Part shown: positions 1-43,440 of the stretch, piece after piece
Layout of the letters: each line of letters starts with the position of its first letter
How positions within the stretch are numbered: the stretch's first letter is position 1
DNA from: a virus
Reading direction: 5' to 3' (one strand)
Virus record (IMG/VR): IMGVR_UViG_3300037130_000238
Location: 1-43,440 of that record
Length of the DNA stretch: 43,440 nucleotides
Program-made: the position numbers and the translations under genes
Notes under the pieces: generated by a model
Told to the model about the DNA's origin: nothing
Seen by the model: only the letters and a program-made list of their open reading frames with translations
The model's database searches: none

Positions 1-342
1 GGTAGCTCCTTGCTTCTTCGAAAAGGTTCGATGCGGGAACGATGGAGGAGGGACTGGCTCAGGAAAACTCCAGAACTGGAAAACCAGGCCTCAGCGGTTC
101 AAGCCGCACATACCTGCCGCCTATACGGCATGGTTCAACAGCTTGCTGAAAAAGTCGAGGGGCCAGAGGTGGGACGGTGCTTTTCCCAAAACGGTCCAGG
201 ACAGTACTTTTGGGATGGGCGGAGAGTGGAGTTTTGTTGACTTTCGGATGCCGGAGGCTTCCGCTACTTGCTGTGGGGTGAACCTGGCCGTCCAGCACCG
301 GGGGGTTCTTTGTTTTTTCCCCGCACGCTGTGACGCTGGGCC
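1..342. other. Host flank without a supported gene
   Basis: No reading frame here looks like a protein; the short open frames are arginine- and proline-rich and change character from frame to frame. A few stretches, for example near 62-90 and 180-215, resemble decayed copies of the tandem repeat that starts at about 343. I see no RNA gene or promoter that I could defend. Confidence 0.5.
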
Positions 343-702
343 TTTCAAAACCAGGAGTTTTTTCCACGCCGTGAAGCTGGGGCTTTCAAAACCAGGAATT
401 TCCAGCAAACTGTGCCGTGGTCGTCCAAAACCAGGAGTTTTCCGCAAGCTGTGAAGGCGTGGTCTTTCAAACCAGGAGTTTTTCCGCAAACTGTGCCGTG
501 GTTGTCCAAAACCAGGAGTTTTCCGCAAGCTGTGAAGGCGTGGTCTTTCAAACCAGGAGTTTTTCCGCAAACTGTGCCGTGGCCGTCCAAAACCGGGAGT
601 TTTCCGCAAGCTGTGCCGTGGTCGTCCAAAACCAGGAGTTTCGCGCAAGCTGTGGAGCCGTGGTCTTTCAAAACCAGGAGTTTTTCCGCAAGCTGTGCCG
701 TG
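343..702. repeat. Tandem array of about nine 39-41 bp repeats
   Basis: The core AAAACCAGGAGTTTT recurs near 347, 388, 427, 468, 508, 549, 588, 628 and 669, a period of 39-41 bp. Each core is followed by TCCGCAAGCTGTG or a close variant. Two unit flavours alternate, one entered by GTCGTCC and one by GTCTTTC, so an 80-bp higher-order period shows between 427 and 587. Copies vary by single bases and by length of the T run. Because the period is not a multiple of three, all frames stay partly open and produce repetitive pseudo-proteins that should not be annotated. It lies outside the phage, downstream of the DUF1440 gene. I recall similar arrays in acidobacterial genomes; that is memory, not a search. 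Confidence 0.85.
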
Positions 703-763
703 GTTGTCCGATGCCCTGGCTCATAGGAGTCCTCAGGTTCCGTGTTGGAGTATTGCCTTGCTG

Positions 764-1231
764 TTATAGAGCGCGGCGGACGGCGCGGCGGACGCTGTCG
801 GTGGCGACGCCGTAGACGGCGTGGGTGACCCACTCGCTGATGCGCTCCTGGGTGGGCTGGCGGCCGGGAGGGGCGGTGAGGCCGAGGTGGGGCAGGATGG
901 TTTCGTGGGTGATGCGGTTGAGGGTGATGCCGAAGGCGGCGCCGTGCCAGGCTCCCAGGGAGGGCTCCATTTCAACAAGCGCACCGTAGGCGGCGCCGGC
1001 GAGGGCGCCGAAGATCCAGTGAATGCCCTGGAGGGCGAGTTCGCGCTCCTGTTCGGGGAGGCGGCGGCCGGCGACGTTTTCGGCGAAGAGGACGGGGGGC
1101 GGGGTCTGGCCCTGGGTGCGAGGCGGAAGGACCTGCTCGGCGATCATTTTGGCGCCGGCGCCGGCGAGTCCGCCGACCAGGCCGGCGAGGAGGCCTTTGG
1201 AGATGCTGCGTTTTCGTGGGGTCGTGCTCAT
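764..1231 (-). CDS. DUF1440/YagU-like membrane protein (host)
   Basis: The 155-residue protein begins with a basic N-terminus and a glycine-rich hydrophobic helix (about residues 12-32), has a second hydrophobic segment (about 70-90) and a C-terminal part with WVTHAVYGVATD. This arrangement fits the DUF1440 (YagU-like) inner-membrane family, whose function is poorly known. It is the only host gene seen and reads leftward, away from the phage. Only about 60 bp separate its start from the candidate phage end at 1292, so the prophage probably sits in its promoter region and may have cut it off from its normal control. Family assignment is from sequence resemblance; confidence is moderate. Confidence 0.7.
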   Translation of the reverse strand: MSTTPRKRSISKGLLAGLVGGLAGAGAKMIAEQVLPPRTQGQTPPPVLFAENVAGRRLPEQERELALQGIHWIFGALAGAAYGALVEMEPSLGAWHGAAFGITLNRITHETILPHLGLTAPPGRQPTQERISEWVTHAVYGVATDSVRRAVRRAL

Positions 1232-1291
1232 AGAAGGTGAGATGCGTCGCGATCAGGTACAGGGTACAGGGCTGTGGCTGACGGAATTATT

Positions 1292-1380
1292 TGTCACCAA
1301 AGTCAGAATTAAGTGGCACTAAACGTTTTAGTGACCCTCCTGAAGGCCTCGTTTTACCCTCACTTGTTACTCAGTGATAA
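1292..1380. other. Candidate prophage left end with transposase-binding repeats
   Basis: The host gene ends its upstream region here and the first phage gene stops at 1401. The segment opens with TGTCACC, in line with the TG...CA tips of Mu-family and Tn7-family elements. GTCACCAAA occurs at 1293-1301, GGCACTAAA at 1315-1323, the inverted form TTTAGTGAC at 1327-1335, and a weaker inverted copy (TCAGTGA) at 1371-1377. CACTAAA-CGT-TTTAGTG (1317-1333) is a perfect 7-bp inverted repeat. Several spaced copies of one motif are what MuA-type transposase ends look like. The right end is outside the window, so terminal repeats and the 5-bp target duplication cannot be checked. Confidence 0.5.
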
Positions 1381-1400
1381 CCCCACCCAACGCCCCCTGA

Positions 1401-4400
1401 TTAAAGGGTCGAACTACCCCGCCCGCCGCCACCTGTTCCGCCCCCCACTCCGCCTGACGATCCGCCACTGCCGACCGACGCGCTGGCACCGCCGATCGCA
1501 CCCGCAGCGCTCGCCGTGATCGCGACGCCCGTCGATGTCGAGGGAGCTGTATAGAGACCTGTCCCACTGATTGTCCCCACCGTGCTGTTTCCGCCCGCGA
1601 CGCCATTCACCGCCCACGTCACCGTGGGCGATCCCGTCGCTCCGGTGATGGTCGCCGTGTATTGCTGCGTTCCACCGAGAGGCACGCTTGCGTAGCTCGG
1701 GCTTACCGTGATCGAAACCCCGCTACCTCCGCCGCCGCTCGATCCAGAGCCTGTTCCCACCTGAACGAACTGCCAACCCAGCGCAGCCGCGTTCGCATGG
1801 CTCGTCGCGGTGATCTGATGCGTCCCCGACGTCGCCGGTGCCGTGTACAGCCCCGTAGTGTCGATCGTGCCCACAGTAGAGTTGCCGCCCGCGACTCCGT
1901 CGACGCTCCACTCCACGGCCGTGTCTGAGCTACCCGCCACCTGCGCGGTGAACTGCTGCGTGCCACTCACCACCATTGCCACACCGGACGGCGAAACGCT
2001 GACCGCGATCCCGCCTGCCGCGCTGCCGCTGCCGCCGGTCGGCTCGTAAAAGAGCGCAAACACGTCGGCGTGCCCCGTCCAGACATTGCCTTCGCCATCT
2101 TCAAACACACAGTGGACCGCGAGATTGGCGTCGACGTAGCACGCGCCGACGCCGTGGGCCGGGTGATCGACGATGGTGAAGTCGTGCGGCCCTGCGATCA
2201 CCTGCAGCGAATTGCCCGCGCCCGCCACTGTAGGAAGCGCCATCGACGTGCTGTCCTCGTAGGTGCCCATCCCCACACCGAGAACGAAGCCCGTCGACGT
2301 CGTGTACTTCATCCAGGTCGCGCCGCCTGTAGTTTCCGTCGTGACCTCGCCGCTGTTGTTTTTCCACGCGAACGCGAGAACACGAGCATTCCCGTGCCAA
2401 ACGTGCCCTTCGCCGTCCTGATAGTTCAGGTGGACCACCTGCGATCCGTCGACATACGCCCCAACGCCGTGCGCCTGGTTGCCGGACGCGCCCGGCTCGC
2501 TCGGCGAGGCATCGTGGGGGAAAGCGACGGCAAACATCTGCGCGGTCGTGAATCCGGCTGGCAGCACGAGGGTCGTGCCATCCGGAACCACACCGCACCC
2601 AAAACACACCTGTTCGCCGCCGGCCAGCGTGAGCATGAGCCACTGAAGAGGAACGTCGCCGCTTGAGACGTAGCCCAGTGTCGCGGCGGTGGAATCGCCC
2701 GACCAAGTCACCGCGGCCACGTTCAGATCTCCGACCCAGAATGAGCCTTCTCCGTCCTCGTACTGGAGCGTTCCCACCCGCGTGCTCGTATTCACATCGC
2801 ACAACGCAATGACGTGCATGACCGCGCCCAGTTCGATGTATCCCTGCGGGCCGGCCCATGCCAGCAGATTTGCGGAATCGAAGCCGGTCGACGGCAAATC
2901 GAAGGTAGACCCACTCTGCATGGACAGCGTGAGGAACGCGAGCTTCCCGCTGTCGGCCAGATCGATTCCCGTGTAGTTGCCGTCGTTGCCTGGATCGCTG
3001 CCGGGCACGTTGCTCCATCCTGCTGTGTTCGGATCGGCGTAATCGTACATCACGGCCTCGTTGTACGGACCGAGGGTCAGATCGAGCTCACCACCGTCCG
3101 GCGCGGCACGCAACGTGATGCTGTTTCCCGCGCCCGCGGGCTGGGCACTGTACGATCGCACCGTTTTTTTGAGCACTTCATAATCGCCCTGGTACGACCA
3201 GCTCGCGGTGGGGTCGATGGTGATCCGGTCGCCCGTCTGGATCTGCGCGGCGCAATTGCCGCTCCCGGCCGCGTCCAGCGCGTACATCAGACACTTGAAG
3301 GTGAGCGCGGGCGGCGTGACGTAAGGCGACACGTCGAGGCCCAGCGCCCGATCGCGTTCGTAACGAGTCACGCGGCTCACCTGATCGAAGGTCGCGACGG
3401 CAAAATCGTAGGACACCGGCAGTGGATTAAGCTGGCGAGGAATGCCCACGCCCACCGCCCCGCGCGCGTATTGGCTGTTCTGGTGAGCAAACGTCGGCGC
3501 CCGCTCCTTGAAGCGCGACTGCAGCAGGCCCACCGAGCCGCCCGCGCCGACGCTGGCTGGATAGTTCGAGCCCTTACTCACGAGTTGCGCGGTGGTGATT
3601 TCAGTGCCCGCGGGAATGCTCAACACCGACCACACGCCGTCGTAGAGTGTGTCGGTGCCGCCGATGGCGATCCGGTCGCCGGTATTCAAAGGATGCGGCT
3701 CCTCCGTCGTCAGCTCAGGGTTGGAGTGGTCCGCGCAGGTGATGCTGGCGATCGCGGCGCATGCCGGCACCAGCAAATCGCGGAACTTCCCGACGTAGCT
3801 GTTCGGCGCCTGAGACACCGATTTGTCGCTCGGCGCGAAGCTGCCGGGCAGCACATGCGCGCGGGAGACCGTGAAGACGCTCGCTCGCGGCTGATCGATC
3901 AACAGCGACCATTTGCCGGCGTACTGCCGCGTGTAGCCCCGGCAGCAGAGCAGCATCTGCTCCTCGATCGCCGTCGTTGTCGTCTGGCTGGCGAAGGCGA
4001 AGTTGCCGCGGAAGCGCGGGCGCGGCCCAATCCCGGTCGGAATGAGCTGGTCGCAGTACTGCGCGCTGGCCCAGAGATCGCCCCAGTTGAAGCAGGCGGC
4101 CACGGCCGCGGGAATCGGATCGGCTCCGGTGAGCAGAGAAATGTTGTATTCCGGAAACAGCTTCCGCCGCAGCTTCAGATCCACCCACTGCCACACCGGA
4201 TTCGTCGAGAACGCGTACCCCGTCTGGTTGCCCTGGTCGTCGAAGAGCCGCACGCGCATCGAGCGCCACAGCCCGACAGGATTGATATCGGTCCACTGCG
4301 TCGGATCGTTCTGGTGATCGTTGGTGGGATTCTCGATCGCCTGCTTGCGGAAGATGCCGTAATAGGCGAGGCGGCTGAAGCACAGCGGGTTTGTGCCGGA

Positions 4401-4757
4401 CGGGAACCACTTCCAGAACGAATCGCAGCCCTGGTCCGGGCCGACCGAGGAAGGGACCAGGCCGGACCCGATCGTCGCGTCGGTGCCGTGATGGAAGTGG
4501 AACTGGGCCGGGTCGCCGAACTCCGACTTCCAGATTAGATAGTTATTGATCCAGAGCTCCTCGTTACCGTCCCACTCGCCTTCGCCCAAACACCAGAAGC
4601 CGACGCGCGTGAAATCCAGATCGTCGTTGCCGGTATTCTGCAGCTCGAAATAACTGAGCCGCTTGCCGGTGACCCACACATAGCCATACGCCAGCGCAGC
4701 CGGCGCGTTCGTCGTCTGGCTGGAGTCGATTACGACTGTGCTGGAAGAGTTCGGCAT
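1401..4757 (-). CDS. J-like central tail tip (host specificity) protein
   Basis: This 1118-residue protein closes the leftward tail operon, the place of lambda gpJ-type tail hub proteins, and follows the Dit-like and L-like genes. The first ~600 residues show the mixed beta character of tail hub proteins. From about residue 600 to 910 come three repeats of ~106-112 residues, each containing (E/Q)DGEG..W.G (codons near 2750, 2400 and 2090). Two bacterial Ig-like domains follow (about 930-1010 and 1030-1100), both carrying GNSTVGTI..TGLYTAP, then a glycine/serine-rich tail. The repeats and Ig-like domains are probably receptor- or surface-binding. The ATG at 4757 follows AAAGGG and lies 4 bases after the previous stop. 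Confidence 0.75.
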   Translation of the reverse strand: MPNSSSTVVIDSSQTTNAPAALAYGYVWVTGKRLSYFELQNTGNDDLDFTRVGFWCLGEGEWDGNEELWINNYLIWKSEFGDPAQFHFHHGTDATIGSGLVPSSVGPDQGCDSFWKWFPSGTNPLCFSRLAYYGIFRKQAIENPTNDHQNDPTQWTDINPVGLWRSMRVRLFDDQGNQTGYAFSTNPVWQWVDLKLRRKLFPEYNISLLTGADPIPAAVAACFNWGDLWASAQYCDQLIPTGIGPRPRFRGNFAFASQTTTTAIEEQMLLCCRGYTRQYAGKWSLLIDQPRASVFTVSRAHVLPGSFAPSDKSVSQAPNSYVGKFRDLLVPACAAIASITCADHSNPELTTEEPHPLNTGDRIAIGGTDTLYDGVWSVLSIPAGTEITTAQLVSKGSNYPASVGAGGSVGLLQSRFKERAPTFAHQNSQYARGAVGVGIPRQLNPLPVSYDFAVATFDQVSRVTRYERDRALGLDVSPYVTPPALTFKCLMYALDAAGSGNCAAQIQTGDRITIDPTASWSYQGDYEVLKKTVRSYSAQPAGAGNSITLRAAPDGGELDLTLGPYNEAVMYDYADPNTAGWSNVPGSDPGNDGNYTGIDLADSGKLAFLTLSMQSGSTFDLPSTGFDSANLLAWAGPQGYIELGAVMHVIALCDVNTSTRVGTLQYEDGEGSFWVGDLNVAAVTWSGDSTAATLGYVSSGDVPLQWLMLTLAGGEQVCFGCGVVPDGTTLVLPAGFTTAQMFAVAFPHDASPSEPGASGNQAHGVGAYVDGSQVVHLNYQDGEGHVWHGNARVLAFAWKNNSGEVTTETTGGATWMKYTTSTGFVLGVGMGTYEDSTSMALPTVAGAGNSLQVIAGPHDFTIVDHPAHGVGACYVDANLAVHCVFEDGEGNVWTGHADVFALFYEPTGGSGSAAGGIAVSVSPSGVAMVVSGTQQFTAQVAGSSDTAVEWSVDGVAGGNSTVGTIDTTGLYTAPATSGTHQITATSHANAAALGWQFVQVGTGSGSSGGGGSGVSITVSPSYASVPLGGTQQYTATITGATGSPTVTWAVNGVAGGNSTVGTISGTGLYTAPSTSTGVAITASAAGAIGGASASVGSGGSSGGVGGGTGGGGRGSSTL

Positions 4758-4761
4758 CCCT

Positions 4762-5430
4762 TTAGACCTGGCGCATCCGGTTCACACTGTTGGGCGCCAC
4801 GCTGGCCAGCGTCTCGCCGAAGTTCTTCTCGAAGTTATCGGTCACGGCAAAGATGCGTTCGAGCACCTGGCAGGTCTCGTACGTCTGCTGGCAGGGCGTG
4901 CTCGCGGTCGATCCGCACTGCGCCGACGACCAGCGCCACTGGCAGATTTCGCAGAGCTGATAGCGCGGCGTGATGTCCTGGCTCGATTCGCCCAGCTGGC
5001 GCAGCGTGACGCTCACCTGCGAGGGATTGCTGTCGTCCACGCTCAGCGTCGCGTGAAACTCCTCTTCCGCATCCTGGGCTGCGGCGTTCCATCTCCGATA
5101 AACGCCGATCGCGCCTTCGATCGCCGACTTCCGCACGATCCGGTAGAAGTCCGTCTGCAGCGAATCTCCGCTCAGGTTCTGCAGCAGCAGGGCGCCGACG
5201 TCGGTCGCCATCGAGCGATTGAACGTCATATCGCCGAACCCCACGATCCACGGCAGGTAGGCGTTGCTCGCGCTGCCCCCGGTGGCCACGAGGACGCTGG
5301 CCGCGGTGATCCTGCGGCTCGCCCAGTAGTAACAGTTGCCGTTCACGTCCTCCACGTCGAGCAGATGCACCGGAGCGATGCCGGTGCGGCCGGGCGAGCT
5401 CGTCTTCAGCGCTGCGGACCAGGGGATCAT
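4762..5430 (-). CDS. BR0599/minor tail protein L-like protein with Cys cluster
   Basis: About 222 residues from the ATG at 5430, which has GAGG six bases upstream and overlaps the stop of the 26-residue gene (ATGA); a longer GTG start at 5457 is possible but lacks a good ribosome site. The C-terminal third contains LCEICQW, then further cysteines at CGS, CQQ and CQV. Lambda gpL and the BR0599 family carry a metal or Fe-S binding cysteine set in the same place between the Dit and hub genes, which is the main reason for the call. The protein would form part of the tail tip ring. The metal is not knowable from sequence. Confidence 0.6.
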   Translation of the reverse strand: MIPWSAALKTSSPGRTGIAPVHLLDVEDVNGNCYYWASRRITAASVLVATGGSASNAYLPWIVGFGDMTFNRSMATDVGALLLQNLSGDSLQTDFYRIVRKSAIEGAIGVYRRWNAAAQDAEEEFHATLSVDDSNPSQVSVTLRQLGESSQDITPRYQLCEICQWRWSSAQCGSTASTPCQQTYETCQVLERIFAVTDNFEKNFGETLASVAPNSVNRMRQV

Positions 5431-5507
5431 CGAGTGCCTCGCGCGCGCTCGTACCACATTCCCAGCCAGAAAATGGCCGCGAAGAACAATACGTGAGCAG
5501 CGTTCAT
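5427..5507 (-). CDS. 26-residue single-span membrane peptide
   Basis: A tiny frame starting MNAAHVLFFAAIFWLGMWYE and ending ERARGTR. It has one hydrophobic helix and a basic end. Its ATG overlaps the stop of the Dit-like gene (ATGA at 5504-5507), and its own stop overlaps the start of the L-like gene (ATGA at 5427-5430). That double coupling is strong evidence for translation, because nothing else explains the 73-base gap between two tail genes. Its job is unknown. Candidates are a membrane-active morphogenesis or exclusion peptide, or mainly a translational relay. Confidence 0.6.
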   Translation of the reverse strand: MNAAHVLFFAAIFWLGMWYERARGTR

Positions 5508-6301
5508 CGCATCACCCGCAGCTTGAACCACGAGCATGGCAGCGCGAGCGTCTGCACCGCCTGCACGCGGTGAATGTCGAGCGGCACGTTGACCTTCTCG
5601 AAGACTTTCACCGGAACGAGAGCAACGCCCGACGTGGCGAGGTTCACCGTGCCCACTTCGATGCCGTCGAGGAAGATATTCACCGTGCCCTGACCGGCGC
5701 CGGTCAGCATCCAGAGCTGAAAGCCGTAGCCGCGATACTCATGCTGCGCCCAGTCGCCGATCGCGCCGGCGTCGTCGGCCGTGGTGCGCAGCACGCCGCC
5801 GAAGTTGCGCACCGTCGTTGCCCACGTTCCCTGCGTCGCCAGCTTCTGATCGCCGAAGTCGTTGAAGGGGTAAAGATCGATCGCGTCGGCCGCCCAGTTG
5901 GAGGGATACTGCAGCATCGGCAGGGTGGGGATCTCGTCGAACTGCACGTTCTGCACGTCCCACTTATTGTTCGCGGTCTCGATCGCCGCAATCTCGGTGG
6001 TGAATCGGCCCACGTAGTGGCGGCCTCCGCCGTCCCAGTCGATCAGCGTGAAGAAGCCGTCCTCATATTGCTCGTAGTACCACTTCAGCCGCCGCACACA
6101 GTTCAGCGTGCGGCCCAGCCACGAGAACACGAAGGTGTGCCCGGTGTTGCCCAGCTCGCGCGTGTACGGCGTCCCGCCCACGGCCTTTTGCACCCCGCGT
6201 GTGGCGGCGCGCTTGCGCGTGAATCCGTAGTCCGGATTCATGGAGTCGCCGAGCTGCGGATCCCAGCCCCGCGCCGGATTGAGGATGTCAGTTTGCGCCA
6301 T
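5504..6301 (-). CDS. Distal tail (Dit)-like protein
   Basis: 265 residues from the ATG at 6301; a GTG twelve bases upstream is also in frame, but GGGAG placed six bases before the ATG favours the shorter form. The N-terminal half, with RRLKWYYEQYEDGFFTLIDW and FTTEIAAIETANNKWDV, looks like the beta-sandwich of distal tail proteins. The C-terminal half could be a carbohydrate-binding-like beta domain (VNIFLDGIEVGTVNL). Its position directly after the tape measure gene and before the L-like and hub genes is the standard Dit position. The start overlaps the tape measure stop by 14 bases. No exact family is claimed. Confidence 0.6.
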   Translation of the reverse strand: MAQTDILNPARGWDPQLGDSMNPDYGFTRKRAATRGVQKAVGGTPYTRELGNTGHTFVFSWLGRTLNCVRRLKWYYEQYEDGFFTLIDWDGGGRHYVGRFTTEIAAIETANNKWDVQNVQFDEIPTLPMLQYPSNWAADAIDLYPFNDFGDQKLATQGTWATTVRNFGGVLRTTADDAGAIGDWAQHEYRGYGFQLWMLTGAGQGTVNIFLDGIEVGTVNLATSGVALVPVKVFEKVNVPLDIHRVQAVQTLALPCSWFKLRVMR

Positions 6302-9300
6302 CGGCGCTCCCACCGTAGTTGCCGAAGCTCTTGTTATAGGCGGCGCGCACCGCGTCCGCGTTGTCGGTCAGGAATTGCACCGAGCTCTTCGCGTCGATCG
6401 CGTGGAGATGCAGCTCTGGCCCCGGCGCCGACGCCGGCGCAGCGACGCGCGCGGCCGGCGACTGCATCGCGTCCCGATAGCTGGCGTGCACCGCGCTGCC
6501 CTGCTCGAACGCGCGCACCATGCGCTCGTTGTGGTCCGCGGTGAAGATGCGCTCGCCCTGATGGACCTGAGCGATCTGATCGGCCGGCACGTAGGGCGAA
6601 CCCACATCGTAGGAAGCGGAGCTCATGCCGTACGCGCTGCGCCCGGCCTTTTGTTCGCGGGTCAGTTTTTGCTCGGCCGCATCGGTCTCGTGGGTCACGG
6701 TGTCGTGGTAGTAGCGCGAGCCCGCCAGGCCCATCTTGCTGAGCGTGTTGTGCGCATCCGTCTTCAGCTGCTCGATATCCATGTAAGCGGCGAGGTAATC
6801 CATGCTGCCCTGATTGAACGCATCCATGTCGTTCGAGAGCCGCGGCCGTCCCTGCTTCAGCCACCACACGCGCGCCGGCTCATTGCCGCCGAACAGCCCC
6901 AGCACCGCACCGCCCACCGCGCCGATCCCGGCGCCGATCGGGCCGCCGATGTCCATGCCCAGCTTCGCGCCGCTCATCGCGCCGCTCATGATGCCGCCGA
7001 CGCCGCCCTGCTTATACGCGCCAAACAGTCCCAGCGCCGATCCCGCAACGCCCAGAGTGTTGGATTTTGTCAATCCGCCGCCCAGCACCGAGGACGAGAA
7101 CGCGCTCGTTCCCGGTGAGGCTGCGATGTCGCCGCCTCCGTCCGTGCCTGAAGCCGCGCCCGTGTCCAGGCCCGAGGGCTGCGCCGCGTTCGCCAGCACC
7201 GACTGCGCCGAGGACGAGCCGCCGCCGCTGTGAAACAGGCCGCTGATGCCGCGCGCCGTTCCCACGCCGGCGTTCATGTCGTTCAGGAATCCGCCGAACC
7301 CCGCGCCTGGAGCGGGCGGCGCGCCGGAAGGCGTGAGTCCGTACGTGCTCGACGATCCGCCTCCAGCCCCACCGCCGCCGCTCCATCCCCCGCCGCTGAA
7401 TCCGCCGCCCCCACTGCTGAAGCCGCCGCCACTTACCCCGCTGCCGGATTCACTGAACCCGCCGCCGGAACTCCGCGTTGCGCCTGTTCCCCCGCCGCCT
7501 ACAAAGCTCGCGCGCGTCACATAGATCGTGGCCGACTGCAGCGCCATCATGCTGCCGTATCCGCCCGTCGTCGCCGGCGCTTCGATCTGCCGGTCGCGCG
7601 TCGAATGGGGCGTGCCCGCGAGCTTGTCGAACCAGCCGCCCGGATTCGGCAGCCCGTGGCCTGTGCCGGAACTCACGCGCTGGATCAGCGCCGCGCCGCT
7701 CTGCGCCGCATACTTCTCGCCCATGCGCTGCAATGCTTCGAGCGGATGCGCGCTGAACAGGCCCTGCAGCTCGCCGGCCAGCTTCTCCCGCTCCTCGCGC
7801 GCGGCCGCATCCAAATCCGCGTTCATCTCCGTCTGCGCGGCCTTCACGCGGCGGTTGTAATCGTCCTGGCTGATCTCCTGCTGCGCGAGCTGCTCCTGAT
7901 ATTTCCGCAGCCGCTCGTTGTATTCCTCTTCGATCGCGGCCGTGCGCTGCTTCTCGGCCGACATCGAGCGGATCCGCGCCTGCGCCTCGATCTGCGCCGT
8001 CTCGTCGCTGTTGCGCCGTGCCAGCTCCACTTCCTGATCGCGCGCGCCCGAATCGATGATGCCGGTACCGCGGTTCAGCTCGCCGACGTGCGCGGCGTAG
8101 TCCGGATTCGAAGCGTCTTTGCCGTAGGTTTTTTCGAACTCCTGACGCAGCGCCGCAATCTGCTTCTGGCCCTCGGCGCGGATCCGCGCGAAGCCGGAGA
8201 TCTGATGCGAAGCGCTCTCATCCGCGAGCTGATCCACGCGCTGCGTGAAAGACTGCTCGGATGCGAGGATTTCGGCGTTCGTTTTGGTGGCGTTCGAGGC
8301 GTGATCCGTGAGCGCGTCTCCGAAGCGCTGATATTTGCCCCCGGCTTCATCCGCGAGAATGTCCTGATCGCGCGACTGCCCTTCGTAGCGGATCTTCGCA
8401 ATTCCACTCAGCCCCGCGCCACCCGCCTCCCGCGCCCGCTTCGCGACAGCGTCACGTTCTTCCTCGATTCTGCGCAATTCCTCCGCGTGGAAACGGACGT
8501 AAACGGCCTGACGCGCTGCAACCGAATCGAGATCCTTGTCCTTCAGGTCTTCGATCGCCGCGGTCTCCTGAGCTACGTAGAGAGCCGAGCCGCGGAGTTG
8601 AGCCTGCGCCGCCTGTTCGCGCAGGTGTCGCAATTCGATCGCGTGCTCACGCTCGGTGTTGTACTCCTGTGCCTGCGCCTCGCCGACCGCCTTCAGGTCC
8701 TCCAGCGTCTCCCGCGCCGCGCCGGCTTCCGGCGACACCTTGTTTCCCAGCGCAGCGTCCTGGGCGTTCGCGAACCGGCGATTCTCCGCGTTTTCCTGCA
8801 GCCGCCTCTGCAGGTCGGCAGTCGATTTTGCGTGGCCCTGCAGCTCGCTGTCCCGCGAGTGGTTCACGTCGATCTGCTGCATCGCCAGCTCGTGCGCCTG
8901 ATCGACGGCCTTCACCTGCTGCAGCTTGTCGAGCTGCTCCTGCCACTGCTTCTGCTGGTCGCCGGCTTTCCAGCCCGCGTTCAGGTTCTGCCAGGAGTAA
9001 TTTACAAGAGCATCGAAACCGGGAACGGCCATCCCGGCGATCAAGCCGGCGTAGCCGAATTGCCCATGTTGTCCCGCGATCGCCTTTGACTTTTCTACTT
9101 GCGCCTGGAACTGGCGCACCTTCTCGGTGGCCTCACCGATTCTTTCCGCCGTGTCCTCGATCGAGCGCGTGTTGCCGAAGTCCTGCATCTTTGCTTTCTG
9201 GACTTCGGCGTTGTAGTCGTTGGCGGCCTTCGTGAGCGACAGATAGTTGTCGTTCAGGTCCTTGATGCCATGAATGATCTCCGTGCCCACGGAGAACGCC

Positions 9301-9650
9301 ATCATGCCGACGCCGATGCCGGTCAGCAGGCCCGTCATGCGATTCAGAACCTGCATCACCGCTTCGCTGCGCGCCGCCATCGATTCGAGAGCGCGCGGCA
9401 TGTGAACGCCCAGCTCCGTCCGCATCAGCCGCACACTATCGAGGCCGGTTTGGAAATGGCCTCCGATCGCGCTGCCGGTGCGCTGCACCGCCATGGACGC
9501 CTGTCCTGCCGTCTGCGGGACGCGCGCCAGTTCCGAGTTCAGCTGGCGAACGCTGGCCGTGCCGCCCTGGATCGACGTGCTGAAATTGCGCACGCCCTGG
9601 ACGGCGCCCTTCTCGTCGACCATCAGCTCGATCTGGACCGCGGTGGCCAT
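6288..9650 (-). CDS. Tail tape measure protein
   Basis: 1120 residues. The N-terminal ~100 residues are typical of tape measure proteins, followed by a hydrophobic segment (about 105-130, GIGVGMMAFSVGTEI), then a long charged helical region rich in Glu, Arg, Ala and Gln (about 150-670). Next is a very glycine/serine-rich stretch (about 735-850), a glycine-zipper hydrophobic segment (MSGAMSGAKLGMDIGGPIGA) and a C-terminal part. The protein sets tail length; at roughly 0.15 nm per residue this gives a tail near 165 nm, which fits a siphovirus. It lies directly after two chaperone-like genes, the usual order. No muramidase motif was seen. Confidence 0.88.
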   Translation of the reverse strand: MATAVQIELMVDEKGAVQGVRNFSTSIQGGTASVRQLNSELARVPQTAGQASMAVQRTGSAIGGHFQTGLDSVRLMRTELGVHMPRALESMAARSEAVMQVLNRMTGLLTGIGVGMMAFSVGTEIIHGIKDLNDNYLSLTKAANDYNAEVQKAKMQDFGNTRSIEDTAERIGEATEKVRQFQAQVEKSKAIAGQHGQFGYAGLIAGMAVPGFDALVNYSWQNLNAGWKAGDQQKQWQEQLDKLQQVKAVDQAHELAMQQIDVNHSRDSELQGHAKSTADLQRRLQENAENRRFANAQDAALGNKVSPEAGAARETLEDLKAVGEAQAQEYNTEREHAIELRHLREQAAQAQLRGSALYVAQETAAIEDLKDKDLDSVAARQAVYVRFHAEELRRIEEERDAVAKRAREAGGAGLSGIAKIRYEGQSRDQDILADEAGGKYQRFGDALTDHASNATKTNAEILASEQSFTQRVDQLADESASHQISGFARIRAEGQKQIAALRQEFEKTYGKDASNPDYAAHVGELNRGTGIIDSGARDQEVELARRNSDETAQIEAQARIRSMSAEKQRTAAIEEEYNERLRKYQEQLAQQEISQDDYNRRVKAAQTEMNADLDAAAREEREKLAGELQGLFSAHPLEALQRMGEKYAAQSGAALIQRVSSGTGHGLPNPGGWFDKLAGTPHSTRDRQIEAPATTGGYGSMMALQSATIYVTRASFVGGGGTGATRSSGGGFSESGSGVSGGGFSSGGGGFSGGGWSGGGGAGGGSSSTYGLTPSGAPPAPGAGFGGFLNDMNAGVGTARGISGLFHSGGGSSSAQSVLANAAQPSGLDTGAASGTDGGGDIAASPGTSAFSSSVLGGGLTKSNTLGVAGSALGLFGAYKQGGVGGIMSGAMSGAKLGMDIGGPIGAGIGAVGGAVLGLFGGNEPARVWWLKQGRPRLSNDMDAFNQGSMDYLAAYMDIEQLKTDAHNTLSKMGLAGSRYYHDTVTHETDAAEQKLTREQKAGRSAYGMSSASYDVGSPYVPADQIAQVHQGERIFTADHNERMVRAFEQGSAVHASYRDAMQSPAARVAAPASAPGPELHLHAIDAKSSVQFLTDNADAVRAAYNKSFGNYGGSADGAN

Positions 9651-9651
9651 C

Positions 9652-10068
9652 TCAGCTCTTCAGCGCCTCCATGCATTCGCGGCAGCGCAGCAGGTGCGCC
9701 GCGTTCGGCAGCCCGCAGTGCGGGCACGGCGGATGCCCCGCCTCGAAGCGATTCCGCTCGCGGCGCAGCAGCAGCAGGCCTTCGACTTCGACGGCGAGCA
9801 GCGGCAGATCGACAACGTCGAGCACGCGTTCGAGCCACACGAGGTAGCCGATCCACACGAAGCAGCCATCCGGCACGCTGCGCATCCCGTAGCGCATCTC
9901 CCGGCGTGCCTGCTCCTGCAGCTCGGCGGGCGTGTCGCGCAGCGTCTTCGAGGCGACGGGGTAGTCATAGCCCTCCTCGAAGAACTCCGCGGCGGCCGTG
10001 GCCAGCTGATCCCACACGCGCGTCGCATCGCGCAGCCGTGAGGGTTTCGCTTTGGCGTCGGCATTCAA
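9652..10068 (-). CDS. Tail assembly chaperone-like protein with zinc ribbon
   Basis: 138 residues. Helical body (FFEEGYDYPVASKTL, MRYGMRSVPDG, WLERVLDVVDL) and a C-terminal CPHCG...CRECM pair that looks like a zinc ribbon. It sits between the first chaperone-like gene and the tape measure gene, where the second chaperone (GT- or T-like) belongs. There is no good ATG: the frame starts at TTG immediately after the TGA of the upstream gene, in the same frame, so the product may be made by re-initiation or by TGA readthrough as an extension of the upstream protein. An ATG frame at 10064 in another phase encodes an implausible Arg/Cys-rich peptide. Confidence 0.55.
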   Translation of the reverse strand: MNADAKAKPSRLRDATRVWDQLATAAAEFFEEGYDYPVASKTLRDTPAELQEQARREMRYGMRSVPDGCFVWIGYLVWLERVLDVVDLPLLAVEVEGLLLLRRERNRFEAGHPPCPHCGLPNAAHLLRCRECMEALKS

Positions 10069-10800
10069 TCACAGGATCTCAATCGACGAGCCGGCGGCGA
10101 ACATCTCCAGCGCGGCTGTCGCCTTGTGGTGGCCATCCATCTCGCGGCGGATCGCTTCGACGCCGGTCAGCGGCTCGCCGCCGACGCTGTAGCCATCGAC
10201 GGAATCGATCAGCTCGTCGTAGAACTTCATCGCGATCGACTGGCGCACCGGGTAGACGGTAATGCCGTCGTCGCCGGAGCCGAGGATCCGCGTGCGCGCC
10301 GCCTCGAAGTTGAACTTGCGCAGCTGCTCGATCGAGGGATGACGGAAGCGGTGGATAAGCCCGCTGTACATCGTCATCTTTCCGTTCTGGACTTCCATCG
10401 ACCAGCTCGCCGAGAGGGGCACTTCGACAAACTCGCTCAGCGCGCCGTCATCGGCATTGCGTTCCCGGCCGACGCTGCGCAGCACCACGCCAACGGCGAA
10501 CTTGTGCTTGATCGGCAGCCGCGCCTTCCAGTCCTCGGCATCCGCGCCCTCGTAACCAACCACCGAGGTCACCGCATTGTCGACCAGTTCGAGCAGAGCC
10601 GTGTCGCTGTCGAACACCTGCTCCTGGGCTCCCTCGTGGCGCAGCGTGCGATGCACGATGCCGGCGAAGAATTCTTCCCAGTCCTGCTGGGCGATGCGCC
10701 GGAAATGCCAGGTGAACAGATGTTTGTTCGGCCCGCGCAGCGCAATCGAGCGCGGCTGATCGAGAGGGAGCATGACCCGCTGCTCTTTGGTTTTCTTCAT
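10069..10800 (-). CDS. Tail assembly chaperone-like protein
   Basis: 243 residues from the ATG at 10800, chosen because GGAGG stands eight bases upstream; the longer frame to 10860 would start inside a hairpin. The sequence has a lysine-rich start (MKKTKEQRV) and then a mostly alpha/beta body with WEEFFAGIVHRTLRHEG. It lies between tail tube and tape measure genes, where the first tail chaperone is expected, and is long for that role. No well-known family is recognised. Its TGA is followed, in the same frame, by the next gene, so a fused form of about 382 residues could exist, the counterpart of the lambda G/GT pair. Confidence 0.5.
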   Translation of the reverse strand: MKKTKEQRVMLPLDQPRSIALRGPNKHLFTWHFRRIAQQDWEEFFAGIVHRTLRHEGAQEQVFDSDTALLELVDNAVTSVVGYEGADAEDWKARLPIKHKFAVGVVLRSVGRERNADDGALSEFVEVPLSASWSMEVQNGKMTMYSGLIHRFRHPSIEQLRKFNFEAARTRILGSGDDGITVYPVRQSIAMKFYDELIDSVDGYSVGGEPLTGVEAIRREMDGHHKATAALEMFAAGSSIEIL

Positions 10801-10815
10801 GCAAATTGCCTCCGG

Positions 10816-10851
10816 AAAAGGAGGGAGCGCAGCCGCCTCGGCCCCGCTCCC
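10816..10851 (-). terminator. Intrinsic terminator after the tail tube gene
   Basis: On the minus strand GGGAGCG (10851-10845) pairs with CGCTCCC (10829-10823), with a second inner GCC/GGC pairing, and is followed by TCCTTTTCC. It lies in the 65-base gap between the tail tube stop and the chaperone start. A leaky terminator here would lower transcription from the abundant tube gene to the tail genes needed in few copies. Confidence 0.6.
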
Positions 10852-10865
10852 GGTGCACAAACTTG

Positions 10866-11870
10866 CTACACCGCGACCAGGTACGCGGTCTGCGTATTGA
10901 GCACCGTCGCCGTCACCGGCTGGCCGCCGGCGCCCATCAGGATGCAGTTCTCATCGAGGTTGAGGGTAGTGGCGACGATCTTGTTCTGCTCGCCGAGATC
11001 GGCGTCGGGCAGGATCACGTTGGGATAGTCGAGCGTGAGCGACGCGGCGCCCGAGGCGATCGCGATCTTCACTTCGAGCGGCGTCCGGTTCTTGTGCCAG
11101 TCGCGGATGTCGGTGGATCCGTCGTTGGCGATCACGATCTTCAGCTTGTTCAGCGCATCGCCCTGGCGGAGGAAGGCCGCCTTGGTGCCGACGCCTGCGC
11201 CGCGCCACTGCACCGCGTCATGATCGAGGGTTGCTTCCCAGCTCATCACCCGCGGCGTCTTCGACACCGGTGCGCCCACCGGGCCGATCGAGACCGTAGC
11301 GTCGGAGCCGTAGAGGTACTGCGACGTGGGCAGCGCGGGCAGCGCCACCATCGCGCCGTCGGTCACCGTGCCCAGGCCCATCAGGTTTGCCTTGAAGGTC
11401 ACTGAGCCTTTGTCGGACCCGGTGAGCACCACCTGGGAAACGCCCATGTCGCTCCACTTCCGCTTGAGGCCGGTGGTGTCTTCCACGTAGACGTTGGTCA
11501 GCAGCATGGGATCGCTGGTGTCCCGCCACGTCATCACATGCTGGTTCGGCGCGCCGCCCACGCCGACGGTATACGTGTAGCCCGCCATGCAGAAGGCCAG
11601 CAGCCATCCTGCCAGGAAGTCGTCGACGCGCCCGGAGAGCGTGCCATCCGTCGATTCCGTGATCAGGCGGCTCTCCGTCGCAAACGAGACGCCCTTGGCG
11701 TAATTGCGGTCGCTCTCGTTCTCCTGGTGGTACTGGAAAAACCCGCTCGTATCCGCGCGGGGCGTATAGGTCAGCTCGGCGTCCGCCATCACTTCGCCGA
11801 TCGTCAGCTGCTGATTCTGGCTCAGAACCACGCGCCGCGAGATGCTCCTCTGTGTGTTGAACGATGCCAT
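10866..11870 (-). CDS. Major tail tube protein
   Basis: 334 residues, beta-rich with regular polar/hydrophobic alternation (GSVTFKANLMGLGTV, LTLDYPNVILPDAD), no cysteine-rich or enzymatic motif. The gene has a strong AAGGAG eight bases before its ATG and is followed by a terminator-like hairpin, both signs of a highly expressed structural protein. It sits after the completion/terminator genes and before the chaperones and tape measure, the usual place for the tail tube. At 334 residues it is longer than lambda gpV (246), so an extra surface domain is possible. Family is inferred from position and fold-like pattern. Confidence 0.7.
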   Translation of the reverse strand: MASFNTQRSISRRVVLSQNQQLTIGEVMADAELTYTPRADTSGFFQYHQENESDRNYAKGVSFATESRLITESTDGTLSGRVDDFLAGWLLAFCMAGYTYTVGVGGAPNQHVMTWRDTSDPMLLTNVYVEDTTGLKRKWSDMGVSQVVLTGSDKGSVTFKANLMGLGTVTDGAMVALPALPTSQYLYGSDATVSIGPVGAPVSKTPRVMSWEATLDHDAVQWRGAGVGTKAAFLRQGDALNKLKIVIANDGSTDIRDWHKNRTPLEVKIAIASGAASLTLDYPNVILPDADLGEQNKIVATTLNLDENCILMGAGGQPVTATVLNTQTAYLVAV

Positions 11871-11891
11871 TTCGTGCTCCTTTTGCTCGCC

Positions 11892-12377
11892 TCAGCTGAG
11901 CGGAAATTCTCGAACCGGATGAATGATGCGTGCCGTGTGGCACAGAGTGTTGCCAAAGAACACCGGCCGGACGCCCTCGACGCGCGGCGGTCCCGACCAG
12001 TCGAAATAGACGTCGTCGCCCTCGGCCTGGAGGTGGCGGCCGGAGTAGCTGAGCAGCCGGGTCACGATGGCGTCGATCTCCGCCTGCCACAACGGCTCGC
12101 TGATGCCGTCCTGAAAGACGCGGTAGCCGTTCGCAACGATCTGATGGGTGGCCGCCGCGGCCTGCATCATCTCATCGCTGCCTGCCGTCGCTTCGCGCGT
12201 CAACATCCAGGCGTGGACTGCCAGCGTCTGGCCTTCGACCGTCTGGTTGTCATTGAACAGCTCGTTCTGCTTCTCGGGATCGGTGGTGTAGCGGATGGAG
12301 TCGTAGATGTTCGGGCCGACGCCGCCCACGCCTTTGAAGACGGATACGACCGCAGCGATCGCAGCTTTGGAATTCAC
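11892..12377 (-). CDS. Tail terminator/completion-like protein
   Basis: 161 residues from a GTG at 12377 that overlaps the previous stop (GTGA). The frame runs much further upstream, but that part is an arginine-rich shadow of the neighbouring genes and is not used. The protein has an N-terminal helix (AAIAAVVSVFKGVGGVGPNIYD), a central helix and a C-terminal beta part. Position before the tail tube gene suggests a tail terminator or minor tail U-like role, but I do not recognise a family. Confidence 0.5.
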   Translation of the reverse strand: MNSKAAIAAVVSVFKGVGGVGPNIYDSIRYTTDPEKQNELFNDNQTVEGQTLAVHAWMLTREATAGSDEMMQAAAATHQIVANGYRVFQDGISEPLWQAEIDAIVTRLLSYSGRHLQAEGDDVYFDWSGPPRVEGVRPVFFGNTLCHTARIIHPVREFPLS

Positions 12378-12916
12378 GCGGCGCCTCCGGTAAAGCCATG
12401 CTCGCGAAACGCTTCGGCAACGGCCGCTTCGAGGATCTCCGGCGCGATCGGTTCCAGCGTGGCCAGCGCGCGGTCGAACATAAAATGTCCCTGCGTGCCG
12501 CGCTGGCGGATCTTCGTCGCGATCGCGAAGGCGATGCTCATCACCTGCTTCTCGTCGCCAAAGCCGAACTTCTTCTGCACCCACTGCACCAGCGCCGAGG
12601 CCGGCGGCATGTGCGGCCGCGTGCCGGTCTCGACCGGAGCGGCATAGAGGTCCGCGCCCACCGAGGGACTGACGCCGATAATCTCCCGGCACATCGAAGC
12701 CTCGCGCACAAAGCTCGACGTGATGCTGGCCAGCAGGTTGCCGAACGCAACAGCCGGCGGCAGGTTGCCGTAGGGCGTGCTGATGTTCTGGCGCACGATC
12801 TCTTCGCCCCGGATGCCCACGCGTTCGAGCCCCCTCTGGACGCCGAGCATGAAGGCTTCCTGCATCTCCGGCGCGAGATTCTCGGCGCCGCGCAGCTGCG
12901 CGCCCCAGCTGCTCAT
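12374..12916 (-). CDS. HK97 gp10-like head-tail/tail completion protein
   Basis: 180 residues from the ATG at 12916, which overlaps the stop of the upstream gene (ATGA). A central segment YAAPVETGTRPHMPPASALV followed by QWVQKKFG resembles the VE.GT..H..P motif of the HK97 gp10/minor capsid completion family, which acts at the head-tail interface. The 168 residues read upstream of this ATG in the same frame are a shadow. Coupled on both sides by 4-base overlaps. Confidence 0.6.
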   Translation of the reverse strand: MSSWGAQLRGAENLAPEMQEAFMLGVQRGLERVGIRGEEIVRQNISTPYGNLPPAVAFGNLLASITSSFVREASMCREIIGVSPSVGADLYAAPVETGTRPHMPPASALVQWVQKKFGFGDEKQVMSIAFAIATKIRQRGTQGHFMFDRALATLEPIAPEILEAAVAEAFREHGFTGGAA

Positions 12917-13638
12917 CGCGTGTACTTTCCGTGGACCAGTCGATCCACTCCGGAATTCTGTTCGAGGAACTGATTGCCCAGCGCCAGCGCCGGGCCGATT
13001 TCCGCCTGTCCGGTGGCGCCCTCTTCGATGCCCATGTGGTTGAAGTAGCGCTTGCGCAGCATCTTCGCAACGCCCTGCATCTCCTGCGACTTCGTCCGGT
13101 AGTTGGTGACGTCGGCGCTCAACGTGGGGTCGCCAACGTTGACGTAGTACGTCGCCATGTACTCGGCCGCCAGCGACGCGGCGAAGTCCACCAGCGCAAA
13201 GAAGTCCTTGCCGGGGATCGTCGATCCGTCGGCGAGATGCCGCGCTGTCCAGGTCACGCGGATCGAGTCCTGCGGCGACGGCGAGTCGAAGTCGATGAGG
13301 ATCTGATCCGGCTGCCCAGGCGTCGAGTAGACGCGAAAGTCGGAGTCGAGGATCAGCTGCGGAGGTTGCTGGCCGATCGGGAATTCGATCCGCCGGATGA
13401 TGGAAAAGTCCGATTCCCACACCGGCAAATCGTTTCCCTCGCCGGGAGCCACCGGCACCGGAAGATAATTCTTGCCGGTGCCGGCAACATCGCTCGTTAC
13501 CACGAGCGGTGAATCGACCGAGTAGCGCTGCTGGATCGAACGCTGCACGAACCCGGACAGCAACGGCGCAGTCTTCCCCGTGGAGTCTGCGAAGACTCCG
13601 GGAATCGCGCCGGTGAAGTCCTGGATCGTGGCAGGCAT
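12913..13638 (-). CDS. Putative head-tail connector protein
   Basis: 241 residues, acidic, beta-rich in the first half (YLPVPVAPGEG, RRIEFPIGQQ, ILIDFDSPSPQDSIRVTW) and helical in the second (ALVDFAASLAAEYMA, EMQGVAKMLRKRYFNHMG). The position between the head fibre-like gene and the gp10-like gene is where connector proteins lie. No family is recognised with confidence. Start is an ATG at 13638 without a strong nearby ribosome site (GAGG 14 bases upstream). Confidence 0.45.
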   Translation of the reverse strand: MPATIQDFTGAIPGVFADSTGKTAPLLSGFVQRSIQQRYSVDSPLVVTSDVAGTGKNYLPVPVAPGEGNDLPVWESDFSIIRRIEFPIGQQPPQLILDSDFRVYSTPGQPDQILIDFDSPSPQDSIRVTWTARHLADGSTIPGKDFFALVDFAASLAAEYMATYYVNVGDPTLSADVTNYRTKSQEMQGVAKMLRKRYFNHMGIEEGATGQAEIGPALALGNQFLEQNSGVDRLVHGKYTR

Positions 13639-13644
13639 CGCGCG

Positions 13645-14031
13645 TTAGTCGACCTCGACGACGTCGAGAACAAGAAAACCCAGCTTCGGCACGGTCGTGC
13701 CCGGCACCGCCGCCACGTCGACAATGACCGTGTCGCCCTTATTGAGCAGCGTGCCGCCGGGGAACTGCGATCCGGAAATGATCGTTGTACCCACCGAAGG
13801 ACTGCCAGCGCCGACCGCGACGGAAAGGCTGCCCACGGCGTTGATCGCGGTGCCGTTGACCTTGACGTTGACGGTAGTCGCACCGGCGCCGCTTCCGGAA
13901 TCGCTCAGGCAAAGCTGCGCCTGCGAGACGCGCTGCTTGCGCGGCGAGACGTACGTGGCTACGCTGTTGGTCGCCGTCAGCGGCGTCGGCAGCGGGAGGG
14001 TGATCGTGCTCCTGCGAAAAGAGTCCTGCAT
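13645..14031 (-). CDS. Head fibre/decoration-like protein
   Basis: 128 residues, almost entirely beta-type and Ala/Gly/Thr/Val-rich (TTVNVKVNGTAINAVGSLSVAV), ending LGFLVLDVVEVD. Small beta proteins directly after the capsid gene are commonly decoration or head fibre proteins; that is positional inference. AAGGG lies ten bases upstream of the ATG. A perfect 15-bp hairpin separates it from the capsid gene. Confidence 0.45.
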   Translation of the reverse strand: MQDSFRRSTITLPLPTPLTATNSVATYVSPRKQRVSQAQLCLSDSGSGAGATTVNVKVNGTAINAVGSLSVAVGAGSPSVGTTIISGSQFPGGTLLNKGDTVIVDVAAVPGTTVPKLGFLVLDVVEVD

Positions 14032-14053
14032 CGGAAACCCTTTCTTCTGCTGT

Positions 14054-14083
14054 GTGAAGGCCGCTCCCGGGAGCGGCCTTCAC
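14054..14083. promoter_or_regulatory. Perfect 15-bp palindrome after the capsid gene
   Basis: GTGAAGGCCGCTCCC (14054-14068) is directly followed by its exact reverse complement (14069-14083). No T run follows on either strand, so it is not a classical intrinsic terminator. Placed 28 bases after the capsid stop, it is more likely a 3' mRNA stabiliser or processing site, or a Rho-independent-like pause. Confidence 0.7.
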
Positions 14084-14110
14084 GGGGTTGGGTCAGCACA
14101 CGCGAACGCG

Positions 14111-16540
14111 TTAGCCGGCGACGACGTTTTTGCCCACGCCGCGGTAGTCGGTGATCGCACCCGCGAAGACGTGCTTCACCTTGTACTGCAGCTCGTCGTT
14201 GGTGAACTGCGTGCCGATGGTCGGCTGGTTGGCGAGGAAGATCTGCGGGTTCTCGATGCCGTCGAGGAAGCCGATTTCGAGGAACGGAGCATTGTTCTGA
14301 TTCGTCCCGTAGTACCAGTCGGTGACGTCCGTGAGCTTCTCGTTGACGACGATCCGCTCGTTGTTGGCGCCGAACCGCTGGAAGAACGCGTTCGAACCGG
14401 CCGTGTTGGTCTGGTTGATCTGAATGGCGGTCGCTTTGAGGGCAGCCGACACCATCAGCCAGTCCAGCGGCAAGCCCAGAGGTTCGCCGGAATTCTTCTC
14501 CGTCTGCATCAGCAGGGTGACTTCGGCGGCGATCAGCGCATCCTGCGACAGCGCGGCCGAGCCGAGGTTGTTGTGTCCCACCGCGAACCACGCCACCGCG
14601 TCGGCGGTGTAGTTCGGGTTGGCGACGAAGAAGTTGGTGATGTAGTTCTTCAGCGTCCAGCGGCCGGACCGCGCCAGACGTCCGGGGAACCGCGCGATCG
14701 CGCCGAGATCGTCGTTGCGGATCGTCTCCTCGGAGATCGTGAGCAGGTTGCCGTACTTGCTGAGCGAGTAGGTGACCAGCTCGTCGGTCGGCTTCGCGAT
14801 CTCGGTGTAAGGTCCGCCTTCCGCCACCGCCGACAGCTCAGGGAAGAAGCCTTCACGCACCCGATCCTGCACCTTGTAATCCGCGATCGGCCGGGAGGTG
14901 TAGAGCTGACTGAGACCGTCGAGCGCCAGCTCCGCCCAGTCCTGCAGCAGACGCTTGGTCATGCTGTTCAGCAGGATGTTCGGAAAGTCGCCGGTCAGCA
15001 CCGCTTCCGCCGTCGTCGCGCGCACCGCAAATCCACGCGTCAGCCCGGACAGATCGTCATCGCCGGTGATGGTCGTGTACGCCTGGCGAAGCCCCTTGAA
15101 AGCAGGCACGCCCTTCGTCAGCGATTCCTTGACGCCCAGCGCGGCTTCCATTGCGATCTGCATCTTGTCCGCGCTGTCGAGCGCCACGCCTGTTGCCGGC
15201 CGCACGCGGCCGACGTTGCTGTAGGCCGCGAAGGCATCCCGCACGCGCACGATCTCGGCATCGATCGCCGCATCCGCGATATTCGCTTCCGCGGTCAGTG
15301 TCGATTCCAGGTGCTCGCGCACCAGCTTGGCGGCCGGCACGCTCAGCTTCGACTCAGTCAGCTTCGTCTCGATGCGCGTGCGCGACTGCAGGCGATGCGC
15401 GTCGGCGAGGATGGTCTGCGCCTCGGCCGTAGTCATCGGCCTCGGTGCAGCGGGATCGGCTGCAGGCGGTTCTGCAACCGCGGTGGTGACTTTATCGAGG
15501 AAGGCCGGATAGTCGGCTTCGGCGACGTTGGCGAATTCGATGCTCAGCTCAGCGCTGCGCGCGGCGTTCCTCTGCCGAAGCGCGGTGAGCAATTGAAGAA
15601 TGGACTTCTTCATGGGTGCTCCTTCGGTAGCGCCTGCCGCGCCGCCGCGGTTGCCGCTGCGCGCCGTCCTGTTGGGCGCGATTGCGGGAGATTGAGGAAT
15701 GACGGCCGCCTCCTGCGCGGTCGCCAGATCGTTGCCGGCAAAGCTGGCGGCAGTGAGAAACTCGCCGCCGGCGCCGCCGCGCTGACAAAGGTCCACGGAG
15801 TAGAGCTGCCCGAGAGACTCAGCCACCAGGCACTTCTTTCCCTCCACAACGCCGGGCTTATAACCGACCGAGGCGAGCATGGAAACTGCGAAGAGGTTCA
15901 GCTTTTTGTTGGTGCGCGCGTCGTCGAGCTTCGAGCGCAGATCAGCCTCCGTGGTGAAGAGCTTGATCGCGGAACGCGCCGCCGATTCGGCATCGACATA
16001 GGATCCGCCTTCAAGCCAGCCCGCAATGCGATCCGGATCCGTTGCCCCTGTCGGATCTCCACTGCGCTGATCCGGGTGACGGCGCCCGAAGGGACTGCCG
16101 TTCGCAGCTTCGGCAACCAGCTTCACGAACGAGGCGGGATAGTAATGCGGAACAGAGTTGCCGGCCACTGAGCCATTGCCCCAGCCCGCCTTGAGCACCG
16201 TGATCGGATAAGTGCCGGACTCCGCCGTCGCGTCGGCTTCGGTCGCGATGAAGCTGCAGGATTCCGCCACCGGCACATAGGCAGTGGTGACTTCTTGCGC
16301 ATTGCCGAGCTCGACCTCGTCGACGTAGATCGTGTACGGAATGCGGTAGAGCTTGCCATCGTCCGAACGCGCAATCAGATAATCGTCGAAGGTTTCCTGG
16401 AGATAGAAGCGTTGGTACCCGGCTCCATCCAGACCGAACTGCTCGCGGAGCGCTCCATTCAGCAACGACTGCCGCTGATCGAGCGAGATATCGGCAGCCT
16501 CTTCGGCCGCCAGCAGCCACATCAGACGCGTCGTTCGCAT
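14111..16540 (-). CDS. Prohead protease - scaffold - major capsid fusion protein
   Basis: One continuous frame of 809 residues. The N-terminal ~280 residues match the pattern of phage head maturation proteases: HYYPASFVKLVAEA, then GRRHPD with the likely catalytic His (about 155), then NLFAVSML with the likely Ser (about 220), then GGEFLTAASFA. A helical, charged delta/scaffold-like part follows (about 310-500). The last ~300 residues are a major capsid protein (LYTSRPIADYKVQDR, WFAVGHNNLGSAALSQDA, HVFAGAITDYRGVGK). Start ATG at 16540 has an AAGG-type site upstream; a GTG two codons earlier is in frame. A strong internal start at 15613 would also make a 500-residue scaffold-capsid product. 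Confidence 0.85.
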   Translation of the reverse strand: MRTTRLMWLLAAEEAADISLDQRQSLLNGALREQFGLDGAGYQRFYLQETFDDYLIARSDDGKLYRIPYTIYVDEVELGNAQEVTTAYVPVAESCSFIATEADATAESGTYPITVLKAGWGNGSVAGNSVPHYYPASFVKLVAEAANGSPFGRRHPDQRSGDPTGATDPDRIAGWLEGGSYVDAESAARSAIKLFTTEADLRSKLDDARTNKKLNLFAVSMLASVGYKPGVVEGKKCLVAESLGQLYSVDLCQRGGAGGEFLTAASFAGNDLATAQEAAVIPQSPAIAPNRTARSGNRGGAAGATEGAPMKKSILQLLTALRQRNAARSAELSIEFANVAEADYPAFLDKVTTAVAEPPAADPAAPRPMTTAEAQTILADAHRLQSRTRIETKLTESKLSVPAAKLVREHLESTLTAEANIADAAIDAEIVRVRDAFAAYSNVGRVRPATGVALDSADKMQIAMEAALGVKESLTKGVPAFKGLRQAYTTITGDDDLSGLTRGFAVRATTAEAVLTGDFPNILLNSMTKRLLQDWAELALDGLSQLYTSRPIADYKVQDRVREGFFPELSAVAEGGPYTEIAKPTDELVTYSLSKYGNLLTISEETIRNDDLGAIARFPGRLARSGRWTLKNYITNFFVANPNYTADAVAWFAVGHNNLGSAALSQDALIAAEVTLLMQTEKNSGEPLGLPLDWLMVSAALKATAIQINQTNTAGSNAFFQRFGANNERIVVNEKLTDVTDWYYGTNQNNAPFLEIGFLDGIENPQIFLANQPTIGTQFTNDELQYKVKHVFAGAITDYRGVGKNVVAG
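15611..15624 (-). promoter_or_regulatory. Internal ribosome binding site and ATG in the protease-capsid frame
   Basis: AAGGAG (15624-15619) stands five bases before ATG at 15613-15611, in frame with the capsid. The local sequence GAAGGAGCACCC is nearly the same as the site before the portal ATG at 19754. It would yield the capsid precursor without the protease, like the internal starts of lambda C/Nu3 and Mu I/Z. Confidence 0.75.
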
Positions 16541-16608
16541 TACCACACACCTTTCCGGCGGATGCGCATATAGCGAGGATCGCGCCCCATCCTATAGAGA
16601 GAACCGCC

Positions 16609-16662
16609 GCGCGGAGCCGCTGTGCAGAGTGAAAAGAGTTTCACCGCACAACAGCTCCGCGC
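16609..16662. promoter_or_regulatory. Long three-part hairpin before the protease-capsid gene
   Basis: Paired arms in order: GCGCGGAGC (16609-16617) with GCTCCGCGC (16654-16662); TGTGC (16621-16625) with GCACA (16646-16650); GTGAAA (16629-16634) with TTTCAC (16639-16644); AGAG loop on the plus strand. Twenty base pairs in total, broken by symmetric small internal loops. It fills the 135-base gap between the ChaB-like gene and the fusion gene. No T run follows, so RNase III-type processing or mRNA protection is more likely than termination. Confidence 0.7.
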
Positions 16663-16675
16663 GCGATGCTTTGGA

Positions 16676-17095
16676 CTACGACGCGTCCTTTCCCTTTTTG
16701 CCTTTCTTCTTGCCGCTGTCGTCATCGTCCGCGTCGTCGTCCGCGACCGGCGGAGCCGTGGGCGCCGGGAAGATGTACTTCCGGCCGTCGATGGTCACGC
16801 ACACGCTGCACATCGTTTCCTGCTTCTGGCCCGGCAGCTTCACTGCCTTCGTCTCCCTCCGGACCACCTGCCAGTCCTCCAGCGCGTCGATCTCGGCGGC
16901 CGACGTGGGCGGTTTCACCGCCTGGATCGCGTTGGCGGCTTTCAGTGCGGTAGTCCGCTGCGCGCGCTCGTTGTCGGGGGTATCGCGCTTCGCGGCTTCG
17001 AGCGCCGATTTGTACATCTCGGTCCATTTCTCCTGCGCCTTGTCGGAAAGGTGCGCCGGCGCGGGCGGCACCTGAATCGTGGCTTCGTTGTTCAT
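16676..17095 (-). CDS. ChaB-like domain phage protein
   Basis: 139 residues from the ATG at 17095 (AAGGAG ten bases upstream; an ATG three codons earlier is too close to it). Residues about 10-50 contain APAHLSDKAQEKWTEMYKSA and then ALKAANAIQAV, which resembles the ChaB-type helical fold found in many phage and archaeal proteins. The middle has CSVCVTIDGRKYIFPAP. The C-terminus is an Asp run followed by a Lys run (DDDADDDDSGKKKGKKGK), probably disordered. Located in the head operon before the protease, so it may be packaged or assist head assembly. Confidence 0.6.
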   Translation of the reverse strand: MNNEATIQVPPAPAHLSDKAQEKWTEMYKSALEAAKRDTPDNERAQRTTALKAANAIQAVKPPTSAAEIDALEDWQVVRRETKAVKLPGQKQETMCSVCVTIDGRKYIFPAPTAPPVADDDADDDDSGKKKGKKGKDAS

Positions 17096-17109
17096 GGCGG
17101 TCATTCTCC

Positions 17110-18006
17110 TTATGCGGCTGTGATCGAAAGGCCATAGCTGCGCAGCAGCGCGCGATCGCCCTCGGTCGGTTTCAAGAGATCCTCGCTGACGTACGGCACA
17201 ACGAGGCAATGGCAGTTGATGGTGTTCTCCGCGGATCCGGAAGGATCGCGCGGGTACTGCAGCTTTTCTCCGGCAACGAGGAAGGGATCGCCTGGCCTCC
17301 GGATTTGGCCGTCGGCGAGCTCGTGGCTGATGCGCGGCACGCGCGCAATCGGAACATGCTTCCACATCTTCTCGACCTGCGGATGATGCGCGGCCATGGC
17401 ATTGATGCGCGCCACCGATGCCAGCGACTGGATGCGCAGGATCTCGTTACTGGCGATCGACAAAGCGCGCTCCGCGATCGGCGCGAACATCCCGGAAAAC
17501 TCGCCGCCTTCGAGAGCGCCGCCGATCTCGGCCGTCAGCTGCGCCAGATCCATCCGCCCCAGCCACGCGCGCTGCAGCGCCGCGTTGATCTTCGCCGCCG
17601 AATCCCGCGTGAGTCCGCCGATCAGATCCGCCGTGTAGCCCTGCACCACCTGCAGCGCCGCTGTATCGATCACCGGCTGCACCAGCACGCCGCCCGTGCC
17701 GGCCGTCACCGTCGCGTCCACCTGCACCGCCGTCTTGCGGTAGACGTCGGCTTCCATTTTCCGAACCTCGGCCGAAGCCGCGTCGCTGAACTGCTGCATC
17801 GCGTTGTCGACCTGGCTTTTCAGCAGCGCAAGCCGCGCCGCGGTGTAACTGGAGGGCGCGGTGCGGGCGACGTCGGCGAGGATCTCGCGGCTCAGATCCC
17901 GGAGCAGCGCGAGGATCCTGCGCCGCGCTTCCGGCGCGAGCGCGTCCGCCTGCTGGGTGAGCAGGTCGAGCTGTGCCGCGTAAGCCTGGGCGCGCGTGTC
18001 AGCCAT
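17110..18006 (-). CDS. Mu gpF-like (SPP1 gp7-like) minor head protein
   Basis: 298 residues. The C-terminal ~90 residues carry the signature of the Mu F / SPP1 gp7 domain: MWKHVPIARVPRISHELADG, then the glycine/proline-rich GDPFLVAGEKLQYPRDP and NCHCLVVPYV. The N-terminal part is helical. The protein is a few-copy head protein acting at the portal, perhaps in DNA ejection. It follows the portal gene directly (TGATG overlap at 18006), as gene 30 follows 29 in Mu. Confidence 0.85.
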   Translation of the reverse strand: MADTRAQAYAAQLDLLTQQADALAPEARRRILALLRDLSREILADVARTAPSSYTAARLALLKSQVDNAMQQFSDAASAEVRKMEADVYRKTAVQVDATVTAGTGGVLVQPVIDTAALQVVQGYTADLIGGLTRDSAAKINAALQRAWLGRMDLAQLTAEIGGALEGGEFSGMFAPIAERALSIASNEILRIQSLASVARINAMAAHHPQVEKMWKHVPIARVPRISHELADGQIRRPGDPFLVAGEKLQYPRDPSGSAENTINCHCLVVPYVSEDLLKPTEGDRALLRSYGLSITAA

Positions 18007-19754
18007 CAGTTCACCAGGGTCCTCTCCTCACCCTCGTCCAGCAGATCGCTGTCCGGACCCCTCCCGGCCGCGTCCTTCGGATTCGGCGATCCGGGATTCG
18101 CGATGCGCCCCAGCGCTTTCGCCAGCGCCGACTGCGGGAAGAACTGATCCTGCTGCTTCGCGGCGCGATCGTCTTTCTCCTGCTGCGCCGCCTCGTATTC
18201 CTCGGCCGAGTCCGGAATGTCGACGCCGATCTCGGCGAGCACGGTGTGGAAGGCGCGCGCGGCCGTCTGGCCTGTAACCCAGCCGGCCTGCTGTCCGGCC
18301 TGCAGCGCGACCGCCACGCCCTGCAGCGTTTGCGCGCCCTTCTCGAGATCCTTCACCGCAATCTCGGGAAACTCGATGTTGAAGCTCAGGTCCACGCCCG
18401 CGGGCAGCACGCCGGCCAGCTGCGCCCGGTCCAGCGCAAAGTTCAGCATCGCGGTCACAATGCGCGAAAGCTTGTTCTGCCGCCCCTGAATCTTCTTGGT
18501 GAACGGCGCATTCATCTCCAGAGCCGAAGCGCGATTCGCGTCGTCGCCATCGCCCAGCAGCATCATCGGAATGCCGGCGCCGCCGGTGCCGTACTTCTTC
18601 ACCATCGCCGCGCCGGCTGCCATGTCCGCGCCTTTGAAGTCCGGTGTCTTCGCCTCCACGCTCACGCGCTCGTTGGTCACCAGCACGCCGCCCTGGCGCG
18701 GCGGATCCTTCGTGAGCTTGTTCTTGTATTCATCGGTCTTCTTGTCGTCGGCGCCGCTCAGCACGTAATGCCAGACGAAGGAATTCAGGAAGCGCACCTT
18801 GTCGCCGAAGTCGAAGATCATCTGGTCGAACAGATCGATCCAGTCCGCCAGCGCGAACAGATCGCTGAATCCGCGGCTCGCGCTCTTGACCTTGTTGATG
18901 GCGAAGTAGTAGCACTCGCCGTTCAGCCGGCCGAAGGTGGCCGACTGCGGATCCTCGTCGCGGCGGATCAGCAGCATCGGCTTCTGCAGCACCTCGCCGA
19001 CCTCGCGGCGCAGGCGCACGGCGTAGGGCACGTTGATCGACGCGGTGCCATCGGAGGTGGCCATCTCCGCGAACTGGATGGTGTCGATGTTCATCGGATC
19101 GATGTAGCCGTTGCGCACCTTGCCGTTCACCGGGTTCACGGCCACCGGGATGCACATCTCGCCGAAGATGCTCAGCTCGTCGGAGTAGCTTTCCAGCTGC
19201 TCGTCCATGTTGTTGACTTCGTCGTTCCAGTGATCGTCGATCACCTGCTGCACGCGCGGATCCACGGCCGTCACGCGCACACCCTTGCCCAGCGTGTACT
19301 CGCGGAAGATTTCGATGATGCGTTTGCCGAAGGGCGTGGTGACCGCGAGGAAGTAGCACACCTGCAGCATGCGGTCGTGCATCAGCGGATTCAGGTCGCG
19401 CAGCGTCGCCAGCGACGTAATGCGGCGGAAGCCGGGATCCTCGCCGTCGCCGGTAGTGAGCGTGAAGAGTTGCGGCGCCACTGCCTCGGCCGCCAGCCGC
19501 TCCTGCTCGGTCAGCTTGCCCACGGTGAGCATCTTCATCGCCGCCGACATCAGCGTCACATCGCGATCGCTGAGCTTGCTGGTGTCGACGCCGCCCTTCG
19601 CGAGCAGCGCTTTCGCGCCCGACTCGGCCGCCACCGCGCGCGCTTCTTCCCACCGCTTCGCCTCGTCTAGGTTCAGCATCGTCAGACTGTTGCGCTCCGC
19701 CAGACTGCGCTGGCGCGAGAAGATCGTTTTGAGTGTCTTTGGGATCAGGCCCAT
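18006..19754 (-). CDS. Portal protein
   Basis: 582 residues. Typical portal features are present: a long alpha/beta core with RMLQVCYFLAVTTPFGKRII, YSDELSIFGEMCIPVAVNP and DPMNIDTIQFAE, the middle YGTGGAGIPMMLLGDGDDAN, and a C-terminal helical crown ending in a charged tail. The portal ring is the DNA channel of the head. It lies between large terminase and the F-like protein. AAGGAG lies six bases before the ATG, which overlaps the terminase stop by ten bases. Confidence 0.88.
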   Translation of the reverse strand: MGLIPKTLKTIFSRQRSLAERNSLTMLNLDEAKRWEEARAVAAESGAKALLAKGGVDTSKLSDRDVTLMSAAMKMLTVGKLTEQERLAAEAVAPQLFTLTTGDGEDPGFRRITSLATLRDLNPLMHDRMLQVCYFLAVTTPFGKRIIEIFREYTLGKGVRVTAVDPRVQQVIDDHWNDEVNNMDEQLESYSDELSIFGEMCIPVAVNPVNGKVRNGYIDPMNIDTIQFAEMATSDGTASINVPYAVRLRREVGEVLQKPMLLIRRDEDPQSATFGRLNGECYYFAINKVKSASRGFSDLFALADWIDLFDQMIFDFGDKVRFLNSFVWHYVLSGADDKKTDEYKNKLTKDPPRQGGVLVTNERVSVEAKTPDFKGADMAAGAAMVKKYGTGGAGIPMMLLGDGDDANRASALEMNAPFTKKIQGRQNKLSRIVTAMLNFALDRAQLAGVLPAGVDLSFNIEFPEIAVKDLEKGAQTLQGVAVALQAGQQAGWVTGQTAARAFHTVLAEIGVDIPDSAEEYEAAQQEKDDRAAKQQDQFFPQSALAKALGRIANPGSPNPKDAAGRGPDSDLLDEGEERTLVN

Positions 19755-21358
19755 CGGGTGCTCCTTCCGCGCTGAATAAATTCCCTGCCGCCGCGGCTTT
19801 TGCCGCTCAGCACTTCGCGGCCTTCCTGCGGGTCGCGGCCGCCCGCCTGCGCGTTCGAAGAGGACATGGCCGCTTCAGCGCCGCTGTCGGCCGCGTGTTC
19901 GGCCAGCGCGGCCGCCCAGAATCGGTCGGCGTGCGCGAACACCTTGCGCTTCGCTCCGCCGGCCACAGCCGACTCCAGCTCGATCCGCGGCGCATCGAAA
20001 GTCACGCCGGTGGACGTCGCTTCGCGCTTGATCGACTGCAGCTCGACCCGCACCTGGTTGTCGTAGGGGATGCGGAAATGCGCTGCTTCGAGTACGCGCT
20101 TGAACTTCACCGCCAGATCCACCTTCATGCGCACGCCGTTGTCGTTCGTGCCGCCGAAGCTCACGCCCATCAGCTTGCCGCCGTTGGTCTGATCCAGCAG
20201 ATCGTAGAGCGCAATGCCCATGCCGGTCGAGTCGATCGCGGTGCGCGTCGTCATGCGCACCCACGGATCGAGCGTCTCGTACTGCTTGGGGAAGGGGTAC
20301 GCGTGGAGCGGCAGCACAAGCCGCGTCATGCGGATGTCGCCGATCCGCTCCACCATCCACAGCACCGTCTGATCGTGACTGCGCGCCACGTCGATCCCGG
20401 AATACAGCGCGCCGCGCGCCTCATAGCCGGCGGGCCAGCCAACGGTGGCTCCTGAGTCCTCTGCCTGCTGGATGAGCTCGATCGACAACCACGCGCCCGT
20501 CGCCTTCAGGAACGCGCAGCAGAACTCCTGCGCCCAGGTGTCGGCATCCTTGATGCCTTCCCGCATCTCGTCGATATCGATGGGGCAGCCGTCGGCGACC
20601 GCCATGTGCACGTCGATCCAGTGGCCGGTCCACGGTCCCTTGCGAATCGGATTCGGCGACGGAGCCACGCCATCGGTGAGGCCGAGATCCTTCGCGAGAT
20701 CGAAGAACTTGCCCTGCTCGCCGTTCGGCGTCGAGAGCACGTCGAGCCGATTGCCCAGCGCCACCTGGCGGAAGATCGCCGCCCAGATCGCGTAGCTGTC
20801 CATCTGGTGAGCGAACTCGTCGAGCACCGCGTCGCCGGGATAGCCGCGAGCCGTGCGCGGGTTGGCAGCCAGCGCCATGATGCGGCTGCCATTCGCGAAC
20901 TGAATGCGCTGCACGAGGAAGTCGGTGGCGCTGATGTCGTCCTGCCAGCGCTCGGAGTACACCTCCGACACCGCGCCGATGGCCTGAATGTTCTTCTTGC
21001 AGGTATCGACAAACTCCGTCGACTGTGCCTGCGAGGGCGATAGCACCGTCGTCGTCGAGCCCGGCCGCTCCAGCCGCCGGAAGATGTGATCGACGCCGGT
21101 GGCGTAGGAGTAGCCGATGCGCGCGGACTTCACCGCCAGCTTGAAACGCGTGCCGTCGTCGAGCCAGCGCTGCTGATACGGGCGCAGCTGGATCACCGGC
21201 GGCAGCTGGCGGTCGAAGGGAACCACTTCGACGCGCGGCCGCGATTCAGGCTGCTGCGGGGCGCGGCGCGGGACCGATGCCGAAGACGCGCTCGCGGATG
21301 CGATTGATGTCGTCGGCGGTGAGGGCTTGCCCCTTCGTGATTTTCTTTTCTGCGGCAT
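19745..21358 (-). CDS. Large terminase subunit (Mu gp28-like)
   Basis: 537 residues. ATPase part: LAVKSARIGYS (about 74-84) stands in place of Walker A and, as in Mu gp28, departs from the consensus; Walker B is AVLDEFAH (about 177-184); LDVLSTPNG is the coupling region. Nuclease part: YSGIDVARSHDQTVLW (Asp about 323) and TAIDSTGMG. It packages DNA by the headful mechanism in Mu relatives. The ATG at 21358 overlaps the small subunit gene by 113 bases and gives a basic, low-complexity N-terminus; GGGAG precedes it. A later GTG near 21225 would start right before the conserved part. Confidence 0.85.
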   Translation of the reverse strand: MPQKRKSRRGKPSPPTTSIASASASSASVPRRAPQQPESRPRVEVVPFDRQLPPVIQLRPYQQRWLDDGTRFKLAVKSARIGYSYATGVDHIFRRLERPGSTTTVLSPSQAQSTEFVDTCKKNIQAIGAVSEVYSERWQDDISATDFLVQRIQFANGSRIMALAANPRTARGYPGDAVLDEFAHQMDSYAIWAAIFRQVALGNRLDVLSTPNGEQGKFFDLAKDLGLTDGVAPSPNPIRKGPWTGHWIDVHMAVADGCPIDIDEMREGIKDADTWAQEFCCAFLKATGAWLSIELIQQAEDSGATVGWPAGYEARGALYSGIDVARSHDQTVLWMVERIGDIRMTRLVLPLHAYPFPKQYETLDPWVRMTTRTAIDSTGMGIALYDLLDQTNGGKLMGVSFGGTNDNGVRMKVDLAVKFKRVLEAAHFRIPYDNQVRVELQSIKREATSTGVTFDAPRIELESAVAGGAKRKVFAHADRFWAAALAEHAADSGAEAAMSSSNAQAGGRDPQEGREVLSGKSRGGREFIQRGRSTRWA

Positions 21359-21965
21359 CCATCTCCCGTTCGAACTTTTTGCGCTTCAGCTCGGCGTCCT
21401 TCTCCATCTGCGCCAGCTTCCGCTCATCCATCGCGACCTTGCGTTCCTTGATCGCGTTCTCCCGCGCGCGCTGCATCATCTCAGCCAGACCGAGCAGCGC
21501 CCCGGCCGCCGCCATGCGCCCCTTCGGCGAGGCGTCCTCGGCGAGGACGGAAAAAATCTGGTCGCGCGCAGCATGCAGCACAGCCTCATCGTCCTTCGTC
21601 ACAACCGATTTCACGAAGGCCGCGGCGATGGTGCGCGCCTGCTCCGCGCGCGCCAGCGTCTCCGCCGTGACCTGCGTCACGCGCAGGTCGTACCAGCGGT
21701 GCAGATTTGTGTGCGGCAGCCGGCGCCCTGGAAACAGCTTGCGCACGGCGGGATCGAGCTTCTCCCAGTCGACGAAACCGGCGCGGCCCTGCGCCCACTT
21801 CTCGCTGTAGGCCAGCGAGGAAATCTCCTCGATCTCCTGCCACGTCTTGCCGCGTGCGTTCTTCAGGTACTGGATCGCATCGCGCGTTTCGGGCGGCAGC
21901 TGATCGATCTTCAGCGGCTGCTGGCGCTGGCGGCGATCACCCGTCCTGGCTCTCGTTTTGGCCAT
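21246..21965 (-). CDS. Small terminase subunit (DUF3486, Mu gp27-like)
   Basis: 239 residues. It opens with KIDQLPPETRDAIQYL and KTWQEIEEI, has an FPGRRLPHTNLHRWYDLRV segment (helix-turn-helix-like), a long helical middle, and ends GQALTADDINRIRERVFGIG, all typical of the DUF3486 family that recognises packaging sites in Mu-like phages. It precedes the large subunit as gene 27 precedes 28 in Mu. Starts with an ATG at 21965, three bases after the stop of the wHTH gene. Confidence 0.85.
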   Translation of the reverse strand: MAKTRARTGDRRQRQQPLKIDQLPPETRDAIQYLKNARGKTWQEIEEISSLAYSEKWAQGRAGFVDWEKLDPAVRKLFPGRRLPHTNLHRWYDLRVTQVTAETLARAEQARTIAAAFVKSVVTKDDEAVLHAARDQIFSVLAEDASPKGRMAAAGALLGLAEMMQRARENAIKERKVAMDERKLAQMEKDAELKRKKFEREMDAAEKKITKGQALTADDINRIRERVFGIGPAPRPAAA

Positions 21966-21968
21966 CGG

Positions 21969-22295
21969 CTAAAACTCCAGGGCGGGATCCCGCGGGCGAT
22001 TCTCTTCCACCTGATCGCGGCCCGCCGGCGTCAGCTCGATCTTCTCCAGATACACGCGGCCGGTGAACGAATCATGGCGCTGCACGTAGCGCACGTAACC
22101 GCGGCCCTCCAGATCCTGAAGGATGGTGACCGCGTCGCTGATGCCGATCTCAAAAGCAAGCGACTGCAGCGCGTGGGTCACGCCCACATCGTCGTATCGC
22201 GAAGCCTGCACGTTGTGACGAGCCCGAAGCAGAAGCAGAATCTGGCCCCTCAGCCGTCGGCTACGCTCCGGCGTCAGGTCAGTGAACATGGTCAT
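21969..22295 (-). CDS. Small winged-helix protein (VpaChn25_0724/Mu gp26-like position)
   Basis: 108 residues with RRLRGQILLLLRARHN, VGVTHALQSLAFEIGISDAV, LQDLEGRGYVRYVQ and a beta wing, ending IELTPAGRDQVEEN. That is the outline of the winged-helix proteins found just before the small terminase in Mu-like phages. It may help terminase or DNA recognition. Overlaps the upstream membrane protein gene by 17 bases. Confidence 0.65.
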   Translation of the reverse strand: MTMFTDLTPERSRRLRGQILLLLRARHNVQASRYDDVGVTHALQSLAFEIGISDAVTILQDLEGRGYVRYVQRHDSFTGRVYLEKIELTPAGRDQVEENRPRDPALEF

Positions 22296-22758
22296 CCCCC
22301 GAAGAAACAGTTTCGATCTTGAGTTTTCTGGCGATGCTGTCGAGTGTGGCTTCCGTGCGCATCTGCCGCCGATGGATCCGGTCCATCTGCTGCGCCGTGT
22401 AGGAGCTCAGCGTCTGGATCTCCTGCAGCTGCCGGTCGTCTTTCTGCGCGATCGCGCTCATCGCCTCCGCCATCTGGTGTTGCGCCCGCGCGCCCTCGCG
22501 CTGGATCTCCACCATCCGCTCCAGCTGCGCGCCCAGGATCATCACCACCACCATGGCGATGAAGAAGTTCGGACCCCACGCCTGCAGCAGGGCGAACGCC
22601 TGCTTGGGATCGCTCTCCAGAACGCGCCCCACGACCAGGAGAACCGCCGCGACGCCCACCCCGCCGAAGACGACGTTGACGTACCGCACCCACCCCGACC
22701 GGAACCCGATCCGGACGTCCGTTCCCGACTCTCCCCCGCCCTGCCGCAATCCGAACAT
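22279..22758 (-). CDS. Membrane-anchored coiled-coil protein (DUF2730-like position)
   Basis: 159 residues from the ATG at 22758 (GTG starts at 22767 and 22773 are possible). Two hydrophobic segments, VNVVFGGVGVAAVLLVVGRV and FFIAMVVVMILGA, then a charged helical tail (QLERMVEIQREGARAQ, IHRRQMRTEATLDSI) that could form a coiled coil. Mu gp25 (DUF2730) has the same size, membrane-plus-coil layout and position. An i-spanin or holin-like role is the alternative. Confidence 0.5.
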   Translation of the reverse strand: MFGLRQGGGESGTDVRIGFRSGWVRYVNVVFGGVGVAAVLLVVGRVLESDPKQAFALLQAWGPNFFIAMVVVMILGAQLERMVEIQREGARAQHQMAEAMSAIAQKDDRQLQEIQTLSSYTAQQMDRIHRRQMRTEATLDSIARKLKIETVSSGDDHVH

Positions 22759-22775
22759 TTTCCTCACACCCACCC

Positions 22776-22834
22776 AAAAAACGGTCTAACCGCAAGACTG
22801 TAATTCTCGACGCTATTTTTCCCGCGCATTACAG
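22776..22834. promoter_or_regulatory. Control region before the terminase/head operon
   Basis: CTGTAAT (22798-22804) and ATTACAG (22828-22834) form an inverted repeat with a 23-base centre, a possible regulator site. On the minus strand CGGT-TAG-ACCG (22792-22782) is followed by six T (22781-22776), a very short terminator-like hairpin. This is the best place for a second late promoter, because the gap between the HNH gene and the membrane protein gene is one of the few wide gaps in the leftward operon. No convincing -35/-10 pair was found. Confidence 0.35.
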
Positions 22835-22857
22835 CCCCGCTGGCGAGCCCGGTTTCT

Positions 22858-22882
22858 TTTCCGGACCCCCAGTACCCGGAAA
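22858..22882. promoter_or_regulatory. Hairpin after the HNH nuclease gene
   Basis: TTTCCGG (22858-22864) pairs with CCGGAAA (22876-22882) over an 11-base loop, about 65 bases past the HNH stop. No T run, so a processing or weak termination role is only possible. Confidence 0.4.
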
Positions 22883-22945
22883 CGCTCCTGCAGCCTCCCA
22901 GCGCGATTTCCGGCGGTTTCGGGTTTTCCGGGTTTTGCCTGGCTT

Positions 22946-23620
22946 TCACGGCAGCACCCCGGTCCGCTTTCCACACGCGTACCAGTCCCCCGCGATGCAC
23001 TGCTGGGCGTCGGCCAGCGGCAGCTTCCCGGCACAGACCTTCCGGTGCAGCGCGTTTTCGAGTTTGTCTTTGGTGTGGAAGCCGATCGTTCCCGGCGCAT
23101 CCACCGGCTGCGGCCACAGGTTGCGGTCGTCATTCGATCCGCCCAGCTCGATCGAGATCAGGTGATCGATCTCGTAGTCCTTCCCCGGACAGCCGCTCGT
23201 CTGGCCGTACGCCGCGCAGATCCGCTTCTTCTGGCTTTCCGTCACATTGCGCTCGTCGCGCGTGTGGAAGCTCCGCGCGCACAGCGTCTCCTTGCTCAAC
23301 TGCGCATCTACCTCACCGGGCGTCGCCCGCAGATCGTTCAGCACCGCGGCGCCGTCATGGCGATAATGGGCGGCATCGTCGGACTGGATCGCCACGCTCC
23401 ACGCCGCCGCATACGCATCTTCGGCGCGCGCCACCGCAGCCCGATACGCGGGATCGCGAAAGGCCTCGGGCGGAGCGGTGTACAAAGCCAGAAATCGATC
23501 CTGCGCCGCATGAAGCCGATCGGTCGCCGACTGCGCCAGCGCCATCGCTGCGGCGCCCGCCGCGGCAAGAGCCAGCACCACAGCCGTCCGGATCCATCGC
23601 GATCGAGCTTTCTGCGTCAT
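22946..23620 (-). CDS. Exported HNH-type nuclease
   Basis: 224 residues. A basic start (MTQKARSRWIRT) and hydrophobic stretch VVLALAAAGAAAMALA ending AQS look like a signal peptide or anchor. The C-terminal half has YEIDHLISIELGGSNDDRNL followed by WPQP, the His-Asn core of a beta-beta-alpha metal nuclease (His about 153, Asn about 167). Six cysteines outside the leader suggest disulfides and an extracytoplasmic location. It lies in the lysis module, its ATG at 23620 not overlapping others but its neighbour 77-residue gene ending at 23617 overlaps it. Possible jobs: degrading host DNA at lysis, or blocking incoming DNA in the periplasm. Confidence 0.7.
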   Translation of the reverse strand: MTQKARSRWIRTAVVLALAAAGAAAMALAQSATDRLHAAQDRFLALYTAPPEAFRDPAYRAAVARAEDAYAAAWSVAIQSDDAAHYRHDGAAVLNDLRATPGEVDAQLSKETLCARSFHTRDERNVTESQKKRICAAYGQTSGCPGKDYEIDHLISIELGGSNDDRNLWPQPVDAPGTIGFHTKDKLENALHRKVCAGKLPLADAQQCIAGDWYACGKRTGVLP

Positions 23621-23850
23621 GCCGCTGGGTCCCTACTCGCCTCCGGGGCGGAGCTGGTTGACTCCGCCCCTTCGGCCTTCGCGTTTGGGTTATGTCCGCG
23701 CAGCTCGTCGACCAGCTGCGTCAATCCGTTCGGATCGCCGTACAGCGCCTCGGCTCCCACCTCCGCGGCGGTGTGCTGCTCCTCGGCCGTGCCATCGCCA
23801 CCGGTCGCCCAGTCCAGCACCTTCATCCAGGCCGGCTCCGGTTCAGGCAA
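23617..23850 (-). CDS. Small acidic hypothetical protein
   Basis: 77 residues, Glu/Ala-rich, with WMKVLDWATGGDG near the start and a disordered Ser/Ala C-terminus. No membrane segment or known motif. It is coupled to the HNH gene by an ATGA overlap at 23617-23620 and overlaps the upstream gene by eight bases, which supports expression. Function unknown. Confidence 0.5.
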   Translation of the reverse strand: MPEPEPAWMKVLDWATGGDGTAEEQHTAAEVGAEALYGDPNGLTQLVDELRGHNPNAKAEGAESTSSAPEASRDPAA

Positions 23851-24100
23851 CGCCGATCATTCCTTTCACGCGCGACTGAATCAGCGCGACGGGGACCAGC
23901 ATCGGCTTCTTCTCCACCGTGAAGGTGACGATCGCCGCGTCCATGACTCTCGCGACCTTGTAGCTCAGCACGACGCCGCTCGTCTCGGGCAGCGTTCCGG
24001 CCTCCAGCGCGTCGGGGCCATAGCCGGAGTCCTTCAGCTTCGCCGCCATGGCGTTGAACTGATCCTTGTTGAGCTTCAGCGTGAACGTGGCGAACCCCAT
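23843..24100 (-). CDS. Small hypothetical protein of the lysis module
   Basis: 85 residues, alpha/beta, with FTLKLNKDQFNAMAAKLKDS and TFTVEKKPMLVPVAL. The ATG overlaps the stop of the holin-like gene (TGATG at 24100). No family recognised and no membrane segment seen; its job cannot be inferred beyond its place in the lysis block. Confidence 0.5.
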   Translation of the reverse strand: MGFATFTLKLNKDQFNAMAAKLKDSGYGPDALEAGTLPETSGVVLSYKVARVMDAAIVTFTVEKKPMLVPVALIQSRVKGMIGVA

Positions 24101-24942
24101 CAGAAGCCTGCCTGCGCTTCATACGCGAAGTACTGATCCACGGTCACTGGCCGAGTCAGGCCAAGGTCCCGCGAGATCCGGTCCGCGTTCAACGCCATCT
24201 GACGCTGATCGAGCAGAGGCCGCACTTCCGCCAGATGCACGGTGACGTTGCGGCTCATGGCCGCTACCTGCGCCTTCGAACTCACGCCCTCGACCAGCGC
24301 CAGCAGCGAATTGACGATCGTCGCGATGCCGTTGATCGCCGTGGTGGCCTTCTGCTGGCTGTTCGGATTCGTGATCTTCACGGCGTTCAGCAGCGCGGTG
24401 TTCACGCTGTTCTGTAGCTGAACGATCAGCGCCTGCAGCACCTGAATCGTGGTCTGGTTCGGATTCGCCAGGTAGTTCTTCGCGGCGGTGGTAATCTGCG
24501 GCGCCAGCGCGTTGATGATCGCCAGCGACGGCGTGACGATGAGCGCCGCGGACGGATCCAGCACTTCCACCAGACCGCCGGCCGTGTCGATTGCGCTGGT
24601 GAGCGCCGGCGTCCAGTTCACGATCTCCTGCGCGACGTTCACCTTCTGTTGCTGCGTGCAGCCGATCACCGGAGCGAACACCATCGTGACGCAGAGCAGA
24701 GCGATCATCGCGGCCGTGCCTGCGCCGCCCGTCGACCCGCTGCCCGAGCTGGAGCCGGGATCCTTCGCCAACAGACCGAGGAACCCGGTGGCCATCGCGC
24801 CGATCAGCGCAACCACGGTTCCCGTGCCGGCGTGGCCGAGAGTGATGCCCTGCTGCGAAAGCACGCCCACCACAATCCCGACGGCGATCAGCACACCGGT
24901 GATCGACGTCTTCGGGTGCTGCCAGATATTCGAAAGGTTCAT
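24100..24942 (-). CDS. Holin-like membrane protein fused to a lipoprotein-type domain
   Basis: 280 residues. Two hydrophobic helices (about 13-30, TGVLIAVGIVVGVLSQQG; about 40-60, TGTVVALIGAMATGFLGLLA) and a Gly/Ser linker resemble a small holin. A third segment MIALLCVTMVFAPVIGCTQQ has the look of a lipoprotein signal with lipobox VIGC. The remaining ~185 residues are helical and could span the periplasm. There is a Met just before the lipobox segment but no good ribosome site, so a single fused chain is preferred. It stands next to the endolysin gene, as holins do. Confidence 0.5.
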   Translation of the reverse strand: MNLSNIWQHPKTSITGVLIAVGIVVGVLSQQGITLGHAGTGTVVALIGAMATGFLGLLAKDPGSSSGSGSTGGAGTAAMIALLCVTMVFAPVIGCTQQQKVNVAQEIVNWTPALTSAIDTAGGLVEVLDPSAALIVTPSLAIINALAPQITTAAKNYLANPNQTTIQVLQALIVQLQNSVNTALLNAVKITNPNSQQKATTAINGIATIVNSLLALVEGVSSKAQVAAMSRNVTVHLAEVRPLLDQRQMALNADRISRDLGLTRPVTVDQYFAYEAQAGF

Positions 24943-24954
24943 ACACTTTCTCCT

Positions 24955-25461
24955 TTAGGCCGCCGCTTGCTCGGCCTGCGCCGGCGGCAAGGGCGTCAGG
25001 TCATACTGCGTGAGGTCGTAGTCGCGCATCAGCTCTTCGAGCTGCGCGGCGTACCGGGGATTGGTGCTGTAGCCGCAGGCCTGCAGGCGCTGGGCGAAAG
25101 CAACAGGATCGTTGCGCACCGCCATCGCCGATGCGTAGCGCGGCGCGCAGCTCAGCAGGCGCGCGTGCGCGCCGAAGCACAGCGGAGCATTCGGGTAGCG
25201 AACGAACGGCGCCAGCACATGGCGCGGCTGCCCGTCGATGAATTCCGTGGTGGGCATCTCCACGTAGCTGTCGGGCGCGGCATGCGCGCCGGGCTTGATG
25301 CCGAAGAAGTTCAGATAGTCGGTGGCGAGCTTCGACTTGCCCCAGCCGCTTTCGAGAATGGCCTGTGCGATCGTGACCGACGCGGGCACGCCGAATTTAC
25401 GCTGGCCATACTGCGCGGCCGGCACAACCATCCTCAGGAATTCGCTTTGCGCGGCGTTCAC
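24955..25461 (-). CDS. GH73-type endolysin (N-acetylglucosaminidase)
   Basis: 168 residues, starting at GTG 25461 with GAGGGG five bases upstream. VTIAQAILESGWGKSKLA carries the probable catalytic Glu (about 37); FFGIKPG, FVRYPNAPLCFGAHARLL and ACGYSTNPRYAAQLEELM are the other standard blocks of FlgJ/Auto-type GH73 glucosaminidases. It would cut peptidoglycan glycan strands at lysis. No signal peptide is seen, so release depends on the neighbouring holin-like protein. It is the first gene after the hairpin-rich gap at 25462-25690. Confidence 0.85.
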   Translation of the reverse strand: MNAAQSEFLRMVVPAAQYGQRKFGVPASVTIAQAILESGWGKSKLATDYLNFFGIKPGAHAAPDSYVEMPTTEFIDGQPRHVLAPFVRYPNAPLCFGAHARLLSCAPRYASAMAVRNDPVAFAQRLQACGYSTNPRYAAQLEELMRDYDLTQYDLTPLPPAQAEQAAA

Positions 25462-25548
25462 TGTGGCCCCTCGAATCGTTCGGGGCGGGCGCGGCCTCGC
25501 TGTTCACCACCAGCTATCCGCGCCACGTTGCCCGTTGCTCTGGCGTTC

Positions 25549-25578
25549 CGCAAACCTCCTTTCTCAAGGAGATTTGCG
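25549..25578. promoter_or_regulatory. 13-bp hairpin with GNRA-type loop before the endolysin
   Basis: On the minus strand CGCAAATCTCCTT pairs with AAGGAGGTTTGCG over the loop GAGA; one pair is G-U. It lies about 90 bases upstream of the endolysin start. The 3' arm contains AAGGAGG, a full ribosome-binding motif locked in the stem. Likely a leader structure of the late transcript. Confidence 0.6.
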
Positions 25579-25634
25579 ATGCCACCCTTGCGGGTTCAGG
25601 CATGACGATAGGAGGGCATATGCACGAGGGCGAT

Positions 25635-25654
25635 CCCGCGCGGAGCCGCGCGGG
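25635..25654. terminator. GC-rich hairpin between repressor and lysis operons
   Basis: CCCGCGCGG (25635-25643) and CCGCGCGGG (25646-25654) are perfect arms with a two-base centre. It follows the stop of the last repressor-operon gene at 25691 and precedes the endolysin. There is no T run, so it may stop or slow transcripts from the repressor promoter only partly. Confidence 0.45.
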
Positions 25655-25690
25655 AGATTGGAAAGACTATGGAGGGGATGTTGGGGAGCG

Positions 25691-25960
25691 TCAGGCAACC
25701 CGCCGCGCTGGAATTCCCTGGACGCGATGGGAGGCCGGGCCCTGGGCTCGCTTCACGCTTCCAATAAATTCGAGCACCTGTTCCAGATCCTTCGCCCGGG
25801 CCTCGGCGCGCAGGCGGCCCACGCACTGCTCGACGCCGATCTGCACGGCGTTGGTCACCGCCAGAGGACTGCATAGGAGCAGGACCTGACGAACCGGCAA
25901 ATCCAGCATCTCGGCCATCAGCGCGACGGCCTGCTCTTCGTAATTGGCTGGCGGGATCAT
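25691..25960 (-). CDS. Small helical hypothetical protein
   Basis: 89 residues starting MIPPANYEEQAVALMAEMLD, with amphipathic helices, two cysteines and a basic C-terminus (GIPARRVA). No membrane segment. GAGG stands seven bases before the ATG. It is the third small gene behind the repressor and so probably belongs to the lysogenic transcript. No family recognised. Confidence 0.5.
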   Translation of the reverse strand: MIPPANYEEQAVALMAEMLDLPVRQVLLLCSPLAVTNAVQIGVEQCVGRLRAEARAKDLEQVLEFIGSVKRAQGPASHRVQGIPARRVA

Positions 25961-25987
25961 GGGCTGCCTCTGGGGAAGGAAGGGTAT

Positions 25988-26251
25988 TCAGAAGTGGGTG
26001 AGCGCGTAGATCACGATGCCGACCGCGGCGGCTGTGATCGTAAAAAGCCACATCCCAAGGAATACTCCGAAGACGATGTCGCTCATTTGGACGGAAACTT
26101 TCGCAAGAGGCGGATCAGGCGCAGCCGGAAGGCCGCGGCGCAGCCGGGTGATCTGCTCGGGAGGCAGCCCGCTAGCCGCCATCTCCGCGCATCCGGGATG
26201 CTCCTTCGAGCCGATGCCCGCCCAGTCGCCGCAGTGTTCGCACTTTGCCAT
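25988..26251 (-). CDS. Zinc-ribbon membrane protein
   Basis: 87 residues. N-terminal CEHCG and a later Cys (HPGCAE) suggest half or one zinc ribbon; the C-terminal end holds one clear membrane helix, FGVFLGMWLFTITAAAVGIV. The cytoplasmic-metal-plus-anchor layout and its place downstream of the repressor fit a superinfection exclusion or immunity protein, but that is inference only. Confidence 0.55.
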   Translation of the reverse strand: MAKCEHCGDWAGIGSKEHPGCAEMAASGLPPEQITRLRRGLPAAPDPPLAKVSVQMSDIVFGVFLGMWLFTITAAAVGIVIYALTHF

Positions 26252-26254
26252 ACG

Positions 26255-26485
26255 CTAACGCGGAGGATTCTGTCCCACGACCCAGATGCTGGGAATAAAG
26301 AGCCCGGCACCAACCACAAGTTCGACCGTCGCTTGATCTTCCCACGGGATCATCGGAGGATTTTCCCGTTGGCGAGCAATCGTATCCGGATCGATCGAAA
26401 GGTTCCAGTAGCCGTAGGTGGCGAGAGCTGCGATGCACAGCCCAAGCCCCACGAAGAGCATCACGATGCCCAGGACTCGCATCAT
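26255..26485 (-). CDS. Small two-span membrane protein coupled to the repressor
   Basis: 76 residues (75 if the second ATG at 26482 is used). MRVLGIVMLFVGLGLCIAAL and VELVVGAGLFIPSIWVVG are two membrane helices around a polar loop with NPPMIPWEDQ. AAGGAG lies three and six bases before the two ATGs, and the start overlaps the repressor stop, so it is translated with the repressor in the lysogen. A role in immunity or exclusion is likely but unproven. Confidence 0.6.
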   Translation of the reverse strand: MMRVLGIVMLFVGLGLCIAALATYGYWNLSIDPDTIARQRENPPMIPWEDQATVELVVGAGLFIPSIWVVGQNPPR

Positions 26486-27261
26486 GCTCTCCTTCTCAGC
26501 TTTCGCGCGACCTGAGCGTAATTGGGAAGTCTCGGGCAGGGCGCGTCCGCGATCCATTTCACCACACGTCCTATGATGCTCCCCTCGCCGTTATCGTAGG
26601 TGACGAAACGGATCGGTCCGGATTTCAGAGGCTGCAGCATGAAGAGACCTTGATCTTCGCGAAGCCAGTTGATCACCGGACCGTCAACGCCGCGCGCTAC
26701 AACCACGCAATCCATGAGACTCTTCGCATCCCGATTGCTCACGTCGATTACTGCAATCGCTTCCCCGTCGATCACGTCGGAAATCGCACCTCCGTCGACT
26801 CGCAAAGCGCGATACTGCCCATCCCCAACAAGCCACTGTCGAGGCAAATCGAAACACTCTTTCACGTCTGCTCCTGAGTTGTTGCAGTTGGCAATGAAAT
26901 GGATCGTACGAACAGGACTCTCAAGAGGCAATAACGCAGAAGTATCCGCGAGGCGATTACCGGCGCCCGCCATCAGGCCTGCCTGAATCGCCGCCTGGTC
27001 CCGCCACCATTGACGATCATCCCCAGCCACCATCTCTGAAATCTTGAGCAGCGCTGCCGCGCTCGGCAGGTCGAATTCGTGTATCCATCGCGACACCTGC
27101 ACACGGCTCACTTTGCAAATCGATGCGAGCTGCGCCTGTTTCATCTCGCGCGACTTCAGCAGGTCCCTGATTTTCGAGGAAATCTGGGCGAGCCGCTCCT
27201 GGCGAGAAAGAGCGCCTACATTTTCCTTGACACGGATGTAAGTATCCTTTACTTTCGACAC
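26482..27261 (-). CDS. Repressor with HTH and S24-like domain lacking the catalytic pair
   Basis: 259 residues from a GTG at 27261. The open frame reaches 27519, but the extra part lies antisense to the ner-like gene and upstream of the likely promoter, so it is not used; the true start is not certain. A HTH (about 30-78: KQAQLASICKVSRVQVSRW) is followed by a C-terminal LexA/CI-like fold (about 140-245: RALRVDGGAISDVIDGEAIAVID). Where active S24 peptidases have Ser and Lys, this one seems to have Ala (about 159) and Asn (about 198). It would keep the lytic genes off but may not respond to SOS cleavage. Confidence 0.75.
   Translation of the reverse strand: MSKVKDTYIRVKENVGALSRQERLAQISSKIRDLLKSREMKQAQLASICKVSRVQVSRWIHEFDLPSAAALLKISEMVAGDDRQWWRDQAAIQAGLMAGAGNRLADTSALLPLESPVRTIHFIANCNNSGADVKECFDLPRQWLVGDGQYRALRVDGGAISDVIDGEAIAVIDVSNRDAKSLMDCVVVARGVDGPVINWLREDQGLFMLQPLKSGPIRFVTYDNGEGSIIGRVVKWIADAPCPRLPNYAQVARKLRRRA
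27227..27255 (+). promoter_or_regulatory. Candidate early promoter Pe
   Basis: TTGACA (27227-27232), a 17-base spacer and TACTTT (27250-27255) point rightward to the ner-like ATG at 27295, leaving a leader of about 33 bases. The -35 is perfect, the -10 is weak. AAGTA-TCCTT-TACTT (27240-27254) is a 5-bp inverted repeat over the -10 and may be an operator for the repressor or the ner-like protein. Confidence 0.55.
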
Positions 27262-27289
27262 TTCGAGGGCAACGCCGTTCCCCTCCGAG

Positions 27290-27320
27290 ATTATATGAAT
27301 CCCGCCGTTTATCGAACCAA
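27290..27320 (-). promoter_or_regulatory. Candidate repressor promoter Pc
   Basis: A perfect TATAAT reads leftward at 27295-27290; the -35 is poor (TTGGTT at 27320-27315, 19-base spacer). GGAGG follows it at about 27286-27282. The -10 sits on the ner-like start codon, so the two transcripts face each other and overlap by some 20 bases, as PcM and Pe do in Mu. Confidence 0.45.
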
Positions 27321-27510
27321 ATTGACGCGCAACCTGTTGAGCCGCGTCGCCCGCCAGCTCGGGCTGAGTCGATCCCACGTATGCATGGTGGCCAACGGAC
27401 GCAGGCGGTCTCGGCGCGTCGAGGTTGCCCTGGACAGGGAATGCGCCCACGTCGACCGGGAGGTCAAAAGGTTCCAGCGGCGCAAGGGGAATGCGGAGCG
27501 CGCTGCGTGA
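27295..27510 (+). CDS. Ner/Cro-like early repressor
   Basis: 71 residues starting MNPAVYRTKLTRN at the ATG 27295. LLSRVARQLGLSRSHVCMVA with NGRRRS behind it is a clear helix-turn-helix of the Cro/Ner type; the tail is basic and helical. It is the first gene of the rightward operon, facing the repressor, exactly where Mu has ner. It likely turns down early and repressor transcription after induction. The frame is open from 27079, but that part is antisense to the repressor. Ends in a GTGA overlap with the next gene. Confidence 0.7.
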   Translation: MNPAVYRTKLTRNLLSRVARQLGLSRSHVCMVANGRRRSRRVEVALDRECAHVDREVKRFQRRKGNAERAA

Positions 27511-27989
27511 GGAAGACATTGCAGGGTCAACCTACCGGACCAGCGCCGAGCTTGTCATTTAGGATTTCGGCCCCAAAAATCCTAGCCCAACCCTCGCTGC
27601 CTTTCGGCCTGGAACCGGGTTCCTTCAACGACGACCAGCTCGTCCGCAGCACGATTTCCGCAGCCATCAAGGCAAGCCCCCTGAGTCGCGAGCAGATCGC
27701 CGACGCGATGACCGTCATGCTCGGCCTCCGGGTGACGGCCAGGATGCTGAATAACTTCACGTCTGGATCGACGAGCCCCGCACGCTTCCCCGCGGCCTGG
27801 GATCGCGCCTTCTGTTGCGCCGTTGCCGACGATTCCCTGCTCGTCTGTCGTGTGCTGAGGGCTGGATTGATCGCGATCAGTGAACAAGAGAAGGCCCTGA
27901 TGGAGCTGGGGCGCCAGTATCTGATCCGCAAACGCGCGGACGAAGAAGCCGAACGGCTGGAGAGGCGGCTCGGAGGGGTTGAGCCATGA
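27507..27989 (+). CDS. Early protein, paralogue 1 (possible DNA-binding)
   Basis: 160 residues from a GTG overlapping the ner stop. The first ~45 residues are Pro/Ser-rich and may not be part of the fold. The core, VRSTISAAIKASPLSREQIA with LGLRVTARMLNNFTS and FPAAWDRAFCCAV, aligns by eye along its whole length with the core of the next gene. Its LSREQIADAM..LG..VT segment looks like a helix-turn-helix. A short charged helix ends the protein. Position between ner and the transposase suggests a role in transposition or its control. Confidence 0.55.
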   Translation: MRKTLQGQPTGPAPSLSFRISAPKILAQPSLPFGLEPGSFNDDQLVRSTISAAIKASPLSREQIADAMTVMLGLRVTARMLNNFTSGSTSPARFPAAWDRAFCCAVADDSLLVCRVLRAGLIAISEQEKALMELGRQYLIRKRADEEAERLERRLGGVEP

Positions 27990-28354
27990 GTCGCCGCACT
28001 CCGAGTTCTCGCAGCGGCATAGCCATCCGAAAGGCGCTTGCCAAATCCATACACCGTTCAAAGAGGACGAGGGCTGACATCGCGTCGGCGATGACATCCG
28101 TTCTTGGGATCCGGATCACGGTGCTCATGCTGAACGACTACACGGCAGCTTCCCACTTGGCCCACCGCTGGCCAGCGGAATTCGATATCGCATTTTGCCT
28201 CGCCGTCGATGACTGGCAGTTGCTTCACGCCCGTGTTAAGGCCGCCGGATTTCGCATGATCGGCCCGGAGGAGGAGCGGTTCATCTCCATCGGGAAAGCG
28301 TTCCTGCAGGCATCCCAAGCGGAACGTTTCCTGTCCAAAGAGGCCGCCCGATGA
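27986..28354 (+). CDS. Early protein, paralogue 2 (possible DNA-binding)
   Basis: 122 residues. IRKALAKSIHRSKRTRADIA, LGIRITVLMLNDYTA and WPAEFDIAFCLAV match the previous protein position by position, so the two come from a tandem duplication. Coupled to it by ATGA at 27986-27989, and to the transposase by ATGA at 28351-28354. Helix-turn-helix-like; exact role unknown. Confidence 0.6.
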   Translation: MSRRTPSSRSGIAIRKALAKSIHRSKRTRADIASAMTSVLGIRITVLMLNDYTAASHLAHRWPAEFDIAFCLAVDDWQLLHARVKAAGFRMIGPEEERFISIGKAFLQASQAERFLSKEAAR

Positions 28355-30216
28355 GCGCGGTTCCGAAGCTTCTTCCCTTCAGGTCCGCCGGCGAATCGGC
28401 AGCGCTCTCCCTGCCGCACGATCCCGCCGGCGTGAGCCCGGCAGCGGTTGGGGAACCTGCTGCCGGAAGAGCTGCCCTGATCGATGCCCACGATCGGCAG
28501 CAGGCGCGTGAGCGGCTGGCCGCAATTCAGCCGCTCCGCGATTTCGACGCCAATCCCAGCCTCTACGCCTGCACGCGGGAAGAGCTCGTCGAACGCCTCT
28601 GCGCCGAGCATGACGTGAGCCGCAGAACGCTGCTGCGCTGGCAGAAGCGCTATCGCGAGGGCGGAGAGCCGGCGCTGGCCGATTTCGAGCGCAGAGACAA
28701 AGGCGAATCGCGCTGGTTCAGGCAAAACGAAAAGGCCGCGTGGGCCGCCGCGTATCTCCACCTGCATTGCCGCCAGAGCGCCCGCGCGGTCTACGAATCC
28801 CTGATCGCGGATCGCGGGCTGTACGGAATCGAAGAGCTGCCCAGCTACCAGACGGTGCGCGCCTTCCTCCGCTCCGCTCCTCCTTTTCTGCACGCCTACG
28901 CGATCGAGGGCCGCCGCATTTATCACGAGCGCATGGCCCCATACGTGAGCCGCGGCTACACCGATGTCGCGCCCAACCAGATCTGGGTCTCCGATCACGC
29001 CCTGCACGATGTCATCGTGCGCAACGATTGCTTCCCCGAGCTCGAATACAACGCGCGCATGCGACTGCGGATCACGCAGATGCTCGACTTCCGCAGCCGC
29101 TACAGCGTCGGGGCCAGCTGGTGTCCGGAGGGCAGCTCGCGGTCGATCGCAACGGCCCTGCGGCGCGCCATTGCGGCGTGGGGACCCTGCAGCCACTTTT
29201 ACTGCGACAACGGCAAGGATTATCTGAAGGTCGCGCGCGGCGCGGTGCCGGCATGGATGCGCGATGCGGAAGAGATTCGCGGCTGGCACGAACGCGAGAT
29301 GGCGCACATCGAGCGCGTCGGGATCTTCGCGCGGCTCGGCATCCGCGTCACCCACTGCATCGTGCGCCACCCGCAGTCCAAGCACGTCGAGCGTTTCTTC
29401 CGCACCATGCATGAACACTTCGACCGCCGCTGGCACCAGCACTACACCGGCGGCGCGCCCCACCTGCGGCCCGATGCCACCTCGGCCGCCATGATGGAGC
29501 ACGACAAGCTGCTGCGCCACGGGCGCGGCAACGCTTCAACGCTGCCCACAGCCTCCTTCTTCATCGCGCTGGCCATGGAGTGGATCGAGGAGTACAACCA
29601 TCGCCCGCACGGCGGACGCGGCATGCAGGGGCGCGCTCCCTTCGAGGTCTTCGAGGATCGCGCGCTGCAGACGGGCATCGACCCGGACTCGATGGCGCTG
29701 CTGCTGGAAGAGCACCGCCGGCTGAAGGTGCGCGAGTGCGCGGTGGAATGGACGCCGGTGCCGAAGGGCGGCAGCCGCCGCTACACCTTCTTCGACGACG
29801 CGTCGCGCCAGCAGCTGCACGCGCTGAACGATACCGAAGTCGTGGTTGCGTTCGATCCCAACGATCTGGACGCGGTGGCGCTGCTCGACAATTCCGGCCA
29901 CTTCCTCACCTGGGCCAAGCCCGAGACGTATCTGCGCATGGATCCGAGCGATCCGGAGACGCAGAAGAAGATCGCGCAGTCGATGAGCGACCGCCGCCAC
30001 CTCGAAAAGCAGACGCGCGGCGTGCTCGAAGTGATTGCGCGCAACGCCCGCGCCATCGGCGCGCGCACGCCGGTCGAGGCTCTGGCCGAGCGCACCTCGC
30101 TGGTTCCGGTCATTGAATCCGCCCTCACGCATCGTTCCCCGAAACCCAAACCGCAGCCGGACGCGAAAGCGCCCATGACCGCCGCCGAGATCGCAACGGC
30201 CTTCTGGAGAGACTGA
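28351..30216 (+). CDS. MuA-like DDE transposase
   Basis: 621 residues. N-terminal HTH part (about 75-105: REELVERLCAEHDVSRRTLL), then an rve/RNase H core with the DDE triad Asp 215 (WVSDHALHD), Asp 286 (FYCDNGKDY) and Glu 347 (QSKHVERFF), a beta-barrel domain (about 440-520) and a Lys/Pro-rich C-terminus ending AEIATAFWRD. In Mu the A protein binds the phage ends and carries out strand transfer, and its C-terminal tail contacts B and ClpX. It is followed three bases later by the B-like gene. This is the gene that defines the element as a transposable phage. Confidence 0.95.
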   Translation: MSAVPKLLPFRSAGESAALSLPHDPAGVSPAAVGEPAAGRAALIDAHDRQQARERLAAIQPLRDFDANPSLYACTREELVERLCAEHDVSRRTLLRWQKRYREGGEPALADFERRDKGESRWFRQNEKAAWAAAYLHLHCRQSARAVYESLIADRGLYGIEELPSYQTVRAFLRSAPPFLHAYAIEGRRIYHERMAPYVSRGYTDVAPNQIWVSDHALHDVIVRNDCFPELEYNARMRLRITQMLDFRSRYSVGASWCPEGSSRSIATALRRAIAAWGPCSHFYCDNGKDYLKVARGAVPAWMRDAEEIRGWHEREMAHIERVGIFARLGIRVTHCIVRHPQSKHVERFFRTMHEHFDRRWHQHYTGGAPHLRPDATSAAMMEHDKLLRHGRGNASTLPTASFFIALAMEWIEEYNHRPHGGRGMQGRAPFEVFEDRALQTGIDPDSMALLLEEHRRLKVRECAVEWTPVPKGGSRRYTFFDDASRQQLHALNDTEVVVAFDPNDLDAVALLDNSGHFLTWAKPETYLRMDPSDPETQKKIAQSMSDRRHLEKQTRGVLEVIARNARAIGARTPVEALAERTSLVPVIESALTHRSPKPKPQPDAKAPMTAAEIATAFWRD

Positions 30217-30218
30217 CC

Positions 30219-31220
30219 GTGGAGAGAAAGAGATCACGCCTGAAACCGATGCGGCAGCAATCGCTGGCCGCGACGGCGCCGGAGCGCGAGGCCGCCATCG
30301 CGCGGGCCAACGACTACATGGGACGCACCGGGCTGTGCGTCGTCGACTTCGCCCGCCGGATCAATTACTCGCCGGTCACGCTCCGCTTCTTCCTGAAGAA
30401 TCGCTACGACCATGTCGGCGGTGACGACACGCACATCCGCCGCGCCATCGACGCCTGGATGGCCGCGCATCCGGTCGAGGCGTCCACCCAGGTGGCGGGC
30501 GAGCTGTACGACACCGCCAACACGCGGCTGATCCGCGCCACGTTCCAGAAGCTGCTGCCGCGCCCCGTGGCGTACATGATCTACGCGCCGCCGGGATCGC
30601 AGAAGACGTTTGGCCTCGAGAACGAGGTCGCGCGGCTGAACCGCGAAGAGCTGAGCCGCAACGGGCACGGCCGCCGCGCTTTCTACGTCTACGCGCGGCA
30701 GAACCTGCGTTCGCGCGATCTGATGCGCCGCGTCGCCGTGGCCTGCGGGATCCACGCCACCGCCGAGATCGACCGCATGCTGGCGAATCTCCGCTTCGAG
30801 TTCCGCGGCCGCCGCGTGCTGCTCGTGGTCGACGAAGCGCAGCATCTCGATCTCGACGCCTTCGAGACGCTCCGCGAGTTGCTCGACCAGCCGCCGCACA
30901 TGAGCCTGCTGCTGGCCGGCTCGCACGACCTCAAGGAGAAGTTCGACCGCTTCTCCGCGACGCTGGAGCAGTGGAACTCGCGCATCATCGCCAAAGTCCG
31001 GCTGCCGGGCCTCGAACGCGCGGAAGCCGCCGGCATCATCCGCCGCGAAGTCGGCGATCTGCTCGACGCCATGCCCGCCACGGCCGCCGAGCGCAAGACG
31101 GATCAGCTGATCCGGATGGCCACCACCAGCGACGCCTTCGAGAAGGGGCGCACTTACATCAACGTCCGCACACTGACCAACGCGCTGGCGCAGCTGCGCG
31201 GCGCCCAGGAGGAAGCATGA
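30219..31220 (+). CDS. MuB-like AAA+ target-selection ATPase
   Basis: 333 residues from a GTG at 30219 with GGAGA about eight bases upstream. A HTH-like N-terminus (LCVVDFARRINYSPVTLRFF) matches the Mu B layout. Walker A is APPGSQKT (about 123-130), Walker B VLLVVDEAQH (about 200-209), followed by a sensor-1-type LLLAGSHDL. The protein would form filaments on target DNA, give target immunity and activate the transposase. Coupled to the next gene by ATGA. Confidence 0.92.
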   Translation: MERKRSRLKPMRQQSLAATAPEREAAIARANDYMGRTGLCVVDFARRINYSPVTLRFFLKNRYDHVGGDDTHIRRAIDAWMAAHPVEASTQVAGELYDTANTRLIRATFQKLLPRPVAYMIYAPPGSQKTFGLENEVARLNREELSRNGHGRRAFYVYARQNLRSRDLMRRVAVACGIHATAEIDRMLANLRFEFRGRRVLLVVDEAQHLDLDAFETLRELLDQPPHMSLLLAGSHDLKEKFDRFSATLEQWNSRIIAKVRLPGLERAEAAGIIRREVGDLLDAMPATAAERKTDQLIRMATTSDAFEKGRTYINVRTLTNALAQLRGAQEEA

Positions 31221-31450
31221 GGGGCCACCGCAGTTCCGAAGTGTTCGGCTCGGTGATCGACGCTCGCGGATCGCAGGTGACCGTGCGCGAATCTCCCTCA
31301 GCCCCGCAACTTGTCTGGATCTTCGTCGACGACCATGCGCCCCACATGGCCTCCGCTTATCTCGACCCCGATCAGGCCCTGGCCCTCGCAGCCACCCTGG
31401 TTGAATTCGTAAAACAACACACTCCGATCCAGGAGGATTCCCATGCCTGA
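31217..31450 (+). CDS. Small hypothetical early protein
   Basis: 77 residues, beta-rich (GSVIDARGSQVTVRES, PQLVWIFVDD) with a C-terminal helix (DQALALAATLVEFVKQ). ATG overlaps the B-like stop. The open frame extends far upstream but only as a shadow of B. No known family; no membrane segment. Confidence 0.55.
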   Translation: MRGHRSSEVFGSVIDARGSQVTVRESPSAPQLVWIFVDDHAPHMASAYLDPDQALALAATLVEFVKQHTPIQEDSHA

Positions 31451-31571
31451 ACTGCGCCGCCGCTTCGGCGACATCGGGATCGGCCTGATTCTCGGCGCGC
31501 TCGCCATGTGGTTCCTGCTCGACATCGTCGCGCCACTGATCGATCACCTCTCCACCACAGGAGCTTTTTGA
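31443..31571 (+). CDS. 42-residue single-span membrane protein
   Basis: MPELRRRFGDIGIGLILGAL followed by AMWFLLDIVAPLID and a short polar end. One membrane helix with a basic cytoplasmic N-terminus. AGGAGG stands six bases before the ATG, and the stop is coupled to the next gene (TGATG at 31569-31573). The frame is too short for most gene finders, but the ribosome site and both overlaps support it. Confidence 0.65.
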   Translation: MPELRRRFGDIGIGLILGALAMWFLLDIVAPLIDHLSTTGAF

Positions 31572-32104
31572 TGACCACCGAAGAAACGAAACCCGACGAG
31601 ACGCTTCGCCCCACTCCCGAAACCATCGACCATCTGGCCGCGCGCTGGCAGCAGGCGAAGGACGAGCTGACCGCGACGAAGGCGGCCTTCGAGTCGATCG
31701 AGCAGGAAGGCATCGACATGGTCACGCGGTTCGGCGTCGTGCCGCCCTACGCGGAGAAGTCGATCCGGCTCAGCGGCGCCACCGCGGAGCTGACCGTCAC
31801 GCGCGCCGACTCCATCACGCTGGACGAGCCGCGTGTCGGGGATCTGCGCAACGCGCTCTATGCCAACAACCGCGAAGCCCTGTTCCACACCCTCTTCGGC
31901 ATGCGCACGAAGTACGAGCTGCTCGAAGGCGCGGCCGGCGCCGTGAAGGGCGCGAAGCTGCCCAAACGCCTCGCCACTCGCGTGATGAACATGTTTGCCC
32001 GTTGCTTCGACGTGAAGTCGAAAAAGCCCTCCCTCAAAGTGGTCATCGCCGATCCGGCAAAACCCGCGAAGAAACAGCGCGGCGCGAAAGGAGTCCGTCC
32101 GTGA
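31571..32104 (+). CDS. Hypothetical early protein at the Gam position
   Basis: 177 residues. A helical N-terminal half with ARWQQAKDELTATKAAFESI, then a beta segment ATAELTVTRADSITL, then helices and a very basic tail (PAKPAKKQRGAKG). Size and place after the B gene recall Mu Gam, the protein that binds DNA ends, and the coil-then-beta outline is not against it, but I cannot see the Gam signature. Treat as unknown. Confidence 0.5.
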   Translation: MTTEETKPDETLRPTPETIDHLAARWQQAKDELTATKAAFESIEQEGIDMVTRFGVVPPYAEKSIRLSGATAELTVTRADSITLDEPRVGDLRNALYANNREALFHTLFGMRTKYELLEGAAGAVKGAKLPKRLATRVMNMFARCFDVKSKKPSLKVVIADPAKPAKKQRGAKGVRP

Positions 32105-32619
32105 AGCAACTTACCCTGCGCCAAAAGCGCGAGCTGATCATCCTGGCCGCCATCGAGCGCAAGCCGGCCACCATGGCCGAGATCGAGCAGCGCCTGCGCG
32201 ATGCGCACCTCCCCATCAGGCTCGAAGAGCTGCGCGACGACGTCTTCGAGATGGGGCGCACCCACGGCTACCTCACCGCGCATCGGCTGGAAGATTCCGG
32301 CGCCCCGCGCCCCGATTCCCACGTCGGCACCATTGCCGTGCAGATCGCCTGGGCGGGCACGAAGCGGCTGGCGGAGCTGCGCGCTATCTGCCCGCAGACG
32401 CTCATCGAGCACACCAACGAGATCCTGCGCGCGTATGAGCCGGCGCCGGAGTCGGACAACGATCCGGACGGCGTCGTCGATCTCTGTCTCAGCCTCGCGG
32501 CGCTCGACGCCTGGTGGGCGTCGCTGGGCCTCGACGGCAAAGCCGAAGCCTTTATGAGCCACTACGAGACGCTCGCGGACGAGAAGCAGCACCGCAGCGA
32601 AGGGACGGCGGTGGCCTGA
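32101..32619 (+). CDS. Winged-helix-like hypothetical protein
   Basis: 172 residues from a GTG overlapping the previous stop. KRELIILAAIERKPATMAEI followed by LPIRLEELRDDVFEMGRTHGYLTAHRL has the outline of a winged helix, with a TIAVQIAWAGTKRLAEL segment behind. The C-terminal half is acidic and helical. Possibly a middle regulator; no family recognised. Confidence 0.5.
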   Translation: MKQLTLRQKRELIILAAIERKPATMAEIEQRLRDAHLPIRLEELRDDVFEMGRTHGYLTAHRLEDSGAPRPDSHVGTIAVQIAWAGTKRLAELRAICPQTLIEHTNEILRAYEPAPESDNDPDGVVDLCLSLAALDAWWASLGLDGKAEAFMSHYETLADEKQHRSEGTAVA

Positions 32620-32852
32620 TGCTGCGGACGCGCCTCTTTCTCACCTGCGACGGCGACGGCTGCGCGAGCAGATTTCCACGGCCAGGGACCGACAACGCGC
32701 GCACGGTCGACGCATCGATCATGAGCGCAATGGCGCTCCGGACCAACGCCGCGCTGGTCGCCGACTGGCTGCGCGTGAAGGGCCACGACTACTGCCCCGA
32801 CTGCGTCTTTCTGTACCGCCTGCGGGAGCAGAAGCCGAAGGGAGGCAAGTGA
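32619..32852 (+). CDS. Small zinc-ribbon-type protein
   Basis: 77 residues with cysteines paired as CDGDGC and YCPDC about 45 residues apart, a likely single zinc site, and a C-terminal KPKGGK. The last codons belong to a 22-base segment (32833-32854) repeated exactly at 33150-33171 that includes the ribosome site of the following gene. TGATG overlap at its start. Confidence 0.55.
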   Translation: MLRTRLFLTCDGDGCASRFPRPGTDNARTVDASIMSAMALRTNAALVADWLRVKGHDYCPDCVFLYRLREQKPKGGK

Positions 32853-33169
32853 TGGGTAACGTTTGCATCTGCAAGCGCGGACGGCGCAGTTCTCGCTGCG
32901 AAGCGCACCCTGGCTTCGTTGAGAAGCCGTTCACGCCGACGCCTAAACAGTACGTCCTGCTCGCCGAACCGAAAGCGAGGTCGGACTATTACGAATCTCT
33001 GCGTAAAGCGGGACGGCCGTGCTGGTTTATCCGCATTGGATACCAAGACCGCCCTTTGTCGGCGATCTGCGCTTCGCCGCGCAAGGCCTGGGCTAACGCT
33101 CACCTTGGGCTGCTCGCCTCGATTCGTTTGTCCGCTTCAAAGCGGCGACAGCCGAAGGGAGGCAAGTGA
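32852..33169 (+). CDS. Small basic hypothetical protein
   Basis: 105 residues from the ATG at 32852, six bases after GGAGG (the GTG one codon earlier is less well placed). CICKRGRRSSRC is a Cys/Arg-rich start, followed by YYESLRKAGRPCWFIRIGYQ. Base use is less GC-rich than in the neighbours, and the gene is bracketed by two identical 22-base segments, which suggests it was inserted as a unit. Function unknown. Confidence 0.5.
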   Translation: MGNVCICKRGRRSSRCEAHPGFVEKPFTPTPKQYVLLAEPKARSDYYESLRKAGRPCWFIRIGYQDRPLSAICASPRKAWANAHLGLLASIRLSASKRRQPKGGK

Positions 33170-33450
33170 TGCCCGTCGTCGACCTCGGCAACGGTGTCAC
33201 CGCGTGGGTCCGCGGCACGCGGCGCAAGAAGGATATCTGCCGCTTCTGCCGCAACCGCTACGTGACGAAGCTCTGCGACTTCCCGATCCCCGTCGGCGAC
33301 GTCGGGCACAAGCGCACCTGCGACGCCGGGATGTGCGATCAGTGCGCAACCCCGATCGCGCATGAGGTCGACTACTGCCCGAACCACAAGTCGAAGCGCC
33401 CGGCAGCGCAGCAGACCGTATTGCCGCTGGAGGGTTCCGATGCCAGCTGA
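33169..33450 (+). CDS. Small zinc-binding protein
   Basis: 93 residues. CRFCRNRY, LCDFP, CDAGMCDQC and YCPNH give enough Cys/His for two zinc sites, in the style of treble-clef or ribbon phage proteins. The ATG at 33169 follows GGAGG by six bases. It may bind nucleic acid or bridge proteins; not further assignable. Confidence 0.55.
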   Translation: MPVVDLGNGVTAWVRGTRRKKDICRFCRNRYVTKLCDFPIPVGDVGHKRTCDAGMCDQCATPIAHEVDYCPNHKSKRPAAQQTVLPLEGSDAS

Positions 33451-33721
33451 CCGCGAGCTCGTCCTGCAGAAGCTCAACCTGCTGCGCCGCGCCGTCATGG
33501 TTGAGCTGGAGCACGCGGAGGTTCTCCGCGCCGGCGTCGACGACGACGACCTCGAAGCCATCCAGCGCGGGCTGCGCGGCCTCGCCAATGCGCGCGAGCT
33601 GGTCTCCGATCTCGCGATCGAGATCGGCCGCGAGCTGCCCGCCCGTCAGGTTCTGGGCATTCGCGAGGCGCCCGATCCGCGCACCAGCACGGACGGCTAC
33701 CTGGGAGCGGTGGAACCATGA
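33440..33721 (+). CDS. Small acidic helical protein
   Basis: 93 residues, mostly helix (RELVLQKLNLLRRAVMVELE, LEAIQRGLRGLANARELVSD). No motif recognised. Overlaps the preceding gene by 11 bases and the following by 4 (ATGA), as expected for a coupled phage operon. Confidence 0.5.
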   Translation: MPADRELVLQKLNLLRRAVMVELEHAEVLRAGVDDDDLEAIQRGLRGLANARELVSDLAIEIGRELPARQVLGIREAPDPRTSTDGYLGAVEP

Positions 33722-34173
33722 GCACACCCAGCCTCTTCGCCAACCTGCCCGAGGAACGGGCCGCGGCGCTCGACCAGCGCATCGGCGAGCTGCTCTACAG
33801 CCAGGGTAGAAACAAGTTCGGCGACACGCTCAGCCCGGAAGAGCGCGGCGTGCTGCGCTGCATCCGCTTCCACCGCGACTCCAGCCGCCCCATCACCATC
33901 CGCGAGATCGCCGCGCTCACGCATCTCAGCGAGCGGCGCATCAAGGCCGCGGTCCGCGCGCTGCGCCTCAGCTTCAGTGTCCCGATCGGCGCGGCCAAGA
34001 GCGGCCCGGAAGGCGGCGGCTACTTTCTGATGCTGAACCCCAGGGACCTCGCGATCTTCCTTGCAAGTCAGACACAGCAGGTCATCGCGGAGGTAGCGCT
34101 GCTCAAAGAATTCGGCGGATCGCAGGCCGCGCTCGAACTGCTGGGCCAGCTCCAGCTGGAGATGAAGGCATGA
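33718..34173 (+). CDS. Winged-helix protein
   Basis: 151 residues. SPEERGVLRCIRFHRD, ITIREIAALTHLSERRIKAA and VRALRLSFSVPIGA form a convincing helix-turn-helix with wing, ending in helices that may dimerise (VIAEVALLKEFGGSQAALEL). Winged-helix proteins in this part of phage genomes often assist replication or regulate middle genes. Coupled on both sides by ATGA. Confidence 0.6.
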   Translation: MSTPSLFANLPEERAAALDQRIGELLYSQGRNKFGDTLSPEERGVLRCIRFHRDSSRPITIREIAALTHLSERRIKAAVRALRLSFSVPIGAAKSGPEGGGYFLMLNPRDLAIFLASQTQQVIAEVALLKEFGGSQAALELLGQLQLEMKA

Positions 34174-34466
34174 AGCCTGAAATCAACGCGAAGAAATGTT
34201 TTGCCGTTGGCTGCGACGCCATCATTCCGCGCGCGCAGCTCATGTGCCGCGATCACTGGGCCCGCGTGCCGTCGCGCGTGCGCATGGAAGTCCTCGACAC
34301 CTGGCGCGACTGGGACCGGGGCGGCGCTCTGCGCCCTTACTCTCTGGCGACCTGGCGCGCGCAGCTGGCCGTCGCGCATGCTGAACACCGCGAACCGGCC
34401 GAGACCGCGATCCGCGCCATCATCGCCGAACTCGAAAAGCGGCAGGAGACACCCCATGCCGCGTAA
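34170..34466 (+). CDS. Small Cys/His protein
   Basis: 98 residues. CFAVGCDAII and LMCRDHWARVP provide three cysteines and a histidine for one metal site near the N-terminus; the rest is helical (MEVLDTWRDWDRG, ETAIRAIIAELEKR). No enzymatic motif. Function unknown. Confidence 0.5.
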   Translation: MKPEINAKKCFAVGCDAIIPRAQLMCRDHWARVPSRVRMEVLDTWRDWDRGGALRPYSLATWRAQLAVAHAEHREPAETAIRAIIAELEKRQETPHAA

Positions 34467-34569
34467 CCGGGACGATACCCAACTCCTGCTCGTCGCCCTG
34501 GGCATAGCGATTGCCTTTACCGTATTTGCCGCCGCGATCATCGGGCTGGCCCTCTGGAGGATGCAGTGA
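34456..34569 (+). CDS. 37-residue single-span membrane protein
   Basis: MPRNRDDTQLLLVALGIAIA followed by FTVFAAAIIGLALWRMQ: a basic start and one long hydrophobic helix. GGAGA lies seven bases before the ATG, the gene overlaps the previous one by 11 bases, and its stop overlaps the next start (GTGA at 34566-34569). Second tiny membrane protein of the early region. Confidence 0.6.
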   Translation: MPRNRDDTQLLLVALGIAIAFTVFAAAIIGLALWRMQ

Positions 34570-35006
34570 GACCAAGAAAGAACGTGCTCGTCTTCTCCGC
34601 GCGTGAGACCGATATGGCCGCGACGCTGTTCGTGCTCAACAATCAAACCCGTATCCGCGCCCGCGCGGTCCACACGCTGGAGGCCTTCAGCGAGCAGCTC
34701 GTTACCTTCATGCCCGACGCGGCGCTGCTGTTCCACGATGGCCAGCCCTCGCCGACCGCGGAGTGCTCGACGGCCGCGCACGATCGCGGCGTGCCGCATC
34801 TGCTGGTCGCGCGCACCAGCGATTTTCCGCAATGCCAGGCCAGCATGCTTTTGACGAAGAAGCAGTCCGACATGGCCAACATCCTCGACGGGCTGCGCAT
34901 CGTGCTCGCCCGCAAGCGCGGACCGAAGCCGGATCGCAGCATCAGCCAGGACCTGACGCTGCTCAGCGGTTACAACGCCGCGGCCGCGAACGCGAGGCTT
35001 GCGTGA
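34566..35006 (+). CDS. Receiver-like alpha/beta protein without phosphorylation site
   Basis: 146 residues from GTG. KNVLVFSARETDMAATLFVL, then ALLFHDGQPS and VPHLLVART alternate beta strands and helices like a CheY-type receiver, ending in a basic helical tail (VLARKRGPKPDRS). The acidic pocket and the usual phospho-Asp after the third strand are not evident. It could be a pseudo-receiver used for protein contact. This is a fold impression only. Confidence 0.4.
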   Translation: MRPRKNVLVFSARETDMAATLFVLNNQTRIRARAVHTLEAFSEQLVTFMPDAALLFHDGQPSPTAECSTAAHDRGVPHLLVARTSDFPQCQASMLLTKKQSDMANILDGLRIVLARKRGPKPDRSISQDLTLLSGYNAAAANARLA

Positions 35007-35086
35007 AGTTTCCACGGGCCGGTCGCGATCGATTGCGGATCGATCGCGACCGCGAACGGGTTCCGCAGAAAGAGAGCGCCGCATGA
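35003..35086 (+). CDS. 27-residue basic peptide over a strong hairpin
   Basis: VKFPRAGRDRLRIDRDRERV and a short tail. Its GTG overlaps the previous stop and its stop overlaps the next ATG (ATGA at 35083-35086), so ribosomes could pass through. Most of it is encoded by a perfect 14-bp inverted repeat. It may serve as a coupling leader rather than as a working protein. Confidence 0.35.
   Translation: MKFPRAGRDRLRIDRDRERVPQKESAA
35020..35052. promoter_or_regulatory. Perfect 14-bp hairpin
   Basis: CGGTCGCGATCGAT (35020-35033) and ATCGATCGCGACCG (35039-35052) flank TGCGG. It is the longest perfect looped inverted repeat I found in the window. There is no T run behind it. It could be an RNA processing or attenuation site before the NUMOD3-type gene, or a protein-binding DNA site. 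Confidence 0.75.
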
Positions 35087-35424
35087 GACGAGGCAGCCGC
35101 CATTCCCCTGAGGTCCGTCAGCGCATGAGCGACGCCCGCAGAAAGGCCTTGGCCAACCCTGAGGTCCGTCAGCGCATGAGCGACGCCAGCAGAAAGGCCT
35201 TGGCCAACCCTGAGGTCCGTCAGCGCATGAGCGACGCCAGCAGAAAGGCCTTGGCCAACCCTGAGGTCCGTCAGCGGCTCGCGAGGAAGCGCGCGGGAGT
35301 TGAAGGTTTTTGCTCCGAATGCGCTGAGGGCAATTGCCTCGCGTGCGATGGCGGCAGCTGCCGGTGTCCTTGCTCGCTCGATCTCGATCGGCGCCATACG
35401 CCGCTTCGCCGGAGGTACGCATGA
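35083..35424 (+). CDS. NUMOD3-type repeat protein with Cys-rich end
   Basis: 113 residues. Four copies (the last partial) of a 17-residue unit, PEVRQRMSDASRKALAN, resemble the NUMOD3 DNA-binding motif that accompanies GIY-YIG and HNH homing endonucleases, but no nuclease domain is attached. The C-terminus holds CSECAEGNCLACDGGSCRC and one more Cys, likely one or two metal sites. It may bind DNA in a sequence-specific way. Copies 2 and 3 are identical in DNA, so the array is recent. Confidence 0.6.
   Translation: MRRGSRHSPEVRQRMSDARRKALANPEVRQRMSDASRKALANPEVRQRMSDASRKALANPEVRQRLARKRAGVEGFCSECAEGNCLACDGGSCRCPCSLDLDRRHTPLRRRYA
35107..35277 (+). repeat. 51-bp in-frame tandem repeat
   Basis: Units at 35107-35157, 35158-35208 and 35209-35259, with a partial fourth to about 35277. 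Units 2 and 3 are the same; unit 1 differs in one base (CGC for AGC). Each encodes 17 residues of the NUMOD3-type motif. Copy number could change easily by slippage. Confidence 0.85.
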
Positions 35425-35606
35425 GCAGGCTCAGTTACGACGCGGTGTACGCCGATCTCGAAATGCAGATATCCGACATCGCCCCGGTGCGGGCGGACGA
35501 CACCGTGATTCTCGTGAAGCCGGCCGGAGCCACGGAAGCGCAGTACAGCCAGGCAACCAGCGAGCTGGGATTCAACCGAACCCAGGAGCGCGCGAGGAGG
35601 CTATGA
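35421..35606 (+). CDS. Small hypothetical protein
   Basis: 61 residues, MSRLSYDAVYADLEMQISDI at the start, GATEAQYSQATSELGFNRTQ near the end. GGAGG lies five bases before the ATG and the gene is coupled to both neighbours by ATGA. No motif recognised. Confidence 0.5.
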   Translation: MSRLSYDAVYADLEMQISDIAPVRADDTVILVKPAGATEAQYSQATSELGFNRTQERARRL

Positions 35607-35881
35607 ATTCCGTATCGCCAGTCCTGACTGAAGTGGAGATCCCGGCCGAGCAGGTGATCGCGCTGGAGCAGCCGGAGTTCCTCCCGATTATTGTTGCGCG
35701 GATCCGCTTCGCAGACGAATCGCCGGCGACCCTGACGCGCTTTCGGTTCACCGATGAAGAGCGCGCGGCCATCGCCGCCGGCGCGGACTTGCTCCTTTCC
35801 CAGCCTCACCATGGGCCGTTGATGCCAATCGGCCTGCAGCTGGCGATGCCGGATTCGTATCCACTCCCGGAGCGCACATGA
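35603..35881 (+). CDS. Small hypothetical protein
   Basis: 92 residues, beta at the start (TEVEIPAEQVIAL, PIIVARIRFADES), then FTDEERAAIAAGADLLLSQP. The last reads like a domain with a bound small ligand but nothing is recognised. GAGG precedes the ATG by a few bases; ATGA overlaps at both ends. Confidence 0.5.
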   Translation: MNSVSPVLTEVEIPAEQVIALEQPEFLPIIVARIRFADESPATLTRFRFTDEERAAIAAGADLLLSQPHHGPLMPIGLQLAMPDSYPLPERT

Positions 35882-36075
35882 GCGAGCACTACACGAAGAA
35901 CACGGTCAGCGCGACGGCATGGTGCGCGAAGTGCGGCAAGCCGACCGAGCATCGCGTCGACAGCGGCCGTCTCGGCCCGTGCCTTCCGTGCCTGCGCGCG
36001 CCCCTGCCTTCGCCCGTGTCCCGCGCGCCGAAGTCGACGCAGGGCTTTCTGTTCGGAGAGGAGAAGCGCGCATGA
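35878..36075 (+). CDS. Small zinc-ribbon protein
   Basis: 65 residues with WCAKCGKPTEHRV and LGPCLPCLRA: four cysteines in two CxxC pairs about 16 residues apart, a classical zinc ribbon. The basic tail ends FLFGEEKRA. Its job is unknown; it is one of several such mini-ribbons in this operon. Confidence 0.6.
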   Translation: MSEHYTKNTVSATAWCAKCGKPTEHRVDSGRLGPCLPCLRAPLPSPVSRAPKSTQGFLFGEEKRA

Positions 36076-36557
36076 TCGAGCGGATCAATCAGGTTCTCGG
36101 CGCTCCCCGTCCATTCAAGGCTGTCTCTCTCACCCAGCCATGGGCCTCGCTCGTGCAACGCCGCGCGAAGCGGTGCGAGACGCGCTCCTGGTACACGTCC
36201 TACCGTGGGCCTCTGGTCATTCACGCCGCGAAGGGTTACCCGGCGTGGGCACGCGAATTCGCTGGTGAGCCCTACACTCAACACGCTCTTGGCGGCCTCG
36301 ATCCGGAGACGCTGCCGCGTGGCGTCGGCCTCTGTGTCGTCACTCTCATCGCCTGCGTGAAGACGACGGAACTCTATAAGCTCAGGAAGATCGGCTTCGA
36401 TCTCGCCTCAAACGAGATCACTTTCGGCAATTACGTCGATGGCCGCTGGGTTTGGGCGTTGGAGCACCAGTACGACTTCGTTGAGCCCATCCCCGCGACG
36501 GGATCCCTGGGATTGTGGAACTGGCCGCATGAGCAATATCAGGCGGTGAGCGCATGA
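36072..36557 (+). CDS. ASCH domain protein
   Basis: 161 residues. KAVSLTQPWASLVQRRAKRC, ETRSWYTSYRGPLVIHAAKG and the later GLCVVTLIACVKT with WVWALEHQYDFVEPI are the typical blocks of an ASCH domain (PUA-like beta barrel), which binds RNA or modified nucleosides; a related bacterial protein, YqfB, hydrolyses N4-acetylcytidine. In this phage it may handle modified bases or host RNA. ATG at 36072 overlaps the previous stop. Confidence 0.8.
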   Translation: MIERINQVLGAPRPFKAVSLTQPWASLVQRRAKRCETRSWYTSYRGPLVIHAAKGYPAWAREFAGEPYTQHALGGLDPETLPRGVGLCVVTLIACVKTTELYKLRKIGFDLASNEITFGNYVDGRWVWALEHQYDFVEPIPATGSLGLWNWPHEQYQAVSA

Positions 36558-37033
36558 GTCCCCGCCGCGATCGCATGCCTCCCGATCCGCGCCACGCCGT
36601 GGTGAAGGCGCTGCTGCAGCTCTACTGGCTGCAGGAGAATCCTGAGACGCCGGATCTGCCGTGGGGCGCGGCCGAGGCCGGATGTGTGGGCACGTTCCTG
36701 CGCGCGAATCCCCGCGTCAACGTCGACGTCGTCGCCCGCTGTCTCGATAACCGCCTGCTCAGCGAGGATCACGCGCCGGCCGAGCGCATCCACCGCTGGT
36801 TCGGCGACTTGCTGCGCTACAGCCAGGGCCCGCTCGACCGCTACCGGCTTCCGAAGGCGGCAGCGCGCTCCTCCGAAGCGACGCTTGGGCGCAGCACGCT
36901 GCCGGAGCCAACGCCTGAGGATCGCCGGAAGACGCGCGACTCGCTGCTGGAGATCGCAAAGCGCCGCAACTCGGAAGGGAAGCCGCTGCTGCCCTGGCAG
37001 GAAAGCATGCTGCGCGAGGAGGGCCTGCTGTGA
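36554..37033 (+). CDS. Hypothetical middle protein
   Basis: 159 residues. VVKALLQLYWLQENPETPDL, TFLRANPRVNVDVVARCLDN and IHRWFGDLLRYSQGPLDRYR suggest a compact helical domain; the C-terminus is charged (PTPEDRRKTRDSLLEIAKRR). I do not recognise the family. ATGA overlaps on both sides. Confidence 0.55.
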   Translation: MSPRRDRMPPDPRHAVVKALLQLYWLQENPETPDLPWGAAEAGCVGTFLRANPRVNVDVVARCLDNRLLSEDHAPAERIHRWFGDLLRYSQGPLDRYRLPKAAARSSEATLGRSTLPEPTPEDRRKTRDSLLEIAKRRNSEGKPLLPWQESMLREEGLL

Positions 37034-37485
37034 AGAAGCCTCCGCAGCGCGCTCTCATCACCGCCGGCGAAGACGGTCTCGCCGCGATGACGTTTATCGA
37101 AATCGCAAAAGTGGTGGGCGGCACACCCGCCCACGCGCGCGTGGACTATCGGCGCGCCATCGCCAAGCTCAGACAAAAGACGGAGGCGCTCGGGAACATG
37201 CGCGCGCTGGCAACGGAACTGGAGCGTCATCGGCCGGTCGAGGTCGACTGGTTCGGCGCCGAGGAGCAAGAGCGGGAGGAGCAGGTTGCCAGGGGTCGAC
37301 GGATATCAGCGCCAGTGTCAGCGAGCGGGCTGCACGAATCCGGTGAAGCGCGACCGGGATCGCTTCTGCGGCGACAAGTGCCGCATGGCGGATCATCGCG
37401 CGCTGCACGGATGGAAGCCGCTCAAATGTCCGCACTGCGGCAAAGCGATTCGCCAACGCGGACGTCCACCGGGGAGGTAGCGTGA
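37030..37485 (+). CDS. Small HTH-like protein with doubtful C-terminus
   Basis: The frame gives 151 residues. The first ~85 look real: MTFIEIAKVVGGTPAHARVD and YRRAIAKLRQKTEALG resemble a sigma-type helix-turn-helix. From about residue 86 the sequence turns into a Ser/Arg/Gly-rich shadow, because the zinc-finger gene at 37286-37480 runs in another frame over the same DNA. Either the two genes overlap by 195 bases or a small indel has removed the natural stop near 37285. Confidence 0.5.
   Translation: MKKPPQRALITAGEDGLAAMTFIEIAKVVGGTPAHARVDYRRAIAKLRQKTEALGNMRALATELERHRPVEVDWFGAEEQEREEQVARGRRISAPVSASGLHESGEARPGSLLRRQVPHGGSSRAARMEAAQMSALRQSDSPTRTSTGEVA
37286..37480 (+). CDS. Zinc-finger protein
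   Basis: 64 residues from a TTG with GGAGG six bases upstream. CQRAGCTNPVKRDRDRFCGD then KCRMADHRALHG and CPHCGKAIRQRG show two zinc sites, the first in the style of CGNR or FCS-like fingers. The tail is basic. The codon pattern and motif spacing show this frame, not the overlapping one, is coding here. Confidence 0.6.
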   Translation: MPGVDGYQRQCQRAGCTNPVKRDRDRFCGDKCRMADHRALHGWKPLKCPHCGKAIRQRGRPPGR

Positions 37486-37856
37486 TGCCGCCGAGCGCCT
37501 CGATGAACAACAGCGGGCTGGCGATCCGCATGCTCGGCAGCCGCGGCATCGGCTGGCGCGGGCCGCGCGCGCCACGACAGGACGCGATCGATGCTTTTGT
37601 CGCCGCCGGCGTGAGCCTGAGCGGCGCGCGGCTGATGAGCCAACTCACCCCGAACGAACAGCGCCTGCTGCGCAACCTCTGCCTCACCGACGATTCGTAC
37701 GAGGAGATCGCGCTGCGGCTGCGATCGAACGCTCGGGCCGTCAGGACGGCAGCGCAGCGCATCATGACCAAAGCCGAAGTCCACAGCCGCCACGGCCTGA
37801 CGCTCTTCGTGTGGCGCAACCGCGTGATGCAACCGGCGCAGGAGGTGAGCGCCTGA
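37485..37856 (+). CDS. LuxR/GerE-type HTH protein, candidate late activator
   Basis: 123 residues from the ATG at 37485 with GGAGG seven bases upstream. Residues about 54-110 (LTPNEQRLLRNLCLTDDSYE, then EIALRLRSNARAVRTAAQRI and HSRHGLTLFVW) follow the GerE helix-turn-helix outline. No sensor domain is attached. Mu uses Mor and C to start middle and late transcription; no Mor/C-like gene is seen here, and this protein, late in the early operon, is the best substitute. Confidence 0.65.
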   Translation: MPPSASMNNSGLAIRMLGSRGIGWRGPRAPRQDAIDAFVAAGVSLSGARLMSQLTPNEQRLLRNLCLTDDSYEEIALRLRSNARAVRTAAQRIMTKAEVHSRHGLTLFVWRNRVMQPAQEVSA

Positions 37857-38380
37857 ACCAGCCTCGCATCGCCGGCGGTCAGATGGCGCGTCTCCAGACG
37901 CTCTACGGCCAGCTCTGCGCGCACACGCAGCAGGGCAGGGATCGCGCCGCCCGCATCGCCTGGGCATCGGAGCTCGTCCGTCGCCCGGTCGCTAGCTTCA
38001 GCGAGCTCACGCAGGCCGAGGCGCGCAGCCTCATCGACACGCTGCAGGCCCAGCTCGGCGTGCAGCACCCGACGCAGAAGCGCATGCGCCGCGAAGCCGC
38101 CGATCGCCACGGCCGCGACGGCCGCCGCGACGGCCGCGACCTGAAGTCGACGCCCGAGCTGGTCAGCGCGGATGACCTCGCGACCATCGAGGGCTATTAC
38201 GCACGGCTGGTCTGGACGAGGGATCGCTTCGACGCGTGGCTGCGCTCGCCGCATTCGCCGCTGAAGAAGTCCAACCCCGAGATCCGCACCAAGGCGGAAG
38301 CCAACCGCGTCCGCTGGGCACTGAAGGGAATGCTGCAGCACAACGGGCTGTGGGAAGAACGTCCGAGAAAGGAAGCCTGA
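37853..38380 (+). CDS. GemA/Gp16-like (DUF1018-type) protein
   Basis: 175 residues if the CTG at 37853 is used (it overlaps the previous stop and has GGAGG seven bases upstream); an ATG at 37883 is the alternative. MARLQTLYGQLCAHTQQGRD, then RPVASFSELTQAEARSLIDT and, near the end, VRWALKGMLQHNGLW resemble the block order of Mu gp16/GemA proteins, which influence phage and host gene expression. The middle is an Arg/Asp/Gly-rich linker (HGRDGRRDGRD). Confidence 0.5.
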   Translation: MNQPRIAGGQMARLQTLYGQLCAHTQQGRDRAARIAWASELVRRPVASFSELTQAEARSLIDTLQAQLGVQHPTQKRMRREAADRHGRDGRRDGRDLKSTPELVSADDLATIEGYYARLVWTRDRFDAWLRSPHSPLKKSNPEIRTKAEANRVRWALKGMLQHNGLWEERPRKEA

Positions 38381-38659
38381 ATGGATCGCACGCAGGATGT
38401 TGCCGTTCGCGAACTCTACGACGCTCTCAGTGAGGCGATGCACAACGACCCAGCCGTCGTTGCGGCGAAGGCGAAGCTGGAGAAATGCGGCATGATCCTC
38501 AGCCATGTCGAGATGCAGGCGTTCTTCTCGCTTGCCTCGTTCGTGCGCACGGGACAGCGCCAGTCCGACGCCGACTTTCTGCAGTCGCTGCGCATCGCGT
38601 CCGACGTCACGCCACACTTCGAAGGGAAATTCGAGTTCGATCCGAAATCGGAGTCATGA
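38381..38659 (+). CDS. Small hypothetical protein
   Basis: 92 residues, helical: DVAVRELYDALSEAMHNDPA, LSHVEMQAFFSLASFVRTG. One internal Cys. Begins directly after the previous stop and is coupled to the next gene by ATGA. No family recognised. Confidence 0.5.
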   Translation: MDRTQDVAVRELYDALSEAMHNDPAVVAAKAKLEKCGMILSHVEMQAFFSLASFVRTGQRQSDADFLQSLRIASDVTPHFEGKFEFDPKSES

Positions 38660-39162
38660 GCCTCACGAGCCAGCCCGGCCAGATCCTGCTGCCCTTCGCG
38701 GAGAAGGAATGGATCAGTGTCGAACGGTGCTGCACGATCCTCGATATCGGCGTGGCCACCTTCTACCGTTTGCGCGAGCGGCGCGACCCGCACGGCCGCC
38801 CGCTCATCGAAGTCACCGACTATGGTCTCGGCCGCCGCCAGCGCGTGCTCTACATCAGCATCGTCGCCTACTGCGACCGCCTGCGCGAGCGGCACGCGAT
38901 TCCCGACCAGCGGCCGCCGCTGCCGAATCCTATCTTTCGCCATCGCGACGAGGACCTGCTGCCTTTCGCGCTGAGCGACACGATCTATGTGCCCGAGGCT
39001 CTCTCCTGCCTCGGCTACGATTCGAAGAACGTCGTCTTCCACCTCTGCGAAGAAGGCGCGTTCTGGGCCTATCAGATCCTGCCCGAGCCAGGCTCGCCGT
39101 GGCGCATCTCGCGCAGCGATTTCCGGCGCTGGCTGGAGACCTGCCGCAACCGCCAGCGCTGA
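38656..39162 (+). CDS. Excisionase/MerR-like double HTH protein
   Basis: 168 residues. Two similar blocks: EWISVERCCTILDIGVATFY with RLRERRDPHGRPLI, and IYVPEALSCLGYDSKNVVFH with LCEEGAFWAYQI. Each has the shape of a short HTH-plus-wing of the AlpA/excisionase type, ending in ISRSDFRRWLETC. It may bend or bind DNA near control sites. It is the last gene of the tightly coupled early operon. Confidence 0.55.
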   Translation: MSLTSQPGQILLPFAEKEWISVERCCTILDIGVATFYRLRERRDPHGRPLIEVTDYGLGRRQRVLYISIVAYCDRLRERHAIPDQRPPLPNPIFRHRDEDLLPFALSDTIYVPEALSCLGYDSKNVVFHLCEEGAFWAYQILPEPGSPWRISRSDFRRWLETCRNRQR

Positions 39163-39188
39163 CGTAATATTTAGAGAGGAGTAATTCG

Positions 39189-39488
39189 ATGGCCGACAGT
39201 GGAAGCGGGATAACCCTCATTAGCTCCAATCCAAAGCGCAAGATCAAGGCCGACGAATCCTTTCCTGCGCCCACTGGAATGCACGCCTTCATCATCGTCG
39301 AATCCGTGCACTGCTTCAGGGGCGTCTTTCCGAGAGACATGGTGGAATCTGCTCCGCACTTTGTCATTGAGTTTCTCGACACCGGGCTCGATCGGTACAT
39401 CAGGGATCACTCCGCACCACCCGGCGCAGGGACATCCCCGAGCCCGATCGGGATGTGGCGCGGTCGCGGGTTGGATGACCTTCTTTAA
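39189..39488 (+). CDS. Small hypothetical protein
   Basis: 99 residues from the ATG at 39189 with GAGGAG nine bases upstream. GMHAFIIVESVHCFRGVFPR and MVESAPHFVIEFLDTGLDRY are the folded-looking parts; a Pro/Gly-rich end follows. The 26-base gap before it contains TAATATTTA, the most AT-rich spot nearby, so it may have its own promoter. Function unknown. Confidence 0.5.
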   Translation: MADSGSGITLISSNPKRKIKADESFPAPTGMHAFIIVESVHCFRGVFPRDMVESAPHFVIEFLDTGLDRYIRDHSAPPGAGTSPSPIGMWRGRGLDDLL

Positions 39489-39535
39489 CGCGCTCCGGCG
39501 CTGAATCTTTCCACGCTACGCCTCCACTCCGCTCT

Positions 39536-39566
39536 CATCCTGATCCTCTTCGCGCGCGCGTGAGGA
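39536..39566. promoter_or_regulatory. Inverted repeat before the fibre gene
   Basis: Within 39535-39570 TCATCC pairs with GGATGA and, in a shifted register, ATCCTC pairs with GAGGAT around a CGCGCGCG centre. GAGG in the 3' arm is the likely ribosome site of the fibre gene, so the fold could limit its translation. Confidence 0.35.
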
Positions 39567-39573
39567 TGACCCC

Positions 39574-42500
39574 ATGGTGCGTCGCCTCCTTCCGGCCTTC
39601 CTCTGCCTCCTGAGCTTCACCGCTTTCGCGCAAACCGGCTATGTGACGATGACGGCGGCCAACCTGAGCGATCAGAGCGGCAGCGGCGCGCTCCTCTCGA
39701 ATGCGACGGCGACGTTTTGTCTCACGAACGCCGCCGGAACGCCGATCGGCGTGCACGTCGGATCGAGCGCCGGCGGTCAGGCGGCGCCCCGCTGTTCGTC
39801 GGGCCCGGTGAATAACGGCGCGCTGGTTGGGACGTGGCAGACGGCCGACCCCACCGCCGCGGGCACGAATCTGGTGCCGGATCCGGCCTTTACAGCCGCA
39901 CTGGGTACAAACTGGACGAATCCGTCGACGACGACGACGCCTCCGGTACACAGCGCCGAATGCGATACGATGCCGTCCGCGCCGCATACCACCGTCTCGT
40001 GCACCGTGACTGGACTGCTCGGCGGCGAGACCGTCATCCTGAGCACACTTAGGCTAGGCAACCCCACAGTGATCTCCCTGACGGACTCGGCCGGTCAAAC
40101 GCCGGTCGTGTTCCACACAGACGTTTGGGCTCCCAACGCCTACGACGGATATGTGTTATCGAATGCGAGCGCCGGTTCGCACACCTTTACTCTGACGGTG
40201 GCAACGGCGGTGACCTATCTGGGCCTGCGCGCCGATGTCTTCTCGGGAACGCCACTGGCAAATCCAATCGACGCGTTCAGCTGGAATAACGCCAACTGCT
40301 CGGGTACTACGGTGAGTGGGTCACCGGTAACGACGACCCTGGCCAACGAGACCGTATTTGCATGGGGAGACGCGAGCAGTTCCACGGCGCTGACCGCGGG
40401 ATCGGGTTACACCCTCTATCCGCAATCTGGCGGCGGCCCGAGCGATTCAGCCGGAGAGACGATCGCCGCAACGTCGCCCGGAGCAGTGACTGCCTCGTTT
40501 GGCCAGTCTGGCGGGAACCTTTGCGCGGTCAGGACCGTTGCGCTGAAGCCGCTGCTGCCATGGCTGATTGCTAACACCGGTTCGCCGCAGGCGGGGCTAA
40601 ACTATCTTGCGGCCGGATCGTCTGCGAGCGGGACGAACGCGTATTCGCAGTCAGACGCGATTACGACGATTCCGGGGCAGACCTACACGTTCGGGGGGTA
40701 TATCAACGCCGTCGGCGTCACCGCTGGGAGCCTTTATTGGCAGGTGTGGGCCCCGGGTCCGGGGACGCAGTTGGGCGCAGCCGCAGCCACGCTGGGCGCG
40801 GCGGGCTATTACATTGTCCAGTTCACCGCCCCGGCGGGGGTGACATCCGTTCTGGTGCGAGCTGTGATCAACTCGCTGGCGATTACGCCCGGTGACACAG
40901 CCGCATTCGCGGAGCCGCTGCTGCAGGCCGGCAGCGCGCGGCTCGTCGATACCAACCTCAGCAACCCGCAGAATCCGTGCGAGGGGCTCACGATCACCGA
41001 CAACGTCAGCGGCAGCGTCCTGCTGGGCGGACCGGGATCCGGCTACACCTGCCTGCAGCCGCAATGGACGGAAAGCGCGCCGATGCCCTGCGTCGCCGGC
41101 GTCTGCAACCTTGACGGCTATATCCCGACGACTACTCCTGGGGTGATGCAGGTCTCCGGGATCGCCGGGCCAGTGGGTCCGGCAGGTCCAGCGGGGCCAG
41201 CGGGGCCTGCGGGGGCGTCGTCGGGGTTGGTTTGGGTCAGGCCGGAGAACTATGGCGCGAAGGGCGATCTCAAGAGGGTCTTCGACGCCTTCACCGTCAT
41301 GCCGGGAACGAGCAACTATTCCTCCGCGGTCGCGTCTCCGCTGGCGGTCACGGCGAGCAGCAATGACGTTGTCGTGACCTGGTTTGACTACTACGGAACG
41401 TGGGGCACCACACCGTCTGCCGGAACCTCGCGGATCAACGTCGCCGCCGTCTCTTCTTCCTATGGCGGCCTCGTCTTCGATCAGACCATCGCTTCGCCGC
41501 AAACGGTTGCGGCGGTGACGGGATCGATCACGGCGCAAAATGGCTGGACTTCGGGGCGGCTCGTATTGAAGCCCACCACAGGCCAAACGATTACCTTTGT
41601 TGGCGCGAGTGACGTGCAGAATTCCTCCGGCAGCAGCTCGATCACGGTCAACGTCCCCAGCGGGGTCGCCAATGGCGATTTCATGCTGGCGTGTGTGACG
41701 GTTCCCAATGCCGGGAGTTTCGTCTCCATCACCGCTCCCGGAGCCTGGGGAACGCAGGAGTATGTGCAGTACGCGCTGCCTAATACCGGGGCATCCCCGG
41801 ACACGGGGATACACACAGCTTGCTGGACCCGCACAGCCTCCAGCGAGCCGTCCAGCTATACCTGGACGGAGTCCAACCCCTATTTCAATTTCGCCTTTAT
41901 CGTTGCCTATCGCAACGTCGCCGGAATTGATGGAAACACAACCGCGAACCAGCTGCAATCGTTCTCCAGCACCTCGGCGGCCGACGTTGGAAAGCGCCTC
42001 TGCCTGCAGAAATCCACTTCGGCGTCCAACGGCATGGGGCAAACCTGCGGCACGATCACGGCCTACAATCCGGCGTCGAGCGGTCTCGGTTCCGTCACCC
42101 TCAGCTTTACTCCGGGTACGCTCGTCTCCGGCGTGGAAGCAGTGTACGCGTCCGACGACTATCCGGATTTTCACACGATGCTGAGCACTGCGCCCTGCGC
42201 CATTCCAGGCCCGGGGTGCCATGTCTACCTATCTTCAAAATACGGTCTCAGCAGCGGTCTGGCGCTCGCGCAAGGCAACCTCGCGTTTGCCATGAGCGGG
42301 GACGGCGCCGGAATGCCATGGAGCGCGAACGATTTCCTTTCCGGTGTGCTGCCTCAGGACAGTGGCACGCAACTTGTATTTCTCACGACCTCGCTTTCTT
42401 CGTCAACTCCGGGGCTGCTGGTCAGCGGCGGCTCGACGTTGAACAGCAGCCTTGCGAATGTTGAGCTGGATCGTTTTTCCCTCATCGGTGGCGCGGGCTA

Positions 42501-43440
42501 TAACGGTGATGGAGCCGGCGGCGACGGTCTGGACGCGCTGAATTGGCAGGGCGTCAAGATAGAAGGAGTCCAGATTGCAAACTTTGCGGGGAATGGGTGG
42601 CTCCTGGATGGCATATCCGGACCGCCCTACTCCTACACCGAGAACACGGTGTTCGATTTCGGGATCATCACCCTGAACCATGGAGCCGCGATTAAAACGG
42701 GCTCGAATGCCCCCAACATCGAGACGATCGCGGTCACCAATTCAACGATCGAAGGCAACGGAGGACCTGCATTCAATATCGCTAACCCTGGCGCGGTGCA
42801 GGGTCTGCGAATCGATAGCAACACGATCCAGTGGAACAATCGAAACGCCGCTGCGGCTGAGATCACGCTGGCTGCGACGGGGCAGATCACAGGCTGCAAC
42901 ATTCGCGGTAACTACTTCGAAGTCGATTCGGTCTTCGGGAGCCACAGTAACGCCGCCGTGACGAACGTCGCGTCGGCCATCGGCTGCGAGTGGGGAAATA
43001 ACAAGAACTTCATCCAACCCTCCACCAACAGCCAGATTCCTCGTTACCTGATTTTTTCGGCTGCAGGCACGCCCCTGCCGTCATGCTCTGCGAGCAGCGC
43101 CGCGCTGAGTGAAAGCACGGCGTATGTGACCGACGCTGCTGCCTGCACGGTGGGAACGTCCTACACTGGCGGCGGCGCCGCCTCAACCACCGCAACTTTC
43201 AGCAGCAGTTCCACCACGCTGACTGTGGCTTCCGGGACGGGGATCGTGGTGGGCCAGATCGTCACGGGCACCAATATCGCAGTGCTCAGCACTGTGACCA
43301 ATGTCTCGGGAACGACGATCACCATCAGCCCCGCGACGACCGGCTCCGGGTCGGGGTCTGCGGTCAGTTTTGGATACGGCTGTAAGGTCGCCTGCCGCAA
43401 CGGAAACTGGACCAGCACAGGGTATCCGTTCGCCTACTAA
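39574..43440 (+). CDS. Giant fibre: signal peptide, collagen-like linker, interrupted beta-helix
   Basis: 1288 residues. MVRRLLPAFLCLLSFTAFAQ is a textbook signal peptide with an AFA-Q site, odd for a tail fibre. Then come beta domains (to about 520), a collagen-like run of Gly-Pro-Ala triplets (about 529-548), WVRPENYGAKGD, the start of a pectate-lyase-like beta-helix, an inserted beta module (about 570-800), DVGKRLC and the rest of the helix (to about 1170), and a Thr/Ser-rich end with SSSTTLTVASGTGIVVGQIV. It may be a tail fibre placed apart from the tail operon, or a surface protein made by the lysogen. The stop TAA is the last codon of the window. Confidence 0.7.
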   Translation: MVRRLLPAFLCLLSFTAFAQTGYVTMTAANLSDQSGSGALLSNATATFCLTNAAGTPIGVHVGSSAGGQAAPRCSSGPVNNGALVGTWQTADPTAAGTNLVPDPAFTAALGTNWTNPSTTTTPPVHSAECDTMPSAPHTTVSCTVTGLLGGETVILSTLRLGNPTVISLTDSAGQTPVVFHTDVWAPNAYDGYVLSNASAGSHTFTLTVATAVTYLGLRADVFSGTPLANPIDAFSWNNANCSGTTVSGSPVTTTLANETVFAWGDASSSTALTAGSGYTLYPQSGGGPSDSAGETIAATSPGAVTASFGQSGGNLCAVRTVALKPLLPWLIANTGSPQAGLNYLAAGSSASGTNAYSQSDAITTIPGQTYTFGGYINAVGVTAGSLYWQVWAPGPGTQLGAAAATLGAAGYYIVQFTAPAGVTSVLVRAVINSLAITPGDTAAFAEPLLQAGSARLVDTNLSNPQNPCEGLTITDNVSGSVLLGGPGSGYTCLQPQWTESAPMPCVAGVCNLDGYIPTTTPGVMQVSGIAGPVGPAGPAGPAGPAGASSGLVWVRPENYGAKGDLKRVFDAFTVMPGTSNYSSAVASPLAVTASSNDVVVTWFDYYGTWGTTPSAGTSRINVAAVSSSYGGLVFDQTIASPQTVAAVTGSITAQNGWTSGRLVLKPTTGQTITFVGASDVQNSSGSSSITVNVPSGVANGDFMLACVTVPNAGSFVSITAPGAWGTQEYVQYALPNTGASPDTGIHTACWTRTASSEPSSYTWTESNPYFNFAFIVAYRNVAGIDGNTTANQLQSFSSTSAADVGKRLCLQKSTSASNGMGQTCGTITAYNPASSGLGSVTLSFTPGTLVSGVEAVYASDDYPDFHTMLSTAPCAIPGPGCHVYLSSKYGLSSGLALAQGNLAFAMSGDGAGMPWSANDFLSGVLPQDSGTQLVFLTTSLSSSTPGLLVSGGSTLNSSLANVELDRFSLIGGAGYNGDGAGGDGLDALNWQGVKIEGVQIANFAGNGWLLDGISGPPYSYTENTVFDFGIITLNHGAAIKTGSNAPNIETIAVTNSTIEGNGGPAFNIANPGAVQGLRIDSNTIQWNNRNAAAAEITLAATGQITGCNIRGNYFEVDSVFGSHSNAAVTNVASAIGCEWGNNKNFIQPSTNSQIPRYLIFSAAGTPLPSCSASSAALSESTAYVTDAAACTVGTSYTGGGAASTTATFSSSSTTLTVASGTGIVVGQIVTGTNIAVLSTVTNVSGTTITISPATTGSGSGSAVSFGYGCKVACRNGNWTSTGYPFAY

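Follow-up and report, generated by a model that had tools for sequence, protein, structure and literature searches.

A fibre-like phage protein with a probable Sec signal peptide and paired cysteines, and its family in tailed phages

The gene at the right end of the stretch of viral DNA analysed here (the window, which is all 43,440 bases of one IMG/VR virus record) encodes a fibre-like protein whose signal peptide is most probably genuine and used, so that the protein would be exported, and whose mature chain, judging from the cysteine patterns of its relatives, very probably undergoes oxidation in the periplasm. As far as sequence comparison can define it, the N-terminal domain of this protein (N-domain) is the hallmark of a phage family with exchangeable C-terminal modules. 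The best explanation of these features, to which a little better than even weight is given, is that the protein is a tail-fibre or receptor-binding protein that is exported by Sec, oxidised in the periplasm and, as we infer, most likely joined to virions when the cell lyses or later. A preliminary description had taken it to be fibre-like and most probably exported, an odd combination for a tailed phage, and this view stood up in the analysis.

Homologues of MuA (phrog_310, E=1e-73) and MuB (phrog_296, E=6e-23) are encoded in the window, and their presence indicates that the phage is transposable and Mu-like. The main genes are placed as follows.

764-1231, left edge of the window: DUF1440 gene
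1401-25461, minus strand: late gene block (packaging, head, tail, lysis)
1401-4757, minus strand: tail tip
6288-9650, minus strand: tape measure-like gene, called from its size and place
14111-16546, minus strand: capsid/protease
18006-19754, minus strand: portal
19745-21358, minus strand: terminase
24955-25461, minus strand: endolysin
26482-27519, minus strand: repressor-like gene
28351-31220, plus strand: MuA-like transposase and MuB-like ATPase genes, called from homologues

The transposition and middle genes lie on the plus strand, of which the fibre ORF is the last gene in the window; it was correctly placed by the preliminary description outside the tail operon and on the strand opposite to the late genes. 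The Mu-like kin of the phage likewise carry their fibre gene outside the tail operon. The DUF1440 gene looks like host DNA, and a search for the right terminus of the phage by matching the left end found no convincing repeat. Because the best public-genome relatives of the transposase are in Acidobacteriaceae MAGs, the host is probably an acidobacterium (Acidobacteriota). A survey of acidobacterial genomes described prophages unlike sequenced phage isolates and makes no mention of tail fibres or signal peptides (PMC5900883).

The fibre ORF (39574-43440, plus strand, 1288 amino acids) starts with ATG, has no earlier start in its frame and has a TAA stop codon with whose third base the record itself ends, as would be expected from trimming at a gene boundary. 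Its features, all on the plus strand, are listed here.

39562-39565, plus strand: Shine-Dalgarno-like GAGG, 8 nt upstream of the ATG, read from the sequence
39574-39630, plus strand: predicted Sec signal peptide MVRRLLPAFLCLLSFTAFA, residues 1-19
39622-39630, plus strand: putative recombination joint at the signal-cleavage codons, placed by a switch of nearest relative
39631-39828, plus strand: family N-domain, first half, residues 20-85, with Cys49 and Cys74
39829-40602, plus strand: inserted beta-rich domain 1 and a low-confidence linker, roughly residues 86-343, from an AlphaFold2 model
40603-40935, plus strand: inserted domain 2, a CBM4/16/22-like beta-sandwich, roughly residues 344-454
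40939-41151, plus strand: family N-domain, second half, residues 456-526, with four core cysteines (469, 493, 506 and 511)
41167-41214, plus strand: short collagen-like (GPA) stretch GPVGPAGPAGPAGPAG, residues 532-547
41248-43440, plus strand: C-terminal receptor-binding-type module with a beta-helix-like start (NYGAKGD) and a cysteine-rich end

A spurious ORF was rejected, as Ka/Ks between the window fibre and a 92.6%-identical relative was 0.34 over the shared part, indicating purifying selection on a real gene. Two beta-rich domains interrupt the N-domain; neither these nor the many cysteines of the mature chain figure in the preliminary description. The domains were read from a moderately confident AlphaFold2 model of residues 20-561 (pLDDT 62), which was used for the inserts only, and weak CBM_4_9 matches occur in relatives. 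Polysaccharide binding, which had been proposed for the protein, would be plausible from the CBM-like insert. A collagen-like rod and an interrupted beta-helix had also been described: of the rod there remain five or six G-x-y triplets with no match to Pfam Collagen at E<=1, and of the helix the NYGAKGD start at residues 559-565, with no family match. Searches of Pfam, PHROGs, NCBIfam and PDB sequences with the window protein returned nothing useful, and the N-domain corresponds to no sequence family known to the profile libraries searched. A tblastn search of 50,697 phage records gave a single weak match to a tail protein, at residues 673-785 in an insert of the C-terminal module, and the N-domain alone gave matches at chance level only. 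In an uninterrupted relative, the N-domain was modelled by AlphaFold2 as a beta fold (mean pLDDT 80). Its best viral Foldseek matches were tail fibre and minor tail proteins (probability 0.99-1.0) with TM of only 0.4-0.5, so that the identity of the matches speaks for a tail protein while their low TM weakens the case for a place in the virion, and the only notable PDB match was the Sf6 gp8:gp14N complex (E=0.004, modest TM).

The N-terminus of the window fibre combines two arginines with a hydrophobic core and an AFA^Q site (MVRRLLPAFLCLLSFTAFA^Q), the n-h-c organisation of a signal peptide with an AxA-type cleavage site, as found both by a simple scorer of our own and by eye. In the same phages, the scorer was positive for 15 of 17 family members and for 2 of 117 other proteins of at least 300 amino acids, which bears out the clear signal peptide of the preliminary description. 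Scorer and reading by eye were combined for all signal calls. Twelve scorer-negative loci (L143, L145-L152, L154, L159 and L166) had clear signals by eye and were moved to the signal-bearing set before cysteine parity was counted, while L122, which has tandem N-domains and a signal by eye, and L163, whose signal codons are in a different frame, were left outside that set. The fibre has no second membrane segment (best 19-residue hydrophobicity mean 1.57), its signal has no lipobox, and Pfam revealed no autotransporter barrel or other known anchor domain. These results lend no support to the suggestion that the protein is displayed on the lysogen surface, and a surface-anchored adhesin was rejected, as no membrane, lipid, barrel or cell-wall anchor was found.

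Cysteine counts provide a second line of evidence for export. Complete signal-bearing proteins, with the signal removed, have even numbers of cysteines, from 6 to 36 (22 in the window fibre). After grouping of the proteins into clusters (60% identity, 60% coverage of the shorter sequence), the count was even in 35 of 35 unmixed signal-bearing clusters (P=2.9e-11 under coin-flip parity), with one mixed cluster (9, 8, 9). Among other long phage proteins with at least 3 cysteines, 8 had even and 12 odd counts, and family members without a signal had 5, 5, 5, 6, 7, 7, 10 and 11. Median cysteine content was 1.80% in signal-bearing members, 0.85% in those without a signal and 0.68% in other proteins. 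Because the patterns of the last scan contained cysteines, the co-occurrence of cysteines with a signal among its matches is partly an effect of selection, but parity is not.

In each of 33 members counted, the N-domain contains either 4 or 6 cysteines, always an even number; the predicted pairs in the window fibre are C469-C493, C506-C511 and C49-C74. Two members have lost both cysteines of the pair in columns 113/153, columns 81 and 98 are each occupied in 11 members, and C30/C55 of one subfamily corresponds to C28/C57 of another, a shift of -2 and +2 with constant sum that fits a disulfide between antiparallel strands. Even counts together with paired gains and losses suggest that the cysteines of this probably Sec-exported family are paired as disulfides; cysteines gained and lost in pairs, as disulfides are, call for an oxidising compartment. 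These patterns bear directly on the idea that the N-terminus is not a working signal, being instead a vestige or an uncleaved peg for tail assembly on a protein that folds in the cytoplasm. This would be standard tail-fibre biology, and a sister clade without signals shows that the domain can manage without one. However, neither the 35 even clusters nor the paired cysteine changes would be expected outside an oxidising compartment, and the signal is retained in nearly all members with core cysteines despite complete turnover of its sequence, so that this explanation is considered improbable.

The gene slots of the family point to the tail. A whole-protein scan found the 92.6%-identical gene in a siphophage (G001, locus L002), where it lies on the tail strand between the tape measure and Dit genes and begins with a signal of different sequence, MKRWIPGALAALLLLPCAFA. 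The slot between tape measure and Dit is occupied by a signal-bearing member in five related siphophages (G001, G002, G003, G006 and G007) and by a member without a signal in prophage G266, and further members lie behind the tape measure gene, both with (L051, L128) and without (L115, L118-L120) a signal. In contractile phages, members are found behind baseplate wedge genes (for example, L164 and L172), and in L158, L160, L164 and L172 from one to three adjacent fibre-like genes with signals occur there. Of six Mu-like relatives, five have a family member in the right-end slot of the window gene, and G013 encodes there a similar collagen-like protein that begins with a signal. Signals also occur in G008 and in G012, which has two copies, but not in G009-G011. 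Small members (186-841 amino acids) lie between portal and head-protease genes in a separate group of phages (L140, L145, L153, L155 and L162). All-against-all comparison showed that the N-domain is mainly what members share, their C-termini being mostly unrelated and including CBM-like, LamG-like, SGNH/GDSL and beta-helix-like modules.

The same distribution argues against a host surface adhesin or a cargo gene acquired at the end of the phage, the latter having been entertained by the preliminary description. The position of the gene at the edge of the record, the signal peptide and the CBM-like domain would suit such an origin. However, relatives carry a family member in the same slot or in tail and baseplate slots, and the last two viral scans brought the family to 63 loci in viral contigs, whereas among 396 genomes of Acidobacteriota only 4 had a match, which lies in or beside phage-like genes in three and is an isolated fragment in one. 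Four Acidobacteriaceae genomes that were searched had no family match, and none came from scanning GTDB with patterns of the initial N-domain alignment, which were too narrow. The family looks phage-borne, and a host cargo gene was rejected as very unlikely.

Members without a signal form a sister clade of one branch (support 92/92) that occupies the same gene slots as the signal-bearing members and has no core cysteine pairs, save a single one in L119 and L120. Because this clade is one branch, its joint loss of signal and cysteines counts as about one event, and was probably one in evolution. The C-terminus of one of its members, in G009, matches a phage tail fiber family (phrog_11419, 5.6e-50).

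The window gene itself appears to be a recombinant. In its leader and signal codons it shares 77% identity with the Mu-like relative G008, while from 39622 to 43175 its DNA is 92.6% identical to that of siphophage G001, which suggests that a Mu-like phage acquired the mature part of a siphophage fibre while retaining the signal of its own lineage. An assembly chimera, in which a siphophage fibre was wrongly joined at the signal codons to the contig of a Mu-like phage, would also give leader and mature part separate nearest relatives and place the changeover within a short stretch common to both, and the junction in the window rests on one contig. However, the reading frame is intact, the C-terminal 90 or so amino acids differ from the donor-like gene, and other Mu-like relatives have signal-bearing fibres of their own in that slot; a chimera is therefore regarded as the least probable of the alternatives considered.

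Gene slots, the modest likeness of the N-domain fold, modular C-termini and the tail-fibre C-termini of the sister clade together lead to a tail fibre, while signal and cysteines lead to the periplasm, and the simplest way to unite the two is attachment of the fibre when lysis mixes the compartments. Sec would carry the chain to the periplasm, where the signal would be cut after AFA, leaving a mature chain that starts with QTG, and the protein would fold with about 11 disulfides. At or after lysis, the finished fibre would meet virions leaving the cytoplasm and attach to them through its N-domain, and the CBM-like and C-terminal modules could then recognise surface glycans of the next host. 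Classical phage complementation work showed that fibres can join finished particles in lysates. On the other side, virions of tailed phages assemble in the cytoplasm, so that lysis is the earliest moment at which a fibre in the periplasm could attach, and this counts against a place in the virion.

The main rival is an exported, disulfide-bonded phage adhesin or lectin that is never part of the virion and would be made in lysogeny or infection. Its targets would be envelope glycans or released polysaccharide, whether in the periplasm or beyond it, and by binding them it would prevent superinfection, remove decoy receptors or change how the lysogen attaches, a form of lysogenic conversion. The signal and disulfide evidence fits it equally; Mu-like phages carry the fibre gene on the early strand, apart from the tail genes, which speaks against the virion; the small members in head modules suit an independent exported product at least equally well; and in G003 and G008 a second small exported protein is encoded after the fibre. 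There is also a precedent in phage lambda: Lom, a membrane protein that is exported and that lysogens express, has its gene between those for the tail spike and the tail fibre (PMC12309495). Lom is an outer-membrane beta-barrel of the Ail/Lom family, whereas the window fibre has no such Pfam match. An adhesin of this kind would have to explain synteny with tape measure, Dit and baseplate genes, a sister clade with tail-fibre C-termini in the same slots and exchangeable C-terminal modules of the kind usual in host-range proteins, and it has no anchor that could keep it on a cell. It is regarded as a serious possibility, albeit not a probable one.

Known systems share parts of the pattern. Tail fibres and receptor-binding proteins of tailed phages (phrog_11419, Dit- or baseplate-associated) occupy the same slots by the tape measure and Dit genes or behind the baseplate, likewise combine a conserved N-domain with swappable C-terminal modules, and are recognised in the C-termini of the sister members; the present family differs in having a Sec signal and paired cysteines in nearly all members, those without a signal serving as its internal control. 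To our knowledge, cytoplasmic tail fibres have neither, and we know of no tailed phage that builds its fibres outside the cytoplasm; a search of open-licence papers found no report of a tailed-phage fibre family with export signals. Collagen-like minor tail proteins of phages (phrog_1806, phrog_5073) have GPA/GAT repeats, as do several family members, most clearly that of G013, whereas the window fibre has just its few triplets. The pIII protein of filamentous phages is disulfide-bonded in the periplasm. It is a receptor-binding adsorption protein with a signal sequence and goes to the inner membrane (PMC2246268), but filamentous virions form at the membrane and tailed ones do not, and pIII has no sequence relation to the window fibre. 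PblB of streptococcal prophages resembles a phage tail fibre and serves as an adhesin on the cell surface; a signal peptide is predicted for one pneumococcal form, while the S. mitis form, drawn without one, is set free when the phage lyses its host and then attaches to other cells (PMC4508584). PblB differs in its Gram-positive hosts, has no known family-wide pattern of export and disulfides, and is unrelated in sequence.

More broadly, and more tentatively than for the window protein, tailed phages of Acidobacteriota, whether siphovirus-like, contractile or Mu-like, may routinely export their fibres by Sec and staple them with disulfides, their virions being completed outside the cytoplasm when lysis joins fibres to fibreless particles; we hold this to be somewhat short of an even prospect. 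In the textbook view, tailed phages complete their virions in the cytoplasm. A family with export signals and paired cysteines would mean that some of them finish elsewhere, or make an exported double of a fibre for another purpose, and either answer raises a testable question, about the site of the last assembly step or about phage activity beyond the cytoplasm before lysis. The cysteine parity test can be applied to any phage protein family. The family also offers a handle on disulfide-hardened fibres for acid soils and on the phages that infect Acidobacteriota, a group of bacteria that is abundant in soil and whose phages have hardly been studied.

In two phages with a fibre of this family, a siphophage and a Mu-like phage, the fibre is followed by a second, small exported protein of about 128 aa, which has the pattern ...LGDVxVNALE...GPLVVGxAW.LLDP.

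30753-31139, small second exported protein of siphophage G003 (L023), after the fibre in gene order
40673-41059, small second exported protein of Mu-like phage G008 (L038), after the fibre in gene order

The mature parts of these two proteins are 55% identical and their signals differ; a distant relative occurs in Burkholderia phage vB_BpP_HN02. In the window itself, a protein with a signal-like N-terminus and a weak HNH/NS-endonuclease-like match (22946-23620) adjoins the lysis genes, and imperfect tandem repeats (aaaccaggagtttttccgcaagctgtg...) occupy 300-700 of the host-like left flank.

Small signal-bearing family members were found between the portal and head-protease genes of one phage group, a location that would not be expected for tail fibres.

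9884-10861, small member, locus L145
9929-10792, small member, locus L140
9935-11659, small member, locus L155

Behind the baseplate genes of contractile phages lie two or three fibre-like genes that are signal-bearing and cysteine-rich, one product having 42 cysteines.

9941-17996, such genes, L164
9965-18882, such genes, L158
6990-11425, such genes, L160
5371-12487, such genes, L172

At about 9,980 in locus L163, the signal-peptide codons of a 1666-aa family member are out of frame with the remainder, adjoining an A6 run, and this offset represents either a sequencing error or a phase-variable switch.

The gene after the signal-less fibre codes for a 268-aa partner (phrog_19357), both in a Mu-like and in a siphophage setting.

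39374-40180, partner after the signal-less fibre, Mu-like G009
12391-13197, partner after the signal-less fibre, siphophage setting L115

The signal-less fibre and its partner constitute a second transferable cassette.
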